This document shows positions 1-64,000 of a DNA stretch of 64,000 nucleotides, one piece after another. Origin of the DNA: Candidatus Desulfarcum epimagneticum. GTDB lineage: Bacteria; Desulfobacterota; Desulfobacteria; Desulfobacterales; CR-1. The translations under genes and the position numbers were made by a program. The notes under the pieces are model-generated. The model worked only from the letters and a program-made list of their open reading frames with translations. It was not told the origin of the DNA and did not search any database. How positions within the stretch are numbered: the stretch's first letter is position 1; each line of letters starts with the position of its first letter. The stretch lies in NCBI GenBank assembly GCA_900659855.1, contig CAACVI010000001.1, forward strand, positions 301,179-365,178. Direction: 5' to 3'.

Positions 1-581
1 GCGCGGGCGCCGAAAAAATCATCCCCATCGTTCCCGGAACCGTCCGCGCCCGGGGCGGCGACCCGGAACAGGGCGCCGGCCCCCTCGCAGTCGGAGCCGG
101 TGATGATGGGGGCGTGAAGCTGGACAAATCCCCGGTCTTTGAAAAAAGTGTGGATGGCGTGGGACAAATCGGAGCGGATTCGGAAAGCGGCGCCGTATTT
201 GTTGGTCCGGGGCCGCAAATGGGCGACGCCCCTTAAAAACGCGTCGGTGTGTCTTTTTTTTTGCAAAGGAAAGGAAGACGGCGCGATGTGAAGGGCCGCC
301 ACTTTTTTCGCGGCGAGTTCCCATTTCTGGCCCTTTCCTTTGGACTCGATGAGATCCCCGGACACGGCGGCGGCCGACCCCGTGGTCAGGGAGCGGACAT
401 CTTCCCATCCGTCCGAGGATGGGTCCGCCACCGCCTGGATGTTTTTCAGGCACGACCCGTCGTTGATCTCGATGAACGAAAAACCCGACGCGTCCCGCCT
501 GGTTTTGACCCATCCTTTGACGCAAACATTTTCAAGCGGCGTTCGGGAGCCCAGCAACGCTTTGATTTTGACTCTTTTCAT
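1..581 (-). CDS. asnS: Asparaginyl-tRNA synthetase, 3' end beyond the left edge
   Basis: This is a class II aminoacyl-tRNA synthetase that charges tRNA-Asn in the cytoplasm. Only the first 193 residues are visible; the frame stays open to base 1, so the gene continues off the window. Residues 1-95 form the anticodon-binding OB fold (FSFIEINDGSC, then NIQAVADPSS). Next come FPLQKKRHTDAFLR and AHLRPRTNKYGA, typical of AsnRS, and class II motif 1 around LSHAIHTFFKDRGF with PIITGSDCEGAGALF, which distinguishes AsnRS from AspRS. The start is ATG at 581; the next gene upstream ends at 644 on the same strand. No strong ribosome site is visible. Opposite-strand reading frames across it are shadows. 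Confidence 0.93.
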   Translation of the reverse strand, partial: MKRVKIKALLGSRTPLENVCVKGWVKTRRDASGFSFIEINDGSCLKNIQAVADPSSDGWEDVRSLTTGSAAAVSGDLIESKGKGQKWELAAKKVAALHIAPSSFPLQKKRHTDAFLRGVAHLRPRTNKYGAAFRIRSDLSHAIHTFFKDRGFVQLHAPIITGSDCEGAGALFRVAAPGADGSGNDGDDFFGAR

Positions 582-643
582 GTCAAAAGACGTAGCAGAA
601 AAAACCGCTTCCGTAAAGCTTTTAAGCCGGACGCGGCGCCTGT

Positions 644-1009
644 TTACGACCCATCCCCGCCGTTTTTCGGATCATCGGCCGGGCTTTCATGGACCGCGCG
701 CTCCTCAATGAGTTTCCGGGCGTTTTGATCCGGCCAGTTTTCGGCCAGGGCTCGGATGGCGGCGCTGCGCGGGCCTTTGCCCGGGTCTTTGACCGCGCGC
801 TCCTCAATCAGTTTTCGCGTGTCGTCATCGGGCCATTTCTCGGCCAGGGCGCGAATCGCCACGATGCGCGGGCCTTCCTCTTTGTCGTGGATCGCGCGCT
901 CCCGGATCAGTTTTCGGGACTTTTCATCCGGCCATTGGTCGGCCAGGGCGCGAATGGCGGCGCTGCGCGGACATTCTTTCGGAAAACGGGTGTGGGAAAA
1001 AAGGCGCAT
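644..1009 (-). CDS. Small HEAT-repeat protein (three near-identical repeats)
   Basis: A 121-residue protein made almost entirely of three 33-residue repeats (about 15-47, 48-80 and 81-110). Each has the pattern R-x-x-AIRALA-x-x-WPD-x-x-x-RKLI-x-ERA followed by an acidic linker. The helical pattern is that of HEAT/PBS-type repeats, similar to the repeat arrays at the C-termini of some NACHT/STAND proteins, but no ATPase or other domain is attached. A GGAG site lies about 8 bases before ATG 1009, so it is probably translated and not simply debris. It sits between asnS and the SLATT-like gene. Its function is unknown; a protein-binding adaptor role is only an inference. The near identity of the repeats suggests recent internal duplication. 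Confidence 0.7.
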   Translation of the reverse strand: MRLFSHTRFPKECPRSAAIRALADQWPDEKSRKLIRERAIHDKEEGPRIVAIRALAEKWPDDDTRKLIEERAVKDPGKGPRSAAIRALAENWPDQNARKLIEERAVHESPADDPKNGGDGS

Positions 1010-1049
1010 CTTTTATTCTCCGTTATGGTTTTCGGGTTTTATTTCCATG

Positions 1050-1556
1050 TCACGCTGTGTCTTTTCCCGTATTATCGGAGTCATCCGCCCTCACACTTTG
1101 AAAAAAACTATGGGTTTCTTTCAGTATGTCTATATATTTTTCTTTGATGAAATCGGTTTTTCCCGAGTCTGGGGCTTTGCCATCCAGATCAAGATATGAA
1201 AGCTCAATTTTCAGCAATTCGAGTTTGTCGGCGGTGTCCTTATACTTCAACGACAATTCATTAAAATCAAAAAAAGCCGAAATTCCGCTGACCACTCCTG
1301 TGCACGCTGAGATAATCAATGCGATGCTGCCCACGATGTCAGGGGGGCCGCCGAAATTAAGCCCCAAAAGGATCGTCACAATGGCGGACAGTCCCAAAGC
1401 CAGGCATTTGACAATGACGCCCATTTTGCCGTTTCGTTTTTGCCTGCCCATATATTTAGTGATGGATTTATCCAGTTCGCCATGCAAAAACTCCATTTTT
1501 AATTCCGGTTTCCCTGGTTTCTCTTTTTTGTTTTCCAGAGCCGCGGTTTCAGTCAT
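1050..1556 (-). CDS. SLATT/DUF4231-like two-TM protein
   Basis: A 168-residue membrane protein. A charged N-terminus (1-42) is followed by two predicted TM helices (about 45-66 and 74-96) separated by a short GGPPD turn, then a long cytoplasmic helix (about 100-160; FNELSLKYKDTADKLELLKIEL). This layout and the F-x-x-x-x-L-K-Y-K-x-T-A-D-K-L pattern match the SLATT/DUF4231 group, whose members are proposed membrane effectors in nucleotide-signalling and other conflict systems. The frame extends upstream to 1763, but ATG 1556 has a GAGAGGG ribosome site and the family-like N-terminus. No sensor enzyme (SMODS, SLOG, RT) is adjacent. An effector role is inferred from the family only. Confidence 0.7.
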   Translation of the reverse strand: MTETAALENKKEKPGKPELKMEFLHGELDKSITKYMGRQKRNGKMGVIVKCLALGLSAIVTILLGLNFGGPPDIVGSIALIISACTGVVSGISAFFDFNELSLKYKDTADKLELLKIELSYLDLDGKAPDSGKTDFIKEKYIDILKETHSFFQSVRADDSDNTGKDTA

Positions 1557-1609
1557 GTTTCCCTCTCTTTTTTTTATTTTTTTTGTATAGCGCCTGAACG
1601 AAAATAAAA

Positions 1610-2329
1610 TTAAACGATGGCCGCTTCCTCCCCGGCCCCAAAAAGTCTGGACGTTTCCGCAAGACACTGAGACTGCTCCGAAGGCGTGACAATGGCGCCG
1701 CTCAGCCAGGGAAATTTTCGCAGAGGGGATGCCTCGTACAGGTCCGGGCCGATTTTGTTCCAATGCGTCTCATAGACCTTGCCCTCTGAAAACAGCCAGG
1801 TGTGACGGCCTCCCCGGGACACGCCGAATCCGAATTTGACCCTTTCCAGGCCGGCGATATCGGCCTCATTCAACGTGGAGGGGCCCGCGTTTTTATTGAG
1901 CTTTTGAAACGCCGGATGGGAGTCCGGGGTGACATTGTAATTGTGAACCCTGTGCTCCAGGGGGATTTTATAGTACCGGCGGGTTTTTTTCGCCATATGG
2001 CTGGTGTAGCTGTGCTCCTGGTCGGCGTCGATGGGGTGCGCCGAGTCCGGGTTGATATAAATTCCCTTCCAGCCGTGATCGGTCACCAGAAACCGGGCGA
2101 GTTCGGTTCCATGTTTTCCCAGCCCCCAGGCCCGGGCCGCCGCCGCCTCATTCCCTGTTTTTTTAAACGCGTGGCCAATCACCCTGAGCGCGTACGTAAT
2201 GCAGTCGGTCGCCTCATGGTCCCGGTACCGCTCCGGGTCCCTTTTTTTCAGCACACTGCCCACTTCGTGGGAATGGTTGTGAAACAAATCCATCATTTTT
2301 TCATGGGCGTATTCTGAAAAGGTTTTCAT
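1610..2329 (-). CDS. Uncharacterised Cys/His protein, possibly papain/NlpC-like
   Basis: A 239-residue soluble protein without signal peptide or TM segment. Two features suggest a thiol peptidase or amidase fold: Cys43 at the head of a helix (ATDCITYALRVIGHAF), and His176 at the start of a beta strand (GGRHTWLFSEGKVYETHW), followed by a hydrophobic C-terminal strand (FPWLSGAIVTP). The Cys-helix followed by a His-strand is the order in NlpC/P60 and related papain-like folds, but sequence similarity to a named family is not certain and a third catalytic residue is not identified. ATG 2329 has a GGGAG site 5 bases upstream. It lies in a same-strand run with the lysozyme-like and tail-fibre genes, so a lysis or cell-wall role is possible. 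Confidence 0.55.
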   Translation of the reverse strand: MKTFSEYAHEKMMDLFHNHSHEVGSVLKKRDPERYRDHEATDCITYALRVIGHAFKKTGNEAAAARAWGLGKHGTELARFLVTDHGWKGIYINPDSAHPIDADQEHSYTSHMAKKTRRYYKIPLEHRVHNYNVTPDSHPAFQKLNKNAGPSTLNEADIAGLERVKFGFGVSRGGRHTWLFSEGKVYETHWNKIGPDLYEASPLRKFPWLSGAIVTPSEQSQCLAETSRLFGAGEEAAIV

Positions 2330-2362
2330 CTCGTCTCCCTTTTTCGTCTTTTCCCGGCTTTT

Positions 2363-2842
2363 TTATTCTCCCCGGAGGGCCTTTAACACTTTGGCGATGA
2401 ATTTGAGCCCCAGGATTCCAAGCTCCAGGTGCTCCTCCAAATCCAGATCATCGATTTCCGCCGGTATGCCCGCGGCGCCGCTGGACGCTTTTTCCAAAGC
2501 CTCCAGGAAAGACGGGGAATTCTGGAGTTTGACGAACAGCGAGGTGTCTATTTTTGAGTTTTCCCTCAGCTCCCGGGCCAGAAAAGTCGCGAGCAGAATC
2601 ATGCAGTCGACAAATTCCGTTGTTTCTTTGATCCCTTTGAATTTGGACTCAATCTTTCCGATTTCCTGAAGCTGACGGGGCGTGGCGATGTTGATGGCCC
2701 GCTCGATTTCTTCCAGCGAGGCGTTTTCCTTCTGAAACAGGGTGGCGGATATTTTCTGGACCGCAAGACCGGCCGAGGGGTTGTTTCCCGAAATCGTGGC
2801 GGAGGTGACGGTGGCGGCTATTTCCAGCAAATTTTCAAACAT
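2363..2842 (-). CDS. Unknown helical protein; phage-type helix motif
   Basis: A 159-residue protein that is largely helical by sequence. The N-terminal third has small-residue-rich helices, followed by SLEEIERAINIATPRQLQEI then a Lys/Glu-rich segment. That block resembles the 'ATPEQL..L...D.EFK' segment found in some phage holin-like (3TM) and tail-adjacent proteins, although the strongly hydrophobic TM segments of a holin are not evident here. The C-terminus is acidic (IDDLDLEEHLELG) then basic. AAGGAGA lies 8 bases before ATG 2842. It sits between the coiled-coil membrane protein and the Cys/His protein on the same strand. I cannot assign a function. Confidence 0.5.
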   Translation of the reverse strand: MFENLLEIAATVTSATISGNNPSAGLAVQKISATLFQKENASLEEIERAINIATPRQLQEIGKIESKFKGIKETTEFVDCMILLATFLARELRENSKIDTSLFVKLQNSPSFLEALEKASSGAAGIPAEIDDLDLEEHLELGILGLKFIAKVLKALRGE

Positions 2843-2871
2843 GTCGGTTTCTCCTTATGGGTTTAAAAAAA

Positions 2872-4101
2872 TCATGCGCCCGCTTCTTTCTCTGTTTCAG
2901 CGGGGGGCGGTTTCTTTTGAGCGCCCGGGCCGAATTTGGAGATCATTTCGATGAATTTGTCCATGACGGCGAACAGCGCCTCCACATTGTAGCCCGCCAG
3001 AAAGGCGAGCGTCATGGGGGACAGGCTTCCCGCCACGCTGAGGTCATCCGGTTTTAAAAACCAGCCGATGGCCATTCCGGCCAGAAGGCCCATGGTGATT
3101 CTGAGTCTGTATTTGGTTTCTGAATGGCGCGTGTAAGTCAGATTTTTGATTTCCACGGCAAGGCTTCGCAGCGTGTATATAATGGCGCCGAGCAAACCGT
3201 ATAACAAAGGAAGCCCGTATATCTGAAGGCTTCGGATCACGAACTCCGCGGATATTCTCGTTAAAAAAAGTTTGTTTCTCTCTTTGTCGAATTCCTGCTC
3301 AAACGTTCGTTTCTTTCCTTCGAAGCGAAGTCTTTCCAGCGCGTTCCGCTTCGCTTTGCTGACATCCGGCGCCATGTCCCCGGTTTTCAGGGCCACAAGG
3401 ATTTCGGAAATTTCATTCGCGATTCTTTCCATATCGTGCTCATACTTTTTCCGCGCGTAATGGGTGATTTCCGCCTCAAACTGCTTGTGAAAAATCAGTA
3501 TTTGCCAGAACCTGTTCCAATCCTGCAAAAGCTGATAAGCGGCCCCGAATTCCTGGATCAGCGCCTTTTTCTCATTTACCAGCTTGTTGATCTCGATGTC
3601 GTGTTCGAGATCGGCGTGGTTTTTGTCCTGTTTTCTTTTGTCGATATTGAGGCTCACCGCGTCGATCCGGGTGAACAGTTTGTCGATTTTTGCCGTCAGA
3701 TCCGATCCGTTGATCCAGTAAATCTGGGCCAGCAGAAGAAGGACAAGGGAAACAGCGGTGAGGCGCCGGTACTTGGAAACGGAAGACGCCGCCTCTGTGG
3801 ATTTTTTTTTCTTTCCGTCGTCCTCATCGCTCAGGGGATCAGGCAGGGCGGCCTTCAGGCTTTCGATGCTGACCGGTTTGATGGAAGAGGCCACTTTGTC
3901 GTAGGCGTTCCAGAAACGAAGCTCATCTTCGGGGCTCCAGTCGTTTCGCTCCATTTTGTATTGGGACCTGATCAGGGTTTTCGCGGCTTCGGAATCCAGC
4001 GCGGCGGAGCTGTGGCGCGCCACATATGAAATCAGTATCCGGGACTCACGCGCCGCCTGTTTCATATAATCCGATATGTTTACGTTTTTTTCAGGTCCCA
4101 T
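2872..4101 (-). CDS. Coiled-coil membrane protein, unknown function
   Basis: A 409-residue protein. One TM lies at about 112-131, followed by a charged coiled-coil region of roughly 160 residues (135-290; periodic K/E/D with DKLFTRIDAVSLNID). A C-terminal membrane block of three TM helices (about 295-312, 333-350, 360-380) contains LLGAIIYTLRSLAVEIKNLT and a Pro-rich tail. Residues 55-67 (WSPEDELRFWNAY) match a segment near the C-terminus of the neighbouring lysozyme-like protein (WKTEDELKLLDAY). The start ATG shares its A with the TAA stop of that neighbour (TAATG), so the two are probably translationally coupled. Envelope-spanning or scaffold roles are possible but unproven. Confidence 0.6.
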   Translation of the reverse strand: MGPEKNVNISDYMKQAARESRILISYVARHSSAALDSEAAKTLIRSQYKMERNDWSPEDELRFWNAYDKVASSIKPVSIESLKAALPDPLSDEDDGKKKKSTEAASSVSKYRRLTAVSLVLLLLAQIYWINGSDLTAKIDKLFTRIDAVSLNIDKRKQDKNHADLEHDIEINKLVNEKKALIQEFGAAYQLLQDWNRFWQILIFHKQFEAEITHYARKKYEHDMERIANEISEILVALKTGDMAPDVSKAKRNALERLRFEGKKRTFEQEFDKERNKLFLTRISAEFVIRSLQIYGLPLLYGLLGAIIYTLRSLAVEIKNLTYTRHSETKYRLRITMGLLAGMAIGWFLKPDDLSVAGSLSPMTLAFLAGYNVEALFAVMDKFIEMISKFGPGAQKKPPPAETEKEAGA

Positions 4102-5360
4102 TACGTGGATAAAAAATCATTTTTTTCCCCGTCCCCGCCCATGCCTCTCCCAAAGCTTCCCCTTGCGTCGGACAATACGCCGCTGTCCCGATATTTTTGA
4201 ACCGTCTTGGCTCTTTTTTCAGCGTGGGTCATGGGATGAAGGCCGTATGTCTCCCGGATATTCAGGTAGGCGTCCAGCAGTTTAAGCTCGTCTTCGGTTT
4301 TCCATGAAGACGGGTCAGGATCGGGCAGGGCCGCCGCGTCCATGGCCTCCTCCAGGCACGGCTGTATATAGCCGGGCCGGTTGATATGGTTGTCGAGTAT
4401 GAGCGCCACCCCGTATTCCGAAGTGATCAGCTCGGAAATGAGGCGCTCTTTCACTTTATACGAGTCTTTGCGGTAAAATGAGTTTATCCTGGAAATCGCG
4501 TGCTCCACCTGGGCCAGCTGGATTGAAAAATCCTGTCCTGAAAGCCAGAAATAAAAGGCCCATTCGTGACTTCTCAGCCGGCTTTTATCCACAGGGCTTG
4601 CCATCTCTTTTCCGTCAAGCGTTAAAAAGCCTGAAATCCGACTGGTTTTCGGAGTGATGTCCAGTCCGCGCCGGCCGTAGTGTTTTTCAAACAGGGATTC
4701 GTCGCTGTCTTTAATCCGTTTAAGCAGGGCCGCCAGCTCCCCGGGCTGTTTGCCCGCCCCGGCCGTCCATTGAAACATGCCGAACGACAAAAAAGAGTTG
4801 TCCCATGTGTTGATGGCGTCCAGGTTTCCCTCGTTTTCCGACACCGCCATGATGACGTTTATCTCCGAATCATCAAAACCCCGGGATTTAAATTCCTCTT
4901 TTTTCTCCTGAATGACGGACGACGGTTTTTGTTTTCCGGCGGTGTACATCCCCTTCTTGAATCTGGCAAAGGTCGCGCTGACATCATCCAGAGAAACCGT
5001 CACCCTGGGCTTTTCATTCTTCTCGAATTCCTTGATGGTCAGCCCCTTGCCGGTCTGGTTTTTTCCCAATGGCTTCAAACGTGTTTCAACGGCGTCCACA
5101 ATGGCCCGGGCCACGGCGCCGGGCAGGTGAGAGCCCTGGGCGGTGATATTTTGAACAAACGCGTTGACGGCGTCCCGGGTCCGGTCTGTGTATATTCCGT
5201 CGTTTCCGGCGTCGTGCCCGAGATCGTTTAACAGCCGCTGCAAAAGCGCCACGCTTTCGCGGTCGGGCGAGTCTTTACGCAGGGTTTCATGAAGGTTTTC
5301 TTTGCGCGCCTCCATGAGTTTTTTGAATAGGTCCAGGTCTTTTTTTATGTTTTCGCTCAT
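4101..5360 (-). CDS. Peptidoglycan-binding, lysozyme-like protein
   Basis: A 419-residue protein without signal peptide. Residues 36-70 look like a peptidoglycan-binding domain (ALLQRLLNDLGHD, then DGIYTDRTRDAVNAF). Residues 155-330 resemble a lysozyme/transglycosylase fold, with NVIMAVSENEGNLDAINTWD (Glu175/Glu177 as candidate catalytic acid) and SFGMFQWTAG, the G-x-x-Q motif common in phage-type muramidases. The C-terminus (353-365) carries the W-x-x-EDEL motif shared with the next gene's product. GGAGG lies 10 bases upstream of ATG 5360. Lack of a signal peptide is usual for phage or tailocin lysins that rely on holins or are carried on a particle. The exact hydrolase class is not certain. 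Confidence 0.72.
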   Translation of the reverse strand: MSENIKKDLDLFKKLMEARKENLHETLRKDSPDRESVALLQRLLNDLGHDAGNDGIYTDRTRDAVNAFVQNITAQGSHLPGAVARAIVDAVETRLKPLGKNQTGKGLTIKEFEKNEKPRVTVSLDDVSATFARFKKGMYTAGKQKPSSVIQEKKEEFKSRGFDDSEINVIMAVSENEGNLDAINTWDNSFLSFGMFQWTAGAGKQPGELAALLKRIKDSDESLFEKHYGRRGLDITPKTSRISGFLTLDGKEMASPVDKSRLRSHEWAFYFWLSGQDFSIQLAQVEHAISRINSFYRKDSYKVKERLISELITSEYGVALILDNHINRPGYIQPCLEEAMDAAALPDPDPSSWKTEDELKLLDAYLNIRETYGLHPMTHAEKRAKTVQKYRDSGVLSDARGSFGRGMGGDGEKNDFLST

Positions 5361-5387
5361 TTCTTATACGCCTCCGGAAACGGTTTG

Positions 5388-5411
5388 GGCGCGCCGGGGC
5401 TCCGGCGCGCC
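5388..5411 (-). promoter_or_regulatory. GC-rich hairpin between fibre and lysozyme genes
   Basis: A perfect 10-bp stem (GGCGCGCCGG / CCGGCGCGCC) with a 4-base loop lies between the stop of the tail-fibre gene and the ribosome site of the lysozyme-like gene. No T-tract follows in either direction, so it is more likely an mRNA processing or attenuation structure than a simple terminator. Confidence 0.5.
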
Positions 5412-5420
5412 TCATTCAAT

Positions 5421-7679
5421 CTAAAACATGGCCGCGCAGTCGCCTCCGAACAGGATATCGCCTTCCATCACGCCGCCCGCTTCTCTCACGCTTTCATGAT
5501 TCGTGACATCCGCGTTGGGCATAATCCCGGCCAATTTTATTTTCTCCGTATCGGTGAACACATTGGTGTCGGGATTGGACTCATACAAAACTTTAATCTG
5601 CTCCGGGGTTAAAAGCGCGCGGAACCCGTCGACCTGGCTTTGCAGAGCGGTCTCCAGGTTTCCCACCTGGGAATTGAGTTTTTCGTTCATATTGGTGATA
5701 AACTCATTTCTCAGGTTCAGGGCCAGATCGCCCATGTCGCTTTCGAGCTTGTACAGATTCTCATTGACGGTTTTGTTGATGTCGGTTTTGAACGTGTTTA
5801 AATCGCCCAGCATTTCCTGAATCTTGGTTTCGGATATATTCCGGACCCATGATTCGTTGATATTGCCAAGCTGATTCTGGATATTGGCGATGAGGTCGCC
5901 GAGATTATCCAGGGTGACCGTATTGTTGGCCAGATCAACCTCAACTTTTCCCAGCCGCTGATTGAGAGCCGTGTTAATCTGATTTTTGAAGTTCTCCAAG
6001 CCCCCCACCACTTCCTGAATCTTTGACTCGGATATATCCCGGACCCACGATTCGCTGATATTGCCCAGCTGACCCTGCATGCGGGCGATGGCGTCGGCGA
6101 GATTGCTCAGGTCCACCGCATTGTTGCTCAAATCGCTTTCAAGCTTGGCCACCTTCTGGGTATTGCCGCCCAGGTCGCTTTCAAGTTTGCTGACCTTCTG
6201 GGCGTTGTCTCCCAGATCGCTTTCAAGCTTGGTCACCTTCTGATTGACGACTTTGTTGATCTCGGTTTTAAAACTATCCAGATTCCCGGACAACTCTTTT
6301 ACCCTGGGCTCTAACACCCCCCGGACCCATGACTCGTTGATATTGCCTAGCTGGCCTTGAAGGCGGGAAATCACATCGCCGAGGTTTTGCAGGGTGAGTT
6401 TATTGTTCCCCACATCCACCTGAACGGCGCTCAGCTTCTGGTTGCAGGCGTTGGTCATTTCCGTTTTGAAATTGTTGATCCGATCGCCCAGTTCCTTGAG
6501 CTGCTCCTGTGTGACGCAGTCCATTTCCGGATGGGTGTGGCTGGCCTCTCCCACCTGATTTTTAAGGGCGTCAATCTCCTTGCTGATGGTCCCGATGAGT
6601 TTGATGCTTTCCAGATGGGCCGGGGTCAAAAACTTGTGGGTGGAGCCGTCTTTGACATAATCCGCGCTTAACACCTTGTCCAGGGTCAGGGACTGGAGCT
6701 TGTCGCGTAGCTGCTCGGGGGTGTCCTGGGTGGCGCCGGATTCAATGGTTTCAAGTTTGGTCTGTAAGCGGTCTATTTCCCCGCGCTCTTTGTCCGTGAA
6801 GAACCGGTTTTCGGACCCGGGCTGTATGGAATCGGCGTCAAGACGCTGGGAGCTTTTGAGTTTTTCGAGTTTCTCGCGGATTTTTTCAGGCGTGTCAAAG
6901 GTGGCGTTTGGATCTATGGATTCAATCTTTTTTTTCAGATCATCCGTCAGGCGGTTGACGTCCTGAATGCTTTCGTACATGGTCGCAATTTCTTGCGCGC
7001 TCAAGTCGTCTGTGGCGCCGTCCTGTACAGAATCAAGCTTTTTCTTGTCTTCTTTTGTGAAGTGGACATTTTTTGACCCGGATAAAATATCATCCAGGGT
7101 GTCTTTGGATTTCAGCAGGAAGTCGGATGAATCCACGTCCATGCTTTCGGCTTCGCTGACTTTCTCCCACTTTTCCTCCGGGGTCTGGATATACGTGGCG
7201 CCCCCGGCGCCCACCGTCTTGTCCTCGCTGGCGTCCAGGACAAACACAAACTGACCTTCGTGTTTGTCCTCAGAGGGGATTTTCTCCATGTCGCCGATGG
7301 TTCTGACAACCGTGGTGGCCCTTAAATCGGCGGGCAGCTGATCCCGGAGGACCTTCCCGTCCGGGCCCAGGGCCGCGTAGCTGCCGGGCTCGCCTTTGGC
7401 GCTCAGGAAATCCTTGGCCTCCCGGATGGTGTTGGCCATGTCCTCGTCAAGGGGCTGATCCACCTTGTACGGCAATTTATTCCAGGGATCAATGCCGTTT
7501 CCTATCTTGATTTTTCCGGTGTCCCGCTCATAAGCCAATTCCCCTGAAAGCAGCGTGGGGTCTTTGCTCATAAAGCATGCGGCGTCTCCCTGTAAAATCT
7601 GTATCCGGGTGACTCTCCTTCTTTCCGCGGCCTCAGCGTTTGTCAGATTAAATTTCAATTTTTCATCCCTTGCGTCCAT
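5421..7679 (-). CDS. Tail-fibre-like protein with Mtd-type N-terminal domain
   Basis: A 752-residue fibre protein. Residues 24-72 match the N-terminal domain of phage major tropism determinant/tail-fibre proteins (PTLLSGELAYERDTGKIKIG, then DPWNKLPYKVD). A Gly/Pro linker (GEPGSYAALGPDGKVLRDQL) and tail-fibre repeats with FTDKE and IESGATQDTPEQLRDKLQSL follow. Then come a SHTHPEMD motif and a coiled-coil stalk with three copies of a roughly 85-residue repeat marked by QLGNINESWVR / QLGNISESWVR. The tip has another FTDTEKIKLAGI unit. AAGGAGG lies 7 bases before ATG 7679. Such proteins normally sit at the tip of a phage, tailocin or contractile injection tail and bind the target; no other tail structural gene is in the window. 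No C-type-lectin variable region or DGR repeat was seen. Confidence 0.8.
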   Translation of the reverse strand: MDARDEKLKFNLTNAEAAERRRVTRIQILQGDAACFMSKDPTLLSGELAYERDTGKIKIGNGIDPWNKLPYKVDQPLDEDMANTIREAKDFLSAKGEPGSYAALGPDGKVLRDQLPADLRATTVVRTIGDMEKIPSEDKHEGQFVFVLDASEDKTVGAGGATYIQTPEEKWEKVSEAESMDVDSSDFLLKSKDTLDDILSGSKNVHFTKEDKKKLDSVQDGATDDLSAQEIATMYESIQDVNRLTDDLKKKIESIDPNATFDTPEKIREKLEKLKSSQRLDADSIQPGSENRFFTDKERGEIDRLQTKLETIESGATQDTPEQLRDKLQSLTLDKVLSADYVKDGSTHKFLTPAHLESIKLIGTISKEIDALKNQVGEASHTHPEMDCVTQEQLKELGDRINNFKTEMTNACNQKLSAVQVDVGNNKLTLQNLGDVISRLQGQLGNINESWVRGVLEPRVKELSGNLDSFKTEINKVVNQKVTKLESDLGDNAQKVSKLESDLGGNTQKVAKLESDLSNNAVDLSNLADAIARMQGQLGNISESWVRDISESKIQEVVGGLENFKNQINTALNQRLGKVEVDLANNTVTLDNLGDLIANIQNQLGNINESWVRNISETKIQEMLGDLNTFKTDINKTVNENLYKLESDMGDLALNLRNEFITNMNEKLNSQVGNLETALQSQVDGFRALLTPEQIKVLYESNPDTNVFTDTEKIKLAGIMPNADVTNHESVREAGGVMEGDILFGGDCAAMF

Positions 7680-7747
7680 GAACAGCCTCCTTAAGTAAAA
7701 TGGTTAAAAAAAAGCGCTTTCGCCTCGCGCCGCGCCGAAGATTTTGT

Positions 7748-9373
7748 TTACAGACCATAAAAGGAACGGATTTGATCCACGATTTCTTTTTCGGCGCCCT
7801 CTTTTCCAAACAGCGTTTCAAAACCCGCCTCATTTTCATGATGTTCCCGGATGATCTCGCTGAAATCCCGGGACAAAGAGGGCCTGCGCTCCAGTATCTC
7901 TTTCATAAGCGGCGGGCGGATGGCGATGAGATCGACGTGGCCGACGGCCTCGTAAGAGGACAGGCCCTTTGACAGTCCGGTCAGCAGTCTGATTTCTCCG
8001 AAAAAATCACCCGGATACAGAGTCTTTGAGCAGAGTTCCGGAACATGCTCTAAAAATCGCTCCCGGTCCTTTTCGTCCTCCAGCTCCGCCGCCAGAAGGG
8101 TGTGCAGCCGGATCGGGTCCAGGGTCCTGCGCGCCGCCTGTCGAACCAGGGTCCGGCCGATGGGCCCCACAAGGGGGACAAAATGTCGGGAAATCTCCTC
8201 AAGAGCTTCAGAACTCCACAAAAATTCAGATGCCTCCGCCGCCTCCTCTTCATCCGGCAGCGCGCACTCCTGCGAGACCTCGGGCATATACTCCCGGCGC
8301 GCCCTTCCGGCGGCGATGATGAACATGGCGTGTTTGAACCGTTTTTCAAACACGATGGGCTCTTTATTGGAAAACATCAATGTCTCCATATGGTCGGCCA
8401 GATACGTTTTTTCGTGTTTGTCCAGCGGTTTTAAAACAGGCGAGCTGAACAGAATTTTTGAATAATCCCCGGGCCGCAAATCCGAGTGGGGCTTTTGTTT
8501 TTCAAAAAAATGCGGCGCCGTTAAAACGCCGGGCTTTTTCCACACGTTGAGCACATCCACCCCGTTTCTTAAAAACGCGTACCAAATCCGCTCTTTCACC
8601 GCGGCCATGGCGGGAAACTGGGACATAAAATCCTTGCAGAAAAAGATGATGTCATAAAGATTCAGCCGGTCATCGGGGTCCATGTCGGTCATGTTGACGA
8701 TGACGGGCCGGGAGTCGTCCACCTGGGGGACGCTTAAGACCACCCGGGTCACGATTTCCCTTACTTTCTGCGGGGGGTGGGAAATGGGCGCGCATATTTT
8801 TATTTTCACCCAGACCGGCCGGCCTTTATGGAACACCTCCACATCGGCGGATGAGATTTTGCCGTTGGGCACCACGATAAGGGCGCCCGACAGGGTTCGG
8901 ATGGAAACCGAGCGCCATGTCAGCGCCTCTATTGCGCCCACGATATTTTTTAGACGCACGGTGTCGCCGATGTAAAAAATCTGTTCGACCTGGAGGGAGA
9001 GCCCGCTGAAAATGTTTCCCAGCGTCGCCTGCAGGGCGAAACCGACCACCGCCGTCAAAAGAGCCGATGTCGTCAATAAAGCCGCGATGTTCATGTTGAA
9101 CGCGAACTTCATCAGCAGGCCCCCGAGCGCCGCGTACAAAAATCCCGACACGATCACGCGCATCAGCTCCGACGGATTTTTTTGTGTGTCGGAGCCGAAT
9201 TTTTTTTCAACCGCCAGGTAAGTGATGGCCCGGACCGCGATAACGCCGGCAAAGACCCAGAAAATCCGGGAGACGTAAAAGAGGTATTTCTCATCGACAA
9301 AATCCGGGTGACCCGCCATAAAGAGGTAAACCAGCCCGATGATGAGGGTTAAAAGTATGAAAAATAATTTCAT
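7748..9373 (-). CDS. MscS-type channel with C-terminal cyclic-nucleotide-binding-like domain
   Basis: A membrane channel of about 541 residues. Several N-terminal TM helices lead to the MscS pore region (TAVVGFALQATLGNIFSGLSL) and beta domain (FYIGDTVRLKNIVGAIEALT, then IVVPNGKISS). The C-terminal part looks like a cyclic-nucleotide-binding domain interrupted by about 100 residues: a first half (LDKHEKTYLADHMETLMFSN, then FIIAAGRAR), an inserted helical segment with LVGPIGRTLVRQAARR, and a second half (YPGDFFGEIRLLTG). The frame can also start at TTG 9388, directly after the TAA of the upstream heme-sensor gene; ATG 9373 is chosen here without a strong ribosome site. Coupling to that sensor is likely. 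The gating ligand is unknown. Confidence 0.85.
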   Translation of the reverse strand: MKLFFILLTLIIGLVYLFMAGHPDFVDEKYLFYVSRIFWVFAGVIAVRAITYLAVEKKFGSDTQKNPSELMRVIVSGFLYAALGGLLMKFAFNMNIAALLTTSALLTAVVGFALQATLGNIFSGLSLQVEQIFYIGDTVRLKNIVGAIEALTWRSVSIRTLSGALIVVPNGKISSADVEVFHKGRPVWVKIKICAPISHPPQKVREIVTRVVLSVPQVDDSRPVIVNMTDMDPDDRLNLYDIIFFCKDFMSQFPAMAAVKERIWYAFLRNGVDVLNVWKKPGVLTAPHFFEKQKPHSDLRPGDYSKILFSSPVLKPLDKHEKTYLADHMETLMFSNKEPIVFEKRFKHAMFIIAAGRARREYMPEVSQECALPDEEEAAEASEFLWSSEALEEISRHFVPLVGPIGRTLVRQAARRTLDPIRLHTLLAAELEDEKDRERFLEHVPELCSKTLYPGDFFGEIRLLTGLSKGLSSYEAVGHVDLIAIRPPLMKEILERRPSLSRDFSEIIREHHENEAGFETLFGKEGAEKEIVDQIRSFYGL

Positions 9374-9388
9374 TTTTGATTTTATCAA

Positions 9389-10285
9389 TTAATCTTCTTT
9401 TGATTTCCCTTTGATTTTATCCATGGCCTTTTTCAGGCTGATGTCGATTCGCCGGATGGCCTGGGCGAGTTTTTTCATCTCCCGGCTGTGAATTTCGGGC
9501 AGGCCTTCCCCCGCGTTTTTCCCAAGGCTGATATTTTCCGTGATCCGGGTGATCCTTGAAAGGGGCCGGACCAGCCATCTGGAAATCATGAAATTGATGG
9601 AGACCAGCATCACGGCGAACAGGGCGATGAGGGATATAAACATGGTGAAAAGGCTTTCCACGGCTTTTTGCTTGGGAATCGACATGGGAACGGAGACCAG
9701 GTGCGCCCCCACCACTTCCCCGAGTTTCCAGTTCATTCCGTTCACCGGGCCGTATTTTTTCACCAGGTTTTTCGGGGCCGTCTCCGCGTCCGTGTGGCAT
9801 TTCAGGCATTTTTCATCGGTGATTCGAATGGGATAGGTGATATACAAATATTCTTCGCCCTTCTTTTCCCGGGTATAAACCATTTGTTTTTCCTCGGGAT
9901 GGTTGACATAATGCCGAAGAATCTCCACTTCCCACGAGGTCGGCAGGTTATCCAGATTCCTCGGGTTTGCGGCCACTTCCCGGTAGGTGTACTCCAGATG
10001 TTTTTCATCAATGAACTTAAACATCCGGTTCGCCGCGTAAGCCGGGACGGCCTGGGGATGAAACACGTCTTCGGACCCGCATATCTTTTCCCTGAACAAA
10101 GGCTCCACCTCTTCCGCGGTGTAGCGCCAGGCGGCGAAGGCGTTTTCCAGCACCACCTCCGCCTCCATAATGGCCTCATACTTGGCCTTGCCCATCTCCA
10201 CAGCGTAAAAAATAAATCCGATGATCAGAAACCCGGCTAAAAAAATAGAGCCGAATATCAAATTAAACTTTTTAATAAGCCCCAT
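9389..10285 (-). CDS. DUF3365 (Tll0287-like) c-heme sensor with HAMP domain
   Basis: A 298-residue membrane protein with TM1 at about 9-29, a periplasmic DUF3365/Tll0287-like domain, TM2 at about 211-232, and a HAMP linker ending the protein. A single c-type heme motif, CLKCH (160-164), follows YLYITYPIRI. Tll0287-like domains are thought to sense redox or gas ligands. No kinase, cyclase or methyl-accepting domain follows the HAMP, so signalling must go to a partner; the next gene, adjacent at the stop codon, is a MscS/cNMP-type channel. ATG 10285 with AAGAGAG upstream is preferred to TTG 10309. The start overlaps the preceding small gene by 14 bases. Confidence 0.82.
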   Translation of the reverse strand: MGLIKKFNLIFGSIFLAGFLIIGFIFYAVEMGKAKYEAIMEAEVVLENAFAAWRYTAEEVEPLFREKICGSEDVFHPQAVPAYAANRMFKFIDEKHLEYTYREVAANPRNLDNLPTSWEVEILRHYVNHPEEKQMVYTREKKGEEYLYITYPIRITDEKCLKCHTDAETAPKNLVKKYGPVNGMNWKLGEVVGAHLVSVPMSIPKQKAVESLFTMFISLIALFAVMLVSINFMISRWLVRPLSRITRITENISLGKNAGEGLPEIHSREMKKLAQAIRRIDISLKKAMDKIKGKSKED

Positions 10286-10544
10286 TTTTTTCTCTCTTGA
10301 TTTTTTCAATGTATGCTTTCATCATCATCATATCCTCCACCATCTCCCGGGTGAGGGTCCGGTCTATTTTATACGGCAGCGCCCGCCATCTTCTCACGCC
10401 GTCTCCTATCTTCAGCCGGCCCGTGTCCGTTTCCAGGCCCCATTCTCCGGACAGAAGCATGGGGTCGGCCCGGGTGAGATTTTTTTCCGTGTCCTGGAAA
10501 ACCTTGACCCGCAACGCTTTCATATGAGGATTGAATGTGTCCAT
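10272..10544 (-). CDS. Small protein with Mtd-type fibre N-terminal domain
   Basis: A 90-residue protein. Residues 12-60 are clearly related to residues 24-72 of the tail-fibre-like protein encoded at 5421-7679: RADPMLLSGEWGLETDTGRL and then KIGDGVRRWRALPYKID compare with the SKDPTLLSGELAYERDTGK and KIGNGIDPWNKLPYKVD block. A short Met-rich helix (MVEDMMMMKAYIEKI) follows, with no stalk. It is either an independent small adaptor or a truncated duplicate of the fibre anchor. GGAGA lies about 10 bases before ATG 10544, and its 3' end overlaps the heme-sensor gene, which favours expression. Confidence 0.7.
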   Translation of the reverse strand: MDTFNPHMKALRVKVFQDTEKNLTRADPMLLSGEWGLETDTGRLKIGDGVRRWRALPYKIDRTLTREMVEDMMMMKAYIEKIKREKNGAY

Positions 10545-10550
10545 ACGTCT

Positions 10551-10736
10551 TCAGTCTCCGTTTCGCCGCCGCTCCTTATTCTTAGAATTTTCAGGCGGCT
10601 CATCGCCGTCGTCAGAAGGGATTATTTTATATCCGAGCGGCTCCGCCAGAAGCTCCAGCGCTCCTTCCACCACCTCTTCCGCCCCTTTTTCCTTAAGGGC
10701 CATGAGCATGTCTTTCAGTTTTGACAGGGGATTCAT
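10551..10736 (-). CDS. 61-residue partial duplicate of the CII-like regulator
   Basis: Residues 1-41 (NPLSKLKDMLMALKEKGAEE, then ELLAEPLGYKIIP) align without gaps to residues 55-95 of the 164-residue protein encoded at 10958-11452 (NPLEKLKLMLIDVKEKGDEE, then RLLARPLGYDISP). The N-terminal DNA-binding-like part and the C-terminal helices are missing. An in-frame stop lies just upstream, so it does not extend, and no convincing ribosome site precedes ATG 10736. It may be a small gene or the surviving piece of a duplicated gene. It ends 6 bases before the Mtd-type small gene. Confidence 0.45.
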   Translation of the reverse strand: MNPLSKLKDMLMALKEKGAEEVVEGALELLAEPLGYKIIPSDDGDEPPENSKNKERRRNGD

Positions 10737-10877
10737 TTCGCGTTTTTAAAAATGTCGTCGGCCCCGGGCCGCCGGATCATAAAAAGCCGACGGCGCGAAG
10801 GCATGGATGTGAATAAAGAAAACCCCCAAAGCCGAGAGACAGGCGCTTTGTGGATCGATTTGAAGGGAGTGTCACTC

Positions 10878-10923
10878 AAAAAAAAAAAATTGTCCACTTC
10901 ATAAAAAACAGACTTTGAAGTGG
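10878..10923 (-). terminator. Rho-independent terminator after the CII-like gene
   Basis: Reading the minus strand, CCACTTCA...TGAAGTGG forms an 8-bp stem with a 14-base loop, followed four bases later by a run of 12 T. It separates the CII-like gene from the genes downstream of it, so the regulator can be transcribed alone. A perfect palindrome CGAACGTTCG (10931-10940) lies just before it and could be an operator. The rest of 10740-10957 shows no gene. Confidence 0.75.
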
Positions 10924-10957
10924 CTATTTTCGAACGTTCGTGATATATAAAAAAGTT

Positions 10958-11452
10958 TTACTTTTTTTTACCTATAAAAATTTGAATCTCCGTGATGCTG
11001 GCCTTGACTCTGTCGATTATGGCTTGGAGTTCTGATTTCTCGTCGGTATCCAGTTTTTTTTTATGCAGACGTTTGGAGGTGAAATAAAACACTTCCGCAA
11101 TGTTTGAGAACAGCCGGCTGAAAATATCAATTTTATTTATTTCCCGGGAAATATCGGGAGGGGGGCTCATGGGGGATATGTCGTACCCAAGCGGCCTTGC
11201 CAGAAGCCGCAGGGTCGCCTGGATGGTCTCTTCGTCTCCTTTTTCTTTTACATCGATGAGCATGAGCTTTAATTTTTCCAGGGGATTGATGGAGCGCACT
11301 TCACAGTGATCGGGGTCGGCCCCCCAGGCATAGATTTGCCGTTTGCTTTTTTTCCAGTGGCTGGCCAGATAGCTTACACCGAGTATCTTTCGGGCCTCCT
11401 GAAACACATGATGCATTTCTGAAATTTTTTTTTCGCGGCGATTGTCTCCCAT
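10958..11452 (-). CDS. Phage CII-like regulatory protein
   Basis: A 164-residue protein. Residues 14-95 (HHVFQEARKILGVSYLASHW, then KSKRQIYAWGADP and the NPLEKLKLML block) resemble phage regulatory proteins of the CII/CP76 type, in which an N-terminal helix-turn-helix recognises DNA (…VSYLASHWKKSKRQIYAW…) and a later helical block oligomerises. Residues 110-164 add two helices of unknown role ending in Lys-rich sequence. GGAGGAG is well placed before ATG 11452. It is the first gene of the minus-strand island and has its own terminator. Its middle block is duplicated in the 61-residue ORF downstream. The family assignment is moderate. Confidence 0.6.
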   Translation of the reverse strand: MGDNRREKKISEMHHVFQEARKILGVSYLASHWKKSKRQIYAWGADPDHCEVRSINPLEKLKLMLIDVKEKGDEETIQATLRLLARPLGYDISPMSPPPDISREINKIDIFSRLFSNIAEVFYFTSKRLHKKKLDTDEKSELQAIIDRVKASITEIQIFIGKKK

Positions 11453-11610
11453 GAACTCCTCCGGTTACGTTTGATTTTTTCAATTTTCCCTGGTATTTTC
11501 GGGGCCGCCCGGTGGATGGGCGTGTCCAAACGAGTTCAAATACCACAAAATTAGAAAAATTACGAGGAATTTTAATGGGTTGCGATTGTTTAAAAAGCCG
11601 GGGGCTTTTC

Positions 11611-11779
11611 CTTTAGGGTTCGCTCAAAAATCAGTTTACAATTTTGGGAGTTAAGTCGCCTGTCTGACAAGGCGTGAAAACTTGAGGCATATCGGGATAT
11701 GCCGAGTTTTCATAACGCGGTCAGGCAGGATGAATTGGCTTCCAAAATGTAAAGTTATTTTTGAGCGAGCCCTTAGGGA
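11611..11779. repeat. 169-bp imperfect palindrome (MITE-like)
   Basis: Centred near 11695. The outer arms (TTCGCTCAAAAATCAG... and ...TATTTTTGAGCGAGC) and the inner arms (CCTGTCTGACAAGG and the complementary CGGTCAGGCAGG; GAGGCATATC/GATATGCCGA) pair along almost the full length with scattered mismatches. No protein is encoded. A length under 200 bp with terminal inverted arms, in an intergenic region next to a phage-like island, suits a miniature inverted-repeat element or a very long RNA hairpin at the 3' end of the degP-like transcript. No clear target duplication was found. The remaining bases of 11453-11849 show nothing else. Confidence 0.75.
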
Positions 11780-11849
11780 AGGATTGAAAAAAGAGGGAAA
11801 GACGGGCGGGTCGCTCAATGACGGAGAGGGCGTCTGGGGAAAGGCCCGG

Positions 11850-13268
11850 TCACATCTTCAGCGTGATGTAATAGCCCTGGCCGCCCCTGAGCAAAAGGAC
11901 GACCATGGATTTTTTGGTCCGGTATTTGACCATGGCTTTTTTAAAGTCCCGGACATTGGCGATTTCAATTTCATCGATCCGGGAGATGACATCACCGGGC
12001 TCGGCGCCGACGCGGCCCAGGCGGGAAGACGGGTCCACAAAGGTGATCCGCACGCCGGAAATCCGGCGCCGAAGCCGGTTTGCAAGCCCCAGGTCCTCGA
12101 TTTCGATTCCCAGACGCTCCCGGGCGAAATCCAGCGCCCGCTCTTCAGGGAACAGGGCGGTTTTCACCCGCGCGTTGATTTTTTTGTTTTTTCTTAAAAG
12201 GACCAGCCCGACCCGGTCCCCGGGCGAAAGATCCCGGGCCAGGGCCTCGTAGTCTTCTTTTGACTCAACGCTTCGGCCGTTTAAGGACTGAAGAATGTCC
12301 CCCTGGCGGACCCCGGCTTTAAACGCCGGGCTTTGTCTCTCCACCCCGGCCACCATCAGGCCCTGGCCGCCCCCTTTCAGGTATGATCTCAGGCGCTCGT
12401 CCATCTCCTGGACCCGGACGCCGATCCAGGCCGGGACCACCTCCCCGTATTGGATCAAATCCTCCACAATGCGCCGGGCCCGGCCGATGGGGATGGCGAA
12501 TCCGATGCCCTGGGCCTTGGCGTATATGGCCGTGTTGATCCCGATCAGCTCACCGTTGATGTTGAGAAGGGGCCCCCCGCTGTTGCCGGGGTTGATGGAG
12601 GCGTCGGTCTGGATGAAATCCCGGTACAGACGGTCCTGGGTCTTGACGCTTCGGTTCAGGGCGCTGACCACGCCTGTGGTCACCGTGTGGGAAAAGCCAA
12701 AGGGATTTCCGATGGCGATGACGGTCTCGCCGGGCATGATGTCGTTTGAGTCTCCCATTTCGATGGAGGGAAGGGGCTCTTTGGACGATATTTTTAAAAC
12801 CGACAGGTCGGAGTCGGGGTCGGCGCCCACCACCTGGGCCTCAAACTCCCGCTCGTCCTTGAGCGCCGCCGTGATGGCGCCGGCGTTGGCCACCACATGG
12901 GCGTTGGTGAGAATGTAGCCCCTTTTTCCGTCAATGATCACCCCGGAGCCCAGACTGGTCCTTTCGTAGCGCCTCGGGCGCCGGGATTCAAAGAATTCTT
13001 TAAAAAAGGAGTCGAAAAACGGGTCGGCCCCGAAGGCGGAAAAGGGGTTGGGGCGACGTTCCACGCTTTTTTTGGAGCTGATGTTCACCACCGCCGGGCC
13101 CACCTTCCGGACGGCGGCCACCACGGGAGTCTCACGGTTATAAGGCGCGGCCTGGGCCGGGCGGTCCCAAACGGCGGCGGCCAGAAAGGCCGGGGCCAGA
13201 AGGGACGCGAAAGCGCCCATGGCCCACTTCATGGCCGTTTGCCTGAATGTCGAATTTAGATGGGGCAT
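11850..13268 (-). CDS. degP: Do/HtrA-type periplasmic serine protease
   Basis: A 472-residue periplasmic protease/chaperone for misfolded envelope proteins. It has an N-terminal signal peptide (ends near AQA, about residue 40). The trypsin-like domain carries the triad His (LTNAHVV), Asp (DPDSDLSVL) and Ser (NPGNSGGPLL). Two PDZ domains follow: the first with WIGVRVQEMDERL and AGVRQGDILQSLNG, the second with the VGAEPGDVISRIDEIEI carboxylate-binding loop. Length and order are those of DegP/DegQ/MucD proteins; which member it is cannot be fixed. It is transcribed divergently from the radical-SAM gene at 13351, with an AT-rich spacer between them, and reads toward the palindrome. Confidence 0.92.
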   Translation of the reverse strand: MPHLNSTFRQTAMKWAMGAFASLLAPAFLAAAVWDRPAQAAPYNRETPVVAAVRKVGPAVVNISSKKSVERRPNPFSAFGADPFFDSFFKEFFESRRPRRYERTSLGSGVIIDGKRGYILTNAHVVANAGAITAALKDEREFEAQVVGADPDSDLSVLKISSKEPLPSIEMGDSNDIMPGETVIAIGNPFGFSHTVTTGVVSALNRSVKTQDRLYRDFIQTDASINPGNSGGPLLNINGELIGINTAIYAKAQGIGFAIPIGRARRIVEDLIQYGEVVPAWIGVRVQEMDERLRSYLKGGGQGLMVAGVERQSPAFKAGVRQGDILQSLNGRSVESKEDYEALARDLSPGDRVGLVLLRKNKKINARVKTALFPEERALDFARERLGIEIEDLGLANRLRRRISGVRITFVDPSSRLGRVGAEPGDVISRIDEIEIANVRDFKKAMVKYRTKKSMVVLLLRGGQGYYITLKM

Positions 13269-13350
13269 ATTTCTTGTTTATTTTTTGGGTTTTTTAAGGT
13301 ATGTTTAAAATTTTTATTTATTCCCGCGAGTAAGGAATCCAAAGGCGGCC

Positions 13351-15882
13351 ATGAAACCAAAAACCATGCGCGACCTCCTCCCTTTTGTGGAGATGCCCAG
13401 CCGTTACTTGGGCTCTGAAGTCAATATCATAAAAAAAGACGCCGGCAAAGTAAAGTTAAATTTCGCCCTGGCCTTTCCCGATCTGTATGAGATCGGAACC
13501 TCCCATTTCGGGATCCAGATCCTTTACACCCTTTTAAATCGCCACCGGGACATCTGGGCCCAGAGGGTGTTCGCGCCGGCCATGGACATGGAGCGGCGCA
13601 TGAGGGACTCCGGGGCTCCCCTGTCCGCCCTGGAGTCGGGGGCGCCTTTGAAAGAGTTCGATATTTTAGGTTTTTCCCTTCTTTACGAACTCAACTACAC
13701 CAACATGCTGGGAATGCTGGATCTGGCCGGCATTCCCTTTTACTCCGCCCAAAGAGACGGCTCTTTTCCCATGCTTATCGCCGGGGGGCCGTGCATGTGC
13801 GATCCCGAGCCGGTGGCGGATTTTTTCGACGCCGTTTTAATCGGCGACGGAGAAAAGGCGGCCCTTGAGATGGCCGACGCCTGGCTTTTGTGGAAGGCGG
13901 GCGCCGGCGCGGACAAAAACCGCCTTCTGGACATGTGGTCGAAAATAGATGGGGTTTACATTCCGTCTTTTTACACGCCGGTGTATGATCAGAATGGGTT
14001 TCAGACCCTTTTGCCCGCCGACGGGTCCCGAAAACCCCCTCGGGTCAGCCGGGCCGTGGTCCCGGATCTCGATGCGGCGCCCTTTCCTCTTTCCCCCATC
14101 GTGCCCTTTGGCCGGCCCGTTCACGACCGCCTTCGCCTGGAGGTGATGCGGGGCTGCTGCCGGGGATGCCGGTTCTGCCAGGCGGGCATGATTTACCGGC
14201 CGGTCCGGGAACGATCGGTGGGCCGCCTGCTGGATTTTTCCGCAAAATCCCTGGACGCCACCGGCTACGACGAGCTGTCCCTTCTGTCTTTGAGCACAGG
14301 GGATTTCTCCCGCCTGACGCCTCTGATGGAAGGGCTCATGAGACGCCATGAAAAGGAGCGCGTGGCCGTGTCTCTTCCCTCGCTTCGGGCCGACGCCCTG
14401 ACCCCGGGGCTCATGGAGCTGATCAAACGGGTGAGAAAAACCGGGTTCACCATCGCGCCGGAGGCCGGGACTCAGCGGATGCGCGATGTCATCAACAAAA
14501 ACATATCCGAAGACGAGATCGTCTCCACCGTTCGCCACGCCTTTTCCCTGGGCTGGCAGGTCATCAAACTGTATTTTATGGTCGGGCTTCCCGGGGAGAC
14601 CGACGCCGATGTGAAAGGCATCGCGGATTTGGCCCGGAGCCTGTGGCGTTTGAAGGAGGTGAAATCCCGGGGAGGGCGGATCCATGTGAGCGTGGCCGCC
14701 TTTGTGCCCAAGCCCCACACCCCGTTCCAGTGGGCCTCCCAGGCCGGGCTGGAGGAGTCCCGGGAAAAAATCGAGTGGCTCAAACGGCATATCAGAATGC
14801 CGGGGACCCGGGTCAAATGGCAAAATCCCCAGCTGAGCCTTCTGGAGGGGCTTTGGGCCCGGGGAGACCGGAGGCTTTCCAAACTCCTTGAAACGGCCTT
14901 TGAAAAGGGATGCCGGTTTGACGGGTGGAGCGACCATTTTCAATTTGATCTTTGGATGGAGGCCATTTCAGAGACAGGGATCGACGCGGATTTTTTCACC
15001 CAGAGACAAAGAGACACCGGCGAGCCCCTTCCCTGGGATTTCATCGGCGGCATGCCGGACAAGGCATTTTTAAAGGCGGAGTGGGCCCGTTCCCTGGCCG
15101 GGGAAAAGACCCCGGACTGCCGGGGAGGGGAGTGCGGCGGTTGCGGGGTCTGCGATTTTGACGCCGTGAAAATCAGGGAGGCGTCGCAAAAAACCCTTTC
15201 CGAAGACCCGCTGAAACCCCATGGGAAAACCGAGCCGTCCGGTTTTCGGGACGGCATTTTCCAAACCCTGGCCGCGGTTTACTCCAAAACCGGCAAGGCG
15301 AAATATTTCGGGCATCTTGAGATGGCCCATATTTTTTTGCGGGCGCTGAGGCGATCCGGGATTCCCGTCAGGCATTCCCAGGGGTTTCACCCCAAGCCCA
15401 AAGTGTCCTTTGAGGACAGCCTGCCCATCCATATTGAAAGCCTGGACGAACGGTTTTATATCGAAACGTCCCTTAAAACCCGGCCCGAAGACGTGGCGGC
15501 CGGTTTAAATGAGACCCTGCCCGAGGGCCTTGAGATCCTGGACTGCTTCCCGGTTCCCGGGAAAAAAAGCGCCCCGGCGCCCGGCGCCCATCATTACCGG
15601 GTCCGGTTAAAGACAGGGGAGTTTCGCCAAAGGGATCTGGACGCGTTTTTAAAGGCCGATGAGTGGATGGTCTTAAAGAAAAACAAGAAGGGAAAGGAAA
15701 AAAAGATCGATCTTAAAAAGATGGCGCGGCGTGTTGAGATGGTTTCAAAAAAAGAATTAAAAATGACTGTGGCCCTGGAAGGGGGACAACGGCCAAGGCC
15801 CCCGGTGTTTTTGAAAGAAATATTTTCCCTGGATGACGATGACATCCTGGCCGCGACCATCGTGAAAACAGGTCGGGAATAA
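13351..15882 (+). CDS. B12-binding-like/radical SAM protein fused to DUF2344
   Basis: An 843-residue protein. It begins with a Rossmann-type N-terminal region of the TIGR03960 group (LNFALAFPDLYEIGTSHFGI), followed by a radical-SAM core whose [4Fe-4S] cysteines are in GCCRGCRFC (about residues 268-276), with IAPEAGTQRMRDVINKN and GLPGETDADV later. The last 200 residues (TGKAKYFGHLEMAHIFLRAL, then RHSQGFHPKPKVSF) are a DUF2344/TIGR03936 domain, which is a separate gene in many bacteria. The substrate is unknown; a tRNA or rRNA modification role is often suspected. The C-terminal tail is Lys-rich. It is monocistronic here and divergent from degP. Confidence 0.9.
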   Translation: MKPKTMRDLLPFVEMPSRYLGSEVNIIKKDAGKVKLNFALAFPDLYEIGTSHFGIQILYTLLNRHRDIWAQRVFAPAMDMERRMRDSGAPLSALESGAPLKEFDILGFSLLYELNYTNMLGMLDLAGIPFYSAQRDGSFPMLIAGGPCMCDPEPVADFFDAVLIGDGEKAALEMADAWLLWKAGAGADKNRLLDMWSKIDGVYIPSFYTPVYDQNGFQTLLPADGSRKPPRVSRAVVPDLDAAPFPLSPIVPFGRPVHDRLRLEVMRGCCRGCRFCQAGMIYRPVRERSVGRLLDFSAKSLDATGYDELSLLSLSTGDFSRLTPLMEGLMRRHEKERVAVSLPSLRADALTPGLMELIKRVRKTGFTIAPEAGTQRMRDVINKNISEDEIVSTVRHAFSLGWQVIKLYFMVGLPGETDADVKGIADLARSLWRLKEVKSRGGRIHVSVAAFVPKPHTPFQWASQAGLEESREKIEWLKRHIRMPGTRVKWQNPQLSLLEGLWARGDRRLSKLLETAFEKGCRFDGWSDHFQFDLWMEAISETGIDADFFTQRQRDTGEPLPWDFIGGMPDKAFLKAEWARSLAGEKTPDCRGGECGGCGVCDFDAVKIREASQKTLSEDPLKPHGKTEPSGFRDGIFQTLAAVYSKTGKAKYFGHLEMAHIFLRALRRSGIPVRHSQGFHPKPKVSFEDSLPIHIESLDERFYIETSLKTRPEDVAAGLNETLPEGLEILDCFPVPGKKSAPAPGAHHYRVRLKTGEFRQRDLDAFLKADEWMVLKKNKKGKEKKIDLKKMARRVEMVSKKELKMTVALEGGQRPRPPVFLKEIFSLDDDDILAATIVKTGRE

Positions 15883-15981
15883 TTTTTTACGACGCTGTCC
15901 CGTGATTTTTTACGGGTTTATCAATCTTAGGGCCGAGGCTGATTAGCGCTTGCGGCGACCCCAAAAGCGTGATATGAATTT

Positions 15982-16094
15982 GAGTTTGTTGAGTTTGTTG
16001 AGTTTGTTGAGTTTGTTGAGTTTGTTGAGTTTGTTGAGTTTGTTGAGTTTGTTGAGTTTGTTGAGTTTGTTGAGTTTGTTGAGTTTGTTGAGTT
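15982..16094. repeat. Tandem 9-bp repeat, 12 perfect copies
   Basis: The unit GAGTTTGTT is repeated 12 times without a mismatch (15982-16089), plus a partial copy, ending 32 bases before the tRNA-Pro gene. Because 9 is a multiple of 3 it gives open frames on both strands (for example poly Thr-Gln-Gln or Leu-Asn-Lys), which are artefacts. Such a perfect array is probably variable in copy number between strains through slippage. Confidence 0.95.
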
Positions 16095-16126
16095 CGGGGG
16101 ATTTTTTTCCCGATGCCTGAACATGT

Positions 16127-16203
<77 letters not shown>

Positions 16204-16223
16204 TTTTTGAATCAAAAATTTAA

Positions 16224-16258
16224 AAACGTCGATTTCCAGTGAAATCGGCGTTTTTTTA
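16224..16258 (+). terminator. Terminator after tRNA-Pro
   Basis: AACGTCGATTTC and GAAATCGGCGTT form a 12-bp stem (one G-T pair) around a 4-base loop and are followed by TTTTTTTA. It lies 20 bases downstream of the tRNA 3' end. The A-run before the stem could also let it act on the minus strand. Confidence 0.9.
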
Positions 16259-16329
16259 TTCTTTTTGTAAAAAACGCGGGGAATGAAATGGTAAAAACGC
16301 GGACGTTGAATTTCAAAAAACGCGGCTTT

Positions 16330-16941
16330 TTACGGGGCCGCCAGGTATTTTGACACCGCGCGCTCCAGGTCCCGCATTCGCCCGGAATAAAAATGGTCGG
16401 CCCCTTCGATGATTTTCAGCTCGGCCGGGCTGTTCCATCTCTCAAGCATGTCGCGGATCAGACCGGGAGGGGCGATTTCGTCCTCGCTTCCGGAGATCAC
16501 GAGGCCCAGGCCGGGCAGGGAGGAAACGCCGTCAAAGTCCATCATGGCGACCGGGGGCGATATCATGATCATATCAGAGAAAGAGGCGCCGTTTGAGGCC
16601 GCCATGGCGTTGACCCAGGCGCCGAAGGAATACCCGGCCGCCGTGATATGGGTGAATCCGGCGCTTAAAAGACAGTCCTGGGCCGCCCGGACATCGTTTT
16701 GCTCTCCCTTTCCTTCGTCATAAGTCCCCTGGCTGGCGCCCACCCCCCTGAAATTGAATCTCAAGGTCCCGCGGCCGTTTTCATAAAAGGCGTCGCGGGC
16801 GGCCTCTACGACCGGGTTGCGCATCTCCCCGCCGTAAAGGGGGTGGGGATGGGTCACGATGACGGCTTGGTCCCCGGGGCGTTTTTCGAAAAGCCCGGAT
16901 ATCTCAAGGGGGCCGGACAGGAATGTGATTTGTTTTTCCAT
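16330..16941 (-). CDS. Alpha/beta hydrolase
   Basis: A 203-residue cytoplasmic hydrolase of the short dienelactone-hydrolase-like/COG2945 kind. The nucleophile elbow is GYSFGAW (Ser), after FRGVGASQGTYDEGKGEQND, a typical oxyanion and strand region. The acid is in SGSEDEIAPP and the histidine in GADHFYSGRM. HPHPLYGGEMRNPV near the N-terminus is characteristic of this group. The substrate is unknown. It ends the same-strand block ilvE - UDP-glucose pyrophosphorylase-like - hydrolase. Confidence 0.85.
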   Translation of the reverse strand: MEKQITFLSGPLEISGLFEKRPGDQAVIVTHPHPLYGGEMRNPVVEAARDAFYENGRGTLRFNFRGVGASQGTYDEGKGEQNDVRAAQDCLLSAGFTHITAAGYSFGAWVNAMAASNGASFSDMIMISPPVAMMDFDGVSSLPGLGLVISGSEDEIAPPGLIRDMLERWNSPAELKIIEGADHFYSGRMRDLERAVSKYLAAP

Positions 16942-16971
16942 GATTTAAAAGCGTTTGTTTTTTAGGGGTTT

Positions 16972-18354
16972 TCAGTCAAACACGATCTCCCGGTCCGCCA
17001 CGACGCCCCGGACGGCCGCGGGTTTTCCAGATCGGTTTCGAATGGCCACATGGCCCTTGAGGGTCACGCCTTTTTCAAAAAAAACGTCCCCTTCGACTTC
17101 CAGGGACCGGCATGCCGCCAGGGAGGGGACCCCTTTGGAGAAGCGTTTTTCAAAGGAATCCAGGTTTCCGTAATGCCTGGGGTCCAGATTGATCTCGATG
17201 GGGCTGTTTTGGGCCCCGGGACTGGGAACCAGACCGTTTTTTTTGAAAAAAAACCGGTCCGAGCGAAGCGCCAGCAGATCCCCGCATGTTTTCACCGGGC
17301 GGAAACGGGACCGGGGAACACGCAGCGCCCGGGCCCCCTCAAAAAGGGAGATGGCCGAACCCGCGGCTGTTTCGATCTGGTGGACCGGCGGGCTGTCAGG
17401 ATCCTTTGGGCAGACCGGTTTGGGATTTAAAATCAGGGGAAGGCGGATCATTTTGTTTTTTTGAATGAATTCCCGCAAAAATTCCAGGTTGATCCACAGG
17501 TTGTTGGTGTTAAAAAACCGGTGCCGCTTGATATCGGAAAACCAGATTCGGTCCTGTTCCGGGACCTGGGACGATTCCCGGAGGATCAGCGCCCCGTTTG
17601 TATCCCGGGCGATATGCCCGCCCTTGGAATCCCGCCGGGTTCTTTCGGCCGCCTCCATCATAAACGGCAGGCTTTTTTCGGCGAAATAGCCCAGCAGGTC
17701 GGGGTCCAGGGAGGCCCCCACGTTGTCGGCGTTGGAGACAAAGGCGTAGGCGACTCCCTGTTTAAGCAAAGATTCCAGCATGCCCGACGAATAAAGGGCC
17801 ATGTAAAGGTCGCCGTGCCCCGGGGGGTTCCATTCCATCTCCGGATCCGCCTGCCACCGGGCCGGTTGGTGGTTTTCGGCGAGGATTTTGGGGAATTGGC
17901 GCTGGACAAACATTCCCGGGGGAGTCGGGGGATTCATCCGGGCCAGGGCCCGCCGGGTCTGCTCATGGGTGCGGAAGCTGTTCATGAGAACCAGCCGGGC
18001 CGGGTCTTTTTGGGCCCGGGCGATGATGATTTCAAGAAAGGAGCGGCCGTCTTTCACCGGGACCAGGGATTTGGGGCAGGAAAGCCCCATGCCGGTCCCA
18101 ATGCCCCCGTTTAATATGATGGCCGCGGATTTTTTGACGGCCCGCCTTCCCGAGTCCCGGAAGCCTTTGAGGTCTTCGGCGCGCGTGATCTCATGGGGCG
18201 GGACAGGGGAGATGTCCCTTTCCGGGATGAGCCCGGTCTCTCCCCGGGAAGCCTGCCGGTGGTAAAAGGCGAAGGACTCCCGGGCCGAGGCCGGAAGGCC
18301 CTTTTCCTTCATTTTTAAAAGACATAGATCCAGGGGGTCCGGGGAGCGCGGCAT
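16972..18354 (-). CDS. UTP-glucose-1-phosphate uridylyltransferase (UDPGP family)
   Basis: A 460-residue cytoplasmic nucleotidyltransferase of the eukaryotic-type UDPGP family, which makes UDP-glucose or UDP-HexNAc from UTP and the sugar 1-phosphate. The nucleotide-binding loop is AAIILNGGIGTGMG, followed by CPKSLVPV. FVSNADNVGASLDPDLLGYF and the later NTNNLWINL are also typical. The C-terminus has a left-handed beta-helix-like stretch (VEGDVFFEKGVTLKGHVAIR). The frame is open further upstream to 18582, but that part overlaps ilvE, so ATG 18354 is used. It lies 25 bases downstream of ilvE. Whether the sugar is glucose or N-acetylhexosamine cannot be decided. Confidence 0.82.
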   Translation of the reverse strand: MPRSPDPLDLCLLKMKEKGLPASARESFAFYHRQASRGETGLIPERDISPVPPHEITRAEDLKGFRDSGRRAVKKSAAIILNGGIGTGMGLSCPKSLVPVKDGRSFLEIIIARAQKDPARLVLMNSFRTHEQTRRALARMNPPTPPGMFVQRQFPKILAENHQPARWQADPEMEWNPPGHGDLYMALYSSGMLESLLKQGVAYAFVSNADNVGASLDPDLLGYFAEKSLPFMMEAAERTRRDSKGGHIARDTNGALILRESSQVPEQDRIWFSDIKRHRFFNTNNLWINLEFLREFIQKNKMIRLPLILNPKPVCPKDPDSPPVHQIETAAGSAISLFEGARALRVPRSRFRPVKTCGDLLALRSDRFFFKKNGLVPSPGAQNSPIEINLDPRHYGNLDSFEKRFSKGVPSLAACRSLEVEGDVFFEKGVTLKGHVAIRNRSGKPAAVRGVVADREIVFD

Positions 18355-18379
18355 AGGCGTTTTTTCCAGGAAAACCGGG

Positions 18380-19441
18380 TTAAACCGGCTCAATCCATCC
18401 CATGGGGTCTTCGGCCTTGCCGTACTGGATGTCCTGAATGGCGTCATACATTTTCCGGGCAAAGGGGCCCACTTTTCCATCCCCCACCAGCAGCTCTTTT
18501 TCTCCGAAGCCGATTTTGCCCACCGGGGAGATGACCGCCGCGGTTCCCGATCCGAAGATCTCGTTGAGTTTCCCCTCGTCATGGGCCTGGTCTATTTCAT
18601 CGATGCTGATTTTTCTTTCCGACACCTTAACGCCCCATTTTTTGGCCAGGGCGATGACCGAGTCCCGGGTGACGCCGTGAAGGATGCTTCCGCTCAGTTC
18701 GGGGGTGACCAGCTCGCCGTCCAGCACGAAAAAGATATTCATGGCGCCCACCTCCTCAATGTATTTTCTCTCGGCGCCGTCCAGCCACATGACCTGGGAA
18801 TATCCCTTTTCGTTGGCCTCCTTGGCGGCGTACAGGCTGGCCGCGTAGTTGCCGGGCGTCTTGGCCTCTCCCACGCCTCCCTTGGAGGCCCGCACATGGT
18901 TTCGGGTGACCCAGATGTTGATGGGGTTGAACCCTTCGGCGTAATAGGCGCCCACCGGGGAAAGAATGATAAAGAACCGGTAGGACCCGGAGGCCCGGAC
19001 CCCCAGGAAGGGGTCGGTGGCGATCATGGTGGGCCGGATATAAAGGGAGGTTCCCGGCGCCGACGGAACCCAGTCCCGCTCCACAGCCAGAAGCTGTTTG
19101 AGCGCGTCCATGGCGAGGCCTTCGTCGAATTCGGCCATGCACATGATCCGGCAGGAGCGGTTCATGCGCCTCATGTTGTCTTTTGGCCGGAAAAGCTGAA
19201 TGGCGCCGGATTCGGTCCGGTAGGCTTTGAGCCCCTCAAAGACCCCCTGGCCGTAATGGAGAATCATGGCCGCCGGGTCCATGTCCATGGGGCGATAGGG
19301 CTCAATGCGCGCGTCATGCCATCCCGCCTCCGGGGTATAATCCATGATGAACATATGGTCCGTGAACAGTTCGCCGAAGCCGAGCGTGCTTTCGTCCGGC
19401 TTGGGTTTCAATGGGTCGGCTTTTGTGATTTTGAATTCCAT
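18380..19441 (-). CDS. ilvE: Branched-chain amino acid aminotransferase
   Basis: A 353-residue PLP-dependent fold-type IV enzyme that interconverts Leu/Ile/Val and their 2-oxo acids with 2-oxoglutarate. Family features: LHYGQGVFEGLKAYR near the N-terminus, RMNRSCRIMCM, YIRPTMIA, the PLP lysine in EAKTPGNYAASL, QVMWLDGAERKYIEEVGAMN, and GSGTAAVISPVG near the C-terminus. This is the larger BCAT subgroup (ilvE type II). ATG 19441 has GGGAGA 5 bases upstream; the open frame reaching 19480 is not needed. It is the first gene of a three-gene minus-strand run. Confidence 0.95.
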   Translation of the reverse strand: MEFKITKADPLKPKPDESTLGFGELFTDHMFIMDYTPEAGWHDARIEPYRPMDMDPAAMILHYGQGVFEGLKAYRTESGAIQLFRPKDNMRRMNRSCRIMCMAEFDEGLAMDALKQLLAVERDWVPSAPGTSLYIRPTMIATDPFLGVRASGSYRFFIILSPVGAYYAEGFNPINIWVTRNHVRASKGGVGEAKTPGNYAASLYAAKEANEKGYSQVMWLDGAERKYIEEVGAMNIFFVLDGELVTPELSGSILHGVTRDSVIALAKKWGVKVSERKISIDEIDQAHDEGKLNEIFGSGTAAVISPVGKIGFGEKELLVGDGKVGPFARKMYDAIQDIQYGKAEDPMGWIEPV

Positions 19442-19668
19442 GTTTTCTCCCGATTTTTTTGTCTTGTCCAGCTTTTGCAATCGTATGAGGTCTGAATGGG
19501 GGGGGCTATATCATATTTTTCGGCCAAAGGCAAACGGTTGATGGGATTTAAAGCGCCTTAAATTTTGGGGAGCGGGATTCCCCGGTTGACTTTCATCCGC
19601 CTCTATAATAGGATCGGGGGCGCGTTAAAGACGCGTTGAAAAAAACGCCAAAGGAGAAGAGAGGCGCG

Positions 19669-20511
19669 ATGAAATGGATCAAAGCCGTCTGGCTGCCGGC
19701 GCTGGCGGTTTTCTGGGCCGCGGCGGCGTTTGGGGCGCAAAAGGGACCGGCCGAAACCTCGGCGGCGCCCCTTGTGAGGGAATACATTGAAATCTCCGGG
19801 GCCGGCGAGACGCTGAGGTCGTTTTCCGGCCAGCTTGATGATATGTTTGAACGCAAAAGGCGGGTCTCCCAAAACCGGGAAGAAACAGATGAGATCGCAA
19901 AACTGTTCGAGGGCCTGTTCACACAAAAGAAGCTGACGGACGAGATGTCCCGTCATCTTCTGGAGACTGTGAATCAAAAGGACCTGGAGTTTTTTTTAAA
20001 ATGGCTCAAAGGCCCCCTGGCTCAAAAAGCCCTGGAGGGAAAAAGAAAGGCCCTGGACAAAGGGGCGCTTCCTCCCCTTTCCCCGGGTCGTCTTTCCCTC
20101 CTCAAGGATCTGGAAAAGGCCCTTGGAGAGGTGGATTTCGCTGTGGGGGCCGCCTCTGAGATATTCAGGGGCATGATGTCGGCGTTCAACAGCGGCCTTC
20201 CGGAAAAACGCCGGGCGTCCCGGGCCGAAATCGACCTTCGCGTGGAAAACCTTCGGTCCATGCTCAGGGAAAACATGGAGCGCGGCGTCATGGACGAGAT
20301 GGCCCGCCGGCTCCGGAACATGACGGACCAGGAGCTTTTGGAATACACGGTGTTTTACAAAAGCGACATTGGAAAAAAAGAGACCCGGGCCCGGCTGGGC
20401 GGGATTTCCCATGTCCTGAAAAAAGGCTTCGCGGATATGGAGAAAAGAATGGTCGTCTATTTGAATGAGCCCCGAAGCCGGGAGCGGGACGGCGGCCAAA
20501 AAAAGAATTGA
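19669..20511 (+). CDS. Secreted protein of unknown function
   Basis: A 280-residue protein with an N-terminal signal peptide (MKWIKAVWLPALAVFWAAAA, cleavage near FGA). The mature part is charged and helical (two similar-looking halves around residues 40-130 and 150-270), rich in Lys/Arg/Glu, with phrases such as EEMARRLRNMTDQELLEYTV-like helices that recall DUF2059-type periplasmic proteins. AGGAGAAGAGAGG precedes ATG 19669; the TTG at 19636 is disregarded. It is first in a plus-strand run toward the two sugar-related genes. I cannot name a function. Confidence 0.65.
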   Translation: MKWIKAVWLPALAVFWAAAAFGAQKGPAETSAAPLVREYIEISGAGETLRSFSGQLDDMFERKRRVSQNREETDEIAKLFEGLFTQKKLTDEMSRHLLETVNQKDLEFFLKWLKGPLAQKALEGKRKALDKGALPPLSPGRLSLLKDLEKALGEVDFAVGAASEIFRGMMSAFNSGLPEKRRASRAEIDLRVENLRSMLRENMERGVMDEMARRLRNMTDQELLEYTVFYKSDIGKKETRARLGGISHVLKKGFADMEKRMVVYLNEPRSRERDGGQKKN

Positions 20512-20514
20512 AGC

Positions 20515-21633
20515 ATGGATATGAAAACGGTCGTTTCCAGTGAAAAAAACGCCGCCTCCCTGGATATCGGGGCGGTGTGCGAAAGAATATTGAAAACCCA
20601 GAAAGAAAGCGGGGAAATTCCCTGGCACGACGGGGGCAAAACCGACCCGTGGGACCATGTGGAGTCCGCCATGGGTCTTTGCGTGGGGGGGCGCTTCGGC
20701 GCGGCGCGGCGGGCCTTTGAATGGATGGCGGCCCGGCAGCTCGAAGACGGAAGCTGGCATTCATCGTGGCGCGACGGCGATCCGGAGGACCGGACCCGGG
20801 ACGCCAACATGTCCTCCTACATCGCCGCGGGCGCGCTGCATTACCATCTCGTCACCGGGGACATGGACTTTTTAAGGGACATGTGGGAAACCGTTCGCGC
20901 GGCCATTGAGTTCGCCCTGGGGCTCCAGGGGGAGGAGGGGCAGATTTTCTGGGCCGTGAGTCCCGAGGGAAAAGTGGACCGCATGTCCCTTCTCACCGGC
21001 TCATCCAGCGTTTTTTTCAGCGTCAAGTGCGCGCTTGAGATCGCCCGCCGCCTGGGCCGCGACATGGCGCCGTGGAGGCGGGCTCTGAAAAGACTCAAAG
21101 AGGCCATCAACGACAAACCCCATCTTTTCAACGCCGCCAAGTCCCGGCACTCCATGGACTGGTTTTACCCGGCGCTGTCCGGGGCCGTGACCGGGGCCGC
21201 CGCTGAAAAAAGAATCGACAGGCGATGGAAAAAATACATGGTGGACGGCCAGGGAGCGCTGTGCGTGTCTGACGAGCCCTGGGTCACCATGGCCGAGACA
21301 TCGGAGCTGGCCCTGACCCTGGCGGCCATGGGAAACCGGGGCCAGGCCGGGATCGTGTTTGACTGGATTTCGGGCAAGGTGTTTGAAGACGGGTCGTTCT
21401 GGTGCGGGCACACGTATCCGGACATGACGGTGTGGCCCGAGGAGAAGATGACCTGGACCAACGGCGTGGCGCTCATCGCCGCCGACGCGATTTTTCATTT
21501 GACGCCGGCGTTTTGCCTTTTTTATCATTCCTCATGGGATGAGGATGATTTTTCGTTCAAAGGGTCGGGCGCGCCGCGCCCCGGACGGCCCATCGCCATT
21601 CACCTTCCGGAGAAGGGGGGCGTTTCGTCTTGA
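20515..21633 (+). CDS. Six-hairpin (alpha/alpha) glycosidase-like protein
   Basis: A 372-residue protein with repeated helical hairpins and aromatic/acidic pairs typical of (alpha/alpha)6 or prenyltransferase-like toroids: EIPWHDGGKTDPWDHVESAM, LEDGSWHSSWRDG, NMSSYIAAGALHYHL, SRHSMDWFYPALSG, and FEDGSFWCGHTYPDMTVWPE. No signal peptide. The acids that would be catalytic are not identified with certainty. It follows the previous stop by 3 bases and its own stop overlaps the next gene's start, so the three form an operon. A role in polysaccharide or glycolipid processing is inferred from the acyltransferase neighbour. ATG 20521 is an alternative start. Confidence 0.62.
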   Translation: MDMKTVVSSEKNAASLDIGAVCERILKTQKESGEIPWHDGGKTDPWDHVESAMGLCVGGRFGAARRAFEWMAARQLEDGSWHSSWRDGDPEDRTRDANMSSYIAAGALHYHLVTGDMDFLRDMWETVRAAIEFALGLQGEEGQIFWAVSPEGKVDRMSLLTGSSSVFFSVKCALEIARRLGRDMAPWRRALKRLKEAINDKPHLFNAAKSRHSMDWFYPALSGAVTGAAAEKRIDRRWKKYMVDGQGALCVSDEPWVTMAETSELALTLAAMGNRGQAGIVFDWISGKVFEDGSFWCGHTYPDMTVWPEEKMTWTNGVALIAADAIFHLTPAFCLFYHSSWDEDDFSFKGSGAPRPGRPIAIHLPEKGGVSS

Positions 21634-22349
21634 TCCGGGATCACCGTCCGTACTGGATGAAAAAAGCGCATCTGACGTTTCAGTCTTTTTATGTCCGGCG
21701 GTTTTTAAAGCCCCAGTTCGAATCCTTAGGCCCCGGCTTCACATTCATGAAGCCCTGGCATGTGCGTCTTTTCGGCGCCCCCATTGAGATGGGCGCCTGC
21801 GCCAATGTCATCGCCACCCCCGACCAGAAGGTCCGGCTTTCCGTGTGGCCGGAAAAAAAGGGAATGGGCGGGATCAGGATCGGGGATTACTGCCTGATCT
21901 GCCCCGGCGTCCGGATCGGATCGGCCATGGAGATCGTGATCGGGGACAACTGCATGATCGCGGGAAACGCCTACATCGCGGATTCGGACTGGCATGATAT
22001 CCACAACCGGATTTCCGCCGGGCGTCCCCGGCCCGTGGACATCGGGGACAACGTCTGGATCGGCGACGGCGCCATTGTCTGCAAGGGCGTGTCCATCGGC
22101 GCCAACAGCGTGATCGGGGCCGGATCAGTGGTGACCCATTCCGTTCCCCCCAACGCCGTGGCGGCGGGCAACCCCGCCAAAGTGGTGAGAAAATTTGATC
22201 CAAACGCCCGGTTTTTAAAAAGAGACGCCTGGTTTTCCGACCCCTTCGGGCTGGAGACGGAAATCGACCGGCTTGATCGGGAGATGCTCAAAGAAAACAC
22301 GTTTTTCGGCTGGCTCAGCCATATTTTGTTTCCCCAAAAAGGAGATTAA
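21630..22349 (+). CDS. Hexapeptide-repeat acyltransferase
   Basis: A 239-residue protein. From about residue 85 it shows left-handed beta-helix hexapeptide repeats (IRIGDYCLICPGVRIGSAME, then IVIGDNCMIAGNAYIADSDW, with H in DWHDIHNR) and ends the coil with VDIGDNVWIGDGAIV, GVSIGANSVIGAGSVVT and NAVAAGNPAKVVRKF. These are signatures of maltose/galactoside O-acetyltransferase-like enzymes (acetyl-CoA donor). The TTG start at 21630 overlaps the TGA of the preceding gene (TTGA); ATG 21657 is an alternative. The acceptor is probably a sugar of the envelope. Confidence 0.82.
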   Translation: MIRDHRPYWMKKAHLTFQSFYVRRFLKPQFESLGPGFTFMKPWHVRLFGAPIEMGACANVIATPDQKVRLSVWPEKKGMGGIRIGDYCLICPGVRIGSAMEIVIGDNCMIAGNAYIADSDWHDIHNRISAGRPRPVDIGDNVWIGDGAIVCKGVSIGANSVIGAGSVVTHSVPPNAVAAGNPAKVVRKFDPNARFLKRDAWFSDPFGLETEIDRLDREMLKENTFFGWLSHILFPQKGD

Positions 22350-22369
22350 CATCCATAAGGAGTTTTGAC

Positions 22370-23206
22370 ATGATGCGCGCAACCACCAGCGGAACACAAA
22401 AAAGTCGTTTTTTATTTTCGTCGCCGGTCCTTTGCCTGGTCCTTGCGGCGCTGACCCCGGCGCTTTTTTTATGCGCGGGCGGTTGCGGCGCCGTCCGATC
22501 CTCGGCCTCGTCCATGTCGGGGAGTTCGTGGCCCGGTCCTTCGGAGCCGGCCCCGCCCAAACCCCAGAAGCCCTATGTGGTCATGGGCAAAGAATACCGG
22601 CCCATTCCCCTTGAGGACGCCGCCGGCTTCAGGCAGCAGGGCCTGGCCTCATGGTATGGCGAGGATTTTCACGGGCGAAAAACCGCCAACGGCGAAATAT
22701 ACAACATGCACGCCATGACCGCCGCCCACAAAACCCTGCCCCTGGGCGCCCACATTCGGGTGAAAAATCTCAAAAACAACCGCAAGGTGGAGGTCCGGGT
22801 CAATGACCGGGGGCCCTTTGTCCGGGGAAGAATCGTGGATTTGTCTTACCGGGCCGCCAAAAAGCTCGACATGGTCGATTCGGGAACGGCGCCGGTGGAG
22901 GTCGTGGCGCTGGGCTTTCCGACCCGGGGCCCCGGCGCCAGGCCTTATTACAGCCGTCCGAAAAGTTACCAGGTTGGGGATTTCACCATCCAGGTGGGGG
23001 CGTTCAGGGAAAAGGAAAACGCCGAAAGGCTGCTTCAAATACTGGACAAAACCTACAACAACGCCCACGTGTCCGATTTCAACGACGGCAAAGATTTGCT
23101 TTACCGGGTCCGGGTGGGCAAATGCTCCACCCTGGAAAAGGCCAAGGAGTATGAAAGCGTCATGATCGAAAAGGGCTTCAAGGGCGCCTTTGTGGTGGCG
23201 GAGTAA
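22370..23206 (+). CDS. rlpA: RlpA-like lytic transglycosylase, lipoprotein, with SPOR domain
   Basis: A 278-residue envelope protein. The N-terminal signal ends in a lipobox-like FLCAGGC, then a Ser/Pro linker. The double-psi beta-barrel domain (about 82-180) contains GLASWYGEDFHGRKTANGE, TLPLGAHIRVKNL and VRVNDRGPF, with the catalytic Asp of RlpA in NDRGP. The C-terminal SPOR domain (about 200-275; FTIQVGAFREKENAERLL) binds denuded septal glycan. AAGGAG precedes ATG 22370. It follows the acyltransferase by 20 bases. Confidence 0.9.
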   Translation: MMRATTSGTQKSRFLFSSPVLCLVLAALTPALFLCAGGCGAVRSSASSMSGSSWPGPSEPAPPKPQKPYVVMGKEYRPIPLEDAAGFRQQGLASWYGEDFHGRKTANGEIYNMHAMTAAHKTLPLGAHIRVKNLKNNRKVEVRVNDRGPFVRGRIVDLSYRAAKKLDMVDSGTAPVEVVALGFPTRGPGARPYYSRPKSYQVGDFTIQVGAFREKENAERLLQILDKTYNNAHVSDFNDGKDLLYRVRVGKCSTLEKAKEYESVMIEKGFKGAFVVAE

Positions 23207-23251
23207 AACAATAAGAGACTGACTGTTTACGGGAAAAGGCGGGGCGGGCAT

Positions 23252-23812
23252 ATGCTTAAAAAAGTGGTTTTTCTCGACAGAGACGGGGTCATCAACCAGG
23301 ATTCGGCGGATTACATCAAGAGCCGGGAGGAGTTTAAATGGATTCCCGGCAGCCTTGAGGCCATCCGGATTCTAACCGCCGAAGGGTTTTCGGTCATCCT
23401 CATCACCAATCAGTCAGTGATCGGCCGAAAGATGGTCACCGCGCCCGGTCTGGACGCCATTCACGCCATGCTCGTTCAAAAGGTGGAGTCGGCGGGCGGA
23501 AAAATTCTGGATATTTTTTTCTGCCCCCACACCGATGAGGACCGTTGCGCCTGCCGAAAGCCCAGGCCGGGCCTGATCCACATGGCCCAAAAGGCCCATG
23601 ACATCGATTTAAAATCCGCCGTGATGGTGGGCGACAGCGTCAAAGACATCGAGTGCGCCCAAAACGCCGGATGCTTTCAATCCATCCTGGTGAGAACCGG
23701 CTCGGGAAAGGAATCGGAAAAGATTCTCAAAGCCCGCAAAATCGAGCCCGATCATGTGGCCGACGATCTTTACGGGGCCGCGGGACACATCGCCTTCGGG
23801 ATTTCTTTTTGA
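23252..23812 (+). CDS. gmhB: D-glycero-D-manno-heptose 1,7-bisphosphate 7-phosphatase
   Basis: A 186-residue HAD-superfamily phosphatase of LPS-heptose synthesis. HAD motif I is FLDRDGVINQD, motif II is ITNQS, the GmhB Cys/His zinc loop is FFCPHTDEDRCACRKPRPG, and motif IV is VMVGDSVKDIECA. Length fits the family. It supports the idea that the organism has an LPS outer membrane. It closes the plus-strand block and converges with amrS. Confidence 0.9.
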   Translation: MLKKVVFLDRDGVINQDSADYIKSREEFKWIPGSLEAIRILTAEGFSVILITNQSVIGRKMVTAPGLDAIHAMLVQKVESAGGKILDIFFCPHTDEDRCACRKPRPGLIHMAQKAHDIDLKSAVMVGDSVKDIECAQNAGCFQSILVRTGSGKESEKILKARKIEPDHVADDLYGAAGHIAFGISF

Positions 23813-23846
23813 CCCGGATTTTTTTTAAAGCCTGATCCCATTTTTT

Positions 23847-24851
23847 TTAAAGTCCGACCCCGTGGATTTCGGCCCCGCAGCCGCGGCAGCGTCCGTTTTC
23901 AATGAAATATCCGGAGATGGAAAACCCGACCCTTTCCATCACGACTTTTTGACATTGGTGGCAAAAGGAGTTTTCCATGCCCGTCCCGGGAAGGTTTCCG
24001 GCATAGACATATTTGAGCCCGGCGCCCATCCCCGCCTCCCGGGCCGCCATGACCGACCGGACCGGGGTCGGGGGGACGTCCGCCATCCGGTGGGCGGGAT
24101 GAAACCGGCTGACATGCCAGGGCGTTTCCTCCCCGAGTTCACGGGCGATGAAGGAGGCCAGGGAAAAAAGCTCCCCCGGGTCGTCGTTGAGCCCGGGCAC
24201 AACCAGGGTGGTGACCTCCACCCATATCCCCGATTCCTTCATGCGCCCAAGCGTTTCTTTCACCGGGGAAAGCCGGGCGCCGCAGACCTTCTGGTAAAAG
24301 GCGTCTGAAAAGGATTTCAAATCCACGTTGGCCCCGTGAAGATAAGGCCCGATCATGTCCAGCGCCTCCCGGGTCATGAACCCGTTTGTGACAAACACGT
24401 TCTTCAATCCCTTTTCAGAGGCCAGCCGGGCCGTTTCCAGGTTGAATTCGAAATTCAGCGTGGGCTCGGAATAGGTGTAAGACACGCTTCGGCAGCCGGC
24501 GTCAATGGCCGCCTCAGCCACATTCCCGGGCGTGAAAACAGGTCCGGCGCCGAAGCGTTTCGGCGCCCGGGCCAGATCGGCGTTCTGGCAGAAGTCGCAT
24601 GTGAAATTGCATCCCGGGGCGCCGATGGAATATGAGCGGCTGCCCGGGTGAAAATGAAACAGGGGCTTTTTCTCAATGGGGTCCACATGCCGGGCCGGGA
24701 TTTTTCCGTAAACCAGGGGCGTCAACACGCCTCCCCGGTTTTCCCGGACCCCGCAGATTCCCCGCCGGCCGTCTTTGATCCGGCATCGGTGGGCGCAAAG
24801 GCCGCATGCCGCCTCATGATTTTCAAGGGGTTTAAAGACAAGCGCTTTCAT
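23847..24851 (-). CDS. amrS: AmmeMemoRadiSam-type radical SAM enzyme
   Basis: A 334-residue radical SAM protein of the AmrS family. The core cysteines are in GCNFTCDFCQN (C-x3-C-x2-C), preceded by the family block KIPARHVDPIEKKPLFHFHP. An N-terminal extra Cys set (CGLCAHRCRIKDGRRGICGV) and a C-terminal pair (FCHQC, then CRGCGAEIHG) suggest auxiliary metal sites. FVTNGFMTREALDMIGPYLHGA is also characteristic. The Memo and AMMECR1 partners after which the system is named are not in this window. It is followed upstream by a methyltransferase on the same strand, 14 bases away. Confidence 0.9.
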   Translation of the reverse strand: MKALVFKPLENHEAACGLCAHRCRIKDGRRGICGVRENRGGVLTPLVYGKIPARHVDPIEKKPLFHFHPGSRSYSIGAPGCNFTCDFCQNADLARAPKRFGAGPVFTPGNVAEAAIDAGCRSVSYTYSEPTLNFEFNLETARLASEKGLKNVFVTNGFMTREALDMIGPYLHGANVDLKSFSDAFYQKVCGARLSPVKETLGRMKESGIWVEVTTLVVPGLNDDPGELFSLASFIARELGEETPWHVSRFHPAHRMADVPPTPVRSVMAAREAGMGAGLKYVYAGNLPGTGMENSFCHQCQKVVMERVGFSISGYFIENGRCRGCGAEIHGVGL

Positions 24852-24865
24852 CGGTCTTCCTTTTG

Positions 24866-25612
24866 TTATCCGGCCGCCGGGCTTTGTCTCCTTTTGGGCG
24901 GAAGGGGAATGGCCAGCGGCCGGGTTTTATAACGGGGAACCAAAACCGCCGTGAGCCCCCCGAAGGCGCCGAAGGGAAAAGCCTGGGCGATATGCGACGC
25001 CTCCCCCCGCCGGATGATGTCCGATCTTCCCGCCGGAATCTGGCCGATGGTCCGGCAGCAGAAGGGCACATCGCCCATGAAACGCCGGATTCGCTTTTTT
25101 AAATCCCAGGCGCTGTAAAACCGGGCGTGGTTGTAAATGCTGGAGTGGAAAATGCCGCTGACCCGCCGCCAGGAGCCCAGAAGCGAGTAGCGGTTCAGGT
25201 ATCCCACAAACAGCCGGTCCCTGGCCACCCGGCACGCCTCTTCCAGCGCCCTGTCCGGGTTTTCAGCAAACTCCAGAGTGGTGATGAGGCAGGCGTGGTT
25301 AAAGGAGTTGTCCTCAAAGGGAAGGGATTCCGCGAATCCCCTCTGAAAGGAGGCGCGGTTTTTGATTTTTCCCCGGGCGATGTCCAGCATGTACGGGGAC
25401 GGGTCAATGCCGGTGACCGACACCCCCGCCTCCACCAGGGAGGTCATATGCTCGCCGGTCCCGCACCCGATGTCCAGCGCTGTTTCGCCCGGGGCCGGTT
25501 TGAGCATGTTGAGAAAAAACTCCCGCTGAAGGTCCAGGGCGAACCGGAACTGGGGGCGGCTCAAGGCTTTTTCGTACTCCGCCGCGTCTTTGAAGCTGAA
25601 AACATATCCCAT
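24866..25612 (-). CDS. Class I SAM-dependent methyltransferase
   Basis: A 248-residue protein with the Rossmann SAM motif LDIGCGTGEH, the acidic ribose-binding motif VTGIDPSPYML, then FAESLPFEDNSFNHACLITT and a long C-terminal extension (RYSLLGSWRRVSGIFHSSIY) typical of methyltransferases acting on small molecules. The substrate is not known. It is transcribed with amrS. The region upstream (25613-25868) contains promoter-like and inverted-repeat sequence described separately. Confidence 0.85.
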   Translation of the reverse strand: MGYVFSFKDAAEYEKALSRPQFRFALDLQREFFLNMLKPAPGETALDIGCGTGEHMTSLVEAGVSVTGIDPSPYMLDIARGKIKNRASFQRGFAESLPFEDNSFNHACLITTLEFAENPDRALEEACRVARDRLFVGYLNRYSLLGSWRRVSGIFHSSIYNHARFYSAWDLKKRIRRFMGDVPFCCRTIGQIPAGRSDIIRRGEASHIAQAFPFGAFGGLTAVLVPRYKTRPLAIPLPPKRRQSPAAG

Positions 25613-25694
25613 TCATTTAATGTACAGCGCTTCATTTATATTTTCAAGTTTAATTGACATTCCGGCTCTGGTATTTTCTACGACGCCGCCAACC

Positions 25695-25740
25695 TTGACT
25701 TTTATACAAACACTGTTGTAACTTAGCGCCAAGTTACAAC
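25695..25740. promoter_or_regulatory. Promoter-like site overlapped by a 10-bp inverted repeat
   Basis: TTGACT (25695-25700) could be a -35 box. About 15-16 bases on lies GTTGTAACTT-AGCGCC-AAGTTACAAC (25715-25740), a perfect 10-bp inverted repeat with a 6-base spacer, covering the expected -10 position. This is the geometry of an operator for a dimeric repressor. It lies 129 bases before the Zn-ribbon/TPR gene at 25869 and 83 bases before the divergent methyltransferase. Confidence 0.55.
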
Positions 25741-25868
25741 ATATTTGGGTCTTATTTTGGATTCCGTGTGGATTAAAAGGATTGTCATTAATGGTTGCGC
25801 GCGACCCTTCTCCATCCCGGGGAATTCATAAAAAATCGGGGCTGTGACGCCATGACGCGAGGCATATC

Positions 25869-27695
25869 ATGACCGACAAACAACGAGGCGGCGCGGGCAA
25901 AGAATGCGTCGCATGCCGGGAAGAGATCCGCGGGGCCGCCGTCATATGCCGCCATTGCGGCTCATCGCAGAAAAATGACATATGGGAAAAGACGGCGACC
26001 GCTTTAAAATGGCTTGGCGGCGTGGTGACCGTCATTTCATTGCTGGCGGGCATGGTGACCCTCATGGGCTATTACAGGGACTGGCGGGAAAGACGCGACG
26101 CCGTGGCCGAGCTTCTTTACGCCGCCGACTGGCTGGCAAGGACCCGAAATTATTCCCGGGCCTGGCAGATGAATGAGAAAGCCCTGGGCCTGGTTCCGGG
26201 CTCGGCGGAAGCCTTTGACGGCCGGCTTCGGCTTGCGAAACTCTGGCTTCGGGATTTTCGGGTGAACAAAAAAGACGCCGATGGGGTTCTAAACGACGTC
26301 ACGGATGTCCTGTTCCGGGGGCTTCGGGGAGCCGGGAAAAATGAATCGGCCGAGATTCTGGCCCATATCGGCTGGGCGCAGGCGACGCGGGTGAAAAATT
26401 ATATGCCCACCGTCATTGACGTGGACGCGGTCTTTGAGGAAGCCCTTCGCGCAAACCCTGAAAATGTTTACGCAAACGCGATGCTCGGGCATTGGATTCT
26501 GATGAGGCTGGGCGCGAGCGTGAAAAACATCGACTCCGCGCGGTCAAAATTCGCCATCGCCGTGAAAAATCCGGACAAAAGAGCGTTCGCGCGCGAGCTT
26601 CAATTCTCAGGTCTGATCCGCCACAGCCAGGGCAGGGATGACGAGGTGGAGCGGGCCGCTCTCGGGGCGCTGCTTCAGGAATCTTTTTCCATGATGAAAA
26701 ACAGCGAGCCCAAACCCGCCGAAAGTTTTCGACGCAAAATTCTGGACGCCTACGGAACCATGGGAAGAGCCGAGCATGTGGAGGCCGCCGTGGCCCTGAT
26801 GCCCCCGGCGGATCATCTCGCGGCTCACGCGTGGCTGATGGACGGCCTGGATTACTCCAGGCCCCGGGCCCTCGCCCAGGCGAAATATCTAAGGGCCCGG
26901 TTGACGGAAGAGCTGGGGGAAAAAGAAAAGGCCCTTGGGCTTTATCAATCTTTGCTCAAAGAATCAAAGGCCGCCAAAGAGTTGAATGGCCGGGTCGACC
27001 AGGCCATCGCCCGTCTTTCCGGCAAACTCCCTGAAAGGGCGCTGGCCCGCTCCTATCTCAATGATCCGATGGGTAAAAAAGATCCGTGGCGTTTTCACAT
27101 GGACACGCTTTCGCATTTTGACCCCAGGTGGACACCCGCCAATTTTGACCAGGCCATCGACTATTTTGAAAACGCTCTGTCCCGACCGCTTAAAGCGCTT
27201 CCCGACCCGAAACTTTCCGAATTGATCCAATCTTTGCCCGCAAAACTGGACCGGATCCGGAAAGTGGTTCGCCAGGGCGATAAAATCCAGCGGTTAAACG
27301 CCTATACGTCCGACTTCAGCGTCGGGCACCATGAGAACGCCCGCCTGAACCTGCTCCGCCTCGGCCATATCCATGTCCGGGCGCTCACCGCCGGAGGAAA
27401 ACTGGACAAAGCCATCGCCCAGCTTGGCGATATGAAAAAAGCCGTGGACAGTTTAAATGAGCGCTGGACAGAGATGAGGGCATGGATCGCGTTCGAGTTC
27501 GCGCGGGCTTACGCCATCCGCGCCGGCTTGAGCAAAAGCGACGCGGATGCCGCCAACGCGTTGAAATATCTGAAAATGGCGCTGTATTCCGACGGGTTCA
27601 GCGATGAGATCGCCACCTGGGATGAAATCAAGGGCGACGTGTTTAAAAGCCTCCGCGATGATCCGGCTTACCGGGAGTTGATACGGGGGCGTTGA
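25869..27695 (+). CDS. Zinc-ribbon, membrane-anchored TPR-like protein
   Basis: A 608-residue protein. Residues 15-38 form a zinc ribbon (CVACREEIRG, then CRHCG), a TM helix lies at about 50-70 (LGGVVTVISLLAGMVTLMGY), and the remainder is a large alpha-helical region. Helical pairs such as FEEALRANPENVYANAMLG, LTEELGEKEKALGLYQSLL and FDQAIDYFENAL look like TPR units. Likely a cytoplasmic-membrane scaffold; no enzyme domain is visible. It is monocistronic between a regulated-looking upstream region and the methyltransferase-like gene. Function unknown. Confidence 0.7.
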   Translation: MTDKQRGGAGKECVACREEIRGAAVICRHCGSSQKNDIWEKTATALKWLGGVVTVISLLAGMVTLMGYYRDWRERRDAVAELLYAADWLARTRNYSRAWQMNEKALGLVPGSAEAFDGRLRLAKLWLRDFRVNKKDADGVLNDVTDVLFRGLRGAGKNESAEILAHIGWAQATRVKNYMPTVIDVDAVFEEALRANPENVYANAMLGHWILMRLGASVKNIDSARSKFAIAVKNPDKRAFARELQFSGLIRHSQGRDDEVERAALGALLQESFSMMKNSEPKPAESFRRKILDAYGTMGRAEHVEAAVALMPPADHLAAHAWLMDGLDYSRPRALAQAKYLRARLTEELGEKEKALGLYQSLLKESKAAKELNGRVDQAIARLSGKLPERALARSYLNDPMGKKDPWRFHMDTLSHFDPRWTPANFDQAIDYFENALSRPLKALPDPKLSELIQSLPAKLDRIRKVVRQGDKIQRLNAYTSDFSVGHHENARLNLLRLGHIHVRALTAGGKLDKAIAQLGDMKKAVDSLNERWTEMRAWIAFEFARAYAIRAGLSKSDADAANALKYLKMALYSDGFSDEIATWDEIKGDVFKSLRDDPAYRELIRGR

Positions 27696-27769
27696 GTAAA
27701 ATACGCGTTTTCACCGCCATTTTTCCCTCCGTCATGGGGGCCATAACAATCAGAAAAAGGGAGTGAGTC

Positions 27770-28795
27770 ATGACCCATCAAATACCAGGCGGCCTTTTAA
27801 CCACCGCCATGGCCGTGATGCCGCACACCGACGTGTCGCGCGCGCTGGACATGGCCCTGTCTCTGGATGTGCCTTTCTGGCCGCAATTGCCCAACTATAG
27901 CTATTATGAAGATATGTACGCGCAGGCGGCGGAGCATTTTCCCGGCATCATCCTGGATATGGAACAGCGGACCCTGCGTTTTTCCATGGACAAATTCGCC
28001 GAGGAGCTGGAAGACGCGCTGGGGCATTTTGACGACCCGTCTTATTTTGACATCAGCGAGACCTACTCGGCGGTGTATCACCGGTTTCTGGCCATGGACC
28101 TCAAGGACAGGCCGGCCATTCGGGGGCAGCTGGAGGGCCCCATCAGTTTTGGTTTCAATATTCTGGACCAGGATGAGCGTCCCATCCTTTTTGATGACAC
28201 CGTGCGGCCTTTTATGCTCGATTTTATGGCCAAACGGCTGAACGTTCAATTGGCGCGTCTTCAAAAACGCAATCCAAACGCCTTTATGTTTGTGGATGAG
28301 CCCGGGCTGCAATTTTTGTTTTCAGCCATGTCGGGTTATGACGATCTGAAGGCCAGGGGCGACCTGGACCGCTTTTTCGCCCAGGTGGACCGGCCCCGGG
28401 GGATTCATTTATGCGGCAACCCGGACTGGGATTTTTTGCTGAGCCTGGATTTGGACGTTCTGTCCCTGGACGTTTACACCAACGTGGATATTTTCGCCTC
28501 ATACGCCGGGGCCATTCAGCGGTTTCTTGACCGGGGCGGGCTCATCGTCTGGGGCGTTGTTCCCACCGGTTTCGAGGCGTTTGCCCGGGAGGATGTCTCC
28601 TCTTTGGTCTTAAGTCTTGAAAGTGTCTGGGAAACGCTTGGGTCCAGGGGAGTGGACCGGGACCAGCTCATCGCCCGATCCATGATCTCCCCGGCCACCT
28701 GCTGTCTGGTGAACCCGGACAGGGAGCGCACGGTGGAGCGCGCCTTTGCCACCGTGAATCAGGTGGCGGACACGCTGAAAACGAAATACCTGTGA
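27770..28795 (+). CDS. MetE/UroD-superfamily methyltransferase-like protein
   Basis: A 341-residue TIM-barrel protein of the cobalamin-independent methionine synthase/uroporphyrinogen decarboxylase superfamily. The N-terminus (GLLTTAMAVMPHTDVSRALD) is like MetE C-terminal domains. The zinc ligands are probably in GIHLCGNPDW and in SPATCCLVNP (H-x-C ... C), as in MetE and MtaA/MtbA corrinoid methyltransferases. FVDEPGL is also shared. No corrinoid protein is adjacent, so the methyl donor is uncertain. GGGAGTG precedes ATG 27770. Confidence 0.75.
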   Translation: MTHQIPGGLLTTAMAVMPHTDVSRALDMALSLDVPFWPQLPNYSYYEDMYAQAAEHFPGIILDMEQRTLRFSMDKFAEELEDALGHFDDPSYFDISETYSAVYHRFLAMDLKDRPAIRGQLEGPISFGFNILDQDERPILFDDTVRPFMLDFMAKRLNVQLARLQKRNPNAFMFVDEPGLQFLFSAMSGYDDLKARGDLDRFFAQVDRPRGIHLCGNPDWDFLLSLDLDVLSLDVYTNVDIFASYAGAIQRFLDRGGLIVWGVVPTGFEAFAREDVSSLVLSLESVWETLGSRGVDRDQLIARSMISPATCCLVNPDRERTVERAFATVNQVADTLKTKYL

Positions 28796-28893
28796 CGGAG
28801 CCTGATGGACCGCCCCCCCGGCTTCTGAGGTCGCGCAAAAAACGAGGTTTAATCGCCACTTTTCCTTCCTTTTCGGCATTGACGATTCCAAAA

Positions 28894-28912
28894 CGCCCTT
28901 TCGGGCGGGTCT
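28894..28912 (+). terminator. Weak terminator-like hairpin
   Basis: CGCCC-TTTC-GGGCG followed by GGTCTTTC, 98 bases after the methyltransferase-like gene. The stem is short and the T-run poor, so confidence is limited. The rest of 28796-29076 holds a TATAAT box at 28962-28967 that may serve the formate dehydrogenase operon, and no gene. Confidence 0.4.
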
Positions 28913-29076
28913 TTCGGACGCAAAACGAGACGATAATTTTTTCTTGATATTTCACGCGCGTTATAATAGAGTCACAATTTTATTAAACGCGCCGTCCGGG
29001 CTTTTTTTGTGGGTTCGGGCGGGGTTTGCTTTGAAAATTGAAAAACAGTGGCGAAAACGGCAAGGAGGAAGAAATA

Positions 29077-29526
29077 ATGAAAGAGCGTCTTGGCCCCATT
29101 TTAGAGCCGTACAGAGGGCGGGGAGACAGGCTGGTCCCCATTTTGCAGATGGTTCAGGCGGAACTGGGTTATCTCCCCGATGAGGCGATGATTGAAATCG
29201 CAGACACAACCGGACTTCCGGAGAGCCGCGTTTACGCCGTGGCCTCTTTTTACGGCCAGTTCCGATTCACCCCCTCGGGAAAACACAAAGTCATGGTCTG
29301 CCGGGGAACCGCCTGTCATGTCAAGGGCGCCAAACGAATTCTCGAAGAGACCGAAAGACATCTGGGCATCAAAGAGGACGAAACCACGGAGGATCTGGAG
29401 TACACCCTGGAGACGGTGGCCTGCATCGGCTGCTGCGCCCTGGCGCCCTGCGTGATGATCGACGACGACGTGGAAGCCAATTTGACCCCCAGGAAGGTGA
29501 CGGAGATTTTTGAGGAAAGGAAATAA
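29077..29526 (+). CDS. NuoE-like subunit of NAD-linked formate dehydrogenase
   Basis: A 149-residue thioredoxin-fold [2Fe-2S] protein. The cluster cysteines are in CRGTACHVKGA and CIGCCALAP, as in NuoE/HndA/HylC. It passes electrons between the flavin subunit NuoF-like and the rest of the complex. GGAGGAA lies 7 bases before ATG 29077. It is the first of three genes, with only 4 bases to the NuoF-like gene. A paralogue lies at 61875. Confidence 0.93.
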   Translation: MKERLGPILEPYRGRGDRLVPILQMVQAELGYLPDEAMIEIADTTGLPESRVYAVASFYGQFRFTPSGKHKVMVCRGTACHVKGAKRILEETERHLGIKEDETTEDLEYTLETVACIGCCALAPCVMIDDDVEANLTPRKVTEIFEERK

Positions 29527-29530
29527 AAAA

Positions 29531-31423
29531 ATGACCTTTGATGAGATTCAAAAACAAGCCATTGAGGAGTGGGACAAGATTCGCGAAAGCGGTCAGACCC
29601 TGGTCATGGTGGGAACCGCCACATGCGGACGCTCGGCGGGCGCCTTGAATGTGGTCAAAAAATTCCGGGAAGAATTTGAGGAAAAGGGGATCAGCGCCCA
29701 TATCATGGAAGTGGGCTGCATGGGCCCCTGCCATGCCGAGCCCCTGGTCAACATTGTCAAACCCGGCAGCCCGGGCGTGTGCTTTCGCAATGTGGACGAA
29801 AAAAAGACGTCCATGCTGGTGGACAGCTACATCGTCAACGACGAGCTGCCCCCGGAGCACGCGCTGGGAACCATCGGCGACAAGGGCGTCGGGGATATTC
29901 CCCGGCTGGACGACACCCCGGCCTTCAAGGCCCAGGTCAAACGGGTGTTTCGGAATTGCGGGCTGATTGATCCCACCAACATTGACCACTACATCGCCCA
30001 CGAGGGATACTCGGGCCTGGCCAAGGCCCTTGAGATGAAGCCGGTGGACATTGTGGAGGAGCTGAAAACATCGGGTCTGCGCGGCCGGGGCGGCGGCGGA
30101 TTTCCCGCCGGCCGGAAGTGGGAGGCCTGTCTTTTCACATCGAACCCCGGGGACCGATACGTGGTGTGCAACGCCGACGAGGGCGACCCGGGCGCGTTTA
30201 TGGACCGGTCCGTCCTGGAGGGCGACCCCCATTCCCTGCTGGAGGGCATGATCATCGCGGGATACACCGTGGGATCGAAAAAAGGCTACATCTATGTCCG
30301 CGCCGAATACCCCCTGGCGGTGGAGCGTCTGGAAACCGCCATCGCCCAGGCGCATGAGAAAGGGTTCCTGGGCAAAAATATCATGGGGACCGACTTTGAA
30401 TACGAGATTGAAATTTTCCAGGGCGCCGGCGCCTTTGTGTGCGGGGAGTCCACGGCCCTGACCCTGTCCATCGAGGGCAAACGGGGCATGCCCAAGGCCG
30501 CGCCCCGGCCCAGGACCACAGAAGAGGGGCTTTTTGACCAGCCCACCCTTTTGAATAATGTGAAAACCTTCGCCTCCACCCCCATGATCATCAAAAAGGG
30601 CGGGGAGTGGTTTGCCAGCGTGGGCACTGAGAAAAGCTCCGGCACGGCGGTTTTCGCCCTCACGGGAAACGTGGTCAACTGCGGCCTCATCGAAGTGCCC
30701 ATGGGCATCAGCCTGCGCGAGATCATTTACGATGTCGGGGGCGGCATGACCGGGGGAAGCAAATTCAAGGCGGTGCAGACCGGCGGGCCTTCGGGCGGAT
30801 GTCTCCCGGAATCCCTCCTGGACACGCCCATTGATTACGACTCCTTAGACGAGGCCGGGTCCATCATGGGCTCCGGCGGCATGGTGGTCATGGACGAAAA
30901 CACCTGTATGGTGGACGTGGCCCGCTACTTCCTGGACTTTACGGAAAAGGAATCCTGCGGCCAGTGTGTGCCGTGCCGGCTGGGCACCAAGCAGATGCTG
31001 GAAATTCTCACCGACATCACCGATGGAAAGGGCAAGCCCGGCGACATTGATTTTCTCCTGGAGCTGGGAGAGGCCATCCACGCCGGCTCGGTCTGCGGTC
31101 TGGGCCAGACCGCCGCGAACCCGGTTTTGAGCACCGTCCGGTATTTTCGCGACGAATACGAGGCCCATATCCATGACAAGGACTGCCCGGCCAAGGTGTG
31201 CAAGGCGCTGATCGCCTATGACATCTCGCCGGAAAAATGCAAGGGCTGCGGAATATGCCTCAAATCCTGTCCGGTGGAGGCCATCACAGGGGAGAAGAAA
31301 AAGCTCCACTCCATCGACCATTCAAAATGCATCAAATGCGGCGTGTGTTTTGAGAAGTGTCCCAAGAAATTCAGCGCCGTGGAGTGCGTGTCGCAAAAAC
31401 AACTGATGGAGGTGACTGAATGA
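29531..31423 (+). CDS. NuoF-like NAD(H)/FMN subunit of formate dehydrogenase
   Basis: A 630-residue flavoprotein that reacts with NAD(H). Residues 20-100 are a thioredoxin-like [2Fe-2S] domain (TATCGRSAGA, then GCMGPCH). The FMN/NADH region has LRGRGGGGFPAGRKWE, CNADEGDPGAFMDR and GAGAFVCGESTAL. The N3 [4Fe-4S] motif is ESCGQCVPCRLG, and the C-terminus adds two [4Fe-4S] sites (CKGCGICLKSCP, CIKCGVCFEKCP). This is the HndC/HylB layout seen in electron-bifurcating hydrogenases and formate dehydrogenases. Its stop overlaps the fdhA start by 4 bases (ATGA). Confidence 0.93.
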   Translation: MTFDEIQKQAIEEWDKIRESGQTLVMVGTATCGRSAGALNVVKKFREEFEEKGISAHIMEVGCMGPCHAEPLVNIVKPGSPGVCFRNVDEKKTSMLVDSYIVNDELPPEHALGTIGDKGVGDIPRLDDTPAFKAQVKRVFRNCGLIDPTNIDHYIAHEGYSGLAKALEMKPVDIVEELKTSGLRGRGGGGFPAGRKWEACLFTSNPGDRYVVCNADEGDPGAFMDRSVLEGDPHSLLEGMIIAGYTVGSKKGYIYVRAEYPLAVERLETAIAQAHEKGFLGKNIMGTDFEYEIEIFQGAGAFVCGESTALTLSIEGKRGMPKAAPRPRTTEEGLFDQPTLLNNVKTFASTPMIIKKGGEWFASVGTEKSSGTAVFALTGNVVNCGLIEVPMGISLREIIYDVGGGMTGGSKFKAVQTGGPSGGCLPESLLDTPIDYDSLDEAGSIMGSGGMVVMDENTCMVDVARYFLDFTEKESCGQCVPCRLGTKQMLEILTDITDGKGKPGDIDFLLELGEAIHAGSVCGLGQTAANPVLSTVRYFRDEYEAHIHDKDCPAKVCKALIAYDISPEKCKGCGICLKSCPVEAITGEKKKLHSIDHSKCIKCGVCFEKCPKKFSAVECVSQKQLMEVTE

Positions 31424-34101
31424 AAACCGACACCATCGCCATCACCATTGATGGCTTGAAAATCGAAGCGAAAAAGGGGGCCAATGTCTTGGACATCGCC
31501 CTTGAAAACGGAATATACATCCCCCATCTATGCCACCACCCCGACCTGGTTCCCATGGGCATCTGCCGTTTGTGTCTGGTGGAGTTTGACGGCAAATGGA
31601 TGGGGATTTCATGCAAAATGCCGGCCAAAGACGGCATGGTGGTGAAAACCAACACGCCCGAGGTCCAGCAGGCCCGGAAGATCGCCGTGGAGCTGATCAT
31701 CGCCAATCACCCCATGAACTGCCTGTCATGCGCCAAAGACACCACGTGCCAGCTCCAGCGGGCCGCCAACTTCATCGGGATCGAAGACAGCCGGATGAAA
31801 CGCATGAGGCGGGATGTCAAGGTCATGCCCAAGGACGAGTCCAATCCGTTCTTTGTCCGGGACCTGTCCAAATGCGTGCTGTGCGGGATCTGCATCCGGA
31901 CCTGCGATGAGATCGTGGGGGTCAACGCCATCGATTTTGCCAGGCGGGGCGTGAACTCCGTGGTGGCCACTCTGGCCGACAAACCCATCGCCGAGTCCAA
32001 CTGCGTGTCCTGCGGGGAATGCGTGGCCCGGTGCCCGGTGGGCGCGCTGGTCCCGAAAAAACATGAGCCGCCGGCCCGGGAAGTCAAAACGGTCTGCACG
32101 TACTGCGGCGTGGGCTGCAACCTGTATCTCGGGGTCCGGGGCGAGGAAATCGTCGGGGTCCGGGGCGCGCGGGAGGCCGAGACCAATCATGGAAACCTGT
32201 GCGTGAAAGGCCGGTACGGGTATGGGTTCGTCAACCATCCCGACCGTCTTAAAAGGCCCCTGGTCCGCAAGGACGGGGAGCTGGTGGAGACCGACTGGGA
32301 AGAGGCCCTGGATGTGGTGGCCCAAAATCTTTCCAAACACAAGGGCGACGAATTCGCCCTTCTGTCCTCGGCCCGGTGCTCCAATGAGGAGAATTACCTG
32401 GCCCAGAAATTCACCCGGGCGGTGATGGGGACCAACAACATTGATCACTGCGCCCGTCTCTGACATGCCCCCACAGTGGCCGGTCTGGCCACGGCGCTCG
32501 GAAGCGGAGCCATGACAAATTCGATCAATGAAATCCGGGACGCGGCATGCGTTCTGTCCATTGGAAGCAACACCACCCACACCCATCCCATCATCGGGCT
32601 CCAGGTGAAACAGGCCATCCGGAACGGCGCCAAACTCATTGTCGCCAATCCGAAAAAGATTGAGCTGGCCAAAAAAGCCGACATCTTCATTCAGCACCGG
32701 CCCGGCACGGACGTGGCCCTGCTCATGGGCATGCTGGGCGTGATCATCGACGAGGGGCTGACGGACGAGGCGTTTATCAAAGAGCGCTGCGAGGGATTTG
32801 ACGAGCTGAAAAAATCCCTGGAGGCGTTTGACTTAAAACAGGCCGAGGAAATCACCGGGGTTCCGGGAGAGCGGATCGCCGAGGCGGCCCGTCTCTACGC
32901 CCAAAACAGCCCGGCCTCCATTCTTTACTGCATGGGCATCACCCAGCACAGCCACGGAACCGACAATGTTCTGGCGCTGAGCAACCTGGCCCTGGTCACG
33001 GGGAATCTGGGCAAAAGATCCGCCGGGGTCAACCCCCTGAGGGGTCAGAACAATGTCCAGGGGGCCTGCGACATGGGGGCTCTTCCCAATGTGTTCACCG
33101 CATATCAGAAGGTGGCCGATGAAGGGGTGAGGAAAAAAATCGAGTCGGCCTGGGGCGTGACGCTTTCATCCACGCCGGGCATGACGCACGGCGCGATTTT
33201 TGACGCCATACTGGAGGACAAACTCAAAGCCCTTTACATTATCGGGGAAAACCCGGTTTTGAGCGAGGCCAATTCCAGCCACGCGGTCAAGGCGCTTGAA
33301 AAGGCCGGTTTTCTTGTGGTTCAGGATATATTCCTCACCGAAACCGCCCGGCTGGCGGACGTGGTTCTTCCGGCCGCCTCTTTTGCGGAAAAGGATGGGA
33401 CTTTCACCAACACCGAGCGAAGGGTCCAGCGGATTCGAAAAGCCATCGGGCCTGTGGGCGACGCCAGACCCGACTGGGAGATCCTTTGCGGGATCGCCCA
33501 AAAGATGGGAAGCGCCGGATTTGATTTTTCCCATCCGAAAGAGGTCATGGAGGAGATCGCGTCTTTGACCCCGAGCTACGGGGGCGTCACCTACGAGCGC
33601 ATCGACCGGGAGGGGATCCAGTGGCCCTGCCCGACCCCGGATCATCCCGGGACGCCGATTCTGCACACGGAGAAATTTCCCACGGCCGGCGGCCGGGCGA
33701 AACTGGTTCCGCTGTCCTATCGGGCGTCCGAGGAGCTTCCCGACGATGAGTATCCCCTGCTTCTGACCACCGACCGGAGCCTGTTTCACTATCACACCGG
33801 CACCATGACACGCAAGGTGGCGGGGCTGGAGGCCCTGGACGGCCAGGAGCGGCTTAAAATCAACCCCCGGGACGCCTCGTCTTTGGGCATCGCCGATGGC
33901 GACATGGTGGAAGTCGCCTCCCGACGGGGAAAGGTGACGGCCCGAAGCGCGCTGACGGACATCTGTCCGCCGGGCGTGGTTTCCATGACGTTCCATTTCT
34001 CGGAGACCCCCACCAACGTCCTGACCAGCGCCTCGCTTGATCCTGTGGCGAAAACCCCGGAGACGAAAGTCTGCGCGGTGAAAGTGGCGGCGGTGAAATA
34101 G
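31420..34101 (+). CDS. fdhA: Selenocysteine formate dehydrogenase, catalytic subunit
   Basis: One 893-residue protein read through TGA 32461-32463 as selenocysteine 348 (NNIDHCARL-U-HAPTVAG, the family active-site context). Formate is oxidised at the Mo/W-bis-PGD site. N-terminal Fe-S modules are NuoG-like: [2Fe-2S] (CHHPDLVPMGICRLC, later C), His-Cys cluster (HPMNCLSCAKDTTC), and two [4Fe-4S] sites (CVLCGICIRTC, CVSCGECVARC). The oxidoreductase domain begins with CTYCGVGCN and has NHGNLCVKGRYG. After the Sec site come GVNPLRGQNNVQGACDMGAL and LTTDRSLFHYHTGTMTRKV (MPT binding). A standard gene caller splits it at 32463 into 347- and 541-residue pieces. Confidence 0.95.
32461..32492 (+). promoter_or_regulatory. 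UGA selenocysteine codon and bSECIS hairpin of fdhA
   Basis: The in-frame TGA at 32461-32463 is followed by GTGGCC-GGTCT-GGCCAC (32476-32492). This is a 6-bp stem with a GGTCT apical loop beginning 18 bases after the UGA. The loop sequence matches the GGUCU of the Escherichia coli fdhF SECIS, which is the element recognised by SelB. Confidence 0.9.
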
Positions 34102-34109
34102 AAAAATTT

Positions 34110-34145
34110 CCGGGGCGGGTTTAAAACCCGCCCCGGAGTGTTTTT
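34110..34145 (+). terminator. Terminator after fdhA
   Basis: CCGGGGCGGGTTT pairs with AAACCCGCCCCGG (13-bp perfect stem) and a T-run follows (AGTGTTTTT). It ends the three-gene formate dehydrogenase operon. Confidence 0.9.
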
Positions 34146-34221
34146 CCTTACACCCCATCTGTTTTCAAATTTTTCCTCCGGATTTCCCTCAAACCCCTTG
34201 CAAAGCATGTGAAATAAAAAA

Positions 34222-34878
34222 ATGAATCCACACACCCAGCCCACCACAATCATCGACTCCGACCACGAGTCGGTGGCGGCCTTCGCAAAAAAAAACGCCG
34301 GGAATTCAACGGACCCTGAAAAACAGGCGGTGTCTCTTTATTACGCAGTTCGGGACGGCATCCGTTACGATCCCTATGATTTTAACCCCACCGTCGGGGG
34401 CATGCGGGCCAGCCTCACCCTTAAAAAGCGCCGGGGATGGTGCGTGCTCAAGGCCACGCTTCTGACGGCGTGCTGCCGGGCCCTGGGGATTCCGGCCCGG
34501 GTGGGATTCGCCGATGTCAAAAACCATTTGTCCACCCAACGCCTGCGGGAAGCCATGAAGACTGACATATTCTACTGGCACGGGTACGCCTCCATCCATT
34601 TAAACGGCGCCTGGATCAAGGCCACGCCCGCCTTTAATATTGAGCTTTGCCGGCGTTTTAAGCTAAAACCCCTTGAGTTTGATGGAAAAACCGACTCCCT
34701 TCTCCACCCCTTTGATCTTAAGGGAGAACAGCACATGGAGTATCTGAACGATCGGGGGGAATACGATGATGTGCCCCTGGATGAAATCAGTAAAACATTC
34801 GTTGAAAAATACCAAGGGGCCCTTTTTCTGAAAAATTGGGATTTTGACGAGGACGTGAAACAAGAGACCCTGACCTGA
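34222..34878 (+). CDS. Transglutaminase-like protein
   Basis: A 218-residue protein with a transglutaminase-like core: the nucleophile Cys in RRGWCVLKATLLTACCRALG, then IPARVGFADVKNH, and the His strand in FYWHGYASIHLNGAWIKATP. In this subgroup the acid is usually Asp in a WxxxDP context; here the position reads KATPAFN, so the third catalytic residue is unclear. No signal peptide. It is followed by the QueG-like gene, 43 bases away, on the same strand. The target is unknown. Confidence 0.82.
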   Translation: MNPHTQPTTIIDSDHESVAAFAKKNAGNSTDPEKQAVSLYYAVRDGIRYDPYDFNPTVGGMRASLTLKKRRGWCVLKATLLTACCRALGIPARVGFADVKNHLSTQRLREAMKTDIFYWHGYASIHLNGAWIKATPAFNIELCRRFKLKPLEFDGKTDSLLHPFDLKGEQHMEYLNDRGEYDDVPLDEISKTFVEKYQGALFLKNWDFDEDVKQETLT

Positions 34879-34921
34879 CGCGCGTAAAATGATCGCGTAA
34901 AAACCAGAAAGGACCGTTCAA

Positions 34922-35638
34922 ATGAATGACGCGAATCAGATCAAGGACATGATCCTGGGATGGGGCGCCCATATGGCGGGCGTGGCGGATATCCAGTCTC
35001 TGGACGGGCTTCCCGCCATCCCTTCGGACCTTCTGGAGCCCTTCACAAACGCCATTTCCATCGGGGTCCATCTGCCGGTTGACATTTTTGGCGGCATTTC
35101 CGACCGGCCCACCCCGGGGTACATCGCGGTGTACCGGGAGGCCAACGCCATTCTGGATGAGGTGGCGGCCAAAACAGCGACACACATCGAAAGCCTGGGG
35201 AGCCGCGCCCTTGCCATTCCGGCGTCGGAAATCCTGGACCGGGAAAACTGGATGGGCGCCGTCAGCCACAAGGCGGTGGCGCTCGCGGCCGGGCTGGGCT
35301 GGCAGGGCAAAAATCTTCTGTTGATCACCCCCCGGCATGGCTCCCGGGTTCGGCTGGTCACGGTTCTTTCAAACGCGCCGCTTAAGACCGACGCGCCCAT
35401 GAAAAATCGATGCGGACGCTGCTCCCGCTGCCATGACGCCTGCCCGGCGGGCGCCATTAAAAACGTCAATACAAACAGCCATTACGAAAGCCGAAACGAG
35501 GCCCTTTATTTTGACCAATGCGCCCGCAAGCTTTCGGAGGAGTTCGCCAAGCTCCCGGGCATCGGCGCGCCGGTGTGCGGCATTTGCATTCGGGTGTGTC
35601 CGTTCACGGGGAAGGGGAAGATCAGGATGGGGATTTGA
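34922..35638 (+). CDS. QueG-like double-cluster [4Fe-4S] protein
   Basis: A 238-residue protein related to epoxyqueuosine reductase but shorter and without its HEAT repeat. The double cluster motif is RCGRCSRCHDACPAGAI and CGICIRVCPF. GLGWQGKNLLLITPRHGSRV is also family-like. The N-terminal half would bind cobalamin in QueG; residues that would do so are not certain here. It may reduce a corrinoid or a ferredoxin-linked substrate. AAAGGA precedes ATG 34922. Confidence 0.75.
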   Translation: MNDANQIKDMILGWGAHMAGVADIQSLDGLPAIPSDLLEPFTNAISIGVHLPVDIFGGISDRPTPGYIAVYREANAILDEVAAKTATHIESLGSRALAIPASEILDRENWMGAVSHKAVALAAGLGWQGKNLLLITPRHGSRVRLVTVLSNAPLKTDAPMKNRCGRCSRCHDACPAGAIKNVNTNSHYESRNEALYFDQCARKLSEEFAKLPGIGAPVCGICIRVCPFTGKGKIRMGI

Positions 35639-35700
35639 CGCCATGCCTTGTGTATCGAATTTTGACGGCGCCGTTGAATCCCATGAACGACACATGAAAG

Positions 35701-35748
35701 GCCCATAAAAAAAAGGAGACAAAACCTTGTCTCCTTTTTTTTATGGGC
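35701..35748. terminator. Bidirectional terminator between convergent genes
   Basis: A perfect 20-bp stem (GCCCATAAAAAAAAGGAGAC and its complement) with an 8-base loop. Both flanks are A/T runs, so it can stop the QueG-like gene from the left and qmoC from the right. Confidence 0.93.
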
Positions 35749-35794
35749 GCCGCAAAAAAACGCGTCGCTTTTTTACGAAAATGTCAAGGGGCGC

Positions 35795-36928
35795 TTATGT
35801 CCGTCCCGTGTACTGGGCGTAGGCCATGGCCACGGTCCGGTACACAAGATGCGCCAGCTTGGAAAAGGGCGTGTACACAAACAGACAGAACACCAGCATC
35901 AGATGGACATAGTACAGGGCGTAGGTGACGCAGGCCCATCCGGCCAGCCGGGTGATTTCCGTGCCCATTCCGGTGACCCCCAGGCCGAAAACCAGCCCCA
36001 GGAGATACCAGTCTTTGTAGCTGGACGACTGATCGGTCTGGGCGCGTCTGCTTTGAATGAGCAGAAAACTTCCAATGATCAGCGCCACGCCGGAGATGTT
36101 GCCCAGCCATTTGACCGGGTTCATCTGGGAATAGGGTCCGTGAATTTTTAAGATGTACAGCGCCACAAAAAAGATACCGGTCACGATGGCCAGGCCGATG
36201 AATGAGTAAAAGACCAAAAGATGGGCCGTGGAGCGCTCTTTGTTTTCGCCGCATTCATCGAATTTTTTATGCGCCAGTATGGTGGGGAAGACTTTGACCA
36301 GGGCCTGGACCAGGCCGCCCATATCCAGGGGCTTGTCCTCGGCCTTGCCCGACTTCACCGCGTTTTCATGGATGTCGTTGACAAACCTCTTGACGCCCAG
36401 CGCGAACACCACGACGGCGAAGAAAAAGGCCGGGATCATGATGATGTCCACCAGCCATGTGGAGAAAAATTTGGTGTGAACGACCTCTTCACCGGTGGGG
36501 GTGAAGTCCAGAAGGCCGGTGAGCAGTCCGATGACCAGAAAGAGAATCGCGGGAATGGCCAGAAGAACCGGGAGTTTTTTCGGATCGTTGACCGCCTTTC
36601 CCAGCGCCTTGGGAATCGCGTATTCGGAAACCGCGTAAGCCCGGATGGCGCCCAGCGCCTCGCCGGGTTTGGCGCCCCTGGGGCACAGGGTGGTGCAGTC
36701 CCCGCAGTTGTGGCACAGCCATATGTCGTGGTTGGCCACCAGTTTGTCTTTCAAACCCCAGGAAGCCGCGATCATCTCTTTCCTGGGAAAGGGCTTGTCG
36801 TCCGGGGCGATGGGACACGCCACCGAGCAGGTGGCGCACTGGAAGCATTTTTTAAGATCGCCTCCTCCCAGCCCCGCCACTTCATTTATAAAACCCAGAT
36901 CGGGCTCAAGCATGTATGTCTCACTCAT
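35795..36928 (-). CDS. qmoC: QmoC, membrane subunit of the quinone-interacting oxidoreductase
   Basis: A 377-residue protein that exchanges electrons between menaquinone and QmoAB. Two [4Fe-4S] motifs (CFQCATCSVACP and CHNCGDCTTLCP) lie near the N-terminus, then six or so TM helices with a cytochrome b/NarI-like region (LLVFYSFIGLAIVTGIFF and YYVHLMLVFCLFVYTPFSKL). It is the last gene of qmoABC, separated from qmoB by 108 bases that contain a strong hairpin (36961-37015). Confidence 0.96.
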   Translation of the reverse strand: MSETYMLEPDLGFINEVAGLGGGDLKKCFQCATCSVACPIAPDDKPFPRKEMIAASWGLKDKLVANHDIWLCHNCGDCTTLCPRGAKPGEALGAIRAYAVSEYAIPKALGKAVNDPKKLPVLLAIPAILFLVIGLLTGLLDFTPTGEEVVHTKFFSTWLVDIIMIPAFFFAVVVFALGVKRFVNDIHENAVKSGKAEDKPLDMGGLVQALVKVFPTILAHKKFDECGENKERSTAHLLVFYSFIGLAIVTGIFFVALYILKIHGPYSQMNPVKWLGNISGVALIIGSFLLIQSRRAQTDQSSSYKDWYLLGLVFGLGVTGMGTEITRLAGWACVTYALYYVHLMLVFCLFVYTPFSKLAHLVYRTVAMAYAQYTGRT

Positions 36929-36960
36929 AGTGTCAACCTCCTGAGCGGCGGCGAGCCGGG

Positions 36961-37015
36961 GATTTCAAGGCCCTGGAGCCGGATTTTTTTCCGGCGGGTC
37001 CAGGGCGCTGAAATC
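36961..37015 (-). promoter_or_regulatory. Long hairpin between qmoB and qmoC
   Basis: Nested inverted repeats: GATTTCA/TGAAATC (7 bp), GCCCTGGA/TCCAGGGC (8 bp) and GCCGGA/TCCGGC (6 bp), with an AT loop. There is no long T-run after it on the minus strand, so it is more likely an mRNA processing or stability element that sets the qmoC level than a terminator. Confidence 0.7.
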
Positions 37016-37036
37016 CGCGGATTTCGCCTTAGTGTT

Positions 37037-39373
37037 TTAGAATCCCTTAAACGGGTTCGGGCCGAGTCCTTCGATGACCTCCACAAAGTCGTCCACGATC
37101 TTCGGCAGTTTGTCATACTCATCGATGGCCACGTCGAACTGGGCCACGCGCTCTTCTTCCAGCGCCAGGCTGGAAAGGGCGTCGCCTATTTTCTGCATCC
37201 TGATCTCGGCCAGCTCGCTTCCTTTGACGAAATGGCACTGGTAGTCGTCTCCATGTTTGCATCCCAAAAGGAAAACGCCGTCCAGGCCCTGGGACAGGGC
37301 GTCTTTGATCCAGATGACGTTCATGGAGCCCAGGCACCGGATGGGAATGAACCGCACTTCGGCGGAGTAGGACAGCCGGTTGAGCCCGGCGATATCGATG
37401 GCCGGGTAGGCGTCGTTTTCGCACACCAGACCCAATATCCGCATGGGAGGCTCTTCGTAATCGTCTTCCGACGGAACGCCGATGGCCTTGACCATGGAGC
37501 CGATGCTGTCGATGTTGTAATCGGCGAAACCGATGATGCGCTCGGGGCAGGCCCCCATGCAGGTTCCGCACCGGCGGCACCGGGTGGGATTGGGTTTCGG
37601 GGTTCCCTTTTCGTCATCGTCCAGCGCCCCGAAGGGACATTCCTCGGTGCAGCGTTTGCACTGGGTGCAGCGCTGGAAGAAGAAGTCCGGGAAGGTCATG
37701 TCCCCGGATCGCGGATGCACGGACACGCCCCGGTTGACCGACTCCAGACACTGGATGGCTTTCAGGGTCGCTCCGGAGGCGTCTTCGATGGACTCCTCCA
37801 GGGTCATGCTTCTGCGGACGGAGCCCGCCGCGTAAATCCCGGTTCTCTGGGTCTCATAGGGGAAGCAGATGTAGTTGGAGTCCACATAGCCCTTGAACAG
37901 GTCGATGTCCCGGAAGGCCGGGCCCTGGCGATAGGCCATGTTCACCACCGGATCGTCCAGGGTGGCCGGAACCATGCCCGCGCCCAGCACCACCATGTCG
38001 GCTTTCACCTGAACGCTTTCCCCCAAAAGGGTGTCTTTGGCGCTCACCACCAGCCCGTCCCCGTTTTTTGAAACCTCCGAGATCGTTCCCTTGGTCAGGA
38101 AAATTCCGCGATCCTGCTGAATGGATTTGTAAAAATTTTCCGAAAGGCCCGGGGTCCTCATGTGCTGGTAGAAGACAAACGCCTTGCCGTCCTCATAATC
38201 CTCACGGACATACTTGGCCTGTTTTAAGGCCACCAGGCTGGTGACGGAGCCGGCGTAATCGAAATCGCTGTCGTCATCCGTGTGCGGAGACTGGACAAAC
38301 ACCACCGACTTGGCTTCTTTGCCGTCCGAGGGCCTGACGATTTTTCCGCTCCTGGCGATGGCCTCGAATTCGTGGTTGGTGACCACATCGGGAGACTGGC
38401 TGTAGCCGAGATGGGCGAACTCATCCTCCTCCAGGGCCGCCGGGCTCCAGCCCGCCGCCAGGATCACGGCGCCGAAAAGCTCTCCGTCGGGGTCCAGGGT
38501 CAGGATGTCCTGTTTGCCCTTGTTGTATTCCTTGTACACCTCGTTGAGTTTGTCCACGTCCAGCTCCTTGCCGTTCTCATCCACCGTCATTTCCTCGGGG
38601 AGCGGGTAGGGAACGTCAAACTCAATTTTTTCGCCGGGCTTTTTCAGGGTCACGGTGAACTCGCCGGGCTGGCCCGCGATCCTGGCCACCATCGTGTCGG
38701 TTTTGACCGTGATCTTGTCATGGGCCATGACCGCCTCGATTTTCCCAGGAGCCACAGGAGCGATCAGGCTGTCGTAGGGGTCTTGAACCGGAAGGTTCTT
38801 GCGGCACTGGGCCGAGTATCCCCCCAGCTCCGAGGTTTTTTCCACCAGGGTCACCTCGTATCCCGCGTCGGCCGCGTCCAGGGCCGCGGACATGCCGGTG
38901 ACGCCGCCGCCGATGACCAGTATTCTCCGGCTGAGACTTTCCACCAGGTAAGGCTCGGGAAGCTCCACTTTTTCCACCCGCGCCATGCCCATCTTCAGGT
39001 AATCCTCGGCGAGCATCTGGAGACTGTCAAAATGTTCTCCGTCATCTTTCTGCTCCTCGGTCAAAGCCGGGTGCTTGTCTCTCGGGTGAGACCAGACCAC
39101 CTGCTCCCGGATGTTCACCCGGTCCACGATGCAGCTGTCGAATTTGAAAATGTCAAAATTCACCCGGCGGGAACAGGCCGCGATGACCAGGGTGTTGACG
39201 CCCTTTTCCGCAATGTCTTTTTGGATCAGCTCGATTCCGTCTTTTCCGCACAAAATGGGATGGCTTTGAACCGGGAGACCTTCTTCGTCGGCCACAGCGC
39301 CCAGCGCCTCGATATCAAGGGCATCGCCTATTCCGCATCCTGAGCAGATATATACGCCATACTTTTTATCCAT
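37037..39373 (-). CDS. qmoB: QmoB, FAD and Fe-S subunit
   Basis: A 778-residue HdrA-like flavoprotein. The FAD fold has LVIGGGVTGMSAALDAADAG (about residue 150). Two [4Fe-4S] motifs are CTQCKRCTEECPFGAL and CRRCGTCMGACPERI. Residues 640-778 are an MvhD-like domain (LGLVCENDAYPAIDIAGLNR, IRCLGSMNV) in which the usual cluster Cys pair reads C-E-N-D. QmoB links AprAB to the quinone subunit. It starts 9 bases after qmoA. Confidence 0.96.
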   Translation of the reverse strand: MDKKYGVYICSGCGIGDALDIEALGAVADEEGLPVQSHPILCGKDGIELIQKDIAEKGVNTLVIAACSRRVNFDIFKFDSCIVDRVNIREQVVWSHPRDKHPALTEEQKDDGEHFDSLQMLAEDYLKMGMARVEKVELPEPYLVESLSRRILVIGGGVTGMSAALDAADAGYEVTLVEKTSELGGYSAQCRKNLPVQDPYDSLIAPVAPGKIEAVMAHDKITVKTDTMVARIAGQPGEFTVTLKKPGEKIEFDVPYPLPEEMTVDENGKELDVDKLNEVYKEYNKGKQDILTLDPDGELFGAVILAAGWSPAALEEDEFAHLGYSQSPDVVTNHEFEAIARSGKIVRPSDGKEAKSVVFVQSPHTDDDSDFDYAGSVTSLVALKQAKYVREDYEDGKAFVFYQHMRTPGLSENFYKSIQQDRGIFLTKGTISEVSKNGDGLVVSAKDTLLGESVQVKADMVVLGAGMVPATLDDPVVNMAYRQGPAFRDIDLFKGYVDSNYICFPYETQRTGIYAAGSVRRSMTLEESIEDASGATLKAIQCLESVNRGVSVHPRSGDMTFPDFFFQRCTQCKRCTEECPFGALDDDEKGTPKPNPTRCRRCGTCMGACPERIIGFADYNIDSIGSMVKAIGVPSEDDYEEPPMRILGLVCENDAYPAIDIAGLNRLSYSAEVRFIPIRCLGSMNVIWIKDALSQGLDGVFLLGCKHGDDYQCHFVKGSELAEIRMQKIGDALSSLALEEERVAQFDVAIDEYDKLPKIVDDFVEVIEGLGPNPFKGF

Positions 39374-39382
39374 GGATACCTC

Positions 39383-40657
39383 CTAGTTTTTCACCAGAGT
39401 TTGGATTGCCTTTAAGGCCATGCCCGTGGCATTCTGGTTGGATGACACCACATCCGCCGGTTTGTTGGCGCATCCCGCGGCAAACATGCCGCCTTTTTCA
39501 AAATCGTTTATGATAAAACCGTCTTCCGTGTATTTCAAATCCCCGGGAAGCTTGGCCGCGGCCGCCGAAGGCTGCATGCCGGTGGCCAGAACCGCCATTT
39601 CAACCTTTTGCCGGGTTTTTTCCCCGGTCACGGCGTTTTCCGCCACAACGGTGATATCGCCGCCGGCCTCTTCGGAGACCTCCGCCACTTTGCCTTTGAT
39701 CAGGAAAATGTTTTCATCCTCCTTGATCTTTTTGTAGAACTTTTCATACCTCTGGCCCGGGGCCCGCAAGTCGATGTAGAAGATGTAGATTTTGGCGTCG
39801 GGATACCGCTCGCGCAGATAAGTGGCCTGTTTGAGAGAGGCCATGCAGCAGATGTATGAGCAGTAGGGAAGATGGTTCTCATCTCTGGAGCCGGCGCATT
39901 GGACAAAGGCCACGCTCTCGGGGGCTTTGCCGTCTGAAGGTCTGAGGATTTTTCCCTTTGTGGGGCCGTTGGGCGCGGCGAGGCGCTCCATCATCATGTT
40001 GGTGATGATGTTGTCATATTTTCCAAAACCCAGGTTGTCGATTTTTTTGGCGTCGTAGGGGGTCCATCCGGTGGCCCAGACAATGGCTCCCGCCTGGATG
40101 TTTAAGGTCTTGGGCTCCATGTCGAAATCAACGGCGCCGTATGGGCACGCGTCCAGGCATTTTTGCGCGTCATCTGCGCCCTTGATTTTGGGATCAATCA
40201 CGTACCGGGCGGGAAAGGCCATCTCGAAAGGCAGTCTGGCGCCTTTGGCCCGGCTCATGCCGAAATTGAAGTCATCGTCCACCTCGGTCTTGACGGCCGC
40301 CTCGCATTCCCCGCAGCATGTGCATTTTTCGTTCACATACCTGGGGTTGATTTTAATGGCGACGTCATAGGCCCCGGGGGAGCCCTCCACTTTTTCCACC
40401 TCCGCCAGGGTGAATACCTTTAAGCGGGGATTGTCTTTAATTCTTCTAAAATTGATTTCCAGGCCGCAGGTCGGGGGGCATAGCTTCGGGAAATACTGGT
40501 TCAACTGCGCCACTCTTCCGCCCAGGTAAGGATTTTTTTCGACCAGGAACACCTCATACCCCACTTCGGCGGCTTCGAGGGCCGTGGTCAGCCCGCTGAT
40601 TCCTCCGCCGACAACCAAAATGGTTCCGCTTGCCGGGGCTGCTTTGTCTTCTGTCAT
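39383..40657 (-). CDS. qmoA: QmoA, FAD subunit
   Basis: A 424-residue HdrA-like flavoprotein. The FAD site is LVVGGGISGLTTALEAAEVG, the C-rich region around LCPPTCGLEINF and CTCCGECEAAV binds Fe-S, and LDACPYGAVDFD follows. The open frame reaches 40843, but ATG 40657 with GGAGGG upstream is the real start. It is the first qmo gene after the terminator that follows aprA. Confidence 0.96.
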   Translation of the reverse strand: MTEDKAAPASGTILVVGGGISGLTTALEAAEVGYEVFLVEKNPYLGGRVAQLNQYFPKLCPPTCGLEINFRRIKDNPRLKVFTLAEVEKVEGSPGAYDVAIKINPRYVNEKCTCCGECEAAVKTEVDDDFNFGMSRAKGARLPFEMAFPARYVIDPKIKGADDAQKCLDACPYGAVDFDMEPKTLNIQAGAIVWATGWTPYDAKKIDNLGFGKYDNIITNMMMERLAAPNGPTKGKILRPSDGKAPESVAFVQCAGSRDENHLPYCSYICCMASLKQATYLRERYPDAKIYIFYIDLRAPGQRYEKFYKKIKEDENIFLIKGKVAEVSEEAGGDITVVAENAVTGEKTRQKVEMAVLATGMQPSAAAAKLPGDLKYTEDGFIINDFEKGGMFAAGCANKPADVVSSNQNATGMALKAIQTLVKN

Positions 40658-40819
40658 GTGCCATCCCTCCGTGCATGTCTCAGGGCCAAGCAAAAAAGTT
40701 AAATCCGGGCGTGGATTTTTTTGATCAGCCTTCTTTGTGTTGATTTTGTTTTTTCCGTTCGGGCCCGTCCGGGCCCCTGGATCATGGGGGGCGCCGGGGC
40801 TTGAAACCCCATGCGCATA

Positions 40820-40865
40820 TGACAAAAACCTCCAGCTGTCCATCGACGGCTGGAGGTTTTTGTCA
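40820..40865. terminator. Terminator between aprA and qmoA
   Basis: A perfect 17-bp stem TGACAAAAACCTCCAGC with its complement and a 12-base loop. It lies 31 bases after the aprA stop (minus strand) and has T/A runs on both sides. It may end most aprBA transcripts, leaving qmoABC to readthrough or to its own promoter. Confidence 0.92.
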
Positions 40866-40896
40866 CAATGGTCTCATGCCGTTAAGCGCGCATGAT

Positions 40897-42876
40897 TTAG
40901 TCGGAAATCATCTTGATGTAATCTTTCTTGAACACGTCCCATTTCCCTGCCTTGGGATCATACTTTGAGTTCACAAAGCAGAACCAGTTCTCATCATCCT
41001 GCCCCGGGAAATCGCATTGATAGTAGAAACCCGGATAACGTGTTTCTTTCCGGAACTGGATGTGACGCAGATGGGCCTCAACGGTCCAGATGCGGTGCTC
41101 AATCTCCCAGGCTCTCATCAGCTCGTGGAGGTCGCCTGCGGCCAGTTTTTCACAGTCTTCCCTCATGGTGGCCAGAAGTTCCATGATGATCTCAAGACTC
41201 TTGGAGCTGGTCATGTAGAAAGTGGCCGTTCCGGCGCCGTACTCATGGGTGGCCTTCATCAGACGCAGGGCCATTCCGTCGGGCTTGATGTACGCGGGGT
41301 TGATATCCGGCGCGGTGCTGTAGTCTTTGTTCTCCAGGTACAGCTTGACCGGCCTGTAAACCAGGTCCACCAGCTCGTCGTTGGATTTGTCCAGCGCAGG
41401 CGCGAAATCAGCGTGATCCTTGGCGTATCTCACCATCTGTTTGGCCACGAGACGTCCCTCGGCATGGGAGCCGGAGGAAAATTTATGTCCGGAGCAGCCC
41501 ACGCCGTCACCGGAGGTGAACAGACCGTTGACCGTGGTCATGCGGTTGTAAACCTTGCCGTTGTCGGCTTTGATTTTGTAAGAGTCCGGGACCCAGTCGT
41601 AGTCCGGTCCGGAGACCCACAGTCCGCAGCAGCCGGAGTGAGAGCCGAGCAGGTAAGGCTCGGTGGGCATGATTTCGGAGTTTTTCTTTTCAGGCTCGGT
41701 GTTGGTGGCGCACCACAGGTTGGCCTGTCCGCAGGTCATGTCCAGAAAATCTTCCCACGCCTCGGACTCAAGGTGCTTCAGCTCTTTTTTGTTCATGGTC
41801 TCGCCCAGGGTGGCCAGGGCGGTGACGGTGTCCATGATGATGGGCCCGCGGCCTTCTTTCATCTCAAAGAGCATCAGATGGTTCCGCAGACAGGTGGGGG
41901 TGATGGCGGCGGTGCCGTAGGGAGCGTATCTTTCCAGCTCGGCTTTGGCGGCGTCGCTTGTGGCGAAGGCTTCGCCCAGACCGTTGAGGGTCTTGGCTTT
42001 GAACAGCAGGAACCACGCGCCCACAGGGCCGTATCCGTCTTTAAAACGGGCCGGGGTGAAACGGTTTTCCATCATGGAAAGCTCGCCGCCGACCTTCATG
42101 ATCATGGTGTAGGTGGAGCCGGCGTTCCATACGGGGTACCAGGCGCGGCCCTTTCCTTCGCCCACGGAGCGGGGCTGGTAAATATTGACGGCGCCGCCGC
42201 ATGCCACCATCATGGTCTTGCATTTGATGATGTACACTTTGTTTTCCCGAACGGAAAAACCCACGGCTCCGGCGATCTGGTTTTCTTTGTTGGCGTCGAG
42301 AAGCAGCTCCACGATGAAGCAGCGCTCGATGATGTTGTCATCGCCCAGGGCGAGTTTGGCGGCTTCGGCGACGATTCTTTTGTAGGACTCGCCGTTGATC
42401 ATGATCTGCCACTTTCCGGTGCGGACAGGAGCGGCTCCACCTTTGAGGCTGCCCTGTTTCAGGCCTTTTTTTCCGTCCAGGTTTTTCCCGTCATCGGTTT
42501 TTTTCCATACGGGAAGTCCCCACTCCTCAAACAGATGAACCGAATCATCCACGTGGCAGCCCAGATCGAAGATCAGGTCTTCGCGGACCAGGCCCATGAG
42601 GTCGTTTCGGACCATGCGGACGTAATCTTCAGGAGAATTGTCGCCGATGTAGGTGTTGATGGCCGAAAGGCCCTGGGCCACGGCGCCGCTTCGCTCCATG
42701 GCGGCCTTGTCGCACAGAAGAACGCTCTGTCCGTCTTCCATCCATTTTTTAATTTCAAACGCGGTGCCGCAGGCGGCCATTCCGCCGCCGACTATCAAAA
42801 TATCGACCTCGCGCTCCTCAACCTCAGGATTTCCGATGGCCGGGAGTTCGCCCCTGACTTGTGTCGGTAATGCCAT
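40897..42876 (-). CDS. aprA: Adenylylsulfate reductase, alpha subunit
   Basis: A 659-residue FAD protein that reduces APS to sulfite and AMP. The FAD site is ILIVGGGMAACGTAFEIKKW; APS-reductase-specific blocks include GSHSGCCGLWVSGPDYDWVP, TTVNGLFTSGDGVGCSGHKF, SSGSHAEGR, and the C-terminal RYPGFYYQCDFPGQDDENWF. Length is that of dissimilatory AprA. It is 77 bases downstream of aprB and followed by a strong terminator. The opposite strand has a long shadow frame of no meaning. Confidence 0.98.
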   Translation of the reverse strand: MALPTQVRGELPAIGNPEVEEREVDILIVGGGMAACGTAFEIKKWMEDGQSVLLCDKAAMERSGAVAQGLSAINTYIGDNSPEDYVRMVRNDLMGLVREDLIFDLGCHVDDSVHLFEEWGLPVWKKTDDGKNLDGKKGLKQGSLKGGAAPVRTGKWQIMINGESYKRIVAEAAKLALGDDNIIERCFIVELLLDANKENQIAGAVGFSVRENKVYIIKCKTMMVACGGAVNIYQPRSVGEGKGRAWYPVWNAGSTYTMIMKVGGELSMMENRFTPARFKDGYGPVGAWFLLFKAKTLNGLGEAFATSDAAKAELERYAPYGTAAITPTCLRNHLMLFEMKEGRGPIIMDTVTALATLGETMNKKELKHLESEAWEDFLDMTCGQANLWCATNTEPEKKNSEIMPTEPYLLGSHSGCCGLWVSGPDYDWVPDSYKIKADNGKVYNRMTTVNGLFTSGDGVGCSGHKFSSGSHAEGRLVAKQMVRYAKDHADFAPALDKSNDELVDLVYRPVKLYLENKDYSTAPDINPAYIKPDGMALRLMKATHEYGAGTATFYMTSSKSLEIIMELLATMREDCEKLAAGDLHELMRAWEIEHRIWTVEAHLRHIQFRKETRYPGFYYQCDFPGQDDENWFCFVNSKYDPKAGKWDVFKKDYIKMISD

Positions 42877-42953
42877 ATGATGCCTCCTATATCAAATCTG
42901 TCTGTTTTTTTGAATATGTGGTGTCTTAAACGCTCAAACTGTTTCGACGCGGG

Positions 42954-43391
42954 TTACGCGGTCTCTTTCGGGACGGGAAGCTCATAGCCGTCGGCTTCCT
43001 GGGTGGACAGAAGTCCGCTTTCCAGGTCTTTTCCCTTAAGGTCCGGATACGCGTTGGCCGATCCTTCCGGAGTGGTCCGGATGGGGAACTTGAATCTTTT
43101 GATCAGGCCGTTTCTGAATTTGCAGGTCCACATGACATCCTCGGTTCCCATCATGGGCATGATGCTGCTTCCCAGGGGCACAAAGTCGGAGTATCCCCGG
43201 ACCTCAATGGCCTGCGTGGGGCATATTTTGACGCATGAAAAGCATTCCCAGCACTGATCCGGCTCCTGATTGTAAGCCTTCATGGCGTTGGTGTCCAGGA
43301 CCATAAGGTCATTGGGACAAATGTACATGCATGCGGTTTTGTCCCCGCCCTTGCAGCCGTCACATTTTTCAGCTATTACAAAACTTGGCAT
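42954..43391 (-). CDS. aprB: Adenylylsulfate reductase, beta subunit
   Basis: A 145-residue ferredoxin-like subunit with two [4Fe-4S] clusters: CDGCKGGDKTACMYICPNDL and CWECFSCVKICPTQAIEVRG. It passes electrons from QmoABC to the AprA flavin. AGGAGG is 7 bases before ATG 43391. It is the first gene of the operon, with a consensus promoter some 265 bases upstream. Confidence 0.98.
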   Translation of the reverse strand: MPSFVIAEKCDGCKGGDKTACMYICPNDLMVLDTNAMKAYNQEPDQCWECFSCVKICPTQAIEVRGYSDFVPLGSSIMPMMGTEDVMWTCKFRNGLIKRFKFPIRTTPEGSANAYPDLKGKDLESGLLSTQEADGYELPVPKETA

Positions 43392-43653
43392 TGATTAATC
43401 CTCCTGATTCGGTTTGAAATATACTTGTAAACGATTCCGATATGGGGGCTTTTAAAAACCCCGTTTTGACCTTAATTCTGTTTTGATCCCTCCTTTCCGT
43501 TAAGTCGCCGTTCATATCATGGATGATGCCGGCTTTGTGAAATTGATGATGTCGCGTGTTGTATTCATATGGATGAGTCTGCGTCAAAGGTTTGAAAGCC
43601 TTTGACATAAAAAATTCAAGTCGAATATATTTTCCCATATTGAATAAAGCGCG

Positions 43654-43682
43654 AATTTACCATCGCCTTTTCGTGTTGTCAA
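43654..43682 (-). promoter_or_regulatory. Sigma-70-type promoter of aprBA
   Basis: On the minus strand TTGACA (43677-43682), a 17-base spacer, and TAAATT (43654-43659). Start would be near 43647, giving an untranslated leader of about 255 bases before aprB, unusually long. No tRNA or known riboswitch was recognised in the leader. The rest of 43392-43784 has no gene. Confidence 0.75.
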
Positions 43683-43719
43683 GAACTTTCAGAAGGGCGC
43701 CGCCGGCGCTGACCCATGA

Positions 43720-43764
43720 GCCAAAACGCCGCTCCCGGGAAATCCCCGAAAGCGGCGTTTTGGC
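43720..43764 (-). terminator. Terminator of the giant secreted protein gene
   Basis: A 14-bp stem GCCAAAACGCCGCT / AGCGGCGTTTTGGC with a 17-base loop, 21 bases beyond the giant gene's stop (minus strand). No T-run follows, but stem strength and position favour a terminator or an RNA end structure. Confidence 0.65.
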
Positions 43765-43784
43765 CGATGAGTCCGGCGGGCCGT

Positions 43785-46700
43785 TTAAGGCGCGGCCGGG
43801 GATTCGAGCAGGGGTTGGGCCGGCGCGTCATTCGACGCGTCGCTTCCGGGCCGGGAGACCCGAAGGACCCGGATGTTAAAGCGGGCCGGCGCGCTTTGGT
43901 CCTCGCCGTTCCGGTCCTTTCCGCCGCCGTCTTTTAAGACCGCGGTCACAGACGTTTTCCCGCTTCTGTTCCGACGGGGCGTGAACGTGAGGGTCCCGCC
44001 GGAAGAGATGGCGGGCTGGACCGCGAACAAGGACGGGCGCGAGGCTTTGACCTCAAAACGAAGTCTTTGCCCCGACTCGTCGGCCGGGCCGGCGCTGATG
44101 TGTTTCGCCCAGTTTCTCAAAACCCGCCTTCCGGCGCTCTGCCGGACCCGGATGTCGGCGCCTTTTGAAAACGACGGCGCGTCGTTCACGGAACGAACCG
44201 TGATCCCGAGCGTCACAGGCGCGCTTTGATCCGCGCCCCCGTTTTCCACTCCCCCGTCGTCTTTGGCCAGGACCGTGACACGGGCCTGTCCGTTTTGATC
44301 CGGGGCCGGGGCAAAGCTTAAAACCCCGTCTGAAGAGATGGCGGGCTGGGTGGAAAAAAGCCCCGGACTGCTTGTTGAAACCAGCGTGAATTGAACCGTC
44401 TGGTCTTTTTCGTTTTCAGGCCCCGGCAGGATGTCCTGGGCCCAGCCGGACAAAGGAACGCGCTGAAGACCCGCGTCCTCGTCCACGCTCTGCTCCGCGG
44501 CCGAAAAAGACGGCGGATCGTTCACCGGGCGGGCCGTGATCGTAAACCGGACCGGCGGCTCGTTTTCATCCAGATCAATTCCGCCGTGATCCCTTCCCCC
44601 GTCGTCTTTTAACCGAACCGTCACATTCGCCACTCCGTTGGCGTCGGGGCGAAGCATGTAGGAAAGGGTCCCGTTTTCGTCCATGACCGGGGCCTGGTGG
44701 AAAAAATTCGGGACGGCGCCCGGCGCCGTTTCACGGTCGTGGGTCAACACAAAGGCCGTCGCCTGATCCGACTCGTTTTTCGGCCCTTTGGCGATCTCCG
44801 ACGCCCATTTTTCAACGACCTGGGCCCCTGAGTCCTCAATGATATTCAGGTCCGGCCCCCTGACAAAGGACGGGGGATCGTTCACCGGACGGACCTGGAT
44901 CACGGCCGGGGCGCTTTGCGCGCTGTAAGGATGATATTCCCCGTTTTCAGACACATCCGCCGTTCTTCCGGGCCGGCCTTTGGTTTGGTCCCAGGCCCGG
45001 AAGGCGATTTGCGCCGTCCCGTTCCAGTCCGCCGACGGAACAAAGCGGATTCCGGCCGTCGGCTCAAGAAGCCGGGCGTTTGTCTCGCCCGCCGACACAA
45101 AGGCCGTCCAGTCCCCGCCGGGGCGGCGGTATTCCCACCGGCCCCCGTCGCTTTTGGCCGAGATCACGGCCATGCCGATTTCATCGCCCTCGGGGTCCGA
45201 CGCGCCTTGCAAAAAGCGCGAAACCATATCCCCGGCGCTGTCCCTTTCATCCTCCGGAATCGGGGAAAAGTCCGGAACGCTCCCCGGCAATGACGGCGCG
45301 TTGTTCACATAAGCCGGCCACGCCCCGAACACCGACATGTCTTCGTTGCCCAAATCGTCCACGGCGCTCACCGCGTGCTGATACCATTCCCCGGCGTCGG
45401 CCGACGCGTCCACATAAGAGGTCCGCTCTGCGGAGACGATCTCCGCCAGGGGAATCAAACCCGCCACATTCTTTATCTTCCCTGACCCAAAGGATCTCTT
45501 GCGATAAATTCTCCATTTGGCGAAATCCTTTCCCTTGTTTGAGATCGGGCTCCAGGACAGCGATATGGCGTTGTAAGTCCCCGATCCCGGGGTTTTGTCC
45601 GGAACCGCCTTCAAACCTTTGACTTTTTCAGGGGGGGTGGTGTCTTTGACCACAGAGCCCAGGTCCGCGAAATCGCTGGCGTTTCCGAAAATATCCATGC
45701 TCCTGACACGGGCGTGGAGCGCCCCGTCATCCCCGGTCTTCACTGAATACGACGCGTTTTTCATGAACAGATCAAACACATCCCCGGACGCGTCCGAAAC
45801 AAATGAGGCGTTCCGGGCGATCTGGAGATGATAAAAAATGCTTCCGGGCTCCCCGGCCGAATGCCTCCAGGACACCTTCACAGACCCTTTTCGGGTCTTT
45901 CCCGAAAGCTTTTCCACAGGAACCGGGGCCGGCACGGATGAGGGGCCGCTTCTTAAAAATTCCCGCAGACGGTCCGCCCCGGCCCGAAAACCCTCGCCCC
46001 CATGGTTATACAGCGCGATGATATGATCCAGGTAATCCGACGGCATTCGTTCCCCGAACTCCTCGTGGAAGCGCGCCCATGACACCCCGGGCAAAGAGGA
46101 CAGGCGGACATGCCCGTCTTTTGCGATAAAGGCCAGTCTCCGGCCGTCATCGGAAAAATCAAAACCCGACATTCCTGTGGAGGCGTATGAATGAATTTTA
46201 TGCCACAGGGGCAGGTGGTCTTTGTCCGGGGAAAACGCCGCGCAGTACAAATTCCCGCTTGAGTCCGAAGCCGCCAGCATGGCTTTCCCGCTGAATGTGT
46301 CGCTTCCCCAGTCATAATAAAATAAGTCAAAGCCCGACGGCGCAAACGGATGAATCCTTTCCCCGTCATACACTCCGAAATTGCCATGGATTTTTTTCCA
46401 GGGCTCCGATGAAGAGCCGGAATAATAAAGGCCCCGGTCTTCGTCCACCCCGATGATCGCCCCGCCGGCCAGGGGAAATATGTCCACAATCTTTGCCCCG
46501 GACGGATTGACCCTGGGGTCCTTTCTCAACGTCCAGCTCCACACATTTGAATCGATCAGGCCCATGGCCCGGGCCGAATCCATTGTTTTTTTGAACAGAT
46601 CGCCGGAAGATTTCCCATTCAGGCCAAACAGTCCCATGCCGGGAATCTTAAAAGAAGATGAAGACCCGTACCGGTAAAGGGAGCCGTCGGTGTCCAGCGC

Positions 46701-49700
46701 CCAGACCCGGCCGTCTCTTCCCGGGGCCATGGCCTTGAGCCGGGCGCGGGCGGGAACCTGTTTCATGGGCTCCGTCATATGCCACCACGCGTCCTGGCCC
46801 TCATGGTCTTTCATTCTGGCGTAAAGAGACCGGTCTTTCCAGGCGAACAAAAGCCCCCCGGGCCCTGTGCCGAAATCGTCGAACAGATACTGGGGAGGCG
46901 GCTCGTCTTCGGCCCCGGAGAAAATCGCCATGCCGATGAACCCGCCTGCGGGACCCCCCAACAGGAAGGCCGCGGCGCCCGACGCCAGAAGAATATCTCC
47001 TTCAAAAATTTCCAGAGCCTTTTTGTAATCCTTATTTCGAATGGCATCGTAAATATTTTGAGGATCAGAGACCGTCTTTCCCAAAATCGTTTCCCCTGCG
47101 CTTTTGAGGCCGCTGCCGACGCTTTTGAGGCCATCGCCAATAGAACTCCCAAACCCGGCCATATAAATCCGGCCCGGATAAGGGCCGGCAAGCGGAGCAT
47201 CCCCGCCCGGAAGATTTTGCGCCATAAATCTCACGGCGGACAGATCATCGCCCTCCACCGGCACATAGGCGCGGCTCACATGATGGAAACCCGCCTGATC
47301 CGAAAGACCCAGCGCCGCCAGACTGTAATAGGAATGCCCGAGCCTGTGCCTTTCCCGTGAAATAAAAGACCCCCCGCCGAATTTGACCCGGGTCTTGGTC
47401 GATTCAGGGTCGGCGATTTTGTTTGTGTTTCCCTGATCCATACCCAGCAGATGGGTTAAAAAATTCATGGATTTTTGGTTGAAACTCCAAATTTTTTCGC
47501 CGATCGCTTTTATTAACCCCGGGGGCTTTTGATTTTCGCATTCGTCTTTATACACGCATTCCCCGGGCCCGGCGTGAGTGAGGGTTAAAACCGTCTCAGG
47601 CGCCGGGGCCGCCATGGCGTCGCAGGACGCCCCGGCAAGGGACTCAAAACGCCCGCATCTCCAGCTCAAAGGGTATGCGTCATGGGACGCGTCCAGCCAT
47701 AAGCGCTCGGGATAGGGCGGGGCGCCCCATTCACGGGTCCCGTCCTCACGGGTGTGGAAGGCCGCCCCTTCACGGCACAAAGCCCCCCTGGCATAAATCG
47801 CGGACTGCCATTCGTGAACGCGCAGGTCGGGCATGCTGTCCAGGTATCCGCACGCGGGAGCGGGCGCGGCGATTTTGGCCGATTCCGGCACAATTTCGTC
47901 GTGAGCCGAAAACACGCCGGAGCTGTCCGGCTCCATGTTCACCCAAAGACTGCGGGAGCCGTCCAGAACCGCCAGACGTCTGCCGTCATGAGAAAGGCTG
48001 AAATCCGTGATCCCGCTTTCCGAGACCTGTGTCTTTTTCCATCGCAAAGGACCCTGATCCGTCCCTTTTAAATAAAGCGCGTAGTAAATATTGCCTCCCG
48101 AATCCGACGCGGCCAGGGACACATCCTCCCCAAAGGCGAAAATCTCAAACGCCACAGGCTCAAATGACCCGCCGCCCGGAATTGAGAAGTCATTTTCCAC
48201 TGTCTGCCAGGCGGAATGGCGTCCGGCGGAATAATAAAGCCGGTTTGCATGGTCCGCCGCCATAAGGGCGTCCCCGGAAAGGGCGAAAATCTCCCGGATA
48301 TTCGCCGGAAGCCCCGTCCTTTTTTCGGCATGCAGCCTCCAGTGATGGGGATGATACAGATCGTCATAGGAAAGGGAGGACGCGTCCCCGGGCGGGGCGA
48401 ACAGGTAAATGTCGCCGGCGTCATCCAGAAGCCACGTCATGGTGTCATAATAGTAATGTTTTCCAAAAACGATTTTGACTTCATGGGCGTTTGTGGACAT
48501 GGACCGGATATTTCGCCCCGGCGGCAGCCCCGCCCGTGTCAGCTCCATCCACGGGGAATCCTGCTTGCCGTTCGGATCGTCATGGCTGTGTTTTACCCAC
48601 AGCCGCGACCCTTTCCATCCAAAGCGTGTCATTCCTCTGGAGGCCGCGACACCGTCGAATCTCATGTCCTGACTCTCAAACCGAATCCTTCCCCCGGACA
48701 TGGCGTTTTTAACCTTAAAAAACATATCAGCGGCCGACGTTATGCTGTCGTCCACCACAAGCGACAGAAAGGCATGGCCCACCGGCGAGGATTCCATGGC
48801 ATCCAGGGTTTTCTCAATCTTCCAGGCGTGATCCACCCGATGATACCCCGGGTCCTCGATAAAATGGGTCCGCAAAGACTCCCGGCCGGATATCTTTCCA
48901 AACATCGGAGCCTTGCCCGCGTCCAGACCGACCAGCGGATAAAACGGCCGGGGACCCCGGCCCGGGGCCTCGGAAAAAACCGCGTCCCAGATATCAACTC
49001 TGGAAAGACTCAAAGATTCATGGGCCTTGAGCATGCCGGGCCAGGCGTTTTCAAACTCCCCGGGTCCGGTCTCCAGCGCCCGGGCCCTTCGCCTTGCCTC
49101 CGGAGTCTTCGGTTCGGCGGGCGTGTCCATGGAAGAGGTCCGGATGACGGCTGAAAGTTTTTTCACCTCCCCTCCCGTTTTGACATACAAATCCCCGCCG
49201 GGGCCCACGGCCACGCCCTCAAGCTCCAAAGGCGCGTCATAAGTCTTTTGAATGTCTTTTCCCTTCATCCAGTTGACGCATGACCATGACGCGTGGCCGT
49301 CTTTTATGGAATCCGCGATAAAATCTATCAGGCCCACGCCGATCTCCACCGCCGCCACAACCATCCAGGCTATGGGGTCCGCAAGAGCCGCCCCCGCCTC
49401 CGAGGCCTCTCCCGCCGCCTCCAGGTCCAGCGTCCCCGCCTCAACGGCTTCCCCCACGGTTTCAAATCCCGATTCCGACGCGATTTCCGACATTTCAGTT
49501 ATCTCCGTTCCGGAGGCTTCACAAAAATCCGAAGCGGTCCGGGTCCTTCCCGAAAATTCTGTTGTTATCCTGTGCCGCACGCCGCCGGGTCCCCTTTTCC
49601 AAAGACCATCACCCGGGGAGTTGGGATACGACGGGATTTCCGGGCTTATGCCCGGCTCGCCCTCAATCCCCTGGCCGGGCGGGGTGGAAGGCCTGGAGGG

Positions 49701-52700
49701 AGGGTTCGGAACGGGATCAGGCATACGGCTGCGCGTGGGGGGACGGTATTTATGAGCCTCGCGTCCTGCTCCTAATCCGGGAATAAGCCCCAGGCTCATC
49801 ACGGTCAGGCATTCGTTTCGGTTTTTAATAATATACTCACTTTCGGCCCCGGGGTCGCTTTGGGAAACGGTCTTTTTGCCCATGGAGGGCAGAATCAGCT
49901 TCCGGGGAGCGGCCCCCGGATCGTTCATATCCCACAGCCTTAAGTACGAATTCTTCAATTCGTTGACCAGAAAGGCGAAATACTTCCGGCCCCCCATGGA
50001 AAACGCCGTCGCGGCGCTCTCCTGCAGAATCACGCCCTGATCTCCCTCTTCTTCAAGCATGGGAATATTCAAAGCCAGGGGGCTTCCCCAGTCGGACCCG
50101 CCCGCGCTCTTTCGATACAGATGGTTGTCATAAATCCCGATCAGCTCGTCCCCGGCGGGAAAGGCCGTCACCTCCCGGGACCGGATGACATCCGGAACCC
50201 GGCGGGAAACCAGATCGTTGAACATTCGCGTGTGGGACGGGTCCGGCGGCTCAAAATTCGGGCTGTACCTGACGACCCTGTCCACCCTTTGAATATCCTG
50301 AATCACAACAGACAAATCCCCGGAAGCCGCCGATATGCTTCCGTTGACCACCGTCCCCCCGCCGGCGCTTCCCCGGATGGTGACGTTTCGGTTTGCCGTC
50401 ACGTTCCCGATGTCATGCGCGCCCGGCCCCAGCCGAATCACGCTCCCTTCCGGCGCCGCGTCTATGGCCGTTTGAAGCCAATGGCCGGCGTCGGGTTTCA
50501 AAGAAAAAATCAGGCCGCTTTCCCCGGCCATGGAGATGGCTGTCCGGGGATTGATTTTAAAGAAAAAACCGTCTATGACGCAGGTCTTGGCGGCCGGGCC
50601 CGTGTTGGCTCCAAGGGCCTTGATCGCTTCAATCTGATCTTCGGAAAACGGGGCGCTTTGCGCCGGCATTACCACGAATTTCACGCTTTGAATATGGCTG
50701 GGAATATAAAAATAAGGCCCCGGCTCAGGCGTGTGGGTCGCGCCCTGCTCCAAGACAATGATTCCTCCCGCGGGAGGCGCCAGCCACAGCGCCTGCTGAA
50801 GGTCCAAATGGCCCTGGCCTGTCTGCAAAACATCCTCAAAAGACGAAACCGCGCCCTGGTCATGCAAGGGATCATACCCGCGATCCATGTGGCGAATCTC
50901 CACCCCGGTCGGAACCCCGTCGCCATCATGGTCCATCCGATAGTCCGACGCCCGGGCGATCCGGACGGGATTTCCATCCACCAGTCTCACCTTCAGCCGG
51001 CCTTTTGAATTTTGACCGACCTTTAAATAATCCTCTGCGTTTCCAAAAAGAAACCCGTATAAATGGGGTGAAAAAGGAACGGGACCCAGAACATCGGAAA
51101 ACAATCTTTCATAACCGGTATCGGTTTTTCGATATATTTTGATGGTCGCCCGCCGGCTGTCATAATAGGAGGCATTGACAGTGTTTCCCCTGAAAAGCGT
51201 GACTCTGATCTCCTGGCCGGAACCAATCTCCCCAAGGCTCAATTCCCGTCCGGCGCCGTTTGCGTGATGGGTCAATTTCAACTCAATCCCGATTCCGCTT
51301 TTCACCCCGTATAAATCAATCCCGCCTCCTTTCAGGATATAACAGGCCGGGTCGGCGTCGTCGCCGTCGGATGAGGAGAACATGGAATCTTGCGATAAAT
51401 TGGAAAGCAGATGAATTTTTTCATAAGCGCCGGGAAGCTGAGTGAATTTAAATGTCATCCCCATGCCGAATCCAGTTTGATAGGGGCGCGGCGTCAGGCT
51501 GGAAATCTTATACGCCTCCAACTGCCCCGCGTCCCGTCCCATGGTCACAAAACCGTCCCCGTCCAGGAAACGGTCGGCTCTGCCTGTCCGCTCAAAAAAA
51601 TTCCGAACGCTTCCCGAGCCATCAAACGCGGTGAATTTTTTAAACCGCGTGTCCGTTGACGCGTCAATCCCCGCGATGACCGGGACAAATTCCAGGAAGT
51701 CTTCGTGAAGATCGCCCGGCGCGTCCCCGGCAGGCGGGCAGGAAGGCTGGGGCGTTTCAGCGGATTGGGTGGAAAACCTTCTGGCGTCGGGATGAGGAGG
51801 CGGTTGAGCGCAGCCTCCTTGAGGGAGAAGGGGGGTAAGTATTGGCAACCATTCCCAAACGGGCTGTCCGCCTGCAACCGCTGGAACAGGTTGAACGCCT
51901 GGGATATTCATCATATTAGCTGGGGGGTGTTGTCCGTTGAGCGGGTGGCCCTGAATAAGGACTGCTTGGTGATGCTCAGGATGCGGTTGTGCGGGCGCGG
52001 CTGGAGGCGCGACGGCGGTGGAGGGGGGAGGGGTTGTGGTATACACACCTTGAATCGTCCCCTGAAAGCCCCCATTCAGAAACTCTACCTCCGCATGGAC
52101 TGCGAGAGCGCCGGCCAGGATTATAACATTTTCAGGACTGGGCATCGTGAAGTACACGCCTTGTATAGGCTCTTGCTGTCCTATTATCACAACTCCGGCA
52201 AGATGAGCGTCACTGTCTTCCCCCGGCGGAGCCAGGTTTTGCATAATTATTGACAAATGAGGTTGAACGCCTTCAAAATGTGCGTTTGGATTATCCGGCA
52301 AATCGAAATCAACGCCACCAGAATCATTGGTTAATTGTTGGCTGTCAGCCAGATCATAAAGCGGTCCATGATAATTCTGGAATTCTGTTTCAGGGCCCCA
52401 AGGATCCAGCATATCAGCCCATTGTTCACCTTGGCCCGCCGCTTCCTGCGTCACCTCAACCGTCTCAACCGCCGCCGGCCCGGCGGGAAGCCACTGAACG
52501 CCCACGTTTTGCACAGCAGTCACCACCCACTGGTCAAGATGCATTCCAGCAGTCCCTTGCCCTTGCACATAATTTAATTGCACAGCGATAACGGCTTGAG
52601 GCCCCCCTCCCTGTGCAGCATGCGTCTCAATAAACAAAAGCGCTTGAGTATGGTCGTCCGTGAAAAAAATTTGTCCCCCCGCATTCAGATTTATAATCGT

Positions 52701-53684
52701 TTGGTGAGTAAGAGTTACCTCCTCTAAATGTTGAAAGCCTGTATATTCGTGACCGCCAAAAAAAAACGATGGCTGAAGAACCGCTGTGGGGTGATTATGA
52801 AAAAAATCGCCCGGGAAAACCGCTGCGCCCGCCAGGAGAGGAATTCCTGGCCCTGTCATCTCCATCAATCCATGAAGAACGCCCCAAAGAGTTCTATGAT
52901 TCCCATCATAATGAAGCATAAACCGCCTGGCATGAAAAGCCGGCGGAAGCTGAACGTGAAACTGGGCCGGGACCGCATGGCCTTGAGCGTTCTGAACAGG
53001 AGGATCAAGAGAACCTCCGGCATGATGCCCCACAGGATGATGGGCCGGCGCGGGTGCGGGGCCGGGATTTTCAGGGCGGGGAAAATCCCCCCCTCTGCGC
53101 CCTCCACCCTTTCCTCTTGGAGGGCCATACCAGCGAGGGGTTTGTCCTGGGTTCCCTCTTAGTTGAGTTGCGGGAGTATTTTCAAGCATCTTTAATGCCT
53201 TTTTTACTCGCTCTATGAAATGGAATACTGTGTTATAGTATTCCGAACCGTGGTAATATATTGGGCGCCCTTTAAGGACGTCTGAAATTCCCTTGTCTGC
53301 CAACATAACGCTAAAACCACCCGTCGGCTCCACTAGAATTTTATTCGCTTGCTGAAGAATATAAAGAAGTTGGTCTAAAATAGATATTAACTCATTTTGT
53401 TTTATCTTGCATTTTGAGCGACCCTTCTGTGCACTTGGGATGGTTATTACGCCCCCCGCTGGGCGAACCTCTCTTATCCGTTGAATCAATTTTTCAATTT
53501 CGGCGATCATTCTCTCAAGCTTTTCATGTCCCGCATAAACCTCAGGCGCGGAAAACCGGGGCGGATAAGTGACGGCCGAAAACGGCCCGGCGAGCAGCGC
53601 CGCTGAAATCACGATACAGATGATTTTTCTGATTTTTTTGATTGATCCGAACGTTTTTGGGTTATAAAAAAAAGTTTTTATCAC
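43785..53684 (-). CDS. Giant secreted mosaic protein (about 3,299 residues)
   Basis: A Sec signal (IICIVISAALLAGPFSAV) precedes a helical region (52-180). Residues 190-650 are His/Pro/Gly-rich with unusual composition. A concanavalin/LamG-like region spans about 665-905 (FKKFTAFDGSGSVRNF). Then come a Ca-binding loop DHDGDGVPTG (about 916), a pectate-lyase-like segment (about 1068-1120, IRLGPGAHDIGNVTANRNVT), a hydrophobic stretch (about 1431-1461), and two related propeller-like modules (about 1745-1941 and 2275-2580). Two FN3 domains (about 2588-2790) and four cadherin-like repeats ending in VNDPPSF / VNDAPSF (about 2790-3290) close the protein. There is no sortase or TM anchor at the C-terminus. 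GTG 53684 has AAGGAGA upstream. It is likely a surface or matrix adhesin; the target is unknown. One frame runs through all 9.9 kb without a stop. Confidence 0.85.
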   Translation of the reverse strand: MIKTFFYNPKTFGSIKKIRKIICIVISAALLAGPFSAVTYPPRFSAPEVYAGHEKLERMIAEIEKLIQRIREVRPAGGVITIPSAQKGRSKCKIKQNELISILDQLLYILQQANKILVEPTGGFSVMLADKGISDVLKGRPIYYHGSEYYNTVFHFIERVKKALKMLENTPATQLRGNPGQTPRWYGPPRGKGGGRRGGDFPRPENPGPAPAPAHHPVGHHAGGSLDPPVQNAQGHAVPAQFHVQLPPAFHARRFMLHYDGNHRTLWGVLHGLMEMTGPGIPLLAGAAVFPGDFFHNHPTAVLQPSFFFGGHEYTGFQHLEEVTLTHQTIINLNAGGQIFFTDDHTQALLFIETHAAQGGGPQAVIAVQLNYVQGQGTAGMHLDQWVVTAVQNVGVQWLPAGPAAVETVEVTQEAAGQGEQWADMLDPWGPETEFQNYHGPLYDLADSQQLTNDSGGVDFDLPDNPNAHFEGVQPHLSIIMQNLAPPGEDSDAHLAGVVIIGQQEPIQGVYFTMPSPENVIILAGALAVHAEVEFLNGGFQGTIQGVYTTTPPPSTAVAPPAAPAQPHPEHHQAVLIQGHPLNGQHPPANMMNIPGVQPVPAVAGGQPVWEWLPILTPLLPQGGCAQPPPHPDARRFSTQSAETPQPSCPPAGDAPGDLHEDFLEFVPVIAGIDASTDTRFKKFTAFDGSGSVRNFFERTGRADRFLDGDGFVTMGRDAGQLEAYKISSLTPRPYQTGFGMGMTFKFTQLPGAYEKIHLLSNLSQDSMFSSSDGDDADPACYILKGGGIDLYGVKSGIGIELKLTHHANGAGRELSLGEIGSGQEIRVTLFRGNTVNASYYDSRRATIKIYRKTDTGYERLFSDVLGPVPFSPHLYGFLFGNAEDYLKVGQNSKGRLKVRLVDGNPVRIARASDYRMDHDGDGVPTGVEIRHMDRGYDPLHDQGAVSSFEDVLQTGQGHLDLQQALWLAPPAGGIIVLEQGATHTPEPGPYFYIPSHIQSVKFVVMPAQSAPFSEDQIEAIKALGANTGPAAKTCVIDGFFFKINPRTAISMAGESGLIFSLKPDAGHWLQTAIDAAPEGSVIRLGPGAHDIGNVTANRNVTIRGSAGGGTVVNGSISAASGDLSVVIQDIQRVDRVVRYSPNFEPPDPSHTRMFNDLVSRRVPDVIRSREVTAFPAGDELIGIYDNHLYRKSAGGSDWGSPLALNIPMLEEEGDQGVILQESAATAFSMGGRKYFAFLVNELKNSYLRLWDMNDPGAAPRKLILPSMGKKTVSQSDPGAESEYIIKNRNECLTVMSLGLIPGLGAGREAHKYRPPTRSRMPDPVPNPPSRPSTPPGQGIEGEPGISPEIPSYPNSPGDGLWKRGPGGVRHRITTEFSGRTRTASDFCEASGTEITEMSEIASESGFETVGEAVEAGTLDLEAAGEASEAGAALADPIAWMVVAAVEIGVGLIDFIADSIKDGHASWSCVNWMKGKDIQKTYDAPLELEGVAVGPGGDLYVKTGGEVKKLSAVIRTSSMDTPAEPKTPEARRRARALETGPGEFENAWPGMLKAHESLSLSRVDIWDAVFSEAPGRGPRPFYPLVGLDAGKAPMFGKISGRESLRTHFIEDPGYHRVDHAWKIEKTLDAMESSPVGHAFLSLVVDDSITSAADMFFKVKNAMSGGRIRFESQDMRFDGVAASRGMTRFGWKGSRLWVKHSHDDPNGKQDSPWMELTRAGLPPGRNIRSMSTNAHEVKIVFGKHYYYDTMTWLLDDAGDIYLFAPPGDASSLSYDDLYHPHHWRLHAEKRTGLPANIREIFALSGDALMAADHANRLYYSAGRHSAWQTVENDFSIPGGGSFEPVAFEIFAFGEDVSLAASDSGGNIYYALYLKGTDQGPLRWKKTQVSESGITDFSLSHDGRRLAVLDGSRSLWVNMEPDSSGVFSAHDEIVPESAKIAAPAPACGYLDSMPDLRVHEWQSAIYARGALCREGAAFHTREDGTREWGAPPYPERLWLDASHDAYPLSWRCGRFESLAGASCDAMAAPAPETVLTLTHAGPGECVYKDECENQKPPGLIKAIGEKIWSFNQKSMNFLTHLLGMDQGNTNKIADPESTKTRVKFGGGSFISRERHRLGHSYYSLAALGLSDQAGFHHVSRAYVPVEGDDLSAVRFMAQNLPGGDAPLAGPYPGRIYMAGFGSSIGDGLKSVGSGLKSAGETILGKTVSDPQNIYDAIRNKDYKKALEIFEGDILLASGAAAFLLGGPAGGFIGMAIFSGAEDEPPPQYLFDDFGTGPGGLLFAWKDRSLYARMKDHEGQDAWWHMTEPMKQVPARARLKAMAPGRDGRVWALDTDGSLYRYGSSSSFKIPGMGLFGLNGKSSGDLFKKTMDSARAMGLIDSNVWSWTLRKDPRVNPSGAKIVDIFPLAGGAIIGVDEDRGLYYSGSSSEPWKKIHGNFGVYDGERIHPFAPSGFDLFYYDWGSDTFSGKAMLAASDSSGNLYCAAFSPDKDHLPLWHKIHSYASTGMSGFDFSDDGRRLAFIAKDGHVRLSSLPGVSWARFHEEFGERMPSDYLDHIIALYNHGGEGFRAGADRLREFLRSGPSSVPAPVPVEKLSGKTRKGSVKVSWRHSAGEPGSIFYHLQIARNASFVSDASGDVFDLFMKNASYSVKTGDDGALHARVRSMDIFGNASDFADLGSVVKDTTPPEKVKGLKAVPDKTPGSGTYNAISLSWSPISNKGKDFAKWRIYRKRSFGSGKIKNVAGLIPLAEIVSAERTSYVDASADAGEWYQHAVSAVDDLGNEDMSVFGAWPAYVNNAPSLPGSVPDFSPIPEDERDSAGDMVSRFLQGASDPEGDEIGMAVISAKSDGGRWEYRRPGGDWTAFVSAGETNARLLEPTAGIRFVPSADWNGTAQIAFRAWDQTKGRPGRTADVSENGEYHPYSAQSAPAVIQVRPVNDPPSFVRGPDLNIIEDSGAQVVEKWASEIAKGPKNESDQATAFVLTHDRETAPGAVPNFFHQAPVMDENGTLSYMLRPDANGVANVTVRLKDDGGRDHGGIDLDENEPPVRFTITARPVNDPPSFSAAEQSVDEDAGLQRVPLSGWAQDILPGPENEKDQTVQFTLVSTSSPGLFSTQPAISSDGVLSFAPAPDQNGQARVTVLAKDDGGVENGGADQSAPVTLGITVRSVNDAPSFSKGADIRVRQSAGRRVLRNWAKHISAGPADESGQRLRFEVKASRPSLFAVQPAISSGGTLTFTPRRNRSGKTSVTAVLKDGGGKDRNGEDQSAPARFNIRVLRVSRPGSDASNDAPAQPLLESPAAP

Positions 53685-53741
53685 ACGTTTCTCCTTTGGC
53701 CCGATTTTAGAAACAGTAATTTATTTATTTTAAATAAATCA

Positions 53742-53770
53742 AGCATAAAAATAGAAAAATAAAAAGTCAA
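53742..53770 (-). promoter_or_regulatory. Sigma-70-type promoter of the giant gene
   Basis: On the minus strand TTGACT (53765-53770), a 17-base spacer, and TATGCT (53742-53747), in a strongly AT-rich 130-base stretch. Start near 53735, giving a leader of about 50 bases before the GTG start. Confidence 0.75.
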
Positions 53771-53881
53771 TACAAAAATTTAAATTAAAACAAACAAAAT
53801 AATGGTTCTAAAAGATTTTTATTTTTTTGAATTTTCATGAGGAGTTCCCCCGAAGCGCCGGGGAGGAGGAGGGAAGGGAGG

Positions 53882-54451
53882 TTAAAACTTTTTTCCCGGC
53901 GGCTTTGAAATCTTCGCCGCGAGAACGCCGGCGGCCAGGCCGAAGAGATGGCCTTCCCAGGAAACGCCGGAAAGGGCGGGGGAGAGCCCCCAGAGAAGGC
54001 CGCCGTAAGACGCCGCCGCGACAAGCGCCGTGACGGCGGCGGAGAGCCTGCGTTTGAAAATGCCGCCGGCGGTCAGATAACCGAAGTATCCGAAGACCAG
54101 GCCGCTGGCGCCGATGTGAATGGCGGGTCTGCCCGCGAGCCAGAGCGCGGCGCCGCCGGCCAGTATGACAAACGCCGTGGTTTCCACGAAGGCCCTGCTT
54201 CCGTTTTTTCCTTCCGACACAATAATCAGGGCGCCCAGGAAGGCCAGGGGGGGCGTGTTTAAAAGAAGATGCCCCACGCCGCCGTGGAGGAAGGGGGACA
54301 GGGGGATGCCGGCGAGCCCCGAAAGCGTCCGGGGAAGAATGCCCCATTGCGAAAGGGCCCGGCCGGAGAGCAGGTTGACGGCCTCGAAAAGCCACAGGGC
54401 CGCGATCAGATAAAAAAGGACTTTAAATCGCCGGGAAAAGGCGTTTTTCAT
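53882..54451 (-). CDS. Rhomboid-family intramembrane serine protease
   Basis: A 189-residue membrane protein. HGGVGHLLLN is the loop before the active site, GASGLVFGYFGY holds the catalytic Ser, and SWEGHLFGLAAG holds the catalytic His in the last TM. About six TM helices. ATG 54451 follows the stop of the Etf:quinone oxidoreductase gene by 5 bases, so it is probably co-transcribed, which is an odd partner. The substrate is unknown. Confidence 0.85.
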   Translation of the reverse strand: MKNAFSRRFKVLFYLIAALWLFEAVNLLSGRALSQWGILPRTLSGLAGIPLSPFLHGGVGHLLLNTPPLAFLGALIIVSEGKNGSRAFVETTAFVILAGGAALWLAGRPAIHIGASGLVFGYFGYLTAGGIFKRRLSAAVTALVAAASYGGLLWGLSPALSGVSWEGHLFGLAAGVLAAKISKPPGKKF

Positions 54452-54456
54452 ACTTG

Positions 54457-56565
54457 TCAGACCATTTTTTCCGCCACAATCTCGGCGATGTCCCGGATTT
54501 GGATGTCGTCTTCTTTGCCCATTTCCTTCATGCCGTCTTCCAGCATGGTCATGCAGAAGGGGCAGGCCGCCGCCGCGTGATCGGCGCCTGAGGCCGCGAT
54601 TTCTTCGGCGCGCGCCAGGTTGATCCGCTTGCCGATGGACTCCTCCATCCACATCCTTGCCCCGCCGGCGCCGCAACAGAAGCTTTCTTTCCCATGCCGG
54701 GGAAGCTCCAGAAGCCCGTCTTGCGCCATGTCGCGCACAAGGGATCGCGGCGGCTCATAGACCGACTGGTAGCGGCCCAGGTAGCAGGGATCGTGGTAGG
54801 TCCAGGACCCTTCCAGGGAGCGCTCCAGCGAGATTCGGCCGGTTTTCGCCAGATCGTGGATGAGGCTGGAATGGTGGACGACCTCATAGCGTCCGCCCAG
54901 CTGGGGGTAGTCATGCTTCAAGGCGTTGAGGCAGTGGGGGCATGCCGTGACGATTTTTTTCACGTTGTAGCGGCTCAATGTCTCGATGTTTTCCAGCGCC
55001 ATCATTTGAAACAGCATTTCATTTCCGGCCCGCCGGGCGAAGTCCCCTGCGCATTTTTCCTCGGCCCCCAAAATGGCGAAGGAGACCCCGGCTTTTTTGA
55101 GAACCCGGGCCAGGGCCGCCGAAATTTTTTTGCTTCGGTCGTCAAAGGACCCGGCGCAACCCACCCAGAACAGATACTCCACATCGGAATTTTCGGCCAT
55201 GGTGGGAATGTCCAGCCCCTCGGCCCAGTCGGCGCGCTTGTCATAGCCGATGCCCCAGGGATTGCCGTTTCGCTCCAGCCCCTTCAAAGCCGCGTTCAGC
55301 TCGCTGGGATAGGCTTCCGCCATGAGTGTCTGTCCCTGCCGCATGGCGATGATACGGGGGACCTGCTCAATGGCCGCGGGGCACACCTCCTCGCAGGCCC
55401 GGCAGGTCACGCAGGCCCACAGGGTGTCCGGGGAAATCACGTCCCCGACCAGGCTTTTTTCGCTGTTCAGCCCGGCCAGGCGGGCTTTGATTTCCTCGGC
55501 CTTTTCAGGATCGCTTTGGGAGTCAAGGAGCCCGGAGAGCTTTGAGCGCTCGATGATCGGGTCCGCCCGCCTGAAAAGCTCATGTTTCAACTGATCGTTG
55601 AAGTCGTGGAGATTCAGGGGCTTTTCCGTGACATGGGCCGGGCAGACCTCCTTGCACCGGCCGCACTCGGCGCAGGTGTAAAGGTCCAGACCCTGCTTCC
55701 AGGAAAGCTGATGAATGTGGTTGAGGCCCAAAGTTTCGTTTTCCCAGGCGTCCTCGTCCTCCAGGTCCAGGAGCTGGGGCTTTTCATGGGGATATCCCAG
55801 GCTTTTGAAAAACACGTTGGGCAAAGCCGTGATGACATGAAAATGTTTGCCGTAGGGCAGGAAATTAAGAAAAAGAAGCTGGACGGCGATGTGGGACCAG
55901 AACATGGAGACCATCAGCGCCTCCAGGGCGCCGGGGGGAAGTTTGGAAACAAGCGCCGCGGCGGCCGCCGAGACCGGGGTCCAGGCGAATTCGGCGCCGT
56001 ATGCCGGGTGGCTGAAAAAGTGAAGGTCCCCGGGATTCTGGTGAAGCGTGATCAGGTTCTGGCGGGCGCCGTCGTACAAAAGATCCGAGACCATCAAAAC
56101 CGCGATCATGACCAGGACAAGATAGGCCTCCCAGGTGTTGTGGAGCCGCTCGGGCTTTAAGACCGCGCGGCGGAAAAGGGCCAGGAAAACCATCAGGAGA
56201 ACGGCGGCCTCCATGATGTCTTTTAAAGCGAGATACACATACCCCGCCAGGGAGTCATGGCCCAGAAGCGGAAGCTCAAAGCCCTTGACGAACCCCTCCC
56301 CGTATAAATTCACGCTTCGGATCAAAAGGATACAAAATCCCCAGAAGATCAGGGCGTGCATGACGCCCGCCATGCGCTCCTTTTTCCGGCCCGCCAGGCG
56401 TTTCTGGCCGATGGCCATGACCAGGACGTTTTTAAGCCGCCGGCCGATTTGGCCGGTCCGCTCAGCGGGCCCCAGGGCCTTGAGCAGCAGCGTTTTTCGA
56501 AACATGGACCAGGCGAAAACGCCCAGTCCGGCCGCCAGAAGAAGAGACATGAGAAGGGGATTCAT
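54457..56565 (-). CDS. EtfAB:quinone oxidoreductase (membrane Fe-S, CCG type)
   Basis: A 702-residue membrane protein. The N-terminal half has NarI-like TM helices with likely heme ligands (LLLIRSVNLYGEGFVKGFEL, then FWSHIAVQLLFLNFLPYGKH). Two [4Fe-4S] motifs follow (CAECGRCKEVCP, CVTCRACEEVCP), then two CCG domains (WVGCAGSFDDRSKK, and CYLGRYQ with CCGAGGARMWMEE). This is the membrane oxidoreductase that passes electrons between EtfAB and menaquinone in many acyl-CoA-oxidising anaerobes. It is directly downstream of etfA. Confidence 0.9.
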   Translation of the reverse strand: MNPLLMSLLLAAGLGVFAWSMFRKTLLLKALGPAERTGQIGRRLKNVLVMAIGQKRLAGRKKERMAGVMHALIFWGFCILLIRSVNLYGEGFVKGFELPLLGHDSLAGYVYLALKDIMEAAVLLMVFLALFRRAVLKPERLHNTWEAYLVLVMIAVLMVSDLLYDGARQNLITLHQNPGDLHFFSHPAYGAEFAWTPVSAAAAALVSKLPPGALEALMVSMFWSHIAVQLLFLNFLPYGKHFHVITALPNVFFKSLGYPHEKPQLLDLEDEDAWENETLGLNHIHQLSWKQGLDLYTCAECGRCKEVCPAHVTEKPLNLHDFNDQLKHELFRRADPIIERSKLSGLLDSQSDPEKAEEIKARLAGLNSEKSLVGDVISPDTLWACVTCRACEEVCPAAIEQVPRIIAMRQGQTLMAEAYPSELNAALKGLERNGNPWGIGYDKRADWAEGLDIPTMAENSDVEYLFWVGCAGSFDDRSKKISAALARVLKKAGVSFAILGAEEKCAGDFARRAGNEMLFQMMALENIETLSRYNVKKIVTACPHCLNALKHDYPQLGGRYEVVHHSSLIHDLAKTGRISLERSLEGSWTYHDPCYLGRYQSVYEPPRSLVRDMAQDGLLELPRHGKESFCCGAGGARMWMEESIGKRINLARAEEIAASGADHAAAACPFCMTMLEDGMKEMGKEDDIQIRDIAEIVAEKMV

Positions 56566-56581
56566 GGGTCCGTCCCTTAAC

Positions 56582-57541
56582 TTAATTTCTGTGTTTTTTG
56601 ATTTCTTCCCTCAAAATCGGGACCACCTCGAAAAGGTCGCCGACAATGCCGTAGTCCGCCACGTTGAAAATGGGCGCCTCGGGGTCTTTGTTCACGGCCA
56701 GGATCACCTTGGAGCCGTTCATGCCCGCCAGATGCTGGATGGCCCCGGAGATGCCCACGGCCACGTACAGGGTGGGCGCCACGATTTTGCCGGTCTGGCC
56801 CACCTGTTTGTTGTGGCCCATAAATCCCGCGTCGATCATGGCCCGGGAGGCGCCGAAGCCCGCGTTGAGGTCGTCGGCCAGACCCTTGACCAGATCCACC
56901 CCGGCCTGGTCTTTGGCCCCCCGGCCCACCGACACCACGATGTCGGCGTCGGCCAGATCAATGTCGCCTTCGGCGTCGGATATCAGGCCCTTGATGGCGG
57001 CCTTTAAATCCGGCTCCGGCGCGGAAAGCGGGACCACGTTCTCAGTCCCTGAGATTCCCTCGTCCGCCTCAAAGGCGCCGGCCCTGACCACGGCCACGAG
57101 TTTTTCAGCGTTGATCTGAACGCGCTGGGTCACTTTGTTGGTGATGGCCGGGCGAATGATCTCCACGCGGTCTTTTGAGAGGTCGATGTCCGTGATTTCC
57201 GTGGCGCACGCGGCGTCCAGGCGGGCCGCCACCCGGGGCGCCATGGCTTTTCCGCTTTCGGAAAAGGGGAACCAGATGAGGTCGGCCTCAAACTGTCCGG
57301 CCGCGTCCGCCACGCAGGAGGCGTAGGGTCCCGCTGAAAACACCTCCAGGGACGGATCGTCGGCGATATATTGAACGTCGGAGCCGGCCTTTGCCAGCTC
57401 CGGGGCCAGGGATTTCACGCCGGCGCCGATGGCCACAATGGCGGTTTCGGCGCCGATGGACCGGGCTTTGGATAACAGTTCGGCGGCGCTGCCCTTGAGC
57501 GCGCCTTTTTTGATGTCTGCGACGATAAGCGCTTTAGCCAT
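56582..57541 (-). CDS. etfA: Electron transfer flavoprotein, alpha subunit
   Basis: A 319-residue FAD-binding subunit. The C-terminal FAD domain has VSVGRGAKDQAGVDLVKGLA, GFMGHNKQVGQTGKIVAPTL, YVAVGISGAIQHLAGM and VNKDPEAPIFNVADYGIVGD. No N-terminal ferredoxin extension, so it is the ordinary type. It lies between etfB and the quinone oxidoreductase. Confidence 0.97.
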   Translation of the reverse strand: MAKALIVADIKKGALKGSAAELLSKARSIGAETAIVAIGAGVKSLAPELAKAGSDVQYIADDPSLEVFSAGPYASCVADAAGQFEADLIWFPFSESGKAMAPRVAARLDAACATEITDIDLSKDRVEIIRPAITNKVTQRVQINAEKLVAVVRAGAFEADEGISGTENVVPLSAPEPDLKAAIKGLISDAEGDIDLADADIVVSVGRGAKDQAGVDLVKGLADDLNAGFGASRAMIDAGFMGHNKQVGQTGKIVAPTLYVAVGISGAIQHLAGMNGSKVILAVNKDPEAPIFNVADYGIVGDLFEVVPILREEIKKHRN

Positions 57542-57605
57542 GATGATTTTTCCTCATATATATAAATAGTAGGGTATAAACGGGATTGACGGACGCGGGC
57601 TTTTT

Positions 57606-58388
57606 TTAAAGGGCCTTTGCCTCGTTGACCAGAAGGTCCACCACCCGGGCCGTGATTTCGGCGGCGTCGCCCTCGAATTTCTGCCCGGCCTTTCGGGTCT
57701 CGGACGCCATGAACTCCAGAACCTCGGATCTGGGCGCGCCGGCCCCCACTTCCCCGGCCGATGTCCCCAGCGCCGCCAGGTCCATGGTCTCAATGGGCTT
57801 TTTCTTGGCCATCATGACGCCCCGCATCTGGGGCAGCCGGGGCTCGTTGATGCTGACGTCCACCGCGATCACGGCGGGCGTCGTCACCTCCAGCTCCTCG
57901 GTTCCGGCGTCTCCGGAACGGGAGATTTTGAGGCGGCCCTCATCCAGAGCCTCGACGCCGATGACGTTGCTGACGCACGGAAGCCCCAGGATTTCGGCCA
58001 GGAAAATCCCGGTCTGGCCGTTGTCCGTGTCCTGGGCCTGTTTGCCCGTGATAATGAGATCATAATCCCCGGCCTCAAAGACCCTGGCGATGACCCGGGC
58101 GAAGGTGAAGGAGTCGGCGCGTTCCAGGGCCGGGTCCTCGATATGAATTCCCTTCTCCATTCCCATGGCGTAACACCGGCGGATGACCTCGGCGTTGTCC
58201 CCGCCGCCCACGCTCACCAGGGTGGTTTGGGCGCCGTTGTTTTCTTTAAGCCGGATGGACTCCTCCACCGCGCTTTCGTCCCAGGCGTTGGTCACATACT
58301 GAAGCCCGTCCTCCACCAGCGCCCCGTCCTTGACGCGCATGTTCAGCTCCACATCCACCACTTTTTTGACTGTCGTGAGAATTTTCAA
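57606..58388 (-). CDS. etfB: Electron transfer flavoprotein, beta subunit
   Basis: A 260-residue subunit. WDESAVEESIRLKENNG, DLIITGKQAQDTDNGQTGIF and GLPCVSNVIG are typical, with AKKKPIETMDL near the C-terminus. The bifurcating-type FAD-binding signature was not examined in detail. With etfA it accepts electrons from acyl-CoA dehydrogenases. Confidence 0.97.
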   Translation of the reverse strand: MKILTTVKKVVDVELNMRVKDGALVEDGLQYVTNAWDESAVEESIRLKENNGAQTTLVSVGGGDNAEVIRRCYAMGMEKGIHIEDPALERADSFTFARVIARVFEAGDYDLIITGKQAQDTDNGQTGIFLAEILGLPCVSNVIGVEALDEGRLKISRSGDAGTEELEVTTPAVIAVDVSINEPRLPQMRGVMMAKKKPIETMDLAALGTSAGEVGAGAPRSEVLEFMASETRKAGQKFEGDAAEITARVVDLLVNEAKAL

Positions 58389-58464
58389 AACATCCTCCTG
58401 TCTGATCGCGTTTGTTTTGTTTATGAAAGGCGGCGCCTTTGGACAAACCGGCCGGCCGCGCCTT

Positions 58465-59277
58465 TTATTTGATGGTCACACGCTCCCGCCCGCACACAAT
58501 GACAAGCCCGGAGCGTTTCGGGGAAAAGGCCAGGGTCATGCCCAGATCCCGCCCCAGATCGGCGGCCAGCGCCGTGGGCCTGGATTTGCTGACGATCAGG
58601 GGAATCCTGGCCCGGGCCGCCTTCTGGACCATCTCATAGCTGATCCGGGAAGACAGGGCGAGCGCCCGCGCCCGGTCCAGTTTTCGGCCCATGAGCGCTT
58701 TTCCCACGGCCTTGTCCAGGGCGTTGTGCCGGCCCGCGTCCTCGGCGAAGGACAGCATGTCCAGACGCCGGTCAAAGAGCGCCGCGGCGTGGGAGCCCCG
58801 GGTCCGGGGGTACCAGGTCTGGCTGGCGTAAAGTTTTTCGACACAGTCAAACAGCCGGGCGCTGTCCGTCTTAAAGCCGGTTTCGGCGGGGGCCAGCTCC
58901 TGCTTTAAGTCTTCCAGCATCTCTTTGCCGCAGATTCCGCAGCTGGTCTGGCTGACAAAGCCCCTTCTTTTAAGAACCCGGGCGATTTTTTCCCGCCGCA
59001 GGGGTTTGACGCGGACCTCAACCACGTTGGGGTCCAGGTCCGGGCAATGCCCCACTGATGCGAAATCATCCGGGGAGTCCGCGATCCCCTCGGCCAGGCA
59101 GAAGCCCGCCGCGTGAAACAACTCTTCCCCGGGGGTTCTCATCACCACCGAGTAGGGCTCGCCCTCCACGCGGATCAAGAGGGGCTCTTCGTTGATCAGC
59201 TCCAGGGAATCTTCCCGGGCCCCCTCCCCGCCGCATCTTAAAACCGGGTAAAATTCCGTTTGACGACCGGATTTCAA
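58465..59277 (-). CDS. fdhD: Formate dehydrogenase accessory sulfurtransferase
   Basis: A 270-residue protein that transfers sulfur to the Mo/W-bis-PGD cofactor of formate dehydrogenase. Features: NEEPLLIRVEGEPYSVVMRT, GFCLAEGIADSPDDF, the active Cys in FVSQTSCGICGKEML, and AEDAGRHNALDKAVGKALMG. The start is TTG 59277 with GGAG about 10 bases before it. It lies between etfB and the ferredoxin-like gene, apart from the fdhA operon at 29 kb, which it presumably serves. Confidence 0.9.
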   Translation of the reverse strand: MKSGRQTEFYPVLRCGGEGAREDSLELINEEPLLIRVEGEPYSVVMRTPGEELFHAAGFCLAEGIADSPDDFASVGHCPDLDPNVVEVRVKPLRREKIARVLKRRGFVSQTSCGICGKEMLEDLKQELAPAETGFKTDSARLFDCVEKLYASQTWYPRTRGSHAAALFDRRLDMLSFAEDAGRHNALDKAVGKALMGRKLDRARALALSSRISYEMVQKAARARIPLIVSKSRPTALAADLGRDLGMTLAFSPKRSGLVIVCGRERVTIK

Positions 59278-59329
59278 TGGGCGCCGTCTCCATCAAAGCG
59301 GCCCCGCGCGGGGATTTTTACCGCCCGCG

Positions 59330-59950
59330 TCATGGTCCGTTCTCCCCGGCGGCGCCGGCAGAGGACGGGGGAAACGCAATGGCTTCGGTCAAAGCGAAAA
59401 CCGCCTGGAGATAGGATGTGGGGCACAGCGGAAAACATTCTTTGCAGTCCCGGCACTCCACAGAGGCGACTTCCGGGATAAAGCTGATTTCTTTCCCGGC
59501 TCCCCGGCCGATAAATCCCACCGCGTTTTTTTGCTTGATTTCCGCGCAGTATCGGACGCATAAGCCGCAATGAACGCAAAATGAGGCCTCTTTTTCAAAA
59601 CGGTCCGGGGCCGCGTGATATTCTTCGGCCATTTCCCGCAATTCCGGAGAGTCCGGGGCGTGGGCCAGCAAAAGCTCCAGAATGGTTTTGCGAATCCGGT
59701 CGATCCTGGCGGACCGGGTTTTCACCGACAAATTTTCCTCCACCGTGTAAACGCAGGACACCACGAGTCTGGAGCGGTCGCCCGTCCCCGCTTCCACGAT
59801 GCAGAGCCGGCAGCCGCCAAACGGTTCCAGTTTTTCGTGATGGCAGAGTGTGGGAATGTGTATTCCCGCGTTTTTCGCCGCCTCCAGAATGGTCATCCCT
59901 TCCTTTGCCGCGACTTTTTTTCCGTCAATGTCTAAAAGGATTTCACTCAT
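59330..59950 (-). CDS. NuoG-N-like [2Fe-2S]/[4Fe-4S] electron-transfer protein
   Basis: A 206-residue protein equal to the Fe-S front part of NuoG/FdhA without the molybdopterin domain. [2Fe-2S] ligands: CHHEKLEPFGGCRLC, then SCVYTVEEN. [4Fe-4S] ligands: CVHCGLCVRYC and CRDCKECFPLCP. It overlaps the 3' end of the NuoF-like gene by 8 bases. It probably passes electrons from the flavin subunit to an as yet unseen partner. Confidence 0.88.
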   Translation of the reverse strand: MSEILLDIDGKKVAAKEGMTILEAAKNAGIHIPTLCHHEKLEPFGGCRLCIVEAGTGDRSRLVVSCVYTVEENLSVKTRSARIDRIRKTILELLLAHAPDSPELREMAEEYHAAPDRFEKEASFCVHCGLCVRYCAEIKQKNAVGFIGRGAGKEISFIPEVASVECRDCKECFPLCPTSYLQAVFALTEAIAFPPSSAGAAGENGP

Positions 59951-61865
59951 TTTTCCCGCTCTTTTTTTTTATGGCTCTTTTCTCTTCAGGCACAGGGGGA
60001 GGCGGCGGCTCGCCGGAAATTTTCCCCACGGCGCCGAAGCGGGAGGGGCAAACTTCAAAGCAGGCGCCGCATTGGACGCATTTTTCCTGGTCGATGATAT
60101 GGATTTTTCTTTTTCCCCCGTCAATGGCGTCCGCCGGGCATTTTTTCAGGCACATCATGCAGGCCGCGCATTTTTCCGGATCGATGTGATACGCGATGAG
60201 CGCCTTGCAGGACAGGGCCGGGCATCGTTTGTCTTGAATGTGCGCCTCGTACTCATCCCTGAAATGGCGCAGGGCGCTCAGGAAGGGGTTGGGCGCGCTG
60301 CCCCCCAAAGCGCACAGGGACGCCTCCTTGGCGGTTTCGGACAGCTCTTCCAGAAGCTCGATGTCGCCTTGTTTTCCCTTTCCCTCGGTGATGCGGGTGA
60401 GTATCCGGAGCATCTGCCTCAAGCCCTCGCGGCACGGGACGCATTTCCCGCAGGATTCATCGGTGAGAAATTCGATGAAATAACGGGCCACATCCACCAT
60501 GCAGGTGTCTTCGTCCATGATGATCATTCCGCCTGATCCCATCATGGAGCCGGCCTGGGCGAGTTCGTCAAACCCCACCGGCAGATCCAGCAGATCTTCG
60601 GGAATGCATCCTCCGGAGGGTCCCCCGGTCTGCGCCGCTTTGAATTTTTTTCCCCCGGGAATGCCCCCGCCTATCTTGAAGATAATGTCTCGCAAGGTCA
60701 TGCCCATGGGGACTTCCACCAGGCCGGTGTTGGTGATTTTTCCCACCAGGGAGAAAATTTTGGTTCCTTTGCTTCCCTCCGTCCCGAACTGGGTGAACCA
60801 GTCCGCCCCTTTACTGATGATCAAAGGCACGTTGGCCCAGGTCTCCACATTGTTCAGCACGCTGGGTTTTTCCCAAAGGCCCTTGATGTTGGAGCGGATA
60901 TACTTGGGCCTTGGCTCTCCCGCCCGGCCTTCCAGGGCCGTCATCAGGGCGGTGGACTCCCCGCAGACAAAGGCGCCGGCGCCCTGGTGGACGAGCGCCT
61001 TGAAATCAAATCCCGACCCCAGGATATTTTCGCCCAGCAGACCATACGCCTCGGCCTGGCGAATGGCCAGGTTGATATTCTCCACCGCCAGGGGGTATTC
61101 CTGGCGCACATAAATATACCCCTCCCGCGCGCCGATGGCGTAGGCGCCGATGATCAGCCCTTCCAGGATGGAGTGGGGATTTCCCTCCAGAAGGCTTCGG
61201 TCCATATAGGCCCCGGGGTCGCCCTCGTCCGCGTTGACGATGACATATTTGATGTCGGCGGGGGCGTTTCGGGTTCCCTCCCATTTTCTCCCCGCCGGGA
61301 AGCCGCCGCCGCCCCTGCCCCGCAGGTTGGACTTTTTAATTTCCTCCAAAACGCTTTCAGGGCTCATTTCGGAAAAAACTTTGGCCAGGGCGCCGTAGCC
61401 GCCGATGGCCAGGTAGTCGTCGAGGCTTTTGGGATCAATGGCCCCGTTGGATCCGAAAACCAGGCGCGTCTGGCCTTTGTAGAAGGGGATTTCGGATTCA
61501 TGAACGATTTTTTCGCCGGATTCCGGGTCGGTGTACAAAAGCCGGTCTATGATTTTCTTTTGCTTGACGGTCTCGGAGATAATCTCGGGGATATCGCCGG
61601 GCTTGACCTGGAAATAACATATTTCCCCGGGATGGATCACGACAATGGGGCCCCTTTCGCAAAAGCCGTGGCAGCCCGTTCTCCTGACATCCGCGTCCAC
61701 GCCCTGCTTTTGAATCTCCTCTTTGAGGCTTTCGGCCACTTCGTCGCTTCCGGTGGCATGGCAGGCCGATCCGGAGCAAAGCGAGATGACGGTCCTGTTC
61801 GGGTCTCTTTTGGACACAAGGCCCTTTCTGAATTGATCCAGCTCCGCTGGTGAATTTATCCGCAT
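59943..61865 (-). CDS. NuoF-like NAD(H)/FMN subunit (second set)
   Basis: A 640-residue paralogue of the protein at 29531. It has an N-terminal thioredoxin-like [2Fe-2S] (CSGSACHATGSDEV, GCHGFCERGP), the FMN/NADH site (LRGRGGGGFPAGRKWE, VNADEGDPGAYMDR, GAGAFVCGESTAL), ESCGKCVPCREG, and a C-terminal double [4Fe-4S] (CAACMMCLKKCP, CVQCGACFEVCP). ATG 61865 has AAGGTG before it; GTG 61868 is an alternative. It follows the NuoE-like gene by 9 bases. Confidence 0.92.
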   Translation of the reverse strand: MRINSPAELDQFRKGLVSKRDPNRTVISLCSGSACHATGSDEVAESLKEEIQKQGVDADVRRTGCHGFCERGPIVVIHPGEICYFQVKPGDIPEIISETVKQKKIIDRLLYTDPESGEKIVHESEIPFYKGQTRLVFGSNGAIDPKSLDDYLAIGGYGALAKVFSEMSPESVLEEIKKSNLRGRGGGGFPAGRKWEGTRNAPADIKYVIVNADEGDPGAYMDRSLLEGNPHSILEGLIIGAYAIGAREGYIYVRQEYPLAVENINLAIRQAEAYGLLGENILGSGFDFKALVHQGAGAFVCGESTALMTALEGRAGEPRPKYIRSNIKGLWEKPSVLNNVETWANVPLIISKGADWFTQFGTEGSKGTKIFSLVGKITNTGLVEVPMGMTLRDIIFKIGGGIPGGKKFKAAQTGGPSGGCIPEDLLDLPVGFDELAQAGSMMGSGGMIIMDEDTCMVDVARYFIEFLTDESCGKCVPCREGLRQMLRILTRITEGKGKQGDIELLEELSETAKEASLCALGGSAPNPFLSALRHFRDEYEAHIQDKRCPALSCKALIAYHIDPEKCAACMMCLKKCPADAIDGGKRKIHIIDQEKCVQCGACFEVCPSRFGAVGKISGEPPPPPVPEEKRAIKKKSGKNE

Positions 61866-61874
61866 CACATCACC

Positions 61875-62333
61875 TTACTCATAATTTTTCAGCACGTCCG
61901 CCGTTTGGCCCGGCGCCACCTTGCCGTGGGTTTTTCCGTTGATTTCCACCACCGGCCCCAGGGCGCAGCAGCCCAGGCAGTTAACCGTGTCCAGGCTGAA
62001 CTTTAAATCCGGGTCGGTTTCGCCGGGTTTGATCCCGATCTGGTCCTGAATCGCGTCCAGCGCCCGCCCCGCGCCCCGGACATGGCAGGCGGTGCCCATG
62101 CAGATGTGAATCTCATGGCGGCCCTTGGGAACCAGGCTGAAGGCTTTGTAAAAGGTGGCGATATGCTGGACCCGTGTCAAAGGGACGTCCAGTTTTTCCC
62201 CCACCCTTTCAAGGGCCTCTTTGGGAAGCCAGCGGTTTTCGCTTTGAATGTCCAGCAGTATCTGAATCAGCGAGCTGGGCAGGCTTTCATGCCTGTCAAT
62301 AATTTCATCGATTTTTTCCATATCCATAGACAT
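61875..62333 (-). CDS. NuoE-like [2Fe-2S] subunit (second set)
   Basis: A protein of about 152 residues. Cluster cysteines in CMGTACHVRGAG and CLGCCALGP. The start is one of several clustered ATGs; ATG 62333 follows AGGATG. The long frame reaching 62417 would overlap mvhD and is not used. Confidence 0.9.
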   Translation of the reverse strand: MSMDMEKIDEIIDRHESLPSSLIQILLDIQSENRWLPKEALERVGEKLDVPLTRVQHIATFYKAFSLVPKGRHEIHICMGTACHVRGAGRALDAIQDQIGIKPGETDPDLKFSLDTVNCLGCCALGPVVEINGKTHGKVAPGQTADVLKNYE

Positions 62334-62355
62334 CATCCTGTGCTTTGCGTTTCTT

Positions 62356-63135
62356 TCATTCCGCGCCCCGGGCCAGGGCGTAGCGCCTGGCGTCCACATC
62401 GTATCGGACCCATCCATGCCTGGATGAGGCGTTCATGCGGCTGGACACCTCGGAGGGGCTGATGCCCAGGCCCTTTGAGATTTCCCCGGCGGAAAGGGGC
62501 GATTCTTTTAAAAGCCGCGTTATCTGGCCGATGGCCAGTTTGTCGGCGATCAGCTCATCAAAGAGCCGGAGCCACTCTTCGCTGTTCAGGAAGGACTCAT
62601 AGGCCTCTTGTGATTTGACCGATGGTTTCAGCCTCCGGTTTTCCGCCAGTTTCATGTAGGGGACCAGCTGCCTGGCGGCCTCGATTTTGGGCCGCCATCG
62701 CTTTTCGTCCTCCTCCCCGCCCGTTCCGATGGGCCCCATCTCCTTGACCTGGTTTGTGAAATCGTCAATGAGCCGGGTCAGAAGAATGCCGTCTCCGCCG
62801 GACATGAATTCGATGCGGAGACGCTCCGGGGACAGGCCGACGCGCGTCATGATTTCCCGGCACAGGCGCGCGGCGCTCAGCGCGTCGTAATTGCCATGGG
62901 TGACATAGTTGCACTCATCCAGCCGGCATCCGCCGATAAACACGCCGTCCTGGCCGTTGGAAAAGGCCCTGAGAATAAACTCCAGGTCCACCCTTCCGGA
63001 GCACATCACACGAATGAGCCTGATTTTATTTGTATATTGAAGTCTGGAAACTCCAGCCATGTCCGCGGCGCCGTACGCTCACCAGTGACAGACAAATCCC
63101 AGAACTTTCGGTTTAAACTCCGCGTCCGCGCTCAT
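62356..63135 (-). CDS. mvhD: Selenocysteine MvhD-like hydrogenase/Hdr iron-sulfur subunit
   Basis: A 259-residue protein read from ATG 63135, which has AGGAGG 9 bases upstream, through TGA 63081-63079 as selenocysteine 19 (LGFVCHW-U-AYGAADMAGVSR). The family normally has Cys there (CxWC). Downstream are VMCSGRVDLEFILRAFSNGQ and GGCRLDECNYVTHGNYDA, typical MvhD. The C-terminal third (from about 185) is an added winged-helix-like segment (LSAGEISKGLGISPSEVSSR). Ordinary callers would start at Met 27, losing the cluster ligands. MvhD carries electrons between a NAD(H) or hydrogenase module and HdrA. Confidence 0.9.
63044..63081 (-). promoter_or_regulatory. UGA selenocysteine codon of mvhD with candidate SECIS
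   Basis: The in-frame UGA (63081-63079) is followed 22 bases later on the minus strand by CTGGA-GTT-TCCAG (63056-63044), a short stem with G at the loop start. The spacing suits a bacterial SECIS, but the stem is short and less convincing than that of fdhA. Confidence 0.65.
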
Positions 63136-63153
63136 TGATTCCATCCTCCTTTT

Positions 63154-64000
63154 TCAGCGGCCCGCCGGGTCTTCAATGGCCGCGTCGATTTGACTCAAAA
63201 GCTCCTGATCGGTAAAATGCTTCAGCACAATGGCGCTGGTCGGGCATTTGGCGTTGCAAAGGCCGTCTCCTTTGCACAAAATGGGGTTCACCCGGGCCTT
63301 TTTGCCCTTTGGGGTGTCCGCAAAGTCGATGGCCCCGTAGGAGCAGACATCCACGCAGGCCCCGCACGACACGCAGTCGTTTTCCCTGACCTCGCAGACC
63401 GCGCCCGAGGCGGTGACGGTGTCGCCGGACAAAAGGGTCAAAACCCGGCCGGCGGCGCCGTAGGCCTGGCTGACGGCCTCGGACAGGTGTTTGGGATAGT
63501 GGGCCATTCCGCACAGGTACACGCCGTCGGCGGCGAACTCCACCGGCTTTAATTTGACATGGGCCTCTTTGAAAAAATCGTCCGGGCTCAGCGCCGCCTT
63601 GAACAGCCCCGCCATTTCCCCGATGTCGTCGGGAGGCAAAACGGCGGCTGCCAGGGCCAGGCAGTCGGCGTCTATTTCAAGCCGCTGGCCCAAAACGGGA
63701 TCGGCGACCGTTATCCGCACCATGTCTTTGCCCCCTTCCGTCACGGCCTCCGCCGTCGGCCTGTCCGCCGGGTCCCATCGGATGAACCGGACATGTTTGT
63801 CTGACGCCTCGCGGTAATAGTCCTCCCTCAGACCATAGGTTCTCATATCCCTGAAAAGGATGTGGATGTCCATATCGGGGTTGATTTTTTTGAGTTTGAG
63901 CGCGTTTTTAACGGCGTGGGAGCAGCAGATCCGGCTGCAGTAGCCCCGGTCTTCGTTCCGGCATCCCACGCACTGGATCATGACCAGGGTTTCGGCCCGG
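63154..64000 (-). CDS. hdrA: HdrA-like flavoprotein, 5' part beyond the right edge
   Basis: The C-terminal 282 residues visible. The frame continues past base 64000 (RAETLVMIQCVGC). HdrA features: IQCVGCRNEDRGYCSRICC, FRDMRTYGLREDYYREA, GVYLCGMAHYPKHLSEAVSQ, and the double [4Fe-4S] (CVSCGACVDVCS, CKGDGLCNAKCP). It lies 18 bases upstream of mvhD, so the two are co-transcribed. HdrA is the flavin centre where electron bifurcation takes place in Hdr complexes. Confidence 0.92.
   Translation of the reverse strand, partial: RAETLVMIQCVGCRNEDRGYCSRICCSHAVKNALKLKKINPDMDIHILFRDMRTYGLREDYYREASDKHVRFIRWDPADRPTAEAVTEGGKDMVRITVADPVLGQRLEIDADCLALAAAVLPPDDIGEMAGLFKAALSPDDFFKEAHVKLKPVEFAADGVYLCGMAHYPKHLSEAVSQAYGAAGRVLTLLSGDTVTASGAVCEVRENDCVSCGACVDVCSYGAIDFADTPKGKKARVNPILCKGDGLCNAKCPTSAIVLKHFTDQELLSQIDAAIEDPAGR

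Follow-up and report, generated by a model that had tools for sequence, protein, structure and literature searches.

The locus studied here, in Candidatus Desulfarcum epimagneticum, raises the question of what a HAMP domain acts on when the protein that carries it ends there. The gene for such a receptor, a membrane-bound sensor with a predicted c-type heme domain, is followed immediately by a gene for a MscS-type channel. We analysed the pair within a window of 64,000 nucleotides, by which we mean the whole stretch of DNA taken from contig CAACVI010000001.1. An earlier sequence-only reading had noted that the sensor ends after its HAMP segment and had proposed that the channel may be a direct target of this HAMP.

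The sensor is a receptor without an output domain

The sensor and channel frames are both intact and lie on the minus strand. The sensor gene has the following features:

9389..10285, minus strand: output-less receptor of 298 aa, consisting of a TM helix, a predicted periplasmic c-heme Cache domain (Tll0287-like), a second TM helix and HAMP
9686..10186, minus strand: Tll0287-like (sCache_heme) domain, aa 34-200
9794..9808, minus strand: the single CXXCH heme c attachment motif of the sensor, CLKCH, aa 160-164
9416..9601, minus strand: HAMP, the final domain of the receptor, aa 229-290 of 298

The start codon is an ATG, and an alternative upstream TTG at 10309 is possible. The Cache domain was recognised by the Pfam model PF11845 with 125.9 bits against a cut-off of 24.1 (E 2.2e-36), and its match in the PDB was Tll0287 (5b82, E 0.0077). 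With the Pfam HAMP model the score was weak (15.3 bits, cut-off 25), whereas a HAMP profile made from the STAC-paired receptors described below gave 29.5 bits over aa 229-290. Since the HAMP domain reaches residue 290 of 298 in this profile, no domain follows it. Only 8 residues separate it from the C-terminus, which confirmed that the sensor ends after its HAMP, and HAMP is the sole cytosolic part of the protein, as in receptors of the Af1503 type.

When the organism's own genome was searched with the sensor at E<=0.001, the only match was the sensor itself. Five HAMP matches were present in this genome, and the window sensor was the single short, output-less protein among them. The other four HAMP proteins scored 59, 59, 53 and 33 bits with Pfam against 28, 47, 42 and 20 bits with the profile from the STAC-paired receptors, a trend opposite to that of the window sensor. 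These scores weakly support a likeness of the window HAMP to the STAC-paired class, weakly because Tll0287 receptors were among the seeds of the profile. The closest relative of the sensor was found at locus G050, with 47% identity over aa 2-126; the G050 frame stops at a contig end.

The channel has an insert in its cNMP-type domain

The neighbouring gene had been read as a MscS/cNMP channel whose frame begins right at the stop codon of the sensor. The position is correct: the stop-to-stop frame opens directly past the sensor TAA, and with the TTG at 9388 as start the gap between the genes is 0 bases, with an AAGAAG-like stretch upstream. The features of the channel gene are:

7748..9388, minus strand: MscS-family channel with a cNMP-type domain, TTG start at 9388 or ATG start at 9373 (541 aa)
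8552..9091, minus strand: MscS pore helix, beta and C-terminal domains, aa 95-274, from Pfam and the model
7811..8467, minus strand: predicted cNMP-type beta-roll, interrupted by an insert, aa 303-521, from VIA comparison to GlxR
8012..8305, minus strand: enlarged beta4-beta5 hairpin within the cNMP domain
8030..8215, minus strand: STAC-like ('GPIA') domain inside the hairpin, aa 387-448, from hhalign, profile search and shuffles
7967..7969, minus strand: phosphate-binding-cassette position, Lys469

The MscS part was clear in Pfam (MS_channel_2nd, E 2.5e-16; PF00924, 60 bits against a cut-off of 20.2). A structural model built with homologs had a mean pLDDT of 79.7, compared with 42.2 for a single-sequence model, and its MscS core was of high confidence. 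The model aligned with MscS over 250 residues (E 1.4e-14, Z 15.9, rmsd 3.9). The cNMP part matched Pfam with 14.2 bits, under the cut-off, but a cNMP-type fold is predicted by the model, where aa 303-521 aligned with GlxR over 131 residues (VIA Z 14.0, rmsd 3.1). The Foldseek and VIA lists for the channel model were filled by MscS and cNMP folds.

The binding cassette was compared with that of 28 homologs. FFGE is kept in the window channel, with FGE as in 28/28 homologs, but the cassette Arg, also found in 28/28, is replaced by Lys469, and the residue that follows it is Ser in place of an Ala that is likewise invariant. The label 'cNMP channel' therefore needs a caveat, because the Arg of the binding cassette is lost. 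MscS channels with a C-terminal cNMP domain are, we assume, bCNG-like. The window channel resembles the MscS-cNMP channels in its two parts and has 17-29% identity to their homologs of about 500 residues. It differs from all 28 in the missing cassette Arg and in an insert of about 80 residues in the hairpin. Counted in the alignment between the conserved Gly that ends beta3 and the cassette Gly, the hairpin has 98 residues in the window and 16-23 residues in 28/28 homologs. The cNMP domain is split by an insert that is predicted to be helical, with modelled helices at 375-385, 388-416, 420-430 and 434-443, for which the pLDDT was only about 55-75.

The pair of gene families is not conserved

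Conserved adjacency of DUF3365-HAMP and MscS-cNMP genes had been named as the point on which the proposed coupling should be judged, and it was not found. A contig scan with an alignment of seven channels yielded 37 channel loci. A Tll0287-like neighbour was present at 0/37, and any HAMP frame near the channel at only one (L243). In the 194 genomes of the order, the sensor had matches in 40 and the channel in 28, and among the places listed there were no neighbouring sensor and channel matches beyond the window pair. A conserved pair of Tll0287-HAMP and MscS gene families was rejected on these counts.

The channel itself was also followed in 389 genomes of the class, where no insert-bearing form was seen besides that of the window. 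The next-best channel scored 111.6 bits, compared with 1216 for the window, and had a frame of 494 aa; all eight non-self matches had frames of 490-509 aa, the length of the insert-free homologs. A contig scan with back-translated patterns found no close relatives of the channel. The insert-bearing channel beside an output-less sensor is a singleton, represented by one instance.

A family of small domains accompanies output-less HAMP receptors

In four loci of the order (G080, G125, G140 and G040), small-protein genes with a VGPIG-like motif were found beside or near output-less Tll0287-HAMP genes. Six such domains from these loci, with the window left out, were combined into profile A1, which had matches in 81/194 order genomes. 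We took the 80 best-ranked further places (not weaker than about 1e-16) together with the four first loci as a sample of 84 frames, and called a HAMP protein output-less when it ends at most 15 residues after its HAMP. Within this best-ranked sample, 71/84 frames had an output-less HAMP protein within 500 nt on the same strand. The partner lay downstream of the domain gene in 70 of the 71 and upstream in 1.

Four of the remaining frames were cut by a contig end and nine had no output-less HAMP neighbour. Among these nine exceptions, one neighbour had a HAMP with a 32-residue tail, and in another case the HAMP protein was 1088 nt away. In three, the neighbour begins like the STAC-paired receptors, with no HAMP recognised in that frame. 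The last four (L104, L107, L113 and L157) had another conserved neighbour downstream, a protein of 334-339 aa that is perhaps an alternative partner of these STAC-like genes. Overall, 75/78 HAMP frames in 651 kb of the best-ranked order loci were output-less. For the background, arbitrary stretches were drawn from 20 of these genomes (20 stretches, 316 kb); they contained a single HAMP frame, which had a 231-residue tail (0/1 output-less).

The survey was extended to the phylum with profile A4, made from the A1-type order domains and those of five loci in other parts of the phylum (L198, L199, L204, L206 and L207), again with the window left out. A4 had matches in 53/297 phylum genomes. Among the matches listed were 30 phylum loci, and an output-less HAMP protein was encoded on the same strand no more than 500 nt away in 22 of them and on the opposite strand within 1 kb in 3, with none in reach in 5. 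A HAMP and a GPIA domain fused in one frame was seen in none of the 30. The pairing of the GPIA domain with an output-less HAMP receptor is conserved, and its spread suggests a broad bacterial system of output-less HAMP and STAC in the Desulfobacterota.

The motif of the family is mostly (V/I)GP(I/V)A, and no model in Pfam or NCBIfam matched the domain. In the PDB, A4 had one significant match, AF1502 (5a1q, E 8.4e-4; next best 0.12), with the alignment centred on 'L.deL.k.iGPiA.i'. Adding the window sequence to A4 left this match about unchanged (E 0.0011). By this profile match the GPIA family looks like a bacterial form of STAC.

The STAC-bearing proteins of the survey include forms whose N-terminal parts we take to be wHTH-, DUF4388- and roadblock-like. 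For DUF4388 with HAMP, the literature search returned only a work known to us by its title, on a Chloroflexi nitrite reductase. One frame (L063:6334-7413) has three STAC-like domains in tandem and adjoins a zinc-ribbon Cache-HAMP receptor. Several STAC-paired receptors (loci among L061-L178) have a MJ0042-type zinc ribbon ahead of the first TM helix, so that a cytosolic N-terminal ribbon goes with the STAC-HAMP system.

The channel insert belongs to this family

The insert was compared with A4 by hhalign, which gave a probability of 89.8% (P 1.8e-6). A six-frame search of the organism's own genome with A4 at E<=10 returned a single match, the insert (window 8042-8209, E 0.0067). With the smaller profile A1 (six rows), the insert was not matched in its own genome at E<=0.01. 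Its best-domain score exceeded those of all 20000 shuffles (0/20000) for each of five profiles, with a narrow margin for A1 (9.7 bits against 9.1 for the best shuffle). Used as the sole query in the 194 order genomes, the insert was uninformative (best non-self E 0.0145). In STAC, an all-helical bundle of four helices with 60-90 residues, the motif LGPx(x)A lies between helices 1 and 2. The motif of the insert is VGPIG, which by comparison keeps the GP and has L changed to V and A to G. We conclude from these profile comparisons that the insert is homologous to the GPIA family. The insert alone had no AF1502 match in the PDB, so its link to Af1502 passes through the family profile (insert to A4 to 5a1q).

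The single STAC-like match of this genome and its single output-less HAMP are therefore neighbours. The gene order is reversed: STAC usually precedes the receptor in the order relatives, whereas at the window the STAC-bearing channel follows it.

Output-less Tll0287 receptors at other loci

PF11845 had matches in 144/297 phylum genomes, and 20 of these loci, with frames of about 290-450 aa, were taken for a survey of their neighbourhoods. In eight (L198, L199, L200, L202, L204, L206, L207 and L210) no more than about 16 residues follow the HAMP, and six of the eight (L198, L199, L202, L204, L206 and L207) had a STAC-like gene at a distance of up to about 2.2 kb. The same pairing with Tll0287 receptors occurs at the order loci G080, G125 and G140. 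This suggests that some output-less Tll0287-HAMP proteins have a separate partner.

A second conserved neighbour was observed in a set of nine output-less Tll0287-HAMP genes, namely the above eight and that of L063. A gene with domains that, from their motifs, we take to be TPR and OmpA-like directly adjoins seven of the nine:

L063:1852-2889, TPR + OmpA-like gene
L198:5708-6652, TPR + OmpA-like gene
L199:5755-6657, TPR + OmpA-like gene
L200:5761-6771, TPR + OmpA-like gene
L202:3851-4729, TPR + OmpA-like gene
L204:5738-6604, TPR + OmpA-like gene
L210:2720-3448, TPR + OmpA-like gene

Comparison with known systems

In Af1503 of Archaeoglobus fulgidus, HAMP is the sole cytosolic part, and according to PMC4834066, Af1503-like receptors are often coupled to proteins of 60-90 residues like Af1502, in surroundings enriched in transport genes. 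The STAC domain is described there by its LGPx(x)A motif; CbrA-like proteins have it too, flanked by a SLC5 transporter and a two-component module, and a role in the regulation of solute transport is proposed (PMC4834066). The window pair resembles Af1503/Af1502 in its HAMP-only receptor, its GP-containing, by the model helical partner domain, a setting near membrane transport genes and the match of the domain family profile to 5a1q. It differs in that the Af1502 STAC is a stand-alone protein of 68 residues, whereas the window domain sits inside a MscS-type channel, and in that the Af1503 receptor family is described as archaeal (PMC4834066), whereas the window sensor is bacterial and has a predicted heme c Cache domain. 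With the CbrA type (SLC5-STAC-histidine kinase) it has in common that STAC stands between parts for membrane transport and for signalling, but the CbrA type uses a SLC5 symporter and a kinase where the window has a MscS channel and, as a distinct protein, the output-less receptor.

For the sensor domain, the preprint PMC12889525 renames Tll0287/DUF3365 sCache_heme and reports that a HAMP-bearing transmembrane member from P. azotoformans binds NO tightly and a stand-alone member does not. The window sensor has, by its sequence, the same elements (PF11845, CXXCH, TM-HAMP). Unlike the sCache_heme sensors described there, it has no output domain and is coupled to a channel gene; neither STAC nor Af1503 appears in the main text of the preprint. 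A literature search that combined HAMP domain, MscS and cyclic nucleotide-binding domain found nothing; works on STAC with channels lie outside its terms. The sequence-only reading did not recognise a pairing of this kind. That applies to the two gene families, which were found paired only here, but the kind itself has an archaeal precedent in Af1503/Af1502.

A possible route from heme to pore

We lean towards reading the pair as a receptor and its effector, of the Af1503/Af1502 type, with the STAC-like partner built into a MscS-type channel, and the pore as controlled by a heme ligand or by redox. The periplasmic heme c Cache domain would respond to NO or a further heme ligand, or to a change of redox state, and the signal would pass the membrane through the second TM helix to HAMP. 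The HAMP, without an output of its own, would then act on the STAC-like domain in the beta4-beta5 hairpin. The cNMP-type domain would lie beneath the MscS vestibule, and since it is without the conserved phosphate-binding Arg, the STAC-HAMP contact probably replaces the cyclic nucleotide as the gating input, presumably by moving the cNMP-type ring. The proposal that HAMP acts directly on the channel is strengthened by a channel that carries a domain of the kind found with output-less HAMP receptors, and the adjacency of the genome's single STAC-like match to its single output-less HAMP adds weight; it is weakened by the missing conservation of the gene-family pair. As the inserted domain accompanies output-less sensors elsewhere, the channel itself may be the missing output of the sensor. 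The preferred reading also has against it the single occurrence of the combination, the failure of profile A1 to match the insert, the link to Af1502 that runs through the family profile, the altered motif, the modest model confidence of the insert, the reversed gene order and the four exceptions with a different conserved neighbour. In addition, the stoichiometry of such a coupling is awkward, with a dimeric HAMP receptor and a heptameric MscS channel.

A wider reading takes STAC as a portable HAMP-receiving module and the locus as its natural graft onto an ion channel, with HAMP and STAC docking at the former cyclic-nucleotide site. This we hold more tentatively and would sooner expect to see revised than borne out as it stands.

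Other readings of the pair

Sensor and channel might be merely co-transcribed, with the channel gated by tension or residual nucleotide and the insert stabilising it or binding another partner. The intact MscS core in a high-confidence model and the absence of a conserved gene-family pair agree with this, but it would leave to chance that this genome has its sole STAC-like match next to its sole output-less HAMP, which is improbable, and the missing cassette Arg also counts against it. We consider co-transcription alone unlikely. Quite improbable, in our view, is that the HAMP signal tunes a cNMP domain that still binds its ligand. The modelled cNMP fold and the preserved FGE would fit such tuning, but the substitutions by Lys and Ser fall on an Arg and an Ala that are invariant in all 28 homologs, and the Pfam match of the domain stays under the cut-off.

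The surroundings of the pair brought up a further possibility. The nearby features are:

10272-10544 and 5421-7679, minus strand: Mtd_N (phage tail-fibre N-terminal) proteins, the only two of the genome, flanking the pair
1050-5360, minus strand: same-strand row of genes for peptidoglycan-binding/endolysin-like, family-less membrane and SLATT-like 2TM proteins

The small Mtd_N gene (10272-10544) overlaps the start of the sensor by 14 nt, and the row at 1050-5360 possibly forms one island with the sensor-channel pair. The pair could then belong to a phage-derived cassette of tail fibres, an endolysin-like gene and membrane proteins, in which the channel would serve lysis or release under control of the heme sensor. 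Tail-fibre and endolysin families among the flanking genes, on the same strand with small gaps, would agree with this, as would the position of both Mtd_N proteins. However, the left flank is host-like, with genes that we take to be a tRNA synthetase, a restriction system and hemL, and no head or packaging genes were seen in it; moreover, sensor and channel match no phage family in Pfam or NCBIfam. We give the cassette very little credence. A full prophage was rejected, since with a host-like left flank the sensor-channel region is not a whole prophage. Finally, a redox function with no part in signalling, of the sort that PMC12889525 assigns to stand-alone members of the family, is hardly credible for the sensor, since it combines two TM helices with a HAMP, as does the protein that behaves as a NO sensor in that preprint.

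Elsewhere in the window, a short tandem repeat at 15943-16204 gives a long QTQQ or LNK run in two overlapping frames, and 43785-53684 on the minus strand holds an open frame of 3299 aa that has extended low-complexity regions and repeats in its C-terminal part.

If the wider reading of STAC as a portable module is correct, the locus would encode a gas- or redox-gated MscS channel whose opening depends on a distinct heme receptor without output, and it would show the function of HAMP receptors that lack an output domain. The way in which HAMP-terminated receptors hand on their signal is an open question for Af1503 and its relatives. Here the presumed partner of the HAMP is part of a pore, so that an electrical current could serve as a readout of the coupling.

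Follow-up and report, generated by a model that had tools for sequence, protein, structure and literature searches.

Class II benzoyl-CoA reductase is the tungsten complex with which anaerobic bacteria break benzene rings, and the complex isolated from Geobacter reportedly contains selenocysteine (Sec). Bam is a bifurcating complex, in which part of the electrons of ferredoxin are thought to go to the tungsten cofactor, at about -650 mV, and the others to NAD+ or menaquinone (PMC12096430). One of its subunits, encoded in G. metallireducens by Gmet_2083 (bamF), is described as a hydrogenase delta subunit with a helix-turn-helix (HTH) (PMC1924859). In Desulfococcus multivorans the selenoprotein genes include mvhD, hdrA and bamE, BamE being a published Sec protein (PMC5109826). 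The MvhD/VhuD family (PF02662) is itself a listed selenoprotein family with the motif CxxU (PMC13188914), and the [2Fe-2S] cluster of MvhD lies close to the bifurcating FAD (PMC12350162, PMC6019823).

The gene described here lies on the minus strand of a 64,000-nucleotide stretch of DNA from Candidatus Desulfarcum epimagneticum, called the window below (Table 1). From sequence comparison, we consider it very probable that this gene is bamF, that a hairpin inside it directs Sec to residue 19 of the product, and that the product relays electrons through a [2Fe-2S] cluster between BamE and BamGHI. Geobacter BamF (Gmet_2083) occupies the same operon place after bamE and has the same MvhD plus HTH architecture. 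The Geobacter and Geomonas loci that we found carry Sec19 and the same hairpin, and the proteins retrieved are about 50% identical to the window protein; however, their BamE has Cys, whereas that of the window locus has Sec. The sulfate reducer D. multivorans resembles this genome in combining a Sec-BamE in its Bam complex with a Sec-MvhD, and its published list of Sec genes names bamE but not bamF (PMC5109826). With the methanogen MvhD/VhuD proteins, BamF has in common the domain, the CxxC/CxxU site, the HdrA neighbourhood and the fold. On the other hand, the archaeal SECIS is found in the UTR (PMC11227280), whereas that of bamF lies inside the gene, and the solved MvhD chains (129-141 residues) are devoid of the C-terminal HTH domain present in BamF. 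Four paralogues of the same genome (L001, L003, L004 and L005) share with bamF the domain, the Sec and an adjoining HdrA, and are 35-40% identical to BamF over the MvhD domain; two of them, L003 and L005, do not have the bamF hairpin.

Table 1. Features of the bamF locus and its surroundings in the window.
Feature	Positions	Strand	Remarks
bamF	62356..63135	-	259 aa, Sec at residue 19
Ribosome-binding site AGGAGG and start ATG (63135-63133)	63133..63150	-	
In-frame TGA, Sec19 in C16-H-W-U19	63079..63081	-	codon 19
Putative bacterial SECIS stem-loop CUGGA-GUU-UCCAG	63044..63056	-	inside bamF coding sequence
BamF protein domains			FlpD/MvhD domain at residues 11-134, then helical linker, then winged-helix-like C-terminal domain at about 204-246
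bamE (HdrA-like), C-terminal part	63154..64000	-	HdrA2 780 bits; runs on beyond the window
bamG (NuoE-like, thioredoxin-type [2Fe-2S])	61875..62324	-	PF01257 E 1.6e-49; start approximate
bamH (NuoF-like NADH/FMN subunit, C-terminal 2x[4Fe-4S])	59943..61868	-	
bamI (NuoG N-terminal-like, [2Fe-2S] and [4Fe-4S])	59330..59950	-	
fdhD (sulfurtransferase for bis-MPT enzymes)	58465..59277	-	adjoins bamI; TIGR00129 153 bits, above cut-off
etfB, etfA, EtfD-like membrane Fe-S oxidoreductase	54457..58388	-	

A single minus-strand frame, 63135..62356, translates as MSADAEFKPKVLGFVCHW-TGA-AYGAADMAGVSRLQY..., with the sequence after the in-frame TGA opening with AYGAADMAG, and is terminated by the TGA at 62358-62356. 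Standard ORF calling begins at the first ATG past the in-frame TGA (63060, Met26 of the long frame). The earlier note had proposed a hidden upstream start for this MvhD-like gene, and we indeed find the ATG at 63135 preceded by AGGAGG at a spacing of 9 nt and followed by conserved coding sequence before the TGA. The product matches the whole PF02662 (FlpD/MvhD) profile (positions 1-123 of 123, E 1.7e-43, 147.9 bits for a cut-off of 22.3) and stays below the NCBIfam cut-off for VhuD proper (NF045873, 118.6 bits vs 215); as judged from these profiles, BamF is homologous to VhuD but other than VhuD itself. Its C-terminal part gives a weak winged-helix match (HTH_5, E 9.6e-5). The AlphaFold model has a pLDDT of 83, and its N-domain aligns with the solved MvhD chains 5odh_D, 5odc_D and 8rvu_F with TM scores of 0.90-0.93 (target-normalised). 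All candidate positions of a putative [2Fe-2S] cluster are present (C16/U19/C45/C70/C75), and the TGA aligns with the second cysteine of CxxC in the MvhD of 5odc, 8rvu and 7bkb; the earlier note had placed it at a cluster Cys of the family.

Of 48 FlpD proteins (8 from this genome and 40 from its phylum), 46 have Cys or Sec at site 19. A non-Cys residue at this site in homologues had been named beforehand as an argument against Sec; it is found in only two proteins, divergent fused paralogues of the same genome which have D or S. Within the same sample, Sec stands at site 19 in 12 proteins, at site 70 in 13 and at both in none, and no double Sec19 and Sec70 protein appeared among the other bacterial homologues fetched either. 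Of the MvhD copies of this genome, three carry their Sec at site 19, in the motif CxxU, and two carry it at site 70, in G-U-xx-G-(E/D)-C-H-Y. From these alignments we conclude that bacterial MvhD paralogues carry Sec at 19 or at 70, never at both, which is a new point. The paralogues L001 (C1:449491-449859) and L004 (C50:12427-12795) have it at site 70 and not at 19. The solved MvhD homologue 9sfi_K, the delta subunit of an F420-non-reducing hydrogenase, differs from the window BamF and its Sec at 19 alone in that non-standard residues (X) occupy precisely these two sites, 19 and 70, and some archaeal FrhD/VhuD contain more than one Sec (PMC13188914).

Does Sec19 ligate the [2Fe-2S] cluster directly? 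This is possible but rather doubtful. Residue 19 is among the five conserved Cys positions, and position 70, another of the five, is also Sec in paralogues. However, four ligands suffice for a [2Fe-2S] cluster, and residues 16, 45, 70 and 75 are Cys or Sec in all 48 proteins, including the two divergent paralogues in which residue 19 is D or S. This weak evidence favours Sec19 being a neighbour of the cluster and not one of its ligands.

The identity of the gene comes from its surroundings. The gene upstream of bamF is cut by the end of the window and, past this edge, HdrA-like, HdrD-like and ferredoxin-like genes are found in the same direction, together with a gene for a 676-residue AOR-family protein. 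Against BamB of G. metallireducens (4z3w) the latter scores 1273 bits in an alignment of 653 residues, whereas the next AOR reaches 232. The order is bamB-C-D-E-F-G-H-I, then fdhD, etfB, etfA and an EtfD-like gene; bamB to bamI with fdhD and etfB after it is also the order in two relatives (L101 and L107). The ring hydrolase BamA is encoded elsewhere in the genome (TIGR03200, 543 bits for a cut-off of 464). Because BamB lies upstream, the bamB-to-bamI order is kept, BamA is present and the described Gmet_2083 product is likewise a delta-type subunit with an HTH, the assignment to bamF, a subunit of class II benzoyl-CoA reductase, is supported at the sequence level, and is sharper than the generic MvhD reading. 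It is improbable that the gene is instead part of a generic Hdr/Mvh-type complex or of an aldehyde-oxidoreductase one. Such an origin could be argued from the MvhD domain, common to many Hdr clusters, and from the BamB of some relatives' operons, which are only 47-57% alike and possibly serve other substrates, but it is opposed by the full-length BamB match, five times the next AOR, by the eight bam genes all standing in order and by BamA.

Several other features of these loci deserve mention. As a general member of the bam operon fdhD has to be rejected, since of 45 loci only 6 have it in the 3 kb that follow bamI. Here, and likewise in six related bam loci, it comes directly after bamI, and its product might serve the tungsten cofactor that BamB carries. 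The etfB, etfA and EtfD-like genes probably encode the quinone-side partner of the pathway, by analogy with bamOP/ETF in other Bam clusters (PMC5109826, PMC1924859). In a second BamF architecture (L079, L080, L083, L089, L094, L097 and others), a ferredoxin-like 2x[4Fe-4S] domain similar to the BamH C-terminus takes the place of the HTH-like C-terminal part. All-Cys BamF proteins are encoded in L172, L173, L174, L180, L185, L189 and L190, mostly with BamB/BamE homologues, on contigs of MAGs labelled Beta- and Alphaproteobacteria (labels as given); going by these contig labels, a Bam-type complex may exist outside strict anaerobes. Further along the window, a single 3299-aa ORF (43785-53684, minus strand), towards whose C-terminus Big_9 and cadherin-like domains are found, probably encodes a large surface or secreted protein.

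Codon 19 is TGA in 108 of the 108 Sec-type related genes compared. A search of 291 genomes found TGA within the frame in nearly all close relatives, and a scan of a species-genome collection yielded a further 80 named loci, which belong to Desulfobacterota, Geobacteraceae, Bacillota, Actinomycetota and other groups. Residues 7-18, N-terminal of the TGA, show 81% amino-acid identity between the window protein and the 108 homologues, and synonymous codon differences are twice as frequent there as non-synonymous ones. A genome without Sec insertion genes had also been foreseen as an objection; here tRNA-Sec (76 bits), selB, selA and selD are all found, each above its cut-off. Since all 108 relatives share the TGA and the SECIS hairpin is conserved, this codon is not there by chance, and we conclude, on comparative evidence, that it is decoded as selenocysteine. 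The selenoprotein proposed in the earlier note thus stands; as to its rank as the second one, the first in the window is probably FdhA, and the TGA of the adjoining bamE falls just outside.

It is very unlikely that translation really stops at this TGA, or that the codon is an artefact of sequencing or of a pseudogene, with the working protein beginning at Met26. An annotated-style ORF does open at 63060, but a start there would cost the FlpD fold its first strand and its CxxC, and a stop is hard to reconcile with the same TGA in 108 relatives, the conserved residues 7-18, the synonymous sites frozen by the hairpin 3' of the TGA and the Sec machinery of the genome. A genome-wide reassignment of UGA to an amino acid, which in-frame TGAs in 5 of the 8 FlpD copies of this genome might suggest, can be dismissed, as bamE, bamF and many neighbour genes terminate in TGA, the in-frame TGAs of FlpD, HdrA, FdhA and SelD sit at sites or in families already known for Sec, and the canonical Sec genes are present. 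Two of these other cases can be detailed. At 32461 on the plus strand of the window, an in-frame TGA in CARL-U-HAP has 347 open codons before it and 545 after, and the gene is probably that of the formate dehydrogenase alpha subunit, FdhA. The selD gene (C12:51993-52922) has one in-frame TGA, so that selenophosphate synthetase is probably a selenoprotein itself.

A SECIS had been anticipated on the minus strand after 63079, and the hairpin found there is frozen in Sec genes only. It begins 23 nt 3' of the UGA, with the G of its apical loop 28 nt after the UGA. Codons 27-31 read GCU GGA GUU UCC AGA in 49 to 51 of 51 related Sec genes, and their mean codon entropy is 0.12 bit, compared with 1.24 bit at other conserved residues of the Sec genes; 100000 random draws of conserved residues gave no set with a codon entropy as low. 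At the same five positions the Cys homologues show 1.6-2.4 bits. In counts drawn from related sequences, which are not independent events, and with the adjoining codons of these genes as the control, the outer four pairs are formed in 85 of 89 distinct Sec sequences vs 2 of 40 Cys sequences, and synonymous differences per codon amount to 0.06 within the hairpin vs 0.35-0.42 elsewhere. Some variants keep the pairing, with U-A replaced by G-C at pair 24-34 and A-U by G-U at 27-31. Compared with synonymous shuffles, the 45 nt that follow the UGA do not fold with a lower overall energy (mean z +0.96), and the evidence for a SECIS therefore lies in the short hairpin; an Rfam search at the locus found no element. 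One relative with Cys19 and Sec70 (L091, G177:C20:12975-14076) keeps the exact Sec19 hairpin, GCT GGA GTT TCC AGA, possibly as a relic of, or a step towards, a switch in Sec position.

The in-frame TGA of bamE lies in NDCSM-U-ILSPKLVEVG. The codons after it, CUG GUC GAG GUC GGC, are frozen across 39 Sec genes, while 28 Cys genes show no such freezing; a candidate SECIS fold there has a 7-bp stem and a 4-nt loop. Among 55 HdrA-MvhD pairs, the partner of HdrA-Sec is a Sec-MvhD in all 30 cases, whereas HdrA-Cys is paired with Sec19-MvhD in 12 and with Cys-MvhD in 13. As far as these pairs tell, Sec is found in BamE/HdrA only where the partner MvhD has Sec, again a new point. In a tree of 146 sequences, in which a few deep rows are long branches of uncertain placement, 102 Sec19 sequences from several phyla form a single clade (100/95) that contains no Cys row. 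One could imagine a general rule, in which bifurcating MvhD/HdrA-type complexes of bacteria take Sec at 19 or 70, with a further Sec nested in HdrA, and in which the Sec19 of Bam, gained together with its hairpin, stays unreverted across phyla and would be functionally necessary in this form of the enzyme, but in this full form the idea is tentative and somewhat unlikely.

How could BamF work? SelB and tRNA-Sec would decode the UGA at codon 19, directed by the stem-loop within the coding sequence. The MvhD-type domain most likely carries a [2Fe-2S] cluster adjoining the bifurcating flavin of the HdrA-like BamE. By extension from the MvhD/HdrA structures and the Bam model, BamF would pass electrons between this flavin and BamGHI, the NAD(H) module, with BamE driving others down to the tungsten centre in BamB. 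Sec19, in the CxxU of the cluster site, presumably speeds electron transfer or shifts the potential. The altered potential in a bifurcation branch put forward in the earlier note would fit such a complex.

In conclusion, bamF belongs to a known Sec family, and what is modestly new is the hairpin frozen across phyla, the either-or choice of Sec sites and the nesting of Sec in HdrA/MvhD pairs. Ordinary gene finding would cut BamF 25 residues short and lose its CxxU, and probably does likewise in many anaerobe genomes. CUGGA-GUU-UCCAG offers a short, testable SECIS, and the natural Cys/Cys, Cys/Sec and Sec/Sec series of HdrA-/MvhD-type pairs a probe for the role of Sec near a bifurcating flavin. 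Correct annotation of bamF ties selenium supply to the anaerobic degradation of aromatic compounds.
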